37,583 nt of DNA from an uncultured Pelagibacteraceae bacterium. GTDB lineage: Bacteria > Pseudomonadota > Alphaproteobacteria > Pelagibacterales > Pelagibacteraceae. This document shows positions 1 through 37,583 of the stretch, one piece after another. Position 1 is the first letter of the stretch; each line of letters starts with the position of its first letter. The notes under the pieces were generated by a model. The model saw only the letters and a program-made list of their open reading frames with translations, made no database searches and had not been told where the DNA came from. Position numbers and translations under genes: made by a program. The stretch spans positions 1 through 37,583 of the forward strand of contig CACJVG010000007.1 of assembly GCA_902596785.1 (NCBI GenBank). Reading direction: 5' to 3'.

Positions 1-457
1 CTAAGCTATATCTGTCACAAACCATTTTAGCGTTTCCAAGATCTTTAATCACTTCTAATGATTTACCCATAGAAAGAATTTCAACACCTGGAATACTTTC
101 TATACGTTGTGAAAATTCTAACAGATCTTTAACATTATAATCAATTTCATATCTTAAAGAGTAGGGAAGAGTTCTTTCTTCTTTAACTATTTTAGCTCCC
201 ATTTCAGTCAGAGTTTCGTCTACAATTTTTTTTCTTTCATCGTAAACAGATACATCCTCCATAACTGATGAGCTTCCTTCTCCAACGTTTTCTCCAACTT
301 TAAAACGCATGATGAAATTTTTACCATCAGTATCGCCATATAAAGCATACCCTGTCGAATCTTCTCCTCTATGTTTTAATGCTTGAAGCATACCTTGCAA
401 TTCACTTCCAACATTTGAAGATTTCCCTCTATGAATTAAACCTGCTATTCCACACAT
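1..457 (-). CDS. mgsA: N-methylglutamate synthase subunit A-like class II glutamine amidotransferase (partial, cut by window edge)
   Basis: The first 152 codons of a class II glutamine amidotransferase are visible; the gene runs off the left edge. The protein begins MCGIAGLIHRG, so Cys2 would be the N-terminal nucleophile after Met removal, and HRGEDSTG follows near residue 33, as in glutamate-synthase-type (GlxB/MgsA) domains. In methylamine users the MgsABC complex turns gamma-glutamylmethylamide or methylamine plus glutamate into N-methylglutamate. The gene starts 32 bases after the gmaS stop in the same direction, and an AAAGGG sequence about 11 bases upstream supports the ATG at 457. The gmaS neighbour is the main reason for choosing MgsA over a GlxB of other function. 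The mgsB and mgsC genes would lie outside the window. Confidence 0.75.
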   Translation of the reverse strand, partial: MCGIAGLIHRGKSSNVGSELQGMLQALKHRGEDSTGYALYGDTDGKNFIMRFKVGENVGEGSSSVMEDVSVYDERKKIVDETLTEMGAKIVKEERTLPYSLRYEIDYNVKDLLEFSQRIESIPGVEILSMGKSLEVIKDLGNAKMVCDRYSL

Positions 458-489
458 ATATTTATACCCTTTCTATCTATTTCTGTGAC

Positions 490-1959
490 CTACGGTAGAC
501 AATCCAGATAAGTATCCAGATCCCATTGTGTTGTTGCACCAAGAAATCTTTCCCACTCATCGTTTTTGTACCAATGGAAAACTTTATACATTTCATCTGG
601 CATTGCAGATTTGATTACTTCATCCTCTGCAAGCCTATCCAAAGCTTCACCTAAACTTAATGGAAGTTTTTTAACATCTTTACCAGCTTTCTGAGCTTCA
701 TAAATATTTCTAGATTCTGGAGCAGCTGGTTTCATTTTCTTACTTATACCTTCATCACAAGCTTTTAATAAGGCAGCACCTAATAGATAAGGATTGTGCA
801 TAGAGTCTACTGATCTATATTCAAATCTTCCTGGAGCAGAAACTCTTAAACCACAAGTTCTATTTTGATATCCCCAGTCTGCGTAAACAGGAGCCCAAAA
901 ACCTTGATCCCATAATCTTCTATAAGAATTTACAGTTGAAGATCCAAGAGCTGTCAATGCTGGTAAGTGCTTCATGATACCTGCAATTGATTGCAAACCA
1001 ATTTTACCTGGTAATTGCATATCTTTTGTATCTGGCATGAAAGTATTAGTTCCACCTTCAACATAACTAAATACTTCTTCTACACCTGGTAGAGTTTTAT
1101 TTCCAAGTTTGTTAACTTTTATTTTTCCACCTTTCCATAAAGACATGTTTGTATGACAACCACTAGCAGAAACACCCATAAATGGTTTTGTCATAAAGCA
1201 GGCAATTAAATTATGTTCTCTAGCAACTTGAGCACAAATTTGTCTGTAAGTAGATAATCTATCTGCATTTCTTAGAACATTATCGTAAGTCCAGTTTAAT
1301 TCTAATTGACCTGGAGCATCTTCGTGATCTCCTTGAATCATATCAAGACCCATTGCTTTTGCGTACTCAATAACCTTCATAAATACTGGTCTTAATGACT
1401 CAAATTGATCAATGTGATAACAGAATGGTTTAGAAAAACCTTTACCTGTAGGTGTTCCATCCTCATTTTTTGTTAACCACATCATTTCAGGCTCAGTACC
1501 AACTCTTAATTCTAATCCATGTTTCTTTTTAAATTCATCCATGAAAATTCTTAGATTTCCTCTGCAGTCTGAAGTTAAATGACCGCCTGGATTTTTTCTT
1601 TCTTCTCTATTTCTAAAACAAGTTACAAATACTCTTCCAACTCTTTTATCCCATGGTAATTGAACAAAAGTTTCAGGATCAGGTATTCCAACAAGCTCCA
1701 TAGCTTCTGGTCCGTATCCAATGTAATTATTATGACGATCTAAGAACAAGTTTGCTGTAGCACCATAAACTAATTGAAATCCTTTTTCAGCTGTTCTTTC
1801 CCAGTGATCTGCAGGTATACCTTTACCAACAACTCTACCTGTTACAGAAATGAATTGATAATAAATATAAGTGATGCCAAGTTCATTAATTTTTTCTCTA
1901 ACTTTTTTAACTAATTTTGCTCTACCTGGCTGGTTAACGTGTTTCTCTAGATCTGTCAT
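490..1959 (-). CDS. gmaS: gamma-glutamylmethylamide synthetase (glutamine synthetase type III/GlnT family)
   Basis: This 489-residue protein has the full glutamine-synthetase active site. EPEMMW carries metal-binding acids, DHEDAPGQLELNW the second acidic cluster, GCHTNMSLW the ATP/metal histidine, NSYRRL the glutamate-binding loop, and GRFEYRSVDS the C-terminal Arg/Glu. GMAS joins methylamine to glutamate using ATP and is the first step of the N-methylglutamate pathway. The frame extends two codons further to a GTG at 1965, but that GTG lies inside the GAGGGG ribosome binding site, so the ATG at 1959 (5 bases after GAGGGG) is the start. It is flanked by an amidotransferase of MgsA type and lies in the tdm operon, which argues for methylamine rather than ammonia as substrate. 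A plain GlnT glutamine synthetase remains possible, since sequence by eye cannot separate the two. Confidence 0.78.
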   Translation of the reverse strand: MTDLEKHVNQPGRAKLVKKVREKINELGITYIYYQFISVTGRVVGKGIPADHWERTAEKGFQLVYGATANLFLDRHNNYIGYGPEAMELVGIPDPETFVQLPWDKRVGRVFVTCFRNREERKNPGGHLTSDCRGNLRIFMDEFKKKHGLELRVGTEPEMMWLTKNEDGTPTGKGFSKPFCYHIDQFESLRPVFMKVIEYAKAMGLDMIQGDHEDAPGQLELNWTYDNVLRNADRLSTYRQICAQVAREHNLIACFMTKPFMGVSASGCHTNMSLWKGGKIKVNKLGNKTLPGVEEVFSYVEGGTNTFMPDTKDMQLPGKIGLQSIAGIMKHLPALTALGSSTVNSYRRLWDQGFWAPVYADWGYQNRTCGLRVSAPGRFEYRSVDSMHNPYLLGAALLKACDEGISKKMKPAAPESRNIYEAQKAGKDVKKLPLSLGEALDRLAEDEVIKSAMPDEMYKVFHWYKNDEWERFLGATTQWDLDTYLDCLP

Positions 1960-2028
1960 TTTCACCCCTCAATGAATTTAATTTATTCAAACGTAGCTGA
2001 AAAATTTATTTGTGTCTAGGCTTAGAGT

Positions 2029-3357
2029 CTAGCTCCAAGGAAACGGACTGTTCGAAGTAGGGTGAAGTTCACCCTTCTCGTAACGGTTGAATCTAAATGG
2101 TTTTAATAAATCACTTTCAGTACCAAGAATTTCTTTTGCAACAAGTTCTCCAACCCCAATCATTTTATAACCATGATTAGCATCTGCAATCATGTAAACG
2201 TTTTCAAAAAATCTATCAAAGATTGGAAACGAGTCTGGTGTCATACATCCAAGTCCGCCCGATGGTCCTTTTCTATATAAATCAGATTTACCCTCAAATC
2301 TTTTTTGACAATGCGCTAAAGCTGAACACCACATTTCACTAAATGCGTCTGTTGTTTGATATTCAGGTGACTCAATTCCATAAGGATCAACATTAACTTG
2401 ATCAAAATGTTTTTTAACTATGTAAGGAGAAGTTCCCCCTTGTACACCTAATCCTTCAATGTCAGGTTTGTAATAAATTCCCCAAATTTTATCTGTTAAT
2501 AATTTTTTTGTTTTGTCTGAATATAACGGAGCAGTCGAGTCTACATGAACCACAGGAGGTTGTTTTCCATCATTCGTTTTTAGAAAATCTGGCTCAACAC
2601 CAATAACTCCTTCTTGTAGCATCCAGTATGTCCACATATCTGTTACATGCATTTTACCGTCTTTGCCTTTAATGTTAGCCGTTTTAGGTAACTCTAACAT
2701 ATTCCAAAAATCTCTCGCCCATGGACCTGCACCGATAACAACCTGTTCGCACTCAATTGTACCTTTGTCTGTCTCCACCCCTGTAACAGCTTGACTGTTA
2801 CTTCCTCTTTTAAAACCTGTTACTTTTACACCTTTCATAACCTGAACACCGTTTGATGTAGATTTACTTTCAAGTGCTTTAATTGAATCTTTGTTAAATG
2901 CGTATCCACCTTTTTTTTCATGAAGTATTGAAGTGATGCCTTGTGCTTGCCAATCATCAAAAATATCTTTCATATAATTCGAACAATCTTTTTCACCTTC
3001 AATAAATACTGACTCATATCCGATTGCTTTTTGTTGCTCATAAATGCTTGCAACATCTTCATGCATTACTTCAGGTGAAATTTGTAAGTAGCCAACAGGG
3101 TTATATTTAAATGCTTTAGGATCACTCTCCCAAACTGAAACTGAGTGAGCCATAAGCTCCCTCATTGCTGGTTGGAAATAATTATTTCTTACAACACCAC
3201 AAGCAATTCCGCTCGCACCAGCTGCAGTATCTTTTTTCTCTAATACAATTATGTCACCAGGGTTTTTATATGTTTCAGAAAGCTTCCAAGCAGTACTTAG
3301 ACCGTGAATTCCACCACCGATTATAACTACTTTTGCTTTCGAAGGTAATGTCGTCAT
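2029..3357 (-). CDS. FAD-dependent oxidoreductase of the DAO/sarcosine-oxidase-beta superfamily, substrate unknown
   Basis: This 442-residue protein has an N-terminal dinucleotide-binding motif (VVIIGGGIHGLSTAW, about residues 10-24), an ELEK-like acidic end (IVLEKK, about 38-43), and the C-terminal signature of DAO-fold oxidoreductases (NHGYKMIGVGELVAKEI, about residues 394-410). It resembles monomeric relatives of SoxB, which oxidise N-methyl groups of amines or amino acids. It is longer than a usual SoxB (about 400-420) and has an insert around residues 225-290. No GcvT domain is attached, unlike dimethylglycine or sarcosine dehydrogenases. It lies 69 bases upstream of gmaS and downstream of the MarR-like gene, so a role in methylated amine oxidation is inferred. 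No clear ribosome binding site precedes the ATG at 3357; a 7-base hairpin lies there instead. Confidence 0.7.
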   Translation of the reverse strand: MTTLPSKAKVVIIGGGIHGLSTAWKLSETYKNPGDIIVLEKKDTAAGASGIACGVVRNNYFQPAMRELMAHSVSVWESDPKAFKYNPVGYLQISPEVMHEDVASIYEQQKAIGYESVFIEGEKDCSNYMKDIFDDWQAQGITSILHEKKGGYAFNKDSIKALESKSTSNGVQVMKGVKVTGFKRGSNSQAVTGVETDKGTIECEQVVIGAGPWARDFWNMLELPKTANIKGKDGKMHVTDMWTYWMLQEGVIGVEPDFLKTNDGKQPPVVHVDSTAPLYSDKTKKLLTDKIWGIYYKPDIEGLGVQGGTSPYIVKKHFDQVNVDPYGIESPEYQTTDAFSEMWCSALAHCQKRFEGKSDLYRKGPSGGLGCMTPDSFPIFDRFFENVYMIADANHGYKMIGVGELVAKEILGTESDLLKPFRFNRYEKGELHPTSNSPFPWS

Positions 3358-3407
3358 GTGAAAACACTATTTTTTGCAAATAGTAATTAATATAATTTTT
3401 TATAGAA

Positions 3408-3431
3408 CTAAAAATTATATATATAATTTAG
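3408..3431. repeat. A+T-rich near-perfect palindrome between the MarR-like and FAD oxidoreductase genes
   Basis: The arms CTAAAAATTATA and TATAATTTAG pair across a short TA centre with one bulged A. It sits in the 101-base gap between the MarR-like stop and the FAD oxidoreductase start. A second small inverted repeat (ACTATTT at 3366-3372 and AAATAGT at 3378-3384) lies just before the start codon of the oxidoreductase. No T-run follows on the minus strand, so a terminator is not supported. An operator or an intercistronic RNA hairpin is possible, but such palindromes also arise by chance in DNA this A+T-rich. Confidence 0.35.
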
Positions 3432-3458
3432 ATATTTCGATTTTTGTGAAATTTATCG

Positions 3459-3809
3459 CTAATAACTTATATTTTTTAAGGTATCCAGGTATTCATTAAA
3501 TTCTTTAATAAATGAATCACTAGGTATAATATTTTTTACCCTTTGGTCTGTTGATGTTTTTTCAAGACGAAAGAATCCTTTTTCACAAGCTTCAGTAATA
3601 ATTAATGCAGATTTAGGTCTAGATGTTTTAAACAATTTAGTTTTAAGTTCCTCAACAGATAGTTTTTTATTTTCTTTATATGCAGACATTACTAATAACA
3701 TCATATGATAGTGAGAAGGAGATTTTCTAAAAAAATAGTTACTAGCTGTATGCGACTGTCTCATTTGATCTTCCCAAAAATCTAATAACGTCTTTTTTTC
3801 TTTTGGCAT
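3459..3809 (-). CDS. MarR-like winged helix transcriptional regulator
   Basis: This is a 116-residue protein. The segment at about residues 50-95 reads like a MarR winged helix: a short helix (LSVEELKTKL), a recognition-helix region after TSRPKSALIITEACEKGFF, and a wing with STDQRVKNIIPS, comparable to the D.R.R..L.T wing of MarR proteins. It is shorter than the typical 140-150 residues, so the dimerisation helices are reduced. It lies 5 bases after tdm and 101 bases before the FAD oxidoreductase, inside the TMAO/methylamine operon. A local regulator of this operon or of the divergent tmoX promoter is therefore a reasonable inference. The ligand is unknown. The family call rests on pattern only. 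Confidence 0.6.
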   Translation of the reverse strand: MPKEKKTLLDFWEDQMRQSHTASNYFFRKSPSHYHMMLLVMSAYKENKKLSVEELKTKLFKTSRPKSALIITEACEKGFFRLEKTSTDQRVKNIIPSDSFIKEFNEYLDTLKNISY

Positions 3810-3814
3810 TATTT

Positions 3815-6154
3815 TTAAGCTTTGACTCTTGATTTGGTTGGATCGTAGAATGGAAAACCAACAACTTTAGCGCCAATCCTTTTTTGATGACCATCAATTT
3901 TACCTATTTCAACTTCAGTACCGATTTCTGAGTATTGAACATCTATTCTGCAAAGAGCAATATTTTTATTCAAAGTGGAGGACAAGCATCCACTCGTAAC
4001 TATACCAACCTGTGATCTTCCAATATGGACACAGTCGCCGTGGCCTGCTATTTCTTTTCCATTAAGTTCTAGGCCTACCAATTTCTTTTGTGGGTTAGCT
4101 TTTCTTTTAATTAATTCCTCTTTACCAATAAAATCTTCTTCTTTTGTTTTCAGTGGAACGGCAAAACCAATACCAGCTTCAAAAGGATCTTGCTCTCCAT
4201 CAAACTCTGCGCCAAATAAAATTAAACCTGCCTCAATTCTTAGTTTGTCTAAGGCAGCAAACCCTGCTGGTATTAATCCATCATCTTTACCTGCTTCCAT
4301 TAATTTATCCCAAACTTCTGGAGAATGTTTTGGGTGACACCAAACTTCATAACCTAATTCACCAGTATAACCTGTTCTAGAAACAATTAATGGAATACCT
4401 TGAAGCTCTTCTATTCTACAAATTGTAAATCTAAACCAGCCCAACTCATCTATCGAAGGCTGTGTTGGTGGTGTAAAGATAATTTTTTTTAAAATTTCTC
4501 TACTTTTTGGACCTTGCAAAGATACATTACTTATTTGGTCAGTAGAGTTTTTAACAATAGCATTAAAATTCTTTTTCTTTGCAATTTCTTTTAGCCATTC
4601 TCCACCATACTCATCTCCACATATCCATCTAAAACCTGTTTCGCTTAATCTTAAAAGAGTTCCATCATCGAACATCATTCCATTTTCGTAACACATTGCA
4701 GAATATACAACCTGCCCAACAGAAAGTTTTTTTATATTTCTTGTAAGAGTGTAGTTCATTAACTCTTCAGCATCAGGACCAATTATTTCAAATTTTCTTA
4801 GTGATGATAGATCAATTAATACAGCATCATTTCTGCAAGCATTGTACTCATTAACCAAACCATGTTTGGTGTAATCGTTTGGAAGCCAAAACCCTCTAGC
4901 ATCAACAAAGTTTCTAGTTAATTTTGAAGTTCTTTCATAAAAGCCAGAATTTCTAGTAAGTTTATTTTCAGAGTCTGTTTTCATCCTAAAACCAAATGAC
5001 TTTCTAAATTCTTTATTTTTATCGTAAGTTCTAACAAATATATTTGTAGGATTCCATGAATTACAAGGATCTATATCACTTGGACATGCAGTTGTTCCTA
5101 TTGTTAAATCTTTTAAAGCCTTAAACATTACATAATCACCAGGCCTTGAATAAGATTCATCAGAAATAACAGAATTCAATCCTCCTGCAGAGGTATTAAA
5201 AAATAAATTAATTGCATGCCAGCCTTTCTGTTTCTGAACACCATATTTAGACATGCTTTCAGTTAAATTATCCGAGCAGTTTGGGTGACCAAAATACCCC
5301 GCATCTTCATAATATTTTGAAGTACATGCAAGATTAAAAGTATCGTGTTTACCAACAGTATCTCTTATTACTTCAACAAGTGGCTCATGATCTGTGTCAT
5401 AAAATTTAGAGAACAAACCTGGTCCTGGGAAAGTATTACCCATGAATGTTCTCGTGGTTTGCCAGTCTAATCCTTTTTCAATTCCTTTTTCTAATTTTCT
5501 TGTATCGAAAGCCACAAAGTCAGAACATTGTCTGCCAGTTGGACTTATCACCTGAACATAATCTCCTTCTTTAACCTCATAAGATATTGAAGTTTCTTTA
5601 TTTATATTTTCTTCGTAAACAGGTTCGAAAACAGGATCAGGAATTACATTTAATTCCTTATCATTAACAATTTTAGCTCTTTTAACAAATATAGTTAAAT
5701 CAGTTGGTGGATTTTGTTTTGTAACGTCCATATCTTCGCCAGGTGCTGAAAATATTGCGTAACATTTATCTTTTGATTTTAATTTAATTTTTTCACCAGG
5801 TTCTGTGTCTAAATCAAATATAATTGATGATTTTGAATTAGAAATTTTTAAATTTCTTTTTTTTAATTGATAGTTAGTCGCTAAAATTGTTTCATCATTC
5901 CCATTAAGAATATTTCTTATAAAGTTTTTTTCATTGTTTGATTTAAGATTTAAAATTCCAAGATCTGAATTTCCATCTTTTCCAAAACAAATAATCTCAC
6001 ATATTTGATTTCCTTCATTATTGATTATTTCTACTTCATCATCAGGAAAAATCTGAAAACCAGTTAGACCACCACCATTAACAACATGTCTTTCAACTCC
6101 AGGTGGTAAAATATTCAAACCAGGATATTTGATATCTTTGCTTGTGCCTAACAT
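3815..6154 (-). CDS. tdm: trimethylamine N-oxide demethylase (TMAO aldolase), DUF1989-GcvT fusion
   Basis: This 779-residue protein fuses an N-terminal DUF1989 region (to about residue 390) to a tetrahydrofolate-binding GcvT domain (about 405-779). That is the architecture of Tdm, which splits TMAO into dimethylamine and formaldehyde, with the folate domain capturing formaldehyde as methylene-THF. Asp212 (in RQCSDF), Cys277 (in NLACTS) and Cys293 (in HPNCSDN) have the same spacing as the zinc ligands I recall for Methylocella silvestris Tdm. The GcvT Asp pair is at 496-497 (MMFDDGT). Two further cysteines, Cys357 and Cys364, sit near the domain junction. The gene is divergent from tmoX, the TMAO binding protein, across a 104-base gap, and heads the methylamine operon. 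The call is strong because architecture, ligands and neighbours agree. Confidence 0.92.
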   Translation of the reverse strand: MLGTSKDIKYPGLNILPPGVERHVVNGGGLTGFQIFPDDEVEIINNEGNQICEIICFGKDGNSDLGILNLKSNNEKNFIRNILNGNDETILATNYQLKKRNLKISNSKSSIIFDLDTEPGEKIKLKSKDKCYAIFSAPGEDMDVTKQNPPTDLTIFVKRAKIVNDKELNVIPDPVFEPVYEENINKETSISYEVKEGDYVQVISPTGRQCSDFVAFDTRKLEKGIEKGLDWQTTRTFMGNTFPGPGLFSKFYDTDHEPLVEVIRDTVGKHDTFNLACTSKYYEDAGYFGHPNCSDNLTESMSKYGVQKQKGWHAINLFFNTSAGGLNSVISDESYSRPGDYVMFKALKDLTIGTTACPSDIDPCNSWNPTNIFVRTYDKNKEFRKSFGFRMKTDSENKLTRNSGFYERTSKLTRNFVDARGFWLPNDYTKHGLVNEYNACRNDAVLIDLSSLRKFEIIGPDAEELMNYTLTRNIKKLSVGQVVYSAMCYENGMMFDDGTLLRLSETGFRWICGDEYGGEWLKEIAKKKNFNAIVKNSTDQISNVSLQGPKSREILKKIIFTPPTQPSIDELGWFRFTICRIEELQGIPLIVSRTGYTGELGYEVWCHPKHSPEVWDKLMEAGKDDGLIPAGFAALDKLRIEAGLILFGAEFDGEQDPFEAGIGFAVPLKTKEEDFIGKEELIKRKANPQKKLVGLELNGKEIAGHGDCVHIGRSQVGIVTSGCLSSTLNKNIALCRIDVQYSEIGTEVEIGKIDGHQKRIGAKVVGFPFYDPTKSRVKA

Positions 6155-6194
6155 TTTTTAAATTTAAGTGAGACCATAATATAATCAAAACGAG

Positions 6195-6258
6195 TTGACT
6201 ATAACTTTAAATAGGAACATACTTTCAGTATTAATATATTAATAATAGAGGGGTATAT
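6195..6258 (+). promoter_or_regulatory. candidate tmoX promoter and ribosome binding site
   Basis: In the 104-base divergent tdm-tmoX gap, TTGACT (6195-6200) is followed after 17 bases by CATACT (6218-6223), a plausible -35/-10 pair reading towards tmoX. GAGGGG at about 6248-6253 is a good ribosome binding site for the ATG at 6259. TTGACT also lies in a small imperfect dyad (AGTT-GACTAT-AACT), which could bind a regulator such as the MarR-like protein of the facing operon. The promoter is inferred from consensus only; the ribosome binding site is clear. Confidence 0.45.
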
Positions 6259-7203
6259 ATGAAAAAAATAATATCTTTACTATCTGCTCTAGTTATTTCT
6301 GTTGTAAGTTTTGCAGGAATTTCAAATGCTGATAGCAAAAAGCCCATCGTGATCCCAACACATAACTGGTCATCTCAAATTGTAATGGCTTATGTTATTG
6401 GTGGAATTTTCGAAAGTATGGGTAATAACGTAAAATACGTAAACGCTGACTCACAAGCAGTTTATGAGTCAATTAGAATTGGAGATGTAACTATATCTCA
6501 CGAGGTATGGGAATCTGCATTCGGTAAATCTTTTACTACTGCTTTAGATAAAGGTGGTTTATTAGATTGGGGTGATCATGAAGCAAGAACTCTTGAGGAT
6601 ATGGGATATCCAAACTGGGTTGCTGAAAAAGGATTATGCCCAGGACTACCAGATTGGACAGCTTTAAAAAATCCAGATTGTGCAAAAAACTTTACAACAC
6701 CTGACTCTCCAGATGGAAAAGGAAGAATGTTGGAAGGTCCACAAACTTGGCATGGTGACTTAATTCCACAAAGGGTTGATGCACTAGGTTTAGGTGATTT
6801 ATGGTGGGTTAAATTTGCTGGAAGTGCTGATGCACTTTGGGCAGAATTAGCTGCAGCTGAAAAAGAAGGAAGAGGAACAATTATATTCAACTGGACGCCT
6901 AACTTTACAGATGGTGCTGGTTTTACATTTATTGACTTTCCTCCATACACAGCTGGTTGCAGACCAGAAGATGGTGGAGATGGTAAATGTGGTTCTCCTG
7001 ATGGATACTTGAAAAAAGCAGTTCATGAGGATTTCCCAAAAACTCATCCTGATGCAGCAGCAGCATTCAAAAAAATGTCATTCTCAACAAGTCAAATTGG
7101 TGCAATGGCAGCTTTAGTTGACATTGACAAAATGACTCACGAAGATGCAGCTAAAAAATGGTTAGCTGATAACAAGTCAGTTTGGCAAGCATTTACTAAA
7201 TAA
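6259..7203 (+). CDS. tmoX: TMAO ABC transporter, periplasmic substrate-binding protein
   Basis: This 314-residue protein has a signal peptide (MKKIISLLSALVISVVSFAG, cleavage probably after residue 24) and an OpuAC/ProX-type fold. Trp-rich ligand segments are visible (HNWSSQIV, EVWESAFG, LWWVKFAG, FNWTPNF), as expected for an aromatic cage around a methylated amine. The CPGLPDW...CAKNF stretch near residues 132-147 is characteristic of TmoX as I remember it. It binds TMAO in the periplasm and delivers it to TmoV/TmoW, encoded 1.1 kb downstream. It is divergent from tdm, which consumes the imported TMAO. A strong hairpin ends the gene, so tmoX mRNA may be made in excess of the transporter mRNA. 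A glycine betaine or choline binding protein is the alternative. Confidence 0.85.
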   Translation: MKKIISLLSALVISVVSFAGISNADSKKPIVIPTHNWSSQIVMAYVIGGIFESMGNNVKYVNADSQAVYESIRIGDVTISHEVWESAFGKSFTTALDKGGLLDWGDHEARTLEDMGYPNWVAEKGLCPGLPDWTALKNPDCAKNFTTPDSPDGKGRMLEGPQTWHGDLIPQRVDALGLGDLWWVKFAGSADALWAELAAAEKEGRGTIIFNWTPNFTDGAGFTFIDFPPYTAGCRPEDGGDGKCGSPDGYLKKAVHEDFPKTHPDAAAAFKKMSFSTSQIGAMAALVDIDKMTHEDAAKKWLADNKSVWQAFTK

Positions 7204-7226
7204 GGATTATAGTTAAAAATTAAAGA

Positions 7227-7260
7227 TCTCCCCCAACTTCGTTGGGGGGGATTTTTTTTT
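7227..7260 (+). terminator. Rho-independent terminator-like hairpin after tmoX
   Basis: CCCCCAAC (7230-7237) pairs with GTTGGGGG (7241-7248) around a TTC loop. The stem can be extended outward through a T-G wobble, C-G and T-A pairs, and a run of nine T residues (7252-7260) follows. It is the clearest terminator in the window and separates tmoX from the MORN, tmoW and tmoV genes on the same strand. Partial read-through would give more binding protein than permease. Confidence 0.9.
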
Positions 7261-7285
7261 AAATCAATATGTGTAAAATGTATCA

Positions 7286-7663
7286 ATGAAAAAATACTCT
7301 CTTATAATATTTTTTAGTTTTTTGATCTGCTCATCAGTTTTAGCAAGAAGTACTGGCTGCAAGGAAGGTAACTGTGAAAATGGTTTTGGTAAATGGGTTT
7401 ACACCGATAAAACTACTTATGAAGGGGAGTGGGTTAATACTAAAAAACAAGGTCAAGGAGTAGAGACTTGGCCAAATGGATATATTTATAAAGGAGAATT
7501 TAAAAATAGTGAATGGAGTGGAATTGGAACGTTAACATTTCCTGATGGCTCCACTTATGAAGGGGAGTGGGCTAATGGTTTTATGAATGGCCAAGGAACA
7601 TTTACTTGGGCAGATGGAAAACAAAAATCAGGTACTTGGAAAAACGGTAAGTTACAAGAATAA
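7286..7663 (+). CDS. secreted MORN-repeat protein
   Basis: This 125-residue protein has a hydrophobic N-terminal signal sequence (residues 4-20, ending VLA). Four consecutive 23-residue MORN units follow at residues 33-55, 56-78, 79-101 and 102-124, each starting G.G and carrying a Y.GEW- or SGTW-type core. MORN repeats form short beta-hairpins that bind lipids or proteins; in bacteria their roles are mostly undefined. Units 1 and 3 are nearly identical in DNA over about 23 bases (around 7415 and 7553), a sign of recent internal duplication or conversion. The stop codon overlaps the next start (TAATG), so it is translationally coupled to the membrane protein downstream. It sits between tmoX and tmoW. 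A link to TMAO transport is inferred only from position. Confidence 0.85.
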   Translation: MKKYSLIIFFSFLICSSVLARSTGCKEGNCENGFGKWVYTDKTTYEGEWVNTKKQGQGVETWPNGYIYKGEFKNSEWSGIGTLTFPDGSTYEGEWANGFMNGQGTFTWADGKQKSGTWKNGKLQE

Positions 7664-8214
7664 TGTCAAAAGAGAATTATATAAATAAAATAAAAGATTT
7701 ACCTGAGTCTCTAAGGCAATTTATTGGCCTTATATTTATTACTCTAATAGTAATTGTATTTTTTAGTATTTTAAATGGAATTTTTGGACAAGGTGATGAT
7801 TTGGTAAAAAGAATGAAGCTAGAGGAAGAGAGAATTGCTGAAGAAAAAAAACTTAGTGAACTAATATCTAAATTACCTTCTGGTATATTGGTCTCATTTG
7901 ATGGCACAGATCATTATAAACTGACTGATGAGGTATATGAGCAAGTATGTAAGGCTACTAAACTAATTCCACAAAGAGCAATAATGGGTGCTAATTTTTT
8001 AAATTTTAGAGCACATGAGCTTTATACAATTAATGGAAATAAAATTGATGAGACTTTTGTTAAATGGGATGAAGAAAAAAGTAAATGTTTTGCGGGTTTT
8101 ACAGTTAGTGGAAATAATGTAGGCGTTGATGAAAGTATTACTATAAGCGGAGAAGCTTTAAGTTTTTTAAGTACTGGAATTGATACAAGGGTTTATTTTA
8201 TTAAAAATTTTTAA
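7663..8214 (+). CDS. hypothetical membrane-anchored protein with coiled coil
   Basis: I do not recognise this 183-residue protein. It has one transmembrane segment at about residues 20-42 (FIGLIFITLIVIVFFSILNG), then a charged helix likely to form a coiled coil (about 47-70, KRMKLEEERIAEEKKLSEL). A soluble C-terminal domain follows with two cysteines (in EQVCKATK and SKCFAGF) that could form a disulfide if the domain is periplasmic. Topology would put a short positively charged N-terminus in the cytoplasm and the domain outside. Its start overlaps the stop of the MORN gene by one base, so the two are probably co-translated and may act together at the envelope. Confidence 0.75.
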   Translation: MSKENYINKIKDLPESLRQFIGLIFITLIVIVFFSILNGIFGQGDDLVKRMKLEEERIAEEKKLSELISKLPSGILVSFDGTDHYKLTDEVYEQVCKATKLIPQRAIMGANFLNFRAHELYTINGNKIDETFVKWDEEKSKCFAGFTVSGNNVGVDESITISGEALSFLSTGIDTRVYFIKNF

Positions 8215-8279
8215 TGAGGAAAGGCAACAATTATTAACATTTTAATTTTATAGAATTTAATATAACTTTAAAACAAATT

Positions 8280-9311
8280 ATGTCTGAGACTGTAATCAAA
8301 TGCGAGTCGGTTTATAAAATTTTTGGTGAAAACGCCAAAAAAATGCTTGAAGAATCTAACGGCCATGTTGATGCAAAAACCTTTCAGGAAAAAGGATGTA
8401 TAGTTGGTGTTAATAATGCTTCTTTTGAGGTTGCAAAAGGGGAAATGTTAGTAGTAATGGGTTTATCTGGTTCAGGTAAATCAACACTTCTTAGATGTAT
8501 TTCAAGATTAACGGATGCTACTGGTGGAAAAATTTTTATCGAAGGTCAAGACTTATTAGAATTAAATAATAAAGAGCTTATTGAGCTTAGAAGAAATAAA
8601 ATGGGAATGGTTTTTCAAAGCTTTGCTTTGTTACCTCATAAAACAGTTGTCGAAAATATTGCTTTTCCGCTTCAAATAAAAGGCACTAATACTGAAGAGA
8701 GTATTAGTAGAGCAATGGAAATGGTAAAACTAGTTGGACTAGATGGAAGAGAGAATTATTTTCCAAGAGAACTTTCAGGTGGACAACAACAGAGGGTAGG
8801 AATCGCAAGGTCATTAGCAGTAGAGCCTGATATATGGTTTTTAGATGAACCTTTTTCTGCATTAGATCCATTGATTAGAAAAGAAATGCAAGATGAGTTT
8901 TTAAGACTTCAGGAAAAATTACAGAAAACCATCATGTTCATCACTCATGATTTTGATGAGGCATTAAAGTTAGCTGATCGAATAGCAATCATGAAAGATG
9001 GTATAATTGAACAATTAGATACGCCAGCCAATATCGTACTAAATCCAGCAACTGAATATGTAAGAAAGTTTACTGAAGAAGTACCGAGAGAGAAGGTTTT
9101 GATTATTGAGGATGTAATGGATGCTCCAAGTAAAGATAATTTAGGAGATTTAAAAGTATCAAAAGATGAAATTATAGAAAATGTTGCAGAAAAAATACTT
9201 ACTCAAGAAAAATTAGTAGGAGTAGTTGACTCAAATAATAATATTGTAGGATCAATTAAACCTTCAAAAATAATAGATACAGTTTTTGGAGGAAGAAAAA
9301 ACGGTAGTTAA
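8280..9311 (+). CDS. tmoW: TMAO ABC transporter, ATP-binding protein
   Basis: This 343-residue ProV/OpuAA-type ATPase has Walker A GLSGSGKST at residues 61-69, a Q-loop around VFQSFALLP, the ABC signature LSGGQQQR at 165-172, Walker B IWFLDE at 185-190 and the switch histidine at 223 (ITHDFDEA). A long N-terminal extension before Walker A and a C-terminal region of about 90 residues with a degenerate CBS-like stretch (LVGVVDSNNNIVGSI) are usual for osmolyte transporters of this class. It starts 65 bases after the previous gene without an obvious Shine-Dalgarno, and its stop lies 3 bases before tmoV. It powers import of the ligand bound by TmoX. Confidence 0.87.
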   Translation: MSETVIKCESVYKIFGENAKKMLEESNGHVDAKTFQEKGCIVGVNNASFEVAKGEMLVVMGLSGSGKSTLLRCISRLTDATGGKIFIEGQDLLELNNKELIELRRNKMGMVFQSFALLPHKTVVENIAFPLQIKGTNTEESISRAMEMVKLVGLDGRENYFPRELSGGQQQRVGIARSLAVEPDIWFLDEPFSALDPLIRKEMQDEFLRLQEKLQKTIMFITHDFDEALKLADRIAIMKDGIIEQLDTPANIVLNPATEYVRKFTEEVPREKVLIIEDVMDAPSKDNLGDLKVSKDEIIENVAEKILTQEKLVGVVDSNNNIVGSIKPSKIIDTVFGGRKNGS

Positions 9312-9314
9312 AAT

Positions 9315-11468
9315 ATGGAGTATTTAAAAAAATATCCAAAATTATTTCAATGGTTATTTTTATTAATTGTATTTTTTGCTTTATGTTTTGCAATTGATGT
9401 TCCTGAAACTTATAAATTTATAAGAGGCCAGGCTGAATTTGTTAAAGATCCAAACCAAAGTGTTTACTTTTTTCTAGGTAAAGAGGTTAGGTATTATGCC
9501 TTTGATGTATTTTGGAGATTGCCTCCACTTCTAGGATGGCTGCCTATTTGGATAAACGACTCTTTATTTTTCTTAATGAATGAATGGATGCCAATGGAGT
9601 TTTGGAACGAAGATACTCAAGAATTTAAAACTCGACCATTATTATTAGAGATAAGTAGAAATTTAACTTCATTTATGACTTTTTTAATTGAATTAATTAG
9701 GGAGATTTTACTCGGAGGTTTAGAAACTATAGTTGCATTTACAAGTTGGGATTTTATTGATGCTTATCCATGGTTAGAGTTGCCAGGTTTACCTTGGACC
9801 ATTGTTGCAGCTGGAGCAGCTATACTTTCTTATAAATTAAGTGGAAAAGGATTGGCTTTGTTTGCAGGTTTAACAATGATCTATATTTCTATATTTGGTC
9901 AATGGAAACCATCAATGCAAACGCTTTCTTTTATACTTGTTGCAGCTCCACTTTCATTTATTTTTGGTTTAGGCCTAGGTATTGCAGCTTACAAAAGTAA
10001 ACGTGTTGAAAAAGCATTGTACCCAATTCTTCTAGTAATGCAGACTATGCCACAATACGCTGTATTAGTTCCTGCACTTGTTTTATTTGGAGTAGGTGAT
10101 CACGCTGCTGTAATTATTACTATGGTTGTTGCAGTTCCACCAATGATATTATTAACAATATTAGGTTTAAGAGCTATACCACCAGAAGTTATTGAAGCTG
10201 GAAGAATGAGTGGTTGTACCAATTGGCAATTAATGTTCAAGGTACTAATTCCAACAGCAAGAAGAGATATTTTAATTGGAGTTAACCAAGTTATTATGGT
10301 TTGTTTTTCAATGGCAGTTATATCTGCGTTCATTGGCGCGAAAGGATTAGGATTTAATTTGTTGTTAGCACTTAATCAACTCAATATAGGGCTGGCACTT
10401 GAGGCTGGTTTATGTATTAGTTTAATTGCAATTTTACTTGATAAAATGTCTTTGGCATGGGCAAATAAACAAACAGATTATTTTGGTAATCTGACATTTT
10501 TCCAAAGAAATAAAAACGTAATATTTTTTGCAGCTTCATTCGTAATTGGAATAATTCTTGCATACGTTGGGACTTTTATTTTCAAAGGTAGTTTTAATTA
10601 CTTGTTTGAAATCCCTCATAATAAAGGAATATCAACAGCAGATTTTTGGAATAAAGGAGTTGATTGGATTTTTGATACTTTCTTCGTGTATATTAAAGCA
10701 TTCAATACATGGTTAATTCAAGATGTGCTTCAGCCGATGAGAGCTTTATATTTAAGAATGCCTGCAGTAGCTACATTGGTACTAGCAGTTGGTGCAGGAT
10801 ATTTAATTGGAGGAGTTCGATCAGCATTAGTTGTTGCTGCTTTGACTTTATTTATAGCATTAAGTCCATGGTGGGATAGAGCACTAGTAACGTTATACAT
10901 GGCAACTTTTGGTGTAGTTATTTCTTGTTTAATAGGATTTACAGTTGGAACATTATGTTTTCAAAACAAAAAATCCGCAGCATTTATGCTTGGTGTTTGC
11001 GATATATTTCAAACATTCCCATCATTTGTATATTTAATTCCTGTAATGATGCTTTTTGGAATAACAGATACATCTGTTTTAATTGCTGTAATTGTCTATG
11101 CAACAATTCCTGCAACTAGATATACAATAGAAGGACTTAGAAGTGTTCCTGTTGGCTTACATGAAGCTGCAACAATGTCTGGTGTAAATAAATTTCAAAG
11201 ATTAACAAAAATTGAGTTTCCATTAGCATTTCCACATATGATGCTTGGTTTAAATCAAACAATAGTTTTTGCTTTATTTATGGTGATAATTGGAGCTTTC
11301 ATTGGAACAGAAGATCTTGGTCAATACATTTTAAAAGCACTTTCAGATAAAAATGGAGCAGGAATTGGTTTAACTCTCGGTATCTGTGTTGCGTTTATAG
11401 GATTGATTTTTGATAATTTGATTAGAACTTGGGTTGGAAAAAGAAAAAAACATCTTGGCATAGCTTAG
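9315..11468 (+). CDS. tmoV: TMAO ABC transporter, fused double permease
   Basis: This 717-residue membrane protein has two complete MetI-type permease domains in tandem. Each has its own EAA-type coupling loop contacting the ATPase: EAGRMSGCTNWQLMFKVLIP beginning at about residue 294, and EAATMSGVNKFQRL beginning at about 617. Multiple hydrophobic segments surround both. A single-domain OpuAB permease has about 280-300 residues, so this is a duplication-fusion that supplies both halves of the channel in one chain, as described for TmoV. It directly follows tmoW (3 bases) and is followed by glpK (4 bases), making one transcription unit likely. Confidence 0.87.
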   Translation: MEYLKKYPKLFQWLFLLIVFFALCFAIDVPETYKFIRGQAEFVKDPNQSVYFFLGKEVRYYAFDVFWRLPPLLGWLPIWINDSLFFLMNEWMPMEFWNEDTQEFKTRPLLLEISRNLTSFMTFLIELIREILLGGLETIVAFTSWDFIDAYPWLELPGLPWTIVAAGAAILSYKLSGKGLALFAGLTMIYISIFGQWKPSMQTLSFILVAAPLSFIFGLGLGIAAYKSKRVEKALYPILLVMQTMPQYAVLVPALVLFGVGDHAAVIITMVVAVPPMILLTILGLRAIPPEVIEAGRMSGCTNWQLMFKVLIPTARRDILIGVNQVIMVCFSMAVISAFIGAKGLGFNLLLALNQLNIGLALEAGLCISLIAILLDKMSLAWANKQTDYFGNLTFFQRNKNVIFFAASFVIGIILAYVGTFIFKGSFNYLFEIPHNKGISTADFWNKGVDWIFDTFFVYIKAFNTWLIQDVLQPMRALYLRMPAVATLVLAVGAGYLIGGVRSALVVAALTLFIALSPWWDRALVTLYMATFGVVISCLIGFTVGTLCFQNKKSAAFMLGVCDIFQTFPSFVYLIPVMMLFGITDTSVLIAVIVYATIPATRYTIEGLRSVPVGLHEAATMSGVNKFQRLTKIEFPLAFPHMMLGLNQTIVFALFMVIIGAFIGTEDLGQYILKALSDKNGAGIGLTLGICVAFIGLIFDNLIRTWVGKRKKHLGIA

Positions 11469-11472
11469 TATT

Positions 11473-12951
11473 TTGAAAAAATTTATTGTCTCCATTGATC
11501 AAGGAACAACCTCGTCAAGAGTTGTTTTGTTTGACACTAAAGGGAACATTAAATTTATTTCTCAATATGAATTTAAACAATACTTTCCTAGAAATGGATG
11601 GGTAGAACATAATCCAAATGAAATTTGGTCGACAACACTTAAAGCATTAAAGCAAGTAATTAAAAAAGCTAAAAGTTTAAAAGGTAATATACTTACTATT
11701 GGAATTACAAATCAAAGGGAAACTACAATTTTGTGGAATAAAAAAACTGGAAAACCTATTTATAATGCGATCGTATGGCAAGATAGAAGAACCCAGGAAT
11801 ATTGTAAATCTCTAAAGAATAAAAATTATGAAAATACTTTTAGAAAAAAAACAGGGTTATTTATAGATCCTTATTTTTCTGCAACTAAAATAAAATGGAT
11901 TTTAGATAATGTTAAAGTTTCAAAAAAATTACTAAAAACTAATAATTTATTGTTTGGTACGGTGGATACCTTCTTGATCTGGAAATTAACCAAAGGTAAA
12001 CAGCATTTAACCGAAGCTACCAACGCAAGTAGAACCATGTTGTTTAATATCAATAACAATAAATGGGATAATGAAATTTTACAGAAATTAAAAATTCCAA
12101 GGAGTATCTTGCCTGAAGTAAAAAATTCTGCAGATAATTTTGGAAAAACAGATAAAAGAGTTACAGGAAAAGAAATACCCATTTCAGCTGTTTTAGGAGA
12201 TCAACAAGCAGCAGCTGTAGGACAAGTTTGTTTTGAAAAAGGATCTATAAAAAGTACTTATGGTACAGGTGCATTTATAATAATGAACACTGGATCAAAA
12301 AAAATAAATTCAAAAAATAAATTATTAACTACAATTTGTTACCGATTGAATAATAAGACTACGTATGCTCTTGAAGGATCTATTTTCATAGCAGGAGCAG
12401 GCGTACAATGGTTAAGGGATAAAATAAAATTAATAAACAATGCTTATGAAACTGAAAAAATAGCTAAATCAACAAAAAGCAATAATGAAGTTTATGTTGT
12501 CCCAGCTTTTAGTGGAATAGGCGCACCTTATTGGAGACCTGACGCCAGAGGTTTAATAACAGGACTTACAAGAGATAGTGATTGGAAAACTTTAGTGAGA
12601 GCAACCGTCGAGTCTGTTGCTTATCAAAGTTATGACTTATTTTATTCAATGAATAAAGATGGTTTAAAGCCTAGAATAGTTAAAATTGATGGTGGTATGG
12701 TAGCTAATAATTGGTTCTCACAATTTTTGGCAGATGTAATTGATTTAAAAGTAATTCGACCTAAAGTGTTAGAAACTACCGCGCTAGGAGCTGCGCTGTT
12801 TGCAGGATATCAAGTAGGAGAATTTAAATCATTAAATCAAATTAAAAATACATGGAAAAAAGATAAAGCTTTTAAGCCAAAAATTAATAAAAAGCTGAGA
12901 AATCATATATTGCATGGTTGGAAGCAAGCAATTAAAAAAACCTTAGCATAA
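11473..12951 (+). CDS. glpK: glycerol kinase
   Basis: This 492-residue FGGY-family kinase is close to the usual 500 residues. It shows the glycerol kinase hallmarks: SIDQGTTSSRVVLFD at the N-terminus, GITNQRETT, NAIVWQDRRT, TEATNASRTMLF, VLGDQQAAAVGQ, STYGTGAF, GIGAPYWRPDARG and KIDGGMVANNWF. It phosphorylates glycerol with ATP to sn-glycerol 3-phosphate in the cytoplasm. The start is a TTG at 11473, 4 bases after the tmoV stop. It is followed 8 bases later by gpsA, so the pair could turn glycerol into dihydroxyacetone phosphate or into phospholipid backbone. No glycerol facilitator is seen in the window. Its position in the TMAO transporter operon is unexpected. Confidence 0.92.
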   Translation: MKKFIVSIDQGTTSSRVVLFDTKGNIKFISQYEFKQYFPRNGWVEHNPNEIWSTTLKALKQVIKKAKSLKGNILTIGITNQRETTILWNKKTGKPIYNAIVWQDRRTQEYCKSLKNKNYENTFRKKTGLFIDPYFSATKIKWILDNVKVSKKLLKTNNLLFGTVDTFLIWKLTKGKQHLTEATNASRTMLFNINNNKWDNEILQKLKIPRSILPEVKNSADNFGKTDKRVTGKEIPISAVLGDQQAAAVGQVCFEKGSIKSTYGTGAFIIMNTGSKKINSKNKLLTTICYRLNNKTTYALEGSIFIAGAGVQWLRDKIKLINNAYETEKIAKSTKSNNEVYVVPAFSGIGAPYWRPDARGLITGLTRDSDWKTLVRATVESVAYQSYDLFYSMNKDGLKPRIVKIDGGMVANNWFSQFLADVIDLKVIRPKVLETTALGAALFAGYQVGEFKSLNQIKNTWKKDKAFKPKINKKLRNHILHGWKQAIKKTLA

Positions 12952-12959
12952 AGATAAAA

Positions 12960-13916
12960 ATGAAAAAAATATTAATTGTTGGCGCTGGAGCTATGGGAGC
13001 TGCTTTCTCAATACCATTGTTAGATAATGGTCACTCAGTTGTGTTAACGGAGCCATACAACTTTAAATTATTAAAAAAATTAAACTCAAAAAAAAAATAT
13101 CACCCATCATTAAATATAAATTTACCAAAAAAATTAAAAATAAATAAATTTTCAAGTGACATTTTAAATCGCAATTGGGACTTAATTGTAATAGCTGTGA
13201 GCTCTATTGGAATAGACTTGATTGGAAAAAATCTATCAAAAATTAAAAATAAATCACCTATTTTGGTATTAACAAAAGGTCTTAAATTAGATGGTAGAAA
13301 TTTAATTTCAATGTCTAGCTTATTAAGAAAATATAATAAAAATTTAAATATCTCAGTTTTGAAAGGCCCATGTTTAGCAAAAGAATTAGTTAAAAAAGTT
13401 AAAAGCTTCACTGTTGTTGCAAATAAAAATATAAATACTGCAAAAAAAATAGGAAAATTAATTTCAACAAATTATTATCAAACTGAATTTAGTAAAGATG
13501 TTAATGGGGTTGAGTTTTTATCTGCAATAAAAAATATTTATTCTATGATAATTGGAGCCGGGCAATGGCACAATACATCATCGGCTTTATTCAGAAAATC
13601 AATTGATGAAATGAAATATCTTGCAAATTATTTTAAAGGAAAAAAGGAAACTGTTTATGGTCTGGCAGGTTTAGGAGATTTATACGTAAGTGCAATGGGA
13701 GGAAGAAATAGTAAAATGGGAGAATATCTAGGTAAAGGCTATACTTTTACCCAAGCAAAAAAAAAGTTTATGAAAAACGATACAGTAGAAGGTGCTGATT
13801 TAGCAATAGAAATTGCTCCTTTTGTATTTAAAAAAATTAATAAAAGAAAAGTCCCTTTAATGATCTCTTTATTAGAGGCAATTGTTAAAAATAAAAAATT
13901 AAAAATTAAATATTAA
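12960..13916 (+). CDS. gpsA: NAD(P)-dependent glycerol-3-phosphate dehydrogenase
   Basis: This 318-residue protein has a Rossmann motif GAGAMG at residues 8-13, LTKG with Lys105, GPCLAKE near 136-142 (GpsA GPSFA.E loop), catalytic Lys191 in SAIKNIY, and GLGDLYVSA followed by a GGRNSKMG substrate loop. It interconverts glycerol 3-phosphate and dihydroxyacetone phosphate. GpsA is normally biosynthetic, but directly after glpK it may work in the oxidative direction. It is slightly divergent from typical GpsA (GPCLAKE, SAIKN) and may be a catabolic paralogue. Its 3' end faces tmm with a 4-base gap. Confidence 0.85.
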   Translation: MKKILIVGAGAMGAAFSIPLLDNGHSVVLTEPYNFKLLKKLNSKKKYHPSLNINLPKKLKINKFSSDILNRNWDLIVIAVSSIGIDLIGKNLSKIKNKSPILVLTKGLKLDGRNLISMSSLLRKYNKNLNISVLKGPCLAKELVKKVKSFTVVANKNINTAKKIGKLISTNYYQTEFSKDVNGVEFLSAIKNIYSMIIGAGQWHNTSSALFRKSIDEMKYLANYFKGKKETVYGLAGLGDLYVSAMGGRNSKMGEYLGKGYTFTQAKKKFMKNDTVEGADLAIEIAPFVFKKINKRKVPLMISLLEAIVKNKKLKIKY

Positions 13917-13920
13917 TTTT

Positions 13921-15252
13921 TTATTTATTTAAAAAAGTTTCCATAGAGTCGTCCATTGCTTTTTCCCAAGGTGTATGATGAATTGGCGCAACTGATCCAG
14001 TCACTGGAGATGAAAACGATTTATTTCTATAAGTTAGAATATCCTCTACTTTATGGTGTTCCCATTCTTTGAAATGTTTTCTAATTAATTCAAAATCAAT
14101 TTTAGGATAATCAGACATATCATGAAGTTCTTTGGTATATTCTGTTTGAAAATCTATCATTTGATCAGGATTTTCTAATTTTTCCTCCATTGAAACCCAC
14201 TTATTAATGTCTTTATCTATCTCGTCGTCACTAGGCATTTTGATTTTCCCCATGATCACATCTCTCGCATACCATCCTTGACAATCAAACATATTAAATG
14301 TGTGAAACTGATCCTGCATACCTAAATATAAAAGTTTATGATTATCTTGCCACACAACTCCTTTGTAAAGTTTTGGTGGATACAATCTGTTATGTGTTTT
14401 TAATTTTAAACTTTCATCTAAAAATGGGAAATGATGAAGATATCCAGTGCATAAGATAACTACATCGGCATTTTGTTCTGTTCCGTCTTTAAATATAGCT
14501 TTTTTTCCATCTAACCTATCTAAGTAATGAACTTCTTTCATGCCTTTTGGCCATTTAAAGCCCATTGGGTTATGCCTGTAACCGATTGTTACACTTTTAG
14601 CGCCATATTTATTACATTGCAGGGCTACATCTTCAGCTGAATAACTGCTCCCCAAAACAATTACATCTTTTCCTCTAAACTCTTCTGCATCTCTAAAATC
14701 ATGTGAGTGCATTATCCTTCCTGGGAAAGAATTCATTCCTTCGTACTCAGGAATAAAAGGCACAGAAAAATGACCTGTAGAGACTACCACATAATCGAAT
14801 GTATCATTTAAAACTTTATTATTTACTTTGTCCTGGTAGCTAATTTCAAACTTATCATTTTTATAAACAGTGTTTGTGACTCTTGTATTAAATTTAATCT
14901 TACTTTTTATATTTCCCTTGCTCACTCTTCCTAAAATATAATCTTGCAGTACTTCTCTTGGAGGGAAAGAGGGAATTGGTTTTCCAAAATGTTCATCAAA
15001 AGAATAATCAGCAAATTCTAAACACTCTTTAGGTCCATTTGACCATAAGTATCTGTACATACTGTTAGGTACAGGATCTCCATATTGATCTGAACCAGTT
15101 CTCCAGTTGTAGTTCCATAGACCACCCCAACTTTCTTGTTTTTCAAAGCAAACTATTTCAGGAATTTTTTCTCCCTTTTTTTCTAAATGTTCAAATGCTC
15201 TTAAAATTGAAAGTCCACACGGACCAGCGCCAATGATTGCTACTTTTGACAT
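13921..15252 (-). CDS. tmm: trimethylamine monooxygenase (bacterial flavin-containing monooxygenase)
   Basis: This 443-residue FMO has the FAD motif GAGPCG (residues 8-13), the FMO-identifying motif FPGRIMHSHDF (176-186), the NADPH motif GSSYSAED (201-208), Asn72 in WSNGP at the position of the catalytic asparagine of FMOs, and a late CTGY motif. It oxidises trimethylamine to TMAO with NADPH and oxygen; the family also accepts dimethyl sulfide. The frame extends upstream to 15300, but the ATG at 15252 starts exactly at the Rossmann strand (MSKVAIIGAG) and has AGGAAA upstream. It is divergent from the iron alcohol dehydrogenase and convergent with gpsA. Its product TMAO is the substrate of Tdm encoded 8 kb away. 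Confidence 0.93.
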   Translation of the reverse strand: MSKVAIIGAGPCGLSILRAFEHLEKKGEKIPEIVCFEKQESWGGLWNYNWRTGSDQYGDPVPNSMYRYLWSNGPKECLEFADYSFDEHFGKPIPSFPPREVLQDYILGRVSKGNIKSKIKFNTRVTNTVYKNDKFEISYQDKVNNKVLNDTFDYVVVSTGHFSVPFIPEYEGMNSFPGRIMHSHDFRDAEEFRGKDVIVLGSSYSAEDVALQCNKYGAKSVTIGYRHNPMGFKWPKGMKEVHYLDRLDGKKAIFKDGTEQNADVVILCTGYLHHFPFLDESLKLKTHNRLYPPKLYKGVVWQDNHKLLYLGMQDQFHTFNMFDCQGWYARDVIMGKIKMPSDDEIDKDINKWVSMEEKLENPDQMIDFQTEYTKELHDMSDYPKIDFELIRKHFKEWEHHKVEDILTYRNKSFSSPVTGSVAPIHHTPWEKAMDDSMETFLNK

Positions 15253-15329
15253 AGAATTTTTCCTATCATTAATAAATTTATAAATATATCTTACTAACAA
15301 TTTTAAAAAAAATAAAATTATATTTTGTT

Positions 15330-16487
15330 ATGGGTATTAATTGGAATTATCCAACCACTATGTGGATAGGAGAAAATAGAATTGAAGATTTATCTTTAGC
15401 CTGCAAAGAGTTAAATATTTCAAATCCATTATTTGTAACAGACAAGGATTTAATTAACTTAGATTTAACAAAAAATATAATATTAAGATTAAAAAAAAGT
15501 TTTGAAAATTTAGCAATTTTTTCTAATTTTACGGGAAATCCAATTGGAGAAAATGTAGGAGAAGGTGTTAAAGTTTATAATACCTCGGACTGTGATGGTG
15601 TAATAGCTTTAGGAGGCGGAAGTGGTTTAGATGTTGGAAAAGCCATAGCATTTATGTGTAATCAATCTAGACCATTATGGGATTTCGAAGATATTGGCGA
15701 TTACTGGACAAGAGCTGATAGTTCTAAAATTTCAAAAATTATTGCAGTTCCAACCACTGCTGGAACAGGATCTGAAACAGGTAGAGCATCTGCAATTATA
15801 AATAATGAAACAGGTGCAAAAAAAATTATTTTTCACCCAAAAATGTTACCTTCGATTGTTATTTTAGATCCTTTACTTACATTAGATCTATCTCCAAGAT
15901 TAACAGCAGCAACAGGAATGGATGCACTTGCACATAATTTAGAGGCGTTTTGTGCACCAGGATATCATCCAATGGCTGATGGTATGGCAATAGAAGGAAT
16001 GAAATTAATTAAAAATTCATTAATTAAAGCATTTATAAATGGAAAAGATGTTAATGCTAGAATGGATTTACTTTCAGCTGCTTCAATGGGTTCGACTGCA
16101 TTTCAGAAGGGACTGGGAGCAATTCATTCATTGAGCCACCCAGTAAACGGTAAATTCAATGTTCATCACGGCTTATCAAACGCAATATTTATGCCTTATG
16201 TTTTAACATTTAACAAACCTTCAATCGAAAATAAAATAATATCGATTTGTGATTATCTTAATTTAAATAAAAATTTTGATAGTTTTTTAAATTGGATTTT
16301 GGAATTAAGAAAAAATTTAAATATTCCACACAAATTATCAGATGTGATGGATTGTAATAATATTGATTTAGATGAACTTTCTTTAATGGCATTTGAAGAT
16401 CCATCTACAGGAGGAAATCCTAAGAAATTAAGTCAAAATGATTTAAAAGAAATGTATATAAAAAGCATTTCTGGAGAATTATTTTAA
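15330..16487 (+). CDS. iron-containing (group III) alcohol dehydrogenase
   Basis: This 385-residue protein has the NAD-binding GGGSGLDVGK (residues 95-104) and PTTAGTGSE (141-149). The metal ligands are Asp198, His202, His266 and His280, in GMDALAHNLEAF and AIHSLSHPVNG..NVHHG, with the spacing of FucO-type enzymes. It oxidises a primary alcohol or reduces an aldehyde with NAD(H) in the cytoplasm. I recall an iron alcohol dehydrogenase of this chromosomal context being proposed for methanol oxidation in Pelagibacter; formaldehyde reduction or an amino-alcohol substrate is also possible. It overlaps the following amidotransferase-like gene by one base (TAATG), so the two are translationally coupled. 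The substrate cannot be read from sequence. Confidence 0.88.
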   Translation: MGINWNYPTTMWIGENRIEDLSLACKELNISNPLFVTDKDLINLDLTKNIILRLKKSFENLAIFSNFTGNPIGENVGEGVKVYNTSDCDGVIALGGGSGLDVGKAIAFMCNQSRPLWDFEDIGDYWTRADSSKISKIIAVPTTAGTGSETGRASAIINNETGAKKIIFHPKMLPSIVILDPLLTLDLSPRLTAATGMDALAHNLEAFCAPGYHPMADGMAIEGMKLIKNSLIKAFINGKDVNARMDLLSAASMGSTAFQKGLGAIHSLSHPVNGKFNVHHGLSNAIFMPYVLTFNKPSIENKIISICDYLNLNKNFDSFLNWILELRKNLNIPHKLSDVMDCNNIDLDELSLMAFEDPSTGGNPKKLSQNDLKEMYIKSISGELF

Positions 16488-17275
16488 TGAAAAAAATATT
16501 GATAGTAGAAGGAAACTTGCGAGAAGAAAATCGAAGTTTTTCTGAGGCTGGAATTCAAACACATACAGAAAGTCTTAAAGATAGTTTGGCTTATTTTACT
16601 GATAAGTTAGAAACCCACGTGATTAATCCTTCATCAGATGAAAATATTGACAAAAATATTGATTCACTTGAAAGCTATGATGGCCTTATTTGGGGCGGAA
16701 GTAGTTTAAATATTTATAATAATACCCCAGAAATAAAAAGACAAATTGAATTTATGAAAGAGTGTCAGAAAAAAATTAAAAAAATTTTAGCAATATGTTG
16801 GGGCATGCAAGTAGCTGTGACCGCAGCAGGAGGGGAGGTAAAAAAAGCGACAAAAGGATCTCATAGAGGCATTGCCTCAAATATAGAAATTAATGAAATT
16901 GGTTTAAATCATCCACTCTATAAAAATAAAGATCAAAAATTTAATACACCAGCATTTAATTTTGATGAAGTAGTTACTATGCCAGAAAATTCAATTTTAT
17001 TAGCCTCAAACTCAATAAATAATGTTCAAGGGATAAATTTCAAAGTTGGTAACTGTAATATATGGGGCCTTCAATACCACCCTGAGATTACTTATAATAA
17101 AATGATCAATTTGATTATTTTCAGAAAAAAAAGACTTTTAGAGAAAGGTGCATTTAAAGATGAGAATGAGATAGAAAATCACATTAAACATATAGAAACT
17201 GAGAATAATAAATTAGATAAAGTTTCTAGAATGAGAGAATTGGAGAACTGGTTAGACTATCTAAATTTAGAATAA
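16487..17275 (+). CDS. class I glutamine amidotransferase-like protein (GATase1), substrate unknown
   Basis: This 262-residue protein has a complete GATase1 catalytic triad: Cys104 in LAICWGMQ, and His198 and Glu200 in LQYHPE. It resembles stand-alone GuaA-like amidotransferase domains, with no synthetase domain attached, plus a charged helical C-terminal tail of about 50 residues. Stand-alone members act as partners for ammonia-using enzymes or as hydrolases of gamma-glutamyl compounds (PuuD is a distant example). It is coupled to the iron alcohol dehydrogenase and its 3' end overlaps fhs on the other strand by 9 bases. Given gmaS in the same region, a gamma-glutamyl-amide hydrolase role is a hypothesis only. 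Confidence 0.82.
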
Positions 17276-18949
17276 ACCTTCTATTTCACCCTTGTCATTT
17301 AATTTTATTGAGTCAGCTGCAGGAACTCTTGGAAGACCTGGCATTGTCATAATTTCTCCACACACAACAACTATAAACTCAGCACCTGAAGATAGTCTAA
17401 CCTCTCTTACAGGCAAAACATGACCTGTGGGAGCACCTTTTAAATTTGGATCTGTTGAAAAACTATATTGTGTTTTTGCAATACAAACAGGTAACTTGCC
17501 ATAACCCTTTTCCTCAAAATCTTTTAATTGCTGTCTCACTTTTGTATCAGCTACCACTTCAGATGCGCTATAAATTTCTTGTGCAATTTTTTCTATTTTT
17601 TTGAATAACGGAAGATCATCCTCATATAAAAATTTAAATGTATCTTTTTTATCTTCACAAATTTCTGCAACATTTTTAGCCAGTTCAATAGTTCCTTCAC
17701 TTCCATTTGACCAATGAGTACATTTAGAGGCTTTAACTCCTTGCGTTTCACAAAAATCTAACAAGGTTTTCATTTCATCTTCAGTATCAGTAATAAAATG
17801 ATTAACTGCAACAGTAACAGGTAATCCAAATTTTCTAATATTATTAATATGTCTACGTAAATTTACCATTCCTTCTTTAAGTGCTGATACATTTTCTTTT
17901 TTTAAATCTTCTTTAGCAACTCCACCATGCATTTTCAGTGCTCTTATAGTTGCAACAATGACAACACAATCTGGTTTTAGACCAGATTTTCTACACTTAA
18001 TATCCAGAAATTTTTCAGCTCCCAAATCAGCTCCGAATCCTGCCTCTGTTACAACGTAGTCAGCTAATTTAAGTCCAGCTTTAGTTGCAATAACTGAATT
18101 ACATCCATGAGCAATATTTGCAAAAGGGCCACCATGAATTATTGCAGGATTGTTTTCTAGAGTTTGAGTTACATTAGGTCTTATTGCTTCCTTAAGCAAA
18201 ACAGTCATCGGACCTTGTGCATTTAAATCTTTTGCATAAATTGCTTGCTTATCTCTAGTATAACCAATTGTAATATTTCCTATTCTGTTTTCTAAATCTT
18301 TTAAGTCTGTTGCTAAACAAAAAATAGCCATAAGCTCAGATGCAACTGTAATATCGAAACTATCTTGCCTTGGGTAACCATTAGCTACTCCTCCTAGATC
18401 AACAATAATAGATCTTAACGATCTATCATTCATATCCATTACCCTTCTCCAAACAATTCTTCTAACATCAATGTTAAGTTTGTTGCCCCAATAGATATGA
18501 TTATCAATTAATGCAGATAATAAATTATGAGCAGATGTAATAGCATGAAAGTCACCTGTAAAATGAAGATTGATTTGTTCCATTGGTACTACTTGGGCAT
18601 AACCACCACCAGCGGCTCCACCCTTCATTCCAAATGATGGACCAAGACTTGGTTCTCTTAGACAAACAATAGATTTTTTTCCAATTTTATTTAAACCGTC
18701 ATTTAAACCAACAGAAGTTGTAGTTTTACCCTCACCAGCTGGAGTGGGAGTAATTGCAGTAACTAAAATTAATTTGCCATTCTCCTCTTTAAGAGTACTT
18801 AAATATTCCAAATTTATTTTGGCTATGTGTCTACCCATTGGACTAAAAGCAAAATTTTCATCTGGTACTCCAACTTTAGAAAGAATATCTTTTATTGGTT
18901 GCATCTTAGCTTCTCGAGCTATTTGAATGTCAGATTTTACTTCGGCCAT
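17267..18949 (-). CDS. fhs: formate--tetrahydrofolate ligase
   Basis: This 560-residue protein matches the family length and shows the P-loop TPAGEGKTT (residues 69-77), [15 protein letters not shown] and the conserved [14 protein letters not shown] segment. It interconverts formate plus ATP plus THF with 10-formyl-THF in the cytoplasm. In methylamine and betaine users it links C1 units released as formaldehyde or methylene-THF to formate and energy, or assimilates formate. It is divergent from soxBDAG across about 130 bases, and those enzymes produce methylene-THF. Its 3' end overlaps the amidotransferase-like gene by 9 bases. Confidence 0.97.
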
Positions 18950-19079
18950 AAATAATCCAAATAAATTAAAAGTTTTTTATCTGTGACTTCTTATCCTTTT
19001 TTGAGATATTTGGAAACTTCTAAAAAATATATATAAAAAAAATAAGCACTATTTAAATTGATTGTTATAAAATTAGTTG

Positions 19080-20336
19080 ATGCAAAAATATTCTATATTT
19101 AACCTTGTTAAAAACGCTTTTTCAAACCATGAAAATTGGGATTTGGCTTGGAAAGATCCAACACCTAAAGAGGAATATGATGTTGTAATTATAGGTGGTG
19201 GAGGCCATGGTTTAGCTACAGCTTATTATCTTGCTAAAGAACATAATATTACAAATGTTGCAATTATAGAAAAAGGATGGATCGGTGGTGGAAACGTAGG
19301 GCGTAATACTACAATTATTAGATCCAATTACATGCATGACGAAAATGGTTTGTTCAGTGAGTTTGGAATGGATTTATGGAGAAAGATGAGTCAGGATCTG
19401 AATTACAATGTAATGTTTTCTCCAAGAGGAATAATTAATCTTGCACATTCTGATGCACAAATGAATGCATACGCGAGAAGAGGAAATTCTATGAGATTAA
19501 ATGGAATAGATGCTGTTCTTTTAAATAGAGAGCAAGTTAAAGAAATTATTCCAATGGCTGATTTTTCTGAAAATGTAAGATTTCCAATTTTTGGTGGCTT
19601 GATGCAACCAAGTGCAGGCACAGCAAGACATGATGCTGTTGCATGGGGTTATGCACGTCAGGCAGACTCCATGGGGGTAGATATAATTCAAAATTGTGAG
19701 GTGATAGGTTTCGATGTTTCCGCTGGAAAAATAAAGGGAATAAGAACTTCACGAGGAAATATCAAAGCAAAAAAAGTTGGTATTTGCGTTGCGGGTAGCA
19801 CAAATATTTTAGCAGAAAAATTAAATATGACATTACCAATTGAAACTCATTTACTTCAAGCATGTGTTTCTGAGCCAGTTAAACCAGTTTTAGATAATGT
19901 AGTTACGTTTGGTGCAGGACACTTTTATGTAAGTCAATCTGACAAAGGTGAGATGGTAATGGGCGGTGATCTTGATGGTTATAATAGTTATGCTCAAAGA
20001 GGAAACTTACCAACATTGCAACATGTATTAACTGAAGGTATAGCCATGATGCCATTTTTGAGTAAATTAAAAATGCTTAGAACGTGGGGTGGTATTATGG
20101 ATATGTCAATGGATGGTTCACCTATTATCGATAAAACACACATTGATGGTTTGTATTTGAATTGTGGATGGTGCTATGGAGGATTTAAAGCTACACCTGC
20201 ATCGGGTTGGACATTTGCTCATACTATTGCTCAAGATAGAGTACATGAATTAAATGCTGGCTATAGCTTAAATAGATTTAATACTGGCCATCTTATTGAT
20301 GAAAAGGGACTTGGAACAAAAACCTGGATATCGTAA
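19080..20336 (+). CDS. soxB: heterotetrameric sarcosine oxidase (or N-methylglutamate dehydrogenase) beta subunit
   Basis: This 418-residue DAO-family flavoprotein has VVIIGGGGHGLATAYYL near residues 35-51 for FAD. TARHDAVAWGYARQAD carries His184, the position of the histidine that covalently holds FMN in the known enzymes. GWCYGGFKATPASGW lies near the C-terminus. It demethylates sarcosine or an N-methylamino acid, passing the C1 unit to the alpha subunit. The frame can be read from a TTG one codon earlier, but the ATG at 19080 is preferred; no Shine-Dalgarno is seen and a TATAAA at about 19065 suggests a very short leader. It begins the operon soxB-D-A-G and abuts soxD. Confidence 0.93.
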   Translation: MQKYSIFNLVKNAFSNHENWDLAWKDPTPKEEYDVVIIGGGGHGLATAYYLAKEHNITNVAIIEKGWIGGGNVGRNTTIIRSNYMHDENGLFSEFGMDLWRKMSQDLNYNVMFSPRGIINLAHSDAQMNAYARRGNSMRLNGIDAVLLNREQVKEIIPMADFSENVRFPIFGGLMQPSAGTARHDAVAWGYARQADSMGVDIIQNCEVIGFDVSAGKIKGIRTSRGNIKAKKVGICVAGSTNILAEKLNMTLPIETHLLQACVSEPVKPVLDNVVTFGAGHFYVSQSDKGEMVMGGDLDGYNSYAQRGNLPTLQHVLTEGIAMMPFLSKLKMLRTWGGIMDMSMDGSPIIDKTHIDGLYLNCGWCYGGFKATPASGWTFAHTIAQDRVHELNAGYSLNRFNTGHLIDEKGLGTKTWIS

Positions 20337-20606
20337 ATGCTTTACATAAATTGCCCACACTGTGGAATGAGATCTCAAAATGAATTTTCATATGGTGGCG
20401 ATGCAAGTGTTAAAAGACCAGAACTTAATAAAGAAGTTTCTGATCAAGAATGGGATAATTTTGTTTACAATAGAAAAAGTTTAAGAGGAAAGCATTTAGA
20501 GCTATGGCAACATATTTCTGGATGTAGACAATGGATAAAGGTTGAGAGAGATACCGCAACTCATGAAATTTTCAGAACCTTCAAAGCTGATGAGGAAGTT
20601 GCTTAA
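20337..20606 (+). CDS. soxD: sarcosine oxidase delta subunit
   Basis: This is an 89-residue zinc-binding subunit. CPHCGMRSQNEF gives Cys6, His8 and Cys9, and a late HISGCRQW segment gives further ligands. ETFKADE-like C-terminal residues (FRTFKADEEVA) match SoxD. It is a structural subunit holding zinc in the heterotetramer. The start follows the soxB stop directly and its stop overlaps the soxA start by one base (TAATG), consistent with stoichiometric synthesis. Confidence 0.93.
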   Translation: MLYINCPHCGMRSQNEFSYGGDASVKRPELNKEVSDQEWDNFVYNRKSLRGKHLELWQHISGCRQWIKVERDTATHEIFRTFKADEEVA

Positions 20607-23602
20607 TGACTCAAGCTTTTAGAATTGAAAATGGCGGGTTAATAAATAGAGATAAAAAATTATCTTTTAAATTTAATGGAAAAACTTACTTTGGTTATGA
20701 AGGTGACACATTAGCTTCAGCTTTATTAGCAAATGGAGTTCATTTAGTAGGAAGAAGTTTTAAATATCACAGACCCAGAGGTTTCTTTGGAGCAGGTGTA
20801 GATGAACCTTATGCAGTTGTTCAACTTTATAGAAATGGTGAAACAGAGCCAAATATAAAAGCTACGGAACAGGAGTTGTTTGACGGTTTAGAAGCTAAAA
20901 GTGTTAATTGTTGGCCAAGTGTTAATTTTGACATAGGTGCAATCAATAATTTTCTAAAAATTTTTTTACCAGCAGGTTTTTATTACAAAACTTTTATGTG
21001 GCCAAAAAGTTTTTGGTATCGAATTTATGAGCCTTTTATAAGAAAAGCAGCTGGTTTAGGTGTAGCTTCAACTAAACATGACAAAGAAAGGTATGAACAT
21101 AAATACGAATATTGCGATTTATTAATTGCAGGTTCAGGACCTTCGGGATTAGCAGGTGCGTATGCTGCAGCAAAAAATGGAGCTAAAGTAATTTTAGCTG
21201 AAGATAAACCAAGATTTGGTGGATCTTTATTAACTAGTGATGTCAATATTGGAAATCAATCAGGAAAAGATTGGGCCGAGGGAATAATTGCAGAACTAAA
21301 AACAATGCCAAATGTTGTTGTAAAAAATAGATCTCAAATTTTTGGATACTATGATCACAACATGCTTGTGATGTCAGAAAAAGTTAGTGATCATTTGCCA
21401 TCAACTAAAAAATATCACCCTAACAAAAGGTTATGGTACATTCGTGCAAAAGAAGTTTTGATTTCCTCTGGATCAATTGAAAGACCGATAGTTTTTGGAA
21501 ATAATGATACACCAGGAGTTATGCTCTCTTCAGCCGCTAAAGAATATCTAAAAGTATATGGTGTTTTAGTTGGAAGAAAACCACTGGTGTTTACAAATAA
21601 TGACAGTGGATATGAAACAGCAATTGAATTTAAAAAACACGGAGTAGATCCAGTTGTTTTAGATTCAAGAAAAAATCCTGCGTCAGAAATAATTGATGAA
21701 GCAAAAAATTTAGGAATTAACATTAAAAATTCATATGTTGTGGTTGCAGCACAAGGATACAAAAAAGTAAAATCTGCAGATATTGCAAGTATTTCTGAAG
21801 ATAAAAAACAACTTGGTAAAATAGAAAATATTCAATGTGATTGTATTTGTGTTTCAGGTTTTTGGACACCAACTGTTCATTTAGCTTCACAATCAGGGAA
21901 TAAGACAAAGTTTAAAGAAGAAATTGATGCATTTGTTCCAGGACAATCAAAACAAAATGAAATCACTTTAGGTGCTGCTAATGGAGAATTTTCACTGGAG
22001 GAAACTCTAAAAACTTCATTTAAAGCAGGAAGTGAATTATCAAAAAAAATTACTCAAAAAGATAATGAAATAGCTGTTCCAAACGTTGTTGAAAAGAAAT
22101 CTTCTCAACATGATAAGTTTTGGTGTGTTCCATTGCCAAAAGGTAAAAATTACAAAAGATTTTTAGATTTTCAAAATGATGTAGCAGTATCTGATGTAGA
22201 AATAGCTCTAAGAGAAGGGTATCGATCAATTGAACATGTTAAAAGATATACAACTCTAGGAATGGCAACAGACCAAGGAAAAACAAGCAATTTAAATGGA
22301 TTGCAATTAGTATCCGAAATTGAAAACAAAGTAGTTCCTGCAGTAGGTCATACAACTTTTAGACCTCCATATACTCCAGTTTCTATTGGAGCAATAGTAG
22401 GAAGAGAGGTTGGAAAACATTCAAAACCAACAAGAAAATCTCCAATGCATACATGGCATGAGAAAAATAATGCAGTTTTTGTTGATGCGGGTGTTTGGTT
22501 AAGACCAAGATATTATAAAAGAGGAAATGAGAATTTATTTGAGGCATCTAAAAGAGAAGCAAAAAATGTGAGAACAAATGTAGGAGTTTGTGACGTAACA
22601 ACTTTAGGAAAAATAGATATTAAAGGACCAGATGCAGCGGAGTTATTAAATAGAGTTTATACAAATGCATGGTTGAAGCTACCAGTTGGTAAAGCTAGAT
22701 ACGGTGTAATGTTAAGAGAAGATGGAATTGTTATGGATGACGGTACAACTACAAGAATTTCAGAAAATCATTATCATATGACCACTACTACAGCTCAAGC
22801 GGCAAATGTTCTTTCTCATTTAGAATATTATTTGCAACTCGTTTGGCCTGAATTAAATGTGAATGTAGTTTCAACTACAGAACAGTGGGCTGGAGCAGCT
22901 ATTGCTGGACCTAAATCTAGAGATTTATTACAAAAATTATTTCAAAATTCTGATGTATCAAATGAAGGTTTACCATTTATGGGCTATATGGAGGGAGATT
23001 TATTTGGTGTTAAAGCAAGAATATTTAGAATTTCGTTTTCAGGTGAGCTTGCTTATGAGGTAAATGTTGAATCTGATTATGGAAATTTTATGTGGGAAAA
23101 AATAATCGAAGTTGGTAAAGAATTTAATATTCAACCATATGGAACAGAAGCATTATCAACTCTTAGAATTGAGATGGGACATGTTGCCGGATCAGAACTT
23201 GATGGTAGAACAATTCCATTCGATAACGCCTTAGAAGGTCTTGTTAGTAAAAAGAAAGATTTTATTGGAAAAAGATCATTACAAAGATCTGCATTTATAG
23301 CTGAAGATAGACAAAGAATAGTAGGCGTAGTTCCATTAGATAAACAAACAAGTATACCAGAAGGCTCTCACTTAGTTAAAGATGATAAAGCACCATTACC
23401 AAATCCAAAATTAGGTCATATCTCTGCATCTTGTTGGAGTGTTGAATATGACAACCCTTTTTCTTTGGCAATTTTGAAAGATGGAAAAAATATGATCGGT
23501 CAAAAGCTTTTTGCAATGTCGCCACTTAAAAACAAAGTAATACCAGTTGAGATAGTTTCATCACATTATGTAGACCCGAAAGGTGAAAGAGTTAGATCAT
23601 GA
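20606..23602 (+). CDS. soxA: sarcosine oxidase (or N-methylglutamate dehydrogenase) alpha subunit
   Basis: This 998-residue protein is the usual size. The N-terminal 2Fe-2S-like fold region ([24 protein letters not shown]) is followed by a dinucleotide-binding domain ([17 protein letters not shown], about residues 172-188). A C-terminal GcvT/tetrahydrofolate domain runs from about 610, with the Asp pair in [12 protein letters not shown] (about 707-718). The alpha subunit receives the methylene group from the beta active site through an internal channel and makes 5,10-methylene-THF. Its last four bases overlap the soxG start (ATGA). Neither the alpha nor the beta sequence settles by eye whether the complex acts on sarcosine or on N-methylglutamate. 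Confidence 0.93.
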
Positions 23603-24186
23603 CATTAATTTCAGCTTTATCAAATGTTCATACAAAGGGTCAATTCGGAGATTATGAGGGTAAAAATGAAAATGATATACTTAAAATATCTGAAATCAAA
23701 AATTTATTAATTGTTCAAATAGTTCAGTACAAAAATTCTTCAGTTTCATTTGAGGGTATTGATATTGATGGTTTAAAGTTAAAAAATGAACCTTTAACCG
23801 TGGTATTTAATGAAAATACAAGAATTATGTGGAATGGACCAAAAAACTGGCTTTTAGTTTCAACAAAAAAAAATTTAATTAAAAATGTATCAGATAATTT
23901 TAAAGATACAGATTTTGCAATAACAGATTTATCTCACTCTAGAGCTATTATTGAAATCGAAGGAAATGATTCGATAGAAGTTTTGAAAAAAGGATGTCCT
24001 TTTAATTTTAACAAATTAGATAAAAACAATTCAATAAACTCAACTTATAATGGAATAGCTTTTACTGTAGACAGGTTGAGTGATGACCCAAATAAAGTAA
24101 GGATATTTGCGTTAAGAAGCTTTGGTGAATCTTTATATCACTCTATAACTGATGCATCTTTAGAGTTTGGTTTTGAAAATATATAA
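23599..24186 (+). CDS. soxG: sarcosine oxidase gamma subunit
   Basis: This 195-residue protein has the fold pattern of SoxG, a distant GcvT relative. [23 protein letters not shown] near the middle and [32 protein letters not shown] fit the GcvT-like framework without catalytic residues. It completes the soxBDAG operon and overlaps soxA by four bases. The start is an ATG within soxA with no separate ribosome binding site, so re-initiation is likely. Its 3' end faces the DMT transporter gene across 10 bases, where a 12-base palindrome AAACTTAAGTTT lies. Confidence 0.88.
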
Positions 24187-24196
24187 ACTTAAGTTT

Positions 24197-25048
24197 TCAA
24201 TCTCTTGTTGCAATATAAACACCTATAGAAGTAATTAGAAATCCAATTAAATCTAAGCTAGTTAAACTTTCATTTAAGAAAAGCCAAGCCATAAAAGCGG
24301 ATGTTGCTGGAATTAAAAAAAATATAGAAACAGTTTTGCTTGCTGAATTATTTTTAATTAAAAACATTAATATTGTAAATGCACCAAATGAGACCAAAAA
24401 TATTTGATGGCTCATTGCAATAATAAATGTTTGTGAAAAATCAATATACGGATCAACAAATAATATAATTACTGATAAATGAAATAAACATCCACCAATA
24501 GCTTGATTCATATTACTTACAGATAGAGGCAAGTTGTTGCTTAATTTTTTTTGCCATAAAGTTGAAAATGTTATTGCTAATAAAGCTATTATAGTTGCTA
24601 TCAATCCTGTTGCTGGTATTTTTGAACCAACATCAAAACCTAATACAAGTCCTGCGCCAGTAAATCCCAATAAAACACCTATCCATTGTTTTGTAGATAC
24701 TTTCTCATTTAATATTGGATCACTTAATGCATTTGTAAGAATTGGTTGAAGGGTTACAATTAAAGCTGCAATTGCTGTAGGCATGCCTATTGAAATTGAG
24801 TAAAAGACACCTCCAAGATAAAACCCATGAAACAAGACACCACTAAAAAAAGATTCAAAAAAATTTCTTTTGCTCACTAGAATTTTTTGTTTTGAATAAA
24901 TAGAAAATAAAAAAAAACCTAAAGCAACTAAAGCAAATCTAAAAGCTAGAGCCGCAAATGGATCACTGTTGTCTATAATAGGTTTGGTTGTTATGAAAGC
25001 AGAAGACCATAGAAGTATAAATATAAAAGGGAATATTTTAATCATCAT
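24197..25048 (-). CDS. EamA/DMT-family transporter
   Basis: This 283-residue, highly hydrophobic protein has about ten predicted membrane helices in two EamA repeats. RhaT-like features include SSAFITTKPIID in helix 1, ALAFRFALVALGF in helix 2, and GVLLGFTGAGLVLGFDVG between repeats. The family exports or imports amino acids and other metabolites, and no substrate can be read here. The sequence begins MMIK, so either Met could be the start. It is convergent with soxG and divergent from a small hypothetical gene. There is no evidence that it belongs to the methylamine pathway beyond proximity. Confidence 0.9.
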   Translation of the reverse strand: MMIKIFPFIFILLWSSAFITTKPIIDNSDPFAALAFRFALVALGFFLFSIYSKQKILVSKRNFFESFFSGVLFHGFYLGGVFYSISIGMPTAIAALIVTLQPILTNALSDPILNEKVSTKQWIGVLLGFTGAGLVLGFDVGSKIPATGLIATIIALLAITFSTLWQKKLSNNLPLSVSNMNQAIGGCLFHLSVIILFVDPYIDFSQTFIIAMSHQIFLVSFGAFTILMFLIKNNSASKTVSIFFLIPATSAFMAWLFLNESLTSLDLIGFLITSIGVYIATRD

Positions 25049-25148
25049 GTTTAATAAACAAATAAATTAAATAAAATCAAACAAATCAGTACCTATAATG
25101 AACAAATTAGATGTAGAAACAAAATACCAAATCACTTAATGTTCAGCT

Positions 25149-25535
25149 ATGAACTTTAGGCTATTTAGAATTTTAACAATTATACTGTCTTTTTTCTTTT
25201 TGACAGGTTTTGTACCCATTCTTTCATTTGTTGGTCCAGGCGTAACAGTTTTGACTTCAGGTAATGTCTATAAAGCTAGTGCACAATTTATAATTAATCA
25301 AAGAATAGAAAAAGAAACTGGAAAGAATTCTTTAGCCTTAATTAAAGAAGCGTTGGTCGAAGAAACAGATATAAAAATAAAAAAAAATTCATTTGATGAA
25401 GATTTAAGACAATTAGTCGAAACAAGAATTAAAATGACTAGACAAAAATTAGATAATCAAAATTTACAAAAATTACTTAAAAAGAGAATAGAGGTTACTA
25501 GATCAATACTCAATATAGATAATACTACTCAATAA
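25149..25535 (+). CDS. hypothetical small envelope protein
   Basis: I do not recognise this 128-residue protein. The N-terminus (MNFRLFRILTIILSFFFLTGF) is a signal peptide or single membrane anchor. A second mildly hydrophobic stretch follows (VPILSFVGPGVTVLTSGNVYKAS), then a highly charged helical region (about residues 45-128) rich in Lys, Glu, Asp and Asn with coiled-coil tendency. Its last 11 bases overlap the convergent gene on the minus strand. It appears to be transcribed alone. Codon use matches its neighbours, so it is probably a real gene. Confidence 0.65.
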   Translation: MNFRLFRILTIILSFFFLTGFVPILSFVGPGVTVLTSGNVYKASAQFIINQRIEKETGKNSLALIKEALVEETDIKIKKNSFDEDLRQLVETRIKMTRQKLDNQNLQKLLKKRIEVTRSILNIDNTTQ

Positions 25536-25965
25536 TATTAAGATATATCAAATTTTCTTGTTTAGTTTCCTTGCACCACATTTCATAGCTTTCACAAACC
25601 CTCCACAAGTGATCAAAAGCTCTTTGTGAAATTTCTAGTGGAAAATGACTTTTAGTATAATAAAGTTTAGGTATTTTCATTAAGAATTTAACCATCGAGT
25701 CTTTTTGTAACTCTAAAAGTCTTAAAGTTTCTTCATTTATTTTTTTCTTAGTTATTTGGTCAATAAATTTATTATTCTTAAGTTCTAAAAACCATTTATC
25801 ATGAAATTCTCCAGAACTTAAAATGTCATATTCTTTAGTAGTCATAAAAATTTCAAATGCCTGAATATTGTTGATTTCAGTATTTTGTTTTTTAATTTCT
25901 ATTATATTTTCATAAACAAATTCAGCAGCTCTCAACACATATGGCTTTTCAGTCTTGTTAGACAT
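25525..25965 (-). CDS. hypothetical protein
   Basis: I do not recognise this 146-residue soluble protein. It is rich in Lys, Glu, Ile and Asn, with several predicted amphipathic helices and an unusual Trp/Cys/Tyr-containing C-terminal part (FDHLWRVCESYEMWCKE). No signal peptide, membrane segment or catalytic motif is visible. It starts 3 bases after the racemase gene on the same strand and so probably shares its mRNA. Its 3' end overlaps the convergent small envelope gene by 11 bases. Confidence 0.65.
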   Translation of the reverse strand: MSNKTEKPYVLRAAEFVYENIIEIKKQNTEINNIQAFEIFMTTKEYDILSSGEFHDKWFLELKNNKFIDQITKKKINEETLRLLELQKDSMVKFLMKIPKLYYTKSHFPLEISQRAFDHLWRVCESYEMWCKETKQENLIYLNIIE

Positions 25966-25968
25966 AAA

Positions 25969-26715
25969 CTAATTTTTATGCTTAACCATAGCTGAATGAG
26001 CTAAAATTAAATTAGGATCTAAGAAAACTTTTGATGATTTAACATTTTTAAATGATTTAAATGCAAAAATTGCGATAGGGAGCTCTGTACAACCTAAAAT
26101 AATTTTTTTACACTTCATTTTGATTAAGGAATCAATTGCAGGTTTAATTGCTTTTGCTGCAGCCTTCACATTACCCATTTTAACTAATTTAATTGCCTTA
26201 TTAACTGATGATTTTTGTATTTTTTGAGTTGGCTCTATCAATTGATAATCTTTTTCAAAAATTTTTTTATAAATTCCTGTTTTAAGAGTACCCTCAGTTG
26301 CTAAGAGACCAACTTTGGAGCTTTCCTTACATTTTTTTTTTGTAAATTTGAAAACTTCTTTGGGCATATTGATTATTGGAATATTAATTTTATTTTGTAA
26401 ATCATCGAACCAATAATGGGCCGTATTGCAAGGTATAACTATAAATTTACATTTATTCTTTTCTAGAAGCTTACAACCTTTGAGTAAGCTTTTTAAAACT
26501 TTGTTATATTTTGCTTTACTTTTTTTATTGGTAGATTTGTTTGAAAGATTTTTAGTTTGAGAGCCAATAGATTCAGGTCTGCCAGGAATATTTGATTTAT
26601 TATAAAGTATAAACAATGGATATTCTTGATCAATTTTTCCTCTGTTTAAAACTGCAAGTTTGTTACAAAAATCAAGACCTGCTTGAGTTCCCATTCCACC
26701 TAAAATTCCAATCAT
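25969..26715 (-). CDS. aspartate/glutamate racemase family protein
   Basis: This 248-residue protein starts MIGILGGMGTQAGLDF, as Asp/Glu racemases do, and has both catalytic cysteines: Cys96 in IPCNTAHYW and Cys209 in ILGCTELPI. With both present it should be an active cofactor-independent racemase, most likely for aspartate, or a relative such as hydantoin racemase. A Lys/Ser-rich insert lies near residues 55-70. It leads a two-gene unit with the hypothetical protein downstream. The D-amino acid product or its use is not evident from neighbours. Confidence 0.87.
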   Translation of the reverse strand: MIGILGGMGTQAGLDFCNKLAVLNRGKIDQEYPLFILYNKSNIPGRPESIGSQTKNLSNKSTNKKSKAKYNKVLKSLLKGCKLLEKNKCKFIVIPCNTAHYWFDDLQNKINIPIINMPKEVFKFTKKKCKESSKVGLLATEGTLKTGIYKKIFEKDYQLIEPTQKIQKSSVNKAIKLVKMGNVKAAAKAIKPAIDSLIKMKCKKIILGCTELPIAIFAFKSFKNVKSSKVFLDPNLILAHSAMVKHKN

Positions 26716-26792
26716 ATTTTTGATTAATTTATTAATTTTTTAATTTAATTCTATAATTAATAATTGTGTTTAAAGGTTGTTATTAATTAAGG

Positions 26793-26842
26793 TATTGGCT
26801 GAATATTAAGTTTGTTATTACAAATAAATCTTTCAGCCAATA
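26793..26842. repeat. 11-base inverted repeat downstream of cspA
   Basis: TATTGGCTGAA (26793-26803) and TTCAGCCAATA (26832-26842) are perfect inverted copies separated by 28 bases, 12 bases beyond the cspA stop on the minus strand. No T-run follows, so it does not look like a classic terminator. The half-site TATTGGCT recurs in the cspA leader at 27113-27120. It may be a 3'-UTR stem or a protein-binding dyad. Confidence 0.55.
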
Positions 26843-26854
26843 GGAAGTGTGAAA

Positions 26855-27061
26855 TTATGCAGTTTTTAAGTTAACTGCTGAAGGACCTTTAGGACCATCT
26901 TCAACATCGAAAGTCAAAGCTTGACCCTCATCTAAACCGTTCATACCAGCATCTCTTACTGCTGAAACATGTACAAACACATCTTTTTCTTTATCTTCTC
27001 TTTCAATAAAACCAAAACCTTTGGTTGGATTGAACCACTTTACTTTACCTTGTAGACTCAT
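26855..27061 (-). CDS. cspA: cold shock domain protein
   Basis: This 68-residue protein is an intact cold shock domain with the RNA-binding motifs KGFGFIER (RNP1-like) and VFVHVSAV (RNP2), and starts [15 protein letters not shown]. It is a single-stranded nucleic acid chaperone in the cytoplasm. It appears monocistronic, with about 117 bases upstream and 139 downstream, both carrying inverted repeats. This is the most spacious surrounding of any gene in the window and suggests post-transcriptional control. The gene symbol is used in the generic family sense. Confidence 0.96.
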
Positions 27062-27148
27062 ATTTATCTTCTTACTTTTTGTTATGTTTAATTATTACTT
27101 ATAATTAAGTAATATTGGCTTTCTTTAGATTTTATTGGGTTTTGTCAA
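27062..27148 (-). promoter_or_regulatory. cspA leader with inverted repeat and candidate -35 element
   Basis: On the minus strand, TTGACA (27148-27143) is a perfect -35 hexamer, but no good -10 hexamer lies 16-18 bases away, so the promoter is uncertain. TTACTTA (27095-27101) and TAAGTAA (27106-27112) form a 7-base stem with a 4-base loop in the leader. AGCCAATA next to it (27120-27113) repeats the sequence found after the gene. Structured leaders are common for cold-shock mRNAs. Confidence 0.35.
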
Positions 27149-27178
27149 CAAAATAGAACAACAATTAAAAATAATTAT

Positions 27179-27646
27179 TTAAATATCGTCAATAAACATA
27201 CTTAAATATACAGAATTGATGTCTTCTTTGTAGTGTGCAAAAGGTTCGCATACAGTGAAACCAGTTTTTTTGAAAAGTTTTCTTGCAGGTATAAAAAAAT
27301 CACCTGCCCCTGTTTCGATACTTAATCTTTTTATTTTAAGCTTTTTAGCTTCATTGATTAAATGATTGATTACATGGATCCCTTTGCCTTGTTTTCTAAA
27401 ATCATCATGAATTCTTATAGATTTAAATTCTCCATGTTCTTTATCTAAAAATTTTAAAGCACCGCAACCGATCAATTTTTTATCATCCCACAAACTCCAA
27501 AATTTAATTGATGGAACTTTTAAACCAGGAATATCAAGTACATGAGCACTTCCCTCTGGTGAAGCAGCTCTAAGCTCAATAAAATGTTTGGTTAGAAGCT
27601 CATTAACTTCTGAATTATCAAAATTACCTTCTATTGATTTTAACAT
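27179..27646 (-). CDS. GNAT-family N-acetyltransferase
   Basis: This 155-residue protein has the GNAT acetyl-CoA-binding signature RIHDDFRKQGKGIHVINHL (about residues 80-98; the R..G.G type loop is RKQGKG), preceded by a central strand (CGALKFLDKEHGEFKSIRI). It ends with a typical AR.LFKK.GF motif (ARKLFKKTGFTVC). It acetylates an amine of unknown identity. Its start codon directly abuts the purK stop, so it is the last gene of a purE-purK-GNAT unit. Confidence 0.88.
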   Translation of the reverse strand: MLKSIEGNFDNSEVNELLTKHFIELRAASPEGSAHVLDIPGLKVPSIKFWSLWDDKKLIGCGALKFLDKEHGEFKSIRIHDDFRKQGKGIHVINHLINEAKKLKIKRLSIETGAGDFFIPARKLFKKTGFTVCEPFAHYKEDINSVYLSMFIDDI

Positions 27647-28693
27647 TTATAATAAAGTTGTGATATGACCCATTTTTCTTTTTTCTTTTATATCTTTTTT
27701 TAAATAATCAAAGAAAAATTCGTTATCATTAAACTTTTGAATGTTTCTGTAATGAGTAATTTGATCTCCAAGTAAATTCATCATTTTAGCATTTGATATT
27801 TTTTTTAAAGGAATTTGTTCTAAACCACACACAGCTCTGACGTGATTTTCAAATTGACTCACATTAAAAGCATTTATTGTTAGATGCCCTGAGTTATGTA
27901 CTCTTGGGGCAATCTCATTAACATAAAGATTATCATTTCTGTCAATAAAAAATTCTACACATAAAGTTCCTACATATTTAAGTTCTTCAGCAATTAGCAT
28001 TGCCCAATCTTTAGATTGATTAAAAATCTTTTCATTAATTTCAGCAGGTATTTTAGAATATTTTAAAATTTGATCTTCGTGAGTGTTTTCTATTGGTTCA
28101 TAAATTTCATATTTATTATTACTAAATCTTGTGATTATAATTGAAATTTCTTTTTTTAATTTTACAAATTTTTCAAGAATATATCCTTTTGAAAAATCAA
28201 TATTCAATGAATTAAGATCGTCACCTGATTTAATTGGATATTGACCTTTGCCATCATAACCAAGCGTTGTTGTTTTTAATATTCCTGGTAAAAAATCTTC
28301 CAAAGCATCTATGTCAGATTTTTTTTCGATTGAAACATATCTGGTTGTTCTAATGTTTAATTTATTAACAAAATCTTTTTCAGCCAATCGGTGTTGAATT
28401 AATCTGTTAACAGAGGGCTTTGGTAGAACAGTTTTAAATTTGTTTATTTCATTTAATGTTTCATATGGAATATTTTCAAATTCATAAGTGACAAAATCAA
28501 CTTGATTTATAAATTCTGATATCTTTTCTTTATTATCGTAATTTCCATAAACAAATTTATTGCAAAAATTTTGTGCTGGTGCATCTATATCATCACAAAA
28601 AATAACTGTTTTAACATTTAATTTTTTAGCTGCTATTGCAAGCATACTTCCAAGTTGACCACCTCCAATGATACCAAGAGTAATTTCTGACAT
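27647..28693 (-). CDS. purK: 5-(carboxyamino)imidazole ribonucleotide synthase
   Basis: This 348-residue ATP-grasp protein begins with GIIGGGQLGSMLAIAA and carries YEFENIP, KTTTLGYDGKGQ and the late EIAPRVHNSGHLT motif of PurK. It makes N5-CAIR from AIR, bicarbonate and ATP in purine synthesis. It starts one base after the purE stop and is followed directly by the GNAT gene. Length and motifs are normal. Confidence 0.96.
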   Translation of the reverse strand: MSEITLGIIGGGQLGSMLAIAAKKLNVKTVIFCDDIDAPAQNFCNKFVYGNYDNKEKISEFINQVDFVTYEFENIPYETLNEINKFKTVLPKPSVNRLIQHRLAEKDFVNKLNIRTTRYVSIEKKSDIDALEDFLPGILKTTTLGYDGKGQYPIKSGDDLNSLNIDFSKGYILEKFVKLKKEISIIITRFSNNKYEIYEPIENTHEDQILKYSKIPAEINEKIFNQSKDWAMLIAEELKYVGTLCVEFFIDRNDNLYVNEIAPRVHNSGHLTINAFNVSQFENHVRAVCGLEQIPLKKISNAKMMNLLGDQITHYRNIQKFNDNEFFFDYLKKDIKEKRKMGHITTLL

Positions 28694-28694
28694 C

Positions 28695-29186
28695 TTATTT
28701 TGGAGATTTCTTTACAGATTTAGTTTGTGATGTTCTAAAATTTTTAAGTTTTTTTCGAACATTTGAATTATTATTAGCAATTATTGCAGCAGCTAATAAA
28801 GCGGCATTAATGGCGCCATCCTCTCCTATAGCAAGAGTTCCCACAGGTATTCCTTTAGGCATTTGTGCAATTGACAACAAACTATCCAAACCCTTAAGTT
28901 TTTTACTTTCGACAGGAACGCCAAGTACTGGCACATGTGTAAGTGCTGATATCATACCTGGAAGATGAGCAGACCCTCCAGCACCTGCAATTATTACTCC
29001 TATATTATTTTGCTCAACTTTTGCAGCATATTCATACATTCTTTGTGGTGTTCTGTGAGCAGATATAATTTTTGTTTCAAATGAAACTCCAATTTTTTTT
29101 AGGGTTTTTTCGGCTAGTTTCATTACTTTATAGTCAGATTGACTTCCCATTATGATTGAAACTTTTAATTTACTATTTTTTTTCAT
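28695..29186 (-). CDS. purE: N5-carboxyaminoimidazole ribonucleotide mutase
   Basis: This 163-residue class I PurE has the signature IMGSQSDYKVM at the N-terminus, SAHRTPQRM with the conserved His, GAGGSAHLPGM and a central VPVLGVPVES. It converts N5-CAIR into CAIR. A short Lys-rich tail ends the protein. It is the first gene of the purE-purK unit and divergent from the M19-like operon; a 10-base palindrome ATTGATCAAT lies just upstream (29191-29200). Confidence 0.96.
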   Translation of the reverse strand: MKKNSKLKVSIIMGSQSDYKVMKLAEKTLKKIGVSFETKIISAHRTPQRMYEYAAKVEQNNIGVIIAGAGGSAHLPGMISALTHVPVLGVPVESKKLKGLDSLLSIAQMPKGIPVGTLAIGEDGAINAALLAAAIIANNNSNVRKKLKNFRTSQTKSVKKSPK

Positions 29187-29280
29187 GAAAATTGATCAAT
29201 CTGTTTATTTCAAAATTAACTTAAAATTTCAATAAAATTAATAGTATTTAAAATACATATTGATTAGAGTTAAGCATACT

Positions 29281-30246
29281 ATGAATTATAAAATCGACAA
29301 TCTTCAATATTGTAATTGGTCTAGGAAAATCTTTGAGATTAACAGATCTGCTGGACTAGATGCTGTACATGTTACCATTGTCTACCATGAAGATTTTGAT
29401 GAATTACAACTCGAAATAAAAAAATGGGAAAATTTATTTAAAGAAAACTCTGATTTAATTTTCCTTGGTAAGAATTTTCAAGATATTGATAAAGCTAATA
29501 AAGAAAATAAAACTGCAATATTCTTTGGTTTTCAAAACTGTTCACCAATTGAAGATGACATAAATCTTGTTGAAAAGGTTCATCAATTAGGATGCAGATT
29601 TATGCAACTTACTTACAATAACCAGTCTTTGCTAGCAACAGGTTGTTATGAAAAAGTAGATAGCGGGGTTACAAATTTTGGACGTGAGGTTATAAGAGAA
29701 ATGAATAGAGTTGGCCTTGTAGTTGACATGTCACATTCTGCAGAAAAAAGCACTCTAGATGCAATTGAATTCAGTGAAAAACCAATTGCAATTACTCATG
29801 CCAATCCTTCTTTTTGGCATCCAGCTAAAAGAAACAAATCCTCAGATTTATTAAAAATTTTGAGTGATAGTGGTGGCATGTTAGGCTTATCATTATACCC
29901 TCATCACTTAAAAGATAACACAAATTGTACTCTAGATAGTTTTTGCGAAATGGTGGCAAAAACAGCTGAAATAATGGATGTAAAAAAAATAGGAATAGGA
30001 TCAGATCTTTGTTTAGATCATCCAGATACTGTTGTTGAATGGATGAGAAATGGTTCTTGGTCTAAAAATAAAAATTATGGTGAAGGTTCAAAAAATAAAC
30101 CAGGTTTTCCAAAACAACCTGACTGGTTTCTTGATGCAAGAGGGTTCTCAAATATTGAAAAAGGTCTAAAAAAAGCAGGTTTTTCAGATACCGAGACACA
30201 TGGAATACTTGGAAATAACTGGTACAATTTTTATAAATCTATTTAA
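29281..30246 (+). CDS. M19 membrane-dipeptidase-like protein with incomplete metal site
   Basis: This 321-residue M19-family TIM barrel is recognisable from DMSHSAEKS (His152), AITHANPSFWHPAKRN (His173) and IGIGSD (Asp242). Canonical enzymes also need an N-terminal H.D pair (DGHND) and a bridging Glu. Here the N-terminus reads IDNLQY (residues 5-10) and the Glu position appears to be Gln85 (FGFQNC), so part of the binuclear zinc site is gone. It may be a non-peptidase or a binder. The frame can be read from a TTG at 29260, but the ATG at 29281 fits better. M19-like genes also occur in the dimethylglycine catabolic region of Pseudomonas (PA5396, from memory), which would fit this methylamine-rich context. 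The next gene starts 2 bases after its stop. Confidence 0.8.
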   Translation: MNYKIDNLQYCNWSRKIFEINRSAGLDAVHVTIVYHEDFDELQLEIKKWENLFKENSDLIFLGKNFQDIDKANKENKTAIFFGFQNCSPIEDDINLVEKVHQLGCRFMQLTYNNQSLLATGCYEKVDSGVTNFGREVIREMNRVGLVVDMSHSAEKSTLDAIEFSEKPIAITHANPSFWHPAKRNKSSDLLKILSDSGGMLGLSLYPHHLKDNTNCTLDSFCEMVAKTAEIMDVKKIGIGSDLCLDHPDTVVEWMRNGSWSKNKNYGEGSKNKPGFPKQPDWFLDARGFSNIEKGLKKAGFSDTETHGILGNNWYNFYKSI

Positions 30247-30248
30247 TT

Positions 30249-31910
30249 ATGAAAATTGAATTAAGAGACCCGAATAAGATAATGAAATTATCAAGGCTAG
30301 GATCTTTTCATCAATCAAAATTATCTTTTTTAAGAAGTTTTCTTAATGAATTTAAAGACTGGGAGTATAAAAGAGATTTATTTAATTTAAACGAAAATGG
30401 CTTTGGAGAAGCTGTTTATTCATTTACAAAAAATAAAAGAGTTTATTCTTTAGTTTGTTTTGCAAATGAAATCAAAGATGAAGAAAGATCAGATAGAGTT
30501 ATTGCAACAAAATGGGATGCAGCTTTTACATTACATGATGGAGTCCCAACTAAGAAAGATATTGAAAGATTAAAAAATGAAGTTCCAAAACAAGAAGTTG
30601 GTAGACTTTCTTATAAAGAATTAACTTTATCTAGAGCAAACAAATCAGTAAGAGTTTATAATCACGTAGTTGAAAGTTTGAGCAAAGGTCAACAGCCAGA
30701 TTTAAACTTATTATCAAAAGTAGGCTATTTATATAGAACTACGGCAGTATATGGCTCGGGTAAATTTGGTCTTGCAGATCGGTTTAGAATTAAAAATCGT
30801 GAAGAAATTAACGGTCCATTCAGATTAGAAATGATGCTGGTATATTTGGTAAGACAATTTACTTTTGATCAAGTTAATCATGTTGCTTATCATAAAAATT
30901 CAAAAAAAGCCGTTAAGCTAGATGACAATATTTGTAAAAACTTGGGAATAGGCAATTCCACAGGCTTGGGTATGGCTCCATTTATAGTCAATCACCCAAC
31001 TCTATTAAATAATTGGATTTTAAGTAGAGAAAAAGCACTTAAGAAAATTAGAGAAATAAAAGATGTGGAAAGTCAAGATAGAGATTTGTTTATAGATTGT
31101 GTAAAAAAATCTTTAAAAAATATTACAAGCTGGAATACTGATAGTGAATATCAGCAAACAAAAATCACATCATTACTAAAAGATGTTGAAAAATTTTTAA
31201 ACTTTATAAATAAAGATTTTAATTTTGAGATCGAATATCCTTTTAACAAAATATATCAATGGTTGGAGGATAATACTTGTGAGGAATGTATTGAATACAT
31301 AGTTTCAATAATGATGGAACCTTATAATAATATTGTAAATCCTTTGGTAAAAGAAATGAGCTCAGATGAAGAGAAATATTTTAATATTCCAACTTATAGA
31401 AAAGTTGAAGAATTGCGAAATATAATTGAAGCAAAGTATCCAAACATTTTAGATATTAATTTTGAAGAAAAAGAAAATAATAAAAACTTTTGGTTTATTT
31501 CAAAAAATAAAGAGGAACCTAGATTAGCTGATCGTTTTGAGGAGCATGGATCAGAATTAGAGCAGCCTTTAGCAATAGCAAGAGATATAAAAAAACTTTA
31601 TGACAAATTATTAGTCTCAAAAAATAGTTTAACTATTGCTGAATTTTTAACATCAAATTCTGAATTAAGACATGTCGTGAGGAGAGCATTCATTGTAGAA
31701 AAATTTCCTTATTCAGAAATACAAGATAATACAATTGGTAAAGATTTAATGCCTATTGATATGCTTAGATTAAAATTGTCTTTTTTTGGGGCATTAAAAT
31801 TTGATCCACGATCTGACAAATGGTTAAGAATTTGCATGTTCCAAGGTGCTCCACTTCCAAATGAGCTAAAAAGTTATGATGAACAGTGGGTATATAAAAC
31901 CAATATTTAA
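30249..31910 (+). CDS. large conserved-looking protein of unknown function (553 residues)
   Basis: I do not recognise a domain in this protein. It has no signal peptide and no clear membrane segment. The N-terminal 120 residues alternate strands and helices (YSLVCFANEI, DAAFTLHDGVPT). A motif-like core around residues 150-245 includes GYLYRTTAVYGSGKFGLADRF, a histidine-containing FDQVNHVAYHK and NSTGLGMAPFIVNHPT. The C-terminal half is helical and charged, ending with RVVRRAF-type and FFGALKFDPRSDKWLRICMFQG segments. Gly-rich GSGKFG is not a full Walker A. It lies 2 bases after the M19-like gene and 2 bases before the DUF3726-like gene, so all are probably one operon and possibly one complex or pathway. 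Confidence 0.8.
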   Translation: MKIELRDPNKIMKLSRLGSFHQSKLSFLRSFLNEFKDWEYKRDLFNLNENGFGEAVYSFTKNKRVYSLVCFANEIKDEERSDRVIATKWDAAFTLHDGVPTKKDIERLKNEVPKQEVGRLSYKELTLSRANKSVRVYNHVVESLSKGQQPDLNLLSKVGYLYRTTAVYGSGKFGLADRFRIKNREEINGPFRLEMMLVYLVRQFTFDQVNHVAYHKNSKKAVKLDDNICKNLGIGNSTGLGMAPFIVNHPTLLNNWILSREKALKKIREIKDVESQDRDLFIDCVKKSLKNITSWNTDSEYQQTKITSLLKDVEKFLNFINKDFNFEIEYPFNKIYQWLEDNTCEECIEYIVSIMMEPYNNIVNPLVKEMSSDEEKYFNIPTYRKVEELRNIIEAKYPNILDINFEEKENNKNFWFISKNKEEPRLADRFEEHGSELEQPLAIARDIKKLYDKLLVSKNSLTIAEFLTSNSELRHVVRRAFIVEKFPYSEIQDNTIGKDLMPIDMLRLKLSFFGALKFDPRSDKWLRICMFQGAPLPNELKSYDEQWVYKTNI

Positions 31911-31912
31911 TA

Positions 31913-32524
31913 ATGAAATCACTGAGTGAAATTGAAACTACTGTTAAAAGAGCTTCAAAGGCAGCAGGATATTCTTGGGGAGTTTCTGAGGAAACAGGAA
32001 AAAGTATAAGATTGTTAGAGCTATTCAGCTTACCAGGTATTAAGCACCTTAATGAATATTTAAATCAAAAAAATAAAAGTAAATTTGAAAAATTAAATTT
32101 AATTAGTGAAAATAACTCTTCATCGAATAATCCTTACTGTCCAATTACTTTAGGTGTTAGTTTTTTAGATCAAATAAATGTTTTAGAAAATATAAAAAAA
32201 ATTGAGTTTAAAAATGTTGCTTATCCAATAATTTTTATTTCCTTCATAAGTCGTTCATCAGAAATTATTGGAAAAAAAATCAATGTAAAAATAGATGAAA
32301 AAAAAATGTTACTAAATCTAAATGTAAATATTTTTTCAAATTTTATTGATCAAGAATTTCCAAAGATAGCGAATACGATTGAGGTCAATCTACTTGAAAA
32401 TGAAGATAACTTTACAGACGAAGAATGGAATAATTTATACAAGTTATCCGAAGAAACTTTTGTTGAAGAGAGTGACAGTTTAAAAGAGGGTGCGGCAGGT
32501 GCCGGTTTGACAGATAATGATTGA
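31913..32524 (+). CDS. DUF3726-like protein
   Basis: This is a 203-residue protein. The N-terminus (MKSLSEIETTVKRASKAAGYSWGVSEETGKSIRLLE) matches my memory of DUF3726 proteins of alphaproteobacteria, which begin with an LNEIE..ARKAARGAG.sWGLAEEAG-type segment. The middle is strand-rich (YPIIFISFISRSSEI) and the C-terminal 40 residues are strongly acidic, ending in GAAGAGLTDND. The function of the family is unknown to me. It follows the 553-residue gene by 2 bases and overlaps the small CxxC gene by 8 bases. The family name is moderately secure, the role is not. Confidence 0.72.
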   Translation: MKSLSEIETTVKRASKAAGYSWGVSEETGKSIRLLELFSLPGIKHLNEYLNQKNKSKFEKLNLISENNSSSNNPYCPITLGVSFLDQINVLENIKKIEFKNVAYPIIFISFISRSSEIIGKKINVKIDEKKMLLNLNVNIFSNFIDQEFPKIANTIEVNLLENEDNFTDEEWNNLYKLSEETFVEESDSLKEGAAGAGLTDND

Positions 32525-32684
32525 TAAAATTGACGAAAAAAATCTAAAGGTAGATACTGAAGAATTAAACAATATTTGTGATGAATGCAAAGAAGAAGAT
32601 GAGAGTGTCACTCAAAATTTAATTCTTACTGGGTTTAAATTATGTAAATCGTGTAGAGTATCTAAGACTATATTTCCACTTTAG
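32517..32684 (+). CDS. small two-CxxC putative zinc-binding protein (55 residues)
   Basis: An ATG at 32517, overlapping the end of the DUF3726-like gene by 8 bases, opens a 55-codon frame ending in TAG at 32684. The protein has CDEC at residues 21-24 and CKSC at residues 43-46, the layout of a small treble-clef or rubredoxin-like zinc knuckle, with an acidic N-terminus and basic C-terminal part (CRVSKTIF). The start/stop overlap and the four cysteines in CxxC pairs argue that it is a real fourth gene of the M19-like operon. Its 3' end overlaps the Yip1-family gene on the other strand by 4 bases. Confidence 0.7.
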   Translation: MIDKIDEKNLKVDTEELNNICDECKEEDESVTQNLILTGFKLCKSCRVSKTIFPL

Positions 32685-33226
32685 CTGATTTGACTTACTG
32701 GAAGCATATTCATTCTACTCATCACAAATGAGATAGATAAAAATGCAATAATTAAAAAGGATAAAAGCACAATCCCAAAAGATTTAAAATTAGATTTTAA
32801 ACTCAATATTTGTTTAGTTGAAATTATTAAACCTGCAAAAATCCAGAACTGTGTGAGAAAAATTATTGGTATCATTAAATCTGGTGTGACTGCAAAAAAT
32901 CTTAATAAACCAGGGGCATGTGCAAAACCAACTGCTGTTAAAACTTTTTTGAACGAAACTTTGGTTTGCTTATCAGGAAATAATTTAACTCCAATTACAA
33001 AAATAAAAATCGCCCATATTAGCCAAGTAATTATTGCAGTTAGACCGGACATTGCAATAGCTGTTTTAATAATGGTATTAGCTGCTACTGCTCCAGCGAT
33101 ACCATCTAGGATCATTATAATCCCAGCAAAGTATATTGATGCTTCTCCAAAATTTTTATTATCCGAATAAAGAGTTTTGTCTAATTTAATTGACTTAAAA
33201 ATTATATTTAAAAATTCTGCAAACAT
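32681..33226 (-). CDS. Yip1-family integral membrane protein
   Basis: This 181-residue protein has about five hydrophobic segments. The pattern FAEFLNIIFKSIKLDKTLY at the N-terminus, FKKVLTAVGFAHAPGLLRFF in the middle and a final FGIVLLSFLIIAFLSISF helix fit the Yip1 domain of bacteria (APGLL being typical). Its function is unknown in bacteria. The start codon shares its A with the stop of a 36-residue membrane peptide (TAATG), so the pair is coupled. Its 3' end overlaps the small CxxC gene by 4 bases. Confidence 0.78.
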   Translation of the reverse strand: MFAEFLNIIFKSIKLDKTLYSDNKNFGEASIYFAGIIMILDGIAGAVAANTIIKTAIAMSGLTAIITWLIWAIFIFVIGVKLFPDKQTKVSFKKVLTAVGFAHAPGLLRFFAVTPDLMIPIIFLTQFWIFAGLIISTKQILSLKSNFKSFGIVLLSFLIIAFLSISFVMSRMNMLPVSQIS

Positions 33227-33336
33227 TAATTTTTTTTATTTTTATTTTTTTGAGCCTTATAAGAAACAATTAATGGAAATATTATTAAAGCAATAGCAAT
33301 GATAATGCAAACTGCTATTAAAAAAATTTTGGTCAT
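33226..33336 (-). CDS. small single-pass membrane peptide (36 residues)
   Basis: An ATG at 33336 on the minus strand opens a 36-codon frame ending in TAA that overlaps the Yip1 start by one base. The peptide is MTKIFLIAVC followed by a hydrophobic stretch to about residue 25, then a basic Lys/Asn-rich tail. This is the normal shape of a single-pass small membrane protein with the tail in the cytoplasm. The TAATG coupling with the Yip1-family gene is the main evidence. There is no homology I recognise. Confidence 0.55.
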   Translation of the reverse strand: MTKIFLIAVCIIIAIALIIFPLIVSYKAQKNKNKKN

Positions 33337-33340
33337 TAGA

Positions 33341-33370
33341 ATTGAAAAGGGGAGCTGAAATTAGCTCCCC
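33341..33370 (-). terminator. Rho-independent terminator of the opu-metF-dmdA-like operon
   Basis: GGGGAGCT (33349-33356) and AGCTCCCC (33363-33370) form a perfect 8-base stem with a 6-base loop. On the minus strand the stem is followed by TTTTCAATT, a short U-run. It lies 12 bases after the stop codon of the DmdA/GcvT-like gene and ends that operon before the small membrane peptide gene. Confidence 0.88.
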
Positions 33371-33381
33371 CATAGTAAATT

Positions 33382-34740
33382 TTAGCCTTTTACAACTTCT
33401 CTTGTATTTGCGTTGAAAGACTCTTTGAATGGAATATCCACAACCACAGCATCTACAGGTGTTCCTGGAGTGTCCGAGTATTTTTCTGGAAGATGAACTT
33501 TAAACTTAGTTCCAACTTTACCTTTTGGAAATCCATTAGGGTTTAAAGTTCCATCAAATGGAACATAACCCATAGCAATATTAGTTTTCTTTTCTGGATG
33601 CCACCATGGTGATGTAATAAATCCCACTGGATCTCCACCACTTTCTGGTGATACTAACCAAAAGTCTGGCGCATAATCGTCAATAGGCTTACCACCCAAT
33701 TCCATCCCAACTAATTGAAGTTTGTATGGTTTTTGACCAGCTTTTATGTCTGCTTTCATTTTCTCTAATGCAGCTTTACCAACATAGTCAGCTTTTTTAT
33801 TCCATTCACCCTTACCAGATAATGAAACTTGATAACCTAAATTACATTGAAACGGATTATGTTGTTGATCCATGTCTTGCCCCCAAGAAAGAATACCAGC
33901 TTGTATTCTTCTGTGGTGGGCAGGTGCAATAACCATCAATTTATGTTTTTTTCCTGCTTCCAATACAGCATTCCACATATCTTCAGCATATAAAGTTGCA
34001 TTTCTTAAATATATCTCATAACCAGCTTCTCCGGAAAAACCAGATTGAGAAATTACACAACTTCTTCCACCAATTGTTGCTTCTGCTAATCCGTAGAAAG
34101 GCATATTATCAAAATCAACTTGGTCTCCACAAAGATCTTTCATTAAAGCTTTTGATTTAGGACCTTGAATTTGTACTGGACATGCATCAATTTCTTCAAT
34201 TGTGCAATTAAATCTTCCATCTGCATTTACACCTTGTAAATACATTCCAATATCAGAGTCTGATAATGAAAACCAAAATTCATCTTTTGAAATTCTTAAA
34301 AGAATTGGATCATTTAAAACTCCTCCATAAGCATTACATAAGATTACATATCTTGCTCTCATAGGAGAAATTTTTGTTGCATCTCTAGTTATAACGTAAT
34401 CAGTAAATTTTTCTGCATCTGGACCTTTAACTCTTATTTGTCTTTCAACAGCTACATTCCACATTGTTACATGGTTTACGATTGCATCATATTCAACCAT
34501 TGCTCCACCATCTTCAGGTTTTACATAACCTCTTGGGTGATAAATACGATTGTATACAGTTGCTCTCCAACAACCTGCCTGCATTGATAAATGCCAATAA
34601 GGTGATTTTCTCACCCTTGTTGAAATTAATAACTCAACTTTAGTTGGCCCACTTTGTCTTAAATTGTATGGTACTTCTCTATCAGATTGATCAACAGAAG
34701 TAACATGTTGTACTTTAGTATAGTCAAATTCTTTAGACAT
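33382..34740 (-). CDS. DmdA/GcvT-family tetrahydrofolate-dependent methyltransferase-like protein
   Basis: This 452-residue GcvT-fold protein is closer in motif to DMSP demethylase DmdA than to glycine cleavage T-protein. Shared features are an STRVRKSPYW N-terminal segment, TVYNRIYHPRG, the WNVAVERQIRVKGPDA stretch, and GGVLNDPILLRI, where GcvT has DD and DmdA has ND. QIQGPKSKALM and SGFSGEAGYEIYL also follow the fold. DmdA transfers a methyl group to THF, giving 5-methyl-THF. This protein is about 80 residues longer than the SAR11 DmdA I remember (369), with extensions at both ends, so it is probably a paralogue with another methylated substrate. Its start overlaps the MetF-like gene by 8 bases, a partner able to oxidise 5-methyl-THF. 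A LigM-like O-demethylase is an alternative. Confidence 0.8.
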   Translation of the reverse strand: MSKEFDYTKVQHVTSVDQSDREVPYNLRQSGPTKVELLISTRVRKSPYWHLSMQAGCWRATVYNRIYHPRGYVKPEDGGAMVEYDAIVNHVTMWNVAVERQIRVKGPDAEKFTDYVITRDATKISPMRARYVILCNAYGGVLNDPILLRISKDEFWFSLSDSDIGMYLQGVNADGRFNCTIEEIDACPVQIQGPKSKALMKDLCGDQVDFDNMPFYGLAEATIGGRSCVISQSGFSGEAGYEIYLRNATLYAEDMWNAVLEAGKKHKLMVIAPAHHRRIQAGILSWGQDMDQQHNPFQCNLGYQVSLSGKGEWNKKADYVGKAALEKMKADIKAGQKPYKLQLVGMELGGKPIDDYAPDFWLVSPESGGDPVGFITSPWWHPEKKTNIAMGYVPFDGTLNPNGFPKGKVGTKFKVHLPEKYSDTPGTPVDAVVVDIPFKESFNANTREVVKG

Positions 34741-35461
34741 AACTATTCTCCTTCAACCACTTGTTAGTTTCCTTCAAGCCGCCGAATGTATAAATGTGGA
34801 AGTTATCAGTATGCGATTTAACTTTCCCAATTAAATCATTAGGGTCTTTAGGTTTCAATAAATCCAATGCCTTACTAAAATTAGATTTAAGAAAGTTTAA
34901 GGAATTTTTTGCCCCCACAATATTAGCAAATTTAATCAAGCTAGATATTTTTAATGGCCCAGTAATTCCCACATGCACTGGTACACTTTGCTTAGAAATA
35001 AAATCTATAATAGGCTGAGGATCAAGTAACCATTGTGTTACAATATAATCAGCGTAAGGCTTTTTATCTATCATAGCTTTTTCTAAATCTGAGTCGGATA
35101 TATCAGGACTCCCCTCTGGATGTCCAGCAATTCCTATTTTCATTTTTTCAAAATAACCTGTCTCTAAAAGTTGAAATGAACTATCAAATTTACCTGCTGG
35201 TTCTCTTCCACCTCCAATAATCAAGGCTTGCTTTACTCCTCCATCTTTGCATCTAGAAACATAATCTTTAAGTTCTTTTTCATCATGCATTGATCTAGCA
35301 GGAAAATGAGGTACGGGGTTAAATCCTTTTTTTACAAGTTCTACTGCTTTATCAGCAGTTTCTTTATAATCACCCCCAGGTAGCATTGTTATATAAATGT
35401 CAGACAACGCTGGAACTGTATCAACCTCAGTTTTAGGACCTATTTCCAATGAAAAATTCAT
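34733..35461 (-). CDS. short methylenetetrahydrofolate reductase (MetF)-like protein
   Basis: This 242-residue protein shows a MetF barrel in reduced form: SLEIGPKTEV for the N-terminal Glu, GFNPVPHFPARSM in place of PHLTC..R, LIIGGGREPAGKF where MetF has LRGD.P.G, IGIAGHPEGSPD and ADYIVTQWLLDPQ. Canonical MetF has about 280-300 residues, so the C-terminal part is shortened and the loop around the flavin/NADH site is changed (GGGR for RGD). It probably acts in the oxidative direction, converting 5-methyl-THF made by the neighbouring DmdA-like protein to 5,10-methylene-THF. The 8-base overlap with that gene supports coupling. Its electron acceptor is unknown. Confidence 0.8.
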   Translation of the reverse strand: MNFSLEIGPKTEVDTVPALSDIYITMLPGGDYKETADKAVELVKKGFNPVPHFPARSMHDEKELKDYVSRCKDGGVKQALIIGGGREPAGKFDSSFQLLETGYFEKMKIGIAGHPEGSPDISDSDLEKAMIDKKPYADYIVTQWLLDPQPIIDFISKQSVPVHVGITGPLKISSLIKFANIVGAKNSLNFLKSNFSKALDLLKPKDPNDLIGKVKSHTDNFHIYTFGGLKETNKWLKENSYV

Positions 35462-35518
35462 AGGTAAGATCTTTATTTATTTTGAAATATGAGTCTAGAA
35501 AATTCGATTGAGACTAAT

Positions 35519-36406
35519 TTACTTTTTTAACTGACCTCTGTGCTTTTGAATTCTTTGTCCGTACTGTTGAGTTACTCTATCAAAGATAATTGCCAGAGCT
35601 ACGATTGCTAAACCATTCATCATTCCAAGAGCTAAATATTGGTTGGAAATAGCTTGTAAAATCGGTACTCCTAAACCTTTTACACCTATCATAGACGCTA
35701 TTACTACCATCGCTAAAGCCATCATAATTGTCTGATTAATTCCAGCAAAAATTGTTGGTAGTGAAAGTGGGATTTGAACTGATTTTAATTTTTGCATTGG
35801 TGTTGCTCCAAAGGCTTCACTAGCCTCAAGTGTTTCTTTGTCAACTTCTCTAATTCCGAGGTTGGTTAATCTCACAATAGGGGGGAGAGCATAAATACAT
35901 ACAGCAAGTAGGCCAGGCACTTTACCAATACCAAGGAGCATAATTATTGGAATTAAATACACAAAGCTAGGAATTGTTTGCATCATATCTAAAACAGGTA
36001 AAATTGCTTTTTCTGCTCTTGCAGATTTTGACATGACAATTCCAATTGGAATTCCAACTACAATACAAACTAATGTTGAAACAGAAATTATAGCAACTGT
36101 AGCCATACAATTTTTCCACATTCCGAAGTAGCCAATTACCAAGAAACAAACCACTGTACCAATAACAAGTTTAACACTTCTTGATCCAATCCAAGCTAAT
36201 AAAGCAAATACACCGATTACTAAAGGCCAAGGACTATTTACTAATAATTTTTCTAACCAAATTAAAAAATGTAACAGCGGATCAAAAAAACCTTCAATAC
36301 CATCACCATACGCTCTAGAAAATTCTTTGAAACTAGTATCAATTCCTTTTTTAAGCTCTCTAAGAGCCGTTCTATCCATTACAGGAATTTTATTAAAGAA
36401 GTCCAT
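35519..36406 (-). CDS. opuAB: betaine/osmolyte ABC transporter permease (OpuAB/ProW type)
   Basis: This 295-residue permease has about six membrane helices and the MetI-type EAA loop EASEAFGATPMQKLKSVQIPL near residues 196-216. The N-terminal soluble lead (MDFFNKIPVMDRTALRELKKG) and VYLIPIIMLLGIGKVPG are typical of ProW/OpuAB. It forms the channel for the ligand delivered by the upstream binding protein. It starts 49 bases after that gene, beyond a strong hairpin, and is followed by the MetF-like gene after 57 bases. No ATPase gene is adjacent within the window. Confidence 0.9.
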   Translation of the reverse strand: MDFFNKIPVMDRTALRELKKGIDTSFKEFSRAYGDGIEGFFDPLLHFLIWLEKLLVNSPWPLVIGVFALLAWIGSRSVKLVIGTVVCFLVIGYFGMWKNCMATVAIISVSTLVCIVVGIPIGIVMSKSARAEKAILPVLDMMQTIPSFVYLIPIIMLLGIGKVPGLLAVCIYALPPIVRLTNLGIREVDKETLEASEAFGATPMQKLKSVQIPLSLPTIFAGINQTIMMALAMVVIASMIGVKGLGVPILQAISNQYLALGMMNGLAIVALAIIFDRVTQQYGQRIQKHRGQLKK

Positions 36407-36419
36407 AATTTTTATTTAA

Positions 36420-36443
36420 TCAAACCCGCCTAGGCGGGTTTGA
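36420..36443 (-). repeat. perfect G+C-rich palindrome between binding protein and permease genes
   Basis: TCAAACCCGCC (36420-36430) and GGCGGGTTTGA (36433-36443) are perfect inverted arms around TA. On the minus strand it forms a very stable hairpin in the 49-base gap between the binding protein stop and permease start. The sequence after it is TTAAATAAAAATT, without a clear U-run, so a stabilising or attenuating intercistronic hairpin is more likely than a full terminator. Its G+C content stands out from the surroundings. Confidence 0.85.
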
Positions 36444-36455
36444 TAATATTTTTAA

Positions 36456-37466
36456 TTAAAGTGCTTTTTTGATTTTTTTTGCAGCATCACTTGAAACCCA
36501 TTTACTCCAAACACTTTCTTGTGTTTTTAGGAATTCAATTGCAGCATCAGCACCTTCTGCTTGGTTTTCACCCATCCAAACTAACATACCGTTCATAACT
36601 GGACCTGGGTATGTTCTCTTCTTAAAGTATTCCATACCAGCACTTCCAGCTGTATTTTTGAAATTATCAGTTACGATTGTGTAAACTTCAGATTTTGTCC
36701 ATGAAGTTGCTTTAGGGTCTCCACATTCTTGTTCTGGTAAAACTATACATTTATCCCAGTTATCTTTTCCACCCCAAGCTCCCATATCTACAGCTCTCAT
36801 ATCATATTTACCAATGATAGCTGTTGGTGACCAATAGTAACCAAACCAGTTTTCACCTCGCTCAGCAGCTTTAGCAATTGAACCATCTAATCCTGCAGCA
36901 GAACCTGTTTCAACAATAGCCCAACCTTTTGCTTCCATGTCAAAAGCTTTGTAAAGATTTCTATTACTTAGCTCACAGTTCCAACCTGGAGGACAAATAT
37001 GAAAACCACCTTTTGATGGATCTTCTGGATGAGGAAACAGATCTGGTCTTGCTAAAATTGCTTCAGCAGTTGTTAGCTCTGGATGTTTTTTAAGTGTGTG
37101 AGGTAATACCCACCAACCTTCACCTAAACCAGTAATTGGCGCTTTGTTAAGTGAGTGCATTTTACCTTCATCAACAGCTTTATTCAAAGCGATGATAGCA
37201 GCGTTAGCCCAAAACTCTGGAGCAACATCTGGCTCACCTTTTTCTTGCATTGATGTAAATGTAGGCATTGTAGCACCAGGCACTAATTCTACTGAACATC
37301 CATAACCTTCTTCTAATATGATCTTGTCAACTTCAGCCATAAAGTTTGCTGAAGCCCAGTTCATATTAGCAATTGTTATATTTCCACAAGCTGCATTAGC
37401 AACACTTCCAAAGGAAGTAAGACCAAACACAACAGCTAGTGAAAGAAGTATTCTTTTAATCTTCAT
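36456..37466 (-). CDS. opuAC: betaine/osmolyte ABC transporter substrate-binding protein (OpuAC/ProX type)
   Basis: This 336-residue protein has a signal peptide (MKIKRILLSLAVVFGLTSFG, cleavage probably after ANA near residue 25). The OpuAC-type mature part has Trp-rich ligand segments (IANMNWASANF, PEFWANAAI, EGWWVLP, WFGYYWSPTA) that could form an aromatic cage for a quaternary amine or sulfonium compound. Four cysteines (in FHICPPGWNCEL and DKCIVLPEQECG) probably form disulfides. The frame extends to 37490, but the ATG at 37466 directly precedes the signal peptide and has GGGAG 7 bases upstream. It heads the operon with permease, MetF-like and DmdA-like genes. Its ligand cannot be read from sequence; glycine betaine, DMSP and related osmolytes are candidates. 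Confidence 0.88.
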   Translation of the reverse strand: MKIKRILLSLAVVFGLTSFGSVANAACGNITIANMNWASANFMAEVDKIILEEGYGCSVELVPGATMPTFTSMQEKGEPDVAPEFWANAAIIALNKAVDEGKMHSLNKAPITGLGEGWWVLPHTLKKHPELTTAEAILARPDLFPHPEDPSKGGFHICPPGWNCELSNRNLYKAFDMEAKGWAIVETGSAAGLDGSIAKAAERGENWFGYYWSPTAIIGKYDMRAVDMGAWGGKDNWDKCIVLPEQECGDPKATSWTKSEVYTIVTDNFKNTAGSAGMEYFKKRTYPGPVMNGMLVWMGENQAEGADAAIEFLKTQESVWSKWVSSDAAKKIKKAL

Positions 37467-37583
37467 TATATCTCCCAACATTTGATTCATTTAAAAGTTA
37501 AATTGAACATATTGAGCATAATAATGCAAATTTAATTCAACTATTGGTTGTAGCAAAATTGTCTTTAACTGACTAAAATTTTT

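Follow-up and report, generated by a model that had tools for sequence, protein, structure and literature searches.

A tightly packed SAR11 gene quartet is probably a reduced form of the homarine catabolic operon

Homarine (N-methylpicolinate) is a common algal compound, and the heterotrophic SAR11 bacteria are extremely abundant in the ocean. Ferrer-Gonzalez et al. reportedly described in 2026 a homarine operon, homABCDER, that comprises five structural genes and a regulator, yields N-methylglutamate and is also present in SAR11; a literature search for homABCDER by name returned no papers. Trigonelline breakdown, whose later steps involve a formamide intermediate and an aldehyde dehydrogenase, offers a second point of comparison. 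Published studies report homarine catabolism through Mgd (PMC13390433, which cites doi 10.1038/s41564-026-02313-7), a TgnAB oxygenase in the trigonelline pathway and a homarine share of as much as 3% of the particulate carbon of surface seawater (PMC8269262); according to a correction, the homarine concentrations were overstated (PMC10134881). If SAR11 uses homarine through a stripped operon, the flow of carbon and nitrogen from algae to SAR11 would become traceable by gene.

The window, a stretch of 37,583 nucleotides from an uncultured Pelagibacteraceae bacterium (assembly GCA_902596785.1, contig CACJVG010000007.1), carries four adjacent genes:

29281..30246, + strand: M19-like amidohydrolase with a non-canonical metal site (PF01244, E=1.4e-68); proposed N-formyl/enamide hydrolase
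30249..31910, + strand: P2, 553 aa, no Pfam/NCBIfam match over cut-off; proposed subunit of a ring-attacking or ring-opening enzyme
31913..32524, + strand: DUF3726 protein, 203 aa (PF12525, E=1.8e-22); proposed partner of P2
32517..32684, + strand: 55-aa CxxC...CxxC zinc-ribbon-like protein; probable lineage-specific accessory gene

The first three of these open reading frames are spaced 2 bases apart and the last two overlap by 8 bases, confirming the spacing from which the earlier note had concluded that the four form one unit. The arrangement is also kept across 103 within-genus loci, 23 from genomes of the genus and 80 from public contig records (P2 identity at least 69%, genus membership assumed, near-identical genomes kept in): M19 adjoins P2 in 100/100 loci with sufficient upstream DNA, and DUF3726 adjoins P2 in 100/101. 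The quartet arrangement is real and not a product of chance.

Beyond the genus, P2 is present in 39 of the 289 genomes of the class and DUF3726 in 32, all of them within the 39 (hypergeometric 4e-36, with kinship ignored). Neighbourhoods were obtained from 33 of the 37 P2-bearing class genomes outside the window's genus, four (G124, G134, G137 and G148) being omitted as fragmentary, and related modules also occur in Rhodobacterales, Hyphomicrobiales, Caballeronia and Vibrio. Outside the window's order, M19 immediately precedes P2 in the same orientation in 27/35 loci, with a BCCT gene intervening in 2 more, and DUF3726 was detected in 33/35 by an HMM built partly from the same loci. As a unit, M19, P2 and DUF3726 are conserved far beyond SAR11. 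The earlier note had proposed a shared function and had set in advance that a single system would fail if the genes were not conserved together outside SAR11; because these three are co-conserved far outside it, that proposal stands for the trio.

It does not extend to the fourth gene, which the earlier note had counted in the shared system. In 93/101 Pelagibacteraceae-type (within-genus) loci the 55-aa gene is present with an identical 8-base overlap with DUF3726, and it is found in 0/8 loci of sister family f2 and 0/2 of family f32. Among the first 40 loci it is present in 3, all SAR11, and missing from 37, one of which (L127) is incomplete; we rejected it as a general part of the module. 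Its Pfam matches are weak and all fall below cut-off (best E=0.017; HypA 0.027), and its distribution marks it as a lineage-specific accessory.

The M19 protein belongs firmly to its family (PF01244, 231.8 bits against a cut-off of 26), and its nearest solved relative in a profile search of the PDB is 2i5g, an 'amidohydrolase' (E=1.9e-56). The binuclear zinc ligands of M19 enzymes are HxD, Glu, His and His. Like the membrane dipeptidases of the same Pfam family, the window protein retains both His residues and one Asp, but the N-terminal HxD is absent from its subfamily and the aligned catalytic Glu is replaced by an invariant Gln (Gln85), so that the canonical ligand set is incomplete. Since Q85, H152, H173 and D242 are invariant in 24/24 aligned homologues and 2i5g is likewise without the HxD, the site is a fixed trait of the subfamily rather than the damaged site that had been assumed. 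An alternative TTG start of the M19 gene is possible at position 29260.

The wider gene content of these loci suggests what the unit does. A LysR regulator, an aldehyde dehydrogenase (ALDH), M19, P2, DUF3726 and an Ldh_2 enzyme occur together in 7/49 P2 loci, and the order LysR-ALDH-M19-(BCCT)-P2-DUF3726-Ldh_2 is found in Ruegeria TM1040 (L131), Shinella (L134) and Aminobacter (L138), as well as in Mesorhizobium (L132), where P2 and DUF3726 are fused into one protein. Overall, Ldh_2 is present in 20/49 P2 loci and OpuA-type genes in 8/49. The best models for the module ALDH are 2,5-dioxovalerate and ketoglutarate-semialdehyde dehydrogenases, both below cut-off, and the best solved relative of the module Ldh_2 is the delta1-piperideine-2-carboxylate reductase 1wtj/2cwf/2cwh (E=4.8e-53).

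These module families, the LysR regulator and a presumed N-methylglutamate product match homABCDER as it is reported, and the Ruegeria, Shinella, Aminobacter and Mesorhizobium loci hold the full five structural genes and regulator; the module's putative link to N-methylglutamate (NMG) dehydrogenase and its presence in SAR11 are further likenesses. The window differs: of the five structural families it holds only three in cis (M19, P2 and DUF3726), it has no ALDH, Ldh_2 or regulator there, and it carries the additional 55-aa CxxC gene. In the window's genome, which is 77% complete, the best matches to the TM1040 proteins are 31% for ALDH and 29% for Ldh_2, and those to the proteins of another SAR11 locus (L128) 37% and 32%; seven other tested genomes of the genus gave 31–33% for ALDH and 29–37% for Ldh_2. 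We consider it probable that the quartet represents, in SAR11, the core of the homarine catabolic operon, and that the window thus carries a reduced version of an operon already known. Because the genes agree with the homarine operon as reported, the earlier description of the system as undescribed is probably wrong.

A second line of evidence comes from the neighbouring genes:

19077..20336, + strand: SoxB-like subunit of an NMG-dehydrogenase-type operon (TIGR01373, 669.5 bits), outside the quartet
20606..23602, + strand: SoxA-like subunit, NMG-dehydrogenase type (TIGR01372, 1329 bits), neighbour
23599..24186, + strand: SoxG-like subunit of an NMG-dehydrogenase-type operon (TIGR01375, 61.9 bits, under the cut-off of 143.95), neighbour
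35519..36406, − strand: OpuAB-type permease (PF00528), neighbour with a possible role in betaine/homarine uptake
36456..37490, − strand: OpuAC-type substrate-binding protein (PF04069, E=2.7e-46), neighbour with a similar putative role

The Sox operon lies about 5 kb upstream of the quartet, and operons of this type adjoin the module in Phaeobacter, Ruegeria TM1040 and Shinella (L130, L131 and L134); a SoxA gene is near P2 in only 9/49 loci. In a SoxA tree of 49 rows, for which similarity to the TM1040 copy guided part of the sampling and which omits L106 because L303 has the same gene more fully, all 11 P2/M19-linked and all 5 Mgs-linked copies fall within one 36-row side (SH-aLRT 100). By simple counting, which ignores kinship in a sample partly chosen by similarity, 16/16 linked copies on one side has a chance of 0.002; of the 33 copies without a P2/M19 or Mgs link, 20 are also on this side. 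The Mgs/GmaS labels used in the comparison agree with domain types. The window's SoxA is on the same side, its nearest non-SAR11 row being the Mgs-linked L320, and the second SoxA of the window's genome falls on the opposite side, which in this tree without a named reference would correspond to sarcosine oxidase. The linked Sox-like operon thus resembles NMG dehydrogenase (MgdABCD) in grouping with Mgs-linked copies, but differs in that Mgs/GmaS were not found in the fetched stretches of the Ruegeria, Phaeobacter and Shinella loci. The dehydrogenase genes and betaine-type transporters support the link to N-methyl compound use that the earlier note had drawn; the methylamine pathway by itself could account for the window's own dehydrogenase genes.

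We propose a pathway in which P2, together with DUF3726, would attack the pyridinium ring and break the C5–C6 bond, leaving C6 attached to the nitrogen in a formamide group. C5 would be oxidised to a carboxylate by the aldehyde dehydrogenase, whose closest models are 2-oxoglutarate-semialdehyde dehydrogenases. Hydrolysis of the formamide by the M19 protein would release formate and leave an enamine/imine; the Ldh_2 enzyme would reduce the imine to N-methylglutamate, from which NMG dehydrogenase would form glutamate plus a one-carbon unit. In members of the window's genus, genes elsewhere would have to cover the aldehyde and reduction steps, unless a different exit replaces them, for example release of methylamine into the window's GmaS pathway. 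The likeness to the trigonelline pathway would lie in the logic alone (opening of an N-methylpyridinium ring, a formamide intermediate and an aldehyde dehydrogenase), with the difference that TgnAB is an oxygenase whereas P2 and DUF3726 match no oxygenase family.

Among other readings, the one that survives best is that M19–P2–DUF3726 is a general module that opens nitrogen-containing rings or cleaves enamides in several substrates, homarine being one and the SAR11 substrate perhaps another N-methyl heterocycle or a betaine. Consistent with this, distant P2-like/M19 operons in Sinorhizobium and Neorhizobium are accompanied by IclR, polyamine-type ABC transporters and, 4–8 kb on, RidA, with no adjoining ALDH or Ldh_2; in one class genome, with no P2 at the locus, M19–Ldh_2 accompanied by a TRAP transporter and a RidA-like gene lies opposite an NMG-dehydrogenase-type SoxA; and the window's genus is without close ALDH and Ldh_2. 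At the detection thresholds used, 12/35 loci outside the order have none of the ALDH, Ldh_2, BCCT and OpuA genes, but 23/35 have at least one, and we regard a general module as rather unlikely. A role in dimethylglycine, glycine betaine or sarcosine breakdown, which the earlier note had raised, draws on the many methylated-amine genes in the window and on an M19 relative that presumably lies in the Pseudomonas dimethylglycine region (PA5396 and PA5397, of which there was no mention among the literature matches listed). It is very improbable because, in the SoxA tree, the dehydrogenase linked to the module groups with the N-methylglutamate copies, with 0/11 linked copies on the putative sarcosine oxidase side; further, betaine demethylation as known needs no part of the set. 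Degradation of hydroxyproline betaine or a related proline betaine would suit the ketoglutarate-semialdehyde-like ALDH, the action of the Ldh_2 relative on cyclic imino acids and the betaine-type transporters in P2 loci, but leaves the NMG dehydrogenase linkage unexplained and has very little chance of being correct.

Returning to homarine, the step assigned to P2 and DUF3726 would make them a chemically unusual ring-opening pair, and neither has a described function in Pfam or NCBIfam. P2 has only weak, sub-cut-off Pfam matches (E=0.26) and no NCBIfam match over cut-off, 36 P2 homologues yielded no Pfam family over cut-off, and no cofactor motif was recognised in its sequence. Its invariant residues include R83, D90, N236, R425 and R507. 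No credible relative emerged from profile searches of the PDB, in which the best E values were 0.43 (P2) and 0.57 (DUF3726), and hhalign probabilities for P2 against 18 gene clusters, Ldh_2 included, or against DUF3726 were at most 2.0. A literature search for DUF3726 by name returned no papers.

A new observation concerns DUF3726 itself (PF12525, 79.4 bits against a cut-off of 22.1), which shows a possible profile resemblance to the N-terminal domain of Ldh_2 enzymes, at hhalign probabilities of 31 and 80, ranging over 13–83 with data subsets and only 9 with the first small alignment. Because the probability rose from 9 as sequences were added, we ran decoys: 18 decoy clusters gave at most 0.9 and 20 column shuffles 0.6. 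DUF3726 differs from the Ldh_2 reductases in being a separate protein, and its alignment covers roughly the N-terminal 134 of the 335 Ldh_2 positions (207 in one subset). A bolder, tentative reading, which we think less likely than not, makes P2 and DUF3726 the two subunits of a new class of enzyme that has no recognised cofactor motif and would open the N-methylpyridinium ring. On this view DUF3726 would derive from an Ldh_2 N-terminal domain that came to stand alone and was recruited as partner, the pair and M19 would together make up a portable cassette for ring opening, and the SAR11 unit would be a stripped version that feeds its product into the methylamine pathway and has a private zinc-ribbon helper. 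The C-terminal tail of DUF3726 is conserved (consensus GAGAGLxDND), with A195-G196 invariant and DND forming the end in 15/21 aligned homologues, as recounted by eye.

M19, P2 and DUF3726 form a conserved enzyme module, most likely the core of a homarine operon, of which the window would carry a reduced SAR11 variant. On re-checking the window, we recovered the four ORFs of the earlier note with the same spacing. The first encodes an M19 protein (PF01244, E = 1.4e-68) and the third a DUF3726 protein (PF12525, E = 1.8e-22); neither the second, the 553-residue P2, nor the fourth, a CxxC protein of 55 residues, reaches the cut-off of any family. The same held for 36 P2 homologues against Pfam, and no cofactor motif was recognised in P2. 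The M19 metal site had been called damaged, a description that does not hold: the residues aligned to the dipeptidase catalytic Glu and N-terminal HxD are changed identically in 24 of 24 aligned homologues, and 2i5g has also lost the N-terminal HxD. By these alignments, the protein belongs to a distinct M19 subfamily and is not a degraded copy.

The M19–P2–DUF3726 unit is genuine and old. P2 is present in 40 of 61 relatives and in 39 of 289 class genomes; DUF3726 was found in 32 of the same 289, all within the 39 P2 genomes (hypergeometric 4e-36, ignoring kinship), whereas none of 14 control genomes had it. We collected 35 P2 loci from 33 class genomes of other orders than the window's, some on short contigs. 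A same-strand M19 lies immediately upstream of P2 in 27, and in 2 more a BCCT gene separates the two; the remaining M19 genes are on the opposite strand (1), far (1) or not found (4). An HMM to which these loci contributed part of the sequences detected DUF3726 in 33 of the 35. The single-system idea of the earlier note would have failed had the genes not been conserved together outside SAR11; M19, P2 and DUF3726 pass that check. In the testable loci classed as belonging to the window's genus, M19 adjoins P2 every time (100 of 100) and DUF3726 does so in 100 of 101; in Mesorhizobium sp. 131-2-1, P2 and DUF3726 are fused into one 814-residue protein. The 55-residue gene, whose conserved core is two CxxC pairs, is real but lineage-specific: in 93 of 101 loci classed as the window's genus it shares exactly 8 bases with the end of DUF3726, but it was found in none of 8 loci from the sister SAR11 family and none of 2 from another family, f32.

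In other bacteria the module has further neighbours. Over 49 P2 loci and at the similarity thresholds applied, nearby genes include close aldehyde dehydrogenase (ALDH, 19), close Ldh_2 reductase (20), LysR (12), SoxA (9), OpuA-type (8) and BCCT (6) genes; LysR, ALDH, M19, P2, DUF3726 and Ldh_2 are all present in 7 (L092, L101, L130, L131, L132, L134 and L138). At these thresholds, ALDH, Ldh_2, BCCT and OpuA genes are all absent from 12 of the 35 loci in other orders. The order in Ruegeria sp. TM1040 is SoxBDAG, HTH regulator, LysR, ALDH, M19, BCCT, P2, DUF3726, Ldh_2, and that in Phaeobacter inhibens DSM 17395 is nearly the same. The Phaeobacter Ldh_2 (L130:11339-12500) may be broken, because it appears as two ORFs (198 and 146 aa) with no CDS listed. 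Shinella has SoxBDAG, GlxA, LysR, ALDH, M19, P2, DUF3726, Ldh_2, a betaine ABC transporter and purU; Aminobacter has LysR through Ldh_2 plus a betaine ABC transporter; and outside the class, Caballeronia and Vibrio have LysR-ALDH-M19-BCCT-P2-DUF3726. Distant P2 relatives (about 28–33% identity to the query) occur with M19, IclR, ABC transporter and RidA genes in Sinorhizobium and Neorhizobium, and with no annotated M19 in the fetched stretch in Mesorhizobium ciceri. Genomes G214 and G312 each carry P2 at two loci; around the second copies (L118 and L119), the stretch that was fetched shows neither a close ALDH nor a close Ldh_2.

The window's genus has a reduced gene set, as judged by its lack of close ALDH and Ldh_2. 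In the window's assembly (77% complete, 53 contigs), the best-scoring matches to TM1040 queries reach 31% for ALDH and 29% for Ldh_2, and those to queries from SAR11 locus L128 reach 37% and 32%. Across 20 genomes tested, SAR11 plus two of family f32, close Ldh_2 (44–52%) occurs only in G039, G050, G090 and G319 and close ALDH (54–55%) only in G090 and G319; G039 and G050 carry a more distant ALDH (36–37%) beside Ldh_2.

The window also encodes a Sox-like operon (19077-24186), most likely N-methylglutamate dehydrogenase (NMGDH) given the placement of its SoxA in a tree. SoxA-like genes were gathered from class genomes and 40 neighbourhoods fetched, a sample that is not random because half were picked by similarity to the TM1040 copy. 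Genes of the N-methylglutamate pathway (Mgs, GmaS) were recognised near 5 copies; the labels follow the gene order usual for them and match the domain types (glutamine amidotransferase, FwdC-like, glutamate synthase large subunit, type III glutamine synthetase). In the 49-row tree, in which L107 has a long branch, one 36-row side (SH-aLRT 100) holds every Mgs-linked copy (5) and every P2/M19-linked copy (11), along with 20 of the 33 that have neither link. Within it the two labels interleave (3 changes; 46 of 500 shuffles gave as few). The nearest copy to the window SoxA (20606-23602) outside SAR11 is flanked by MgsABC; the genome's second SoxA sits in the other, 13-row side.

The operon's role may be methylamine use alone, because the window carries these genes:

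490-1965, − strand, GmaS-like gene
3815-6154, − strand, TMAO-demethylase-like DUF1989-GcvT protein (1083.7 bits, just under the cut-off of 1100)
13921-15300, FMO-like gene

At the left edge (2-1965, − strand), a partial gene clustering with MgsA-like proteins, with no NCBIfam match, accompanies the GmaS-like gene, and the window therefore appears to hold a methylamine island. In TM1040, Phaeobacter and Shinella, however, NMGDH-type genes adjoin the P2 operon, and the stretch fetched has neither Mgs nor GmaS; a pathway making N-methylglutamate would need just such an arrangement.

Ferrer-Gonzalez et al. reportedly described an operon, homABCDER, from Rhodobacterales, SAR11 and SAR116, whose metabolites are N-methylglutamate and glutamate. 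Those P2 loci that have five structural genes and a LysR regulator beside NMGDH fit it closely and may be that operon. Leaving the methyl aside, homarine has six carbons against five in N-methylglutamate, which means that one must be lost. If homarine C2 with its carboxylate becomes the alpha carbon, the lost one would be C6, most simply as formate via a formamide. M19 would suit formamide hydrolysis, leaving ring attack to P2 with DUF3726. The closest models to the TM1040 ALDH are 2,5-dioxovalerate and ketoglutarate-semialdehyde dehydrogenases, both below cut-off, and the closest solved relative of Ldh_2 is delta1-piperideine-2-carboxylate reductase (1wtj, E = 4.8e-53), an imine reductase. 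RidA, an imine/enamine deaminase, lies 4–8 kb from M19 in Neorhizobium and Sinorhizobium, and a RidA-like domain sits beside M19 in genome G117. PMC13390433 gives Mgd a part in homarine catabolism, citing Ferrer-Gonzalez et al. At L296:12103-17655, M19 and Ldh_2 occur with a RidA-like domain and genes for a TRAP transporter, opposite a SoxA gene of NMGDH type; P2 and DUF3726 are absent there, and this is a related pathway with a different first step.

The N-terminal region of DUF3726 aligns collinearly with the Ldh_2 N-terminal domain in hhalign, which suggests common descent without proving it. The probability was 9 with few sequences and 31 and 80 with more, against ≤0.9 when 18 other gene clusters were compared in both directions and 0.6 when columns were shuffled 20 times; with sequence subsets it ranged from 13 to 83, the subset labelled 'non' still including P2-linked copies. 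Of 21 aligned DUF3726 homologues, 15 have DND at the end of the C-terminal tail, and the AG pair in this tail is invariant.

Also in the window, the − strand at 33382-35461 encodes a GcvT-like protein of 452 aa, nearest among NCBIfam models to DMSP demethylase (225 bits, cut-off 410), and then a protein of 242 aa with weak similarity to MTHFR (22.5 bits, cut-off 24). The pair, kept beside the quartet in SAR11 loci L125, L126 and L129, looks like a tetrahydrofolate-dependent demethylase system. An Asp/Glu racemase family protein (25969-26715, − strand) has cysteate racemase as its top NCBIfam model (151.7 bits, cut-off 190), and a 125-aa MORN-repeat protein (7286-7663, + strand) lies beside an OpuAC gene in this SAR11 genome.
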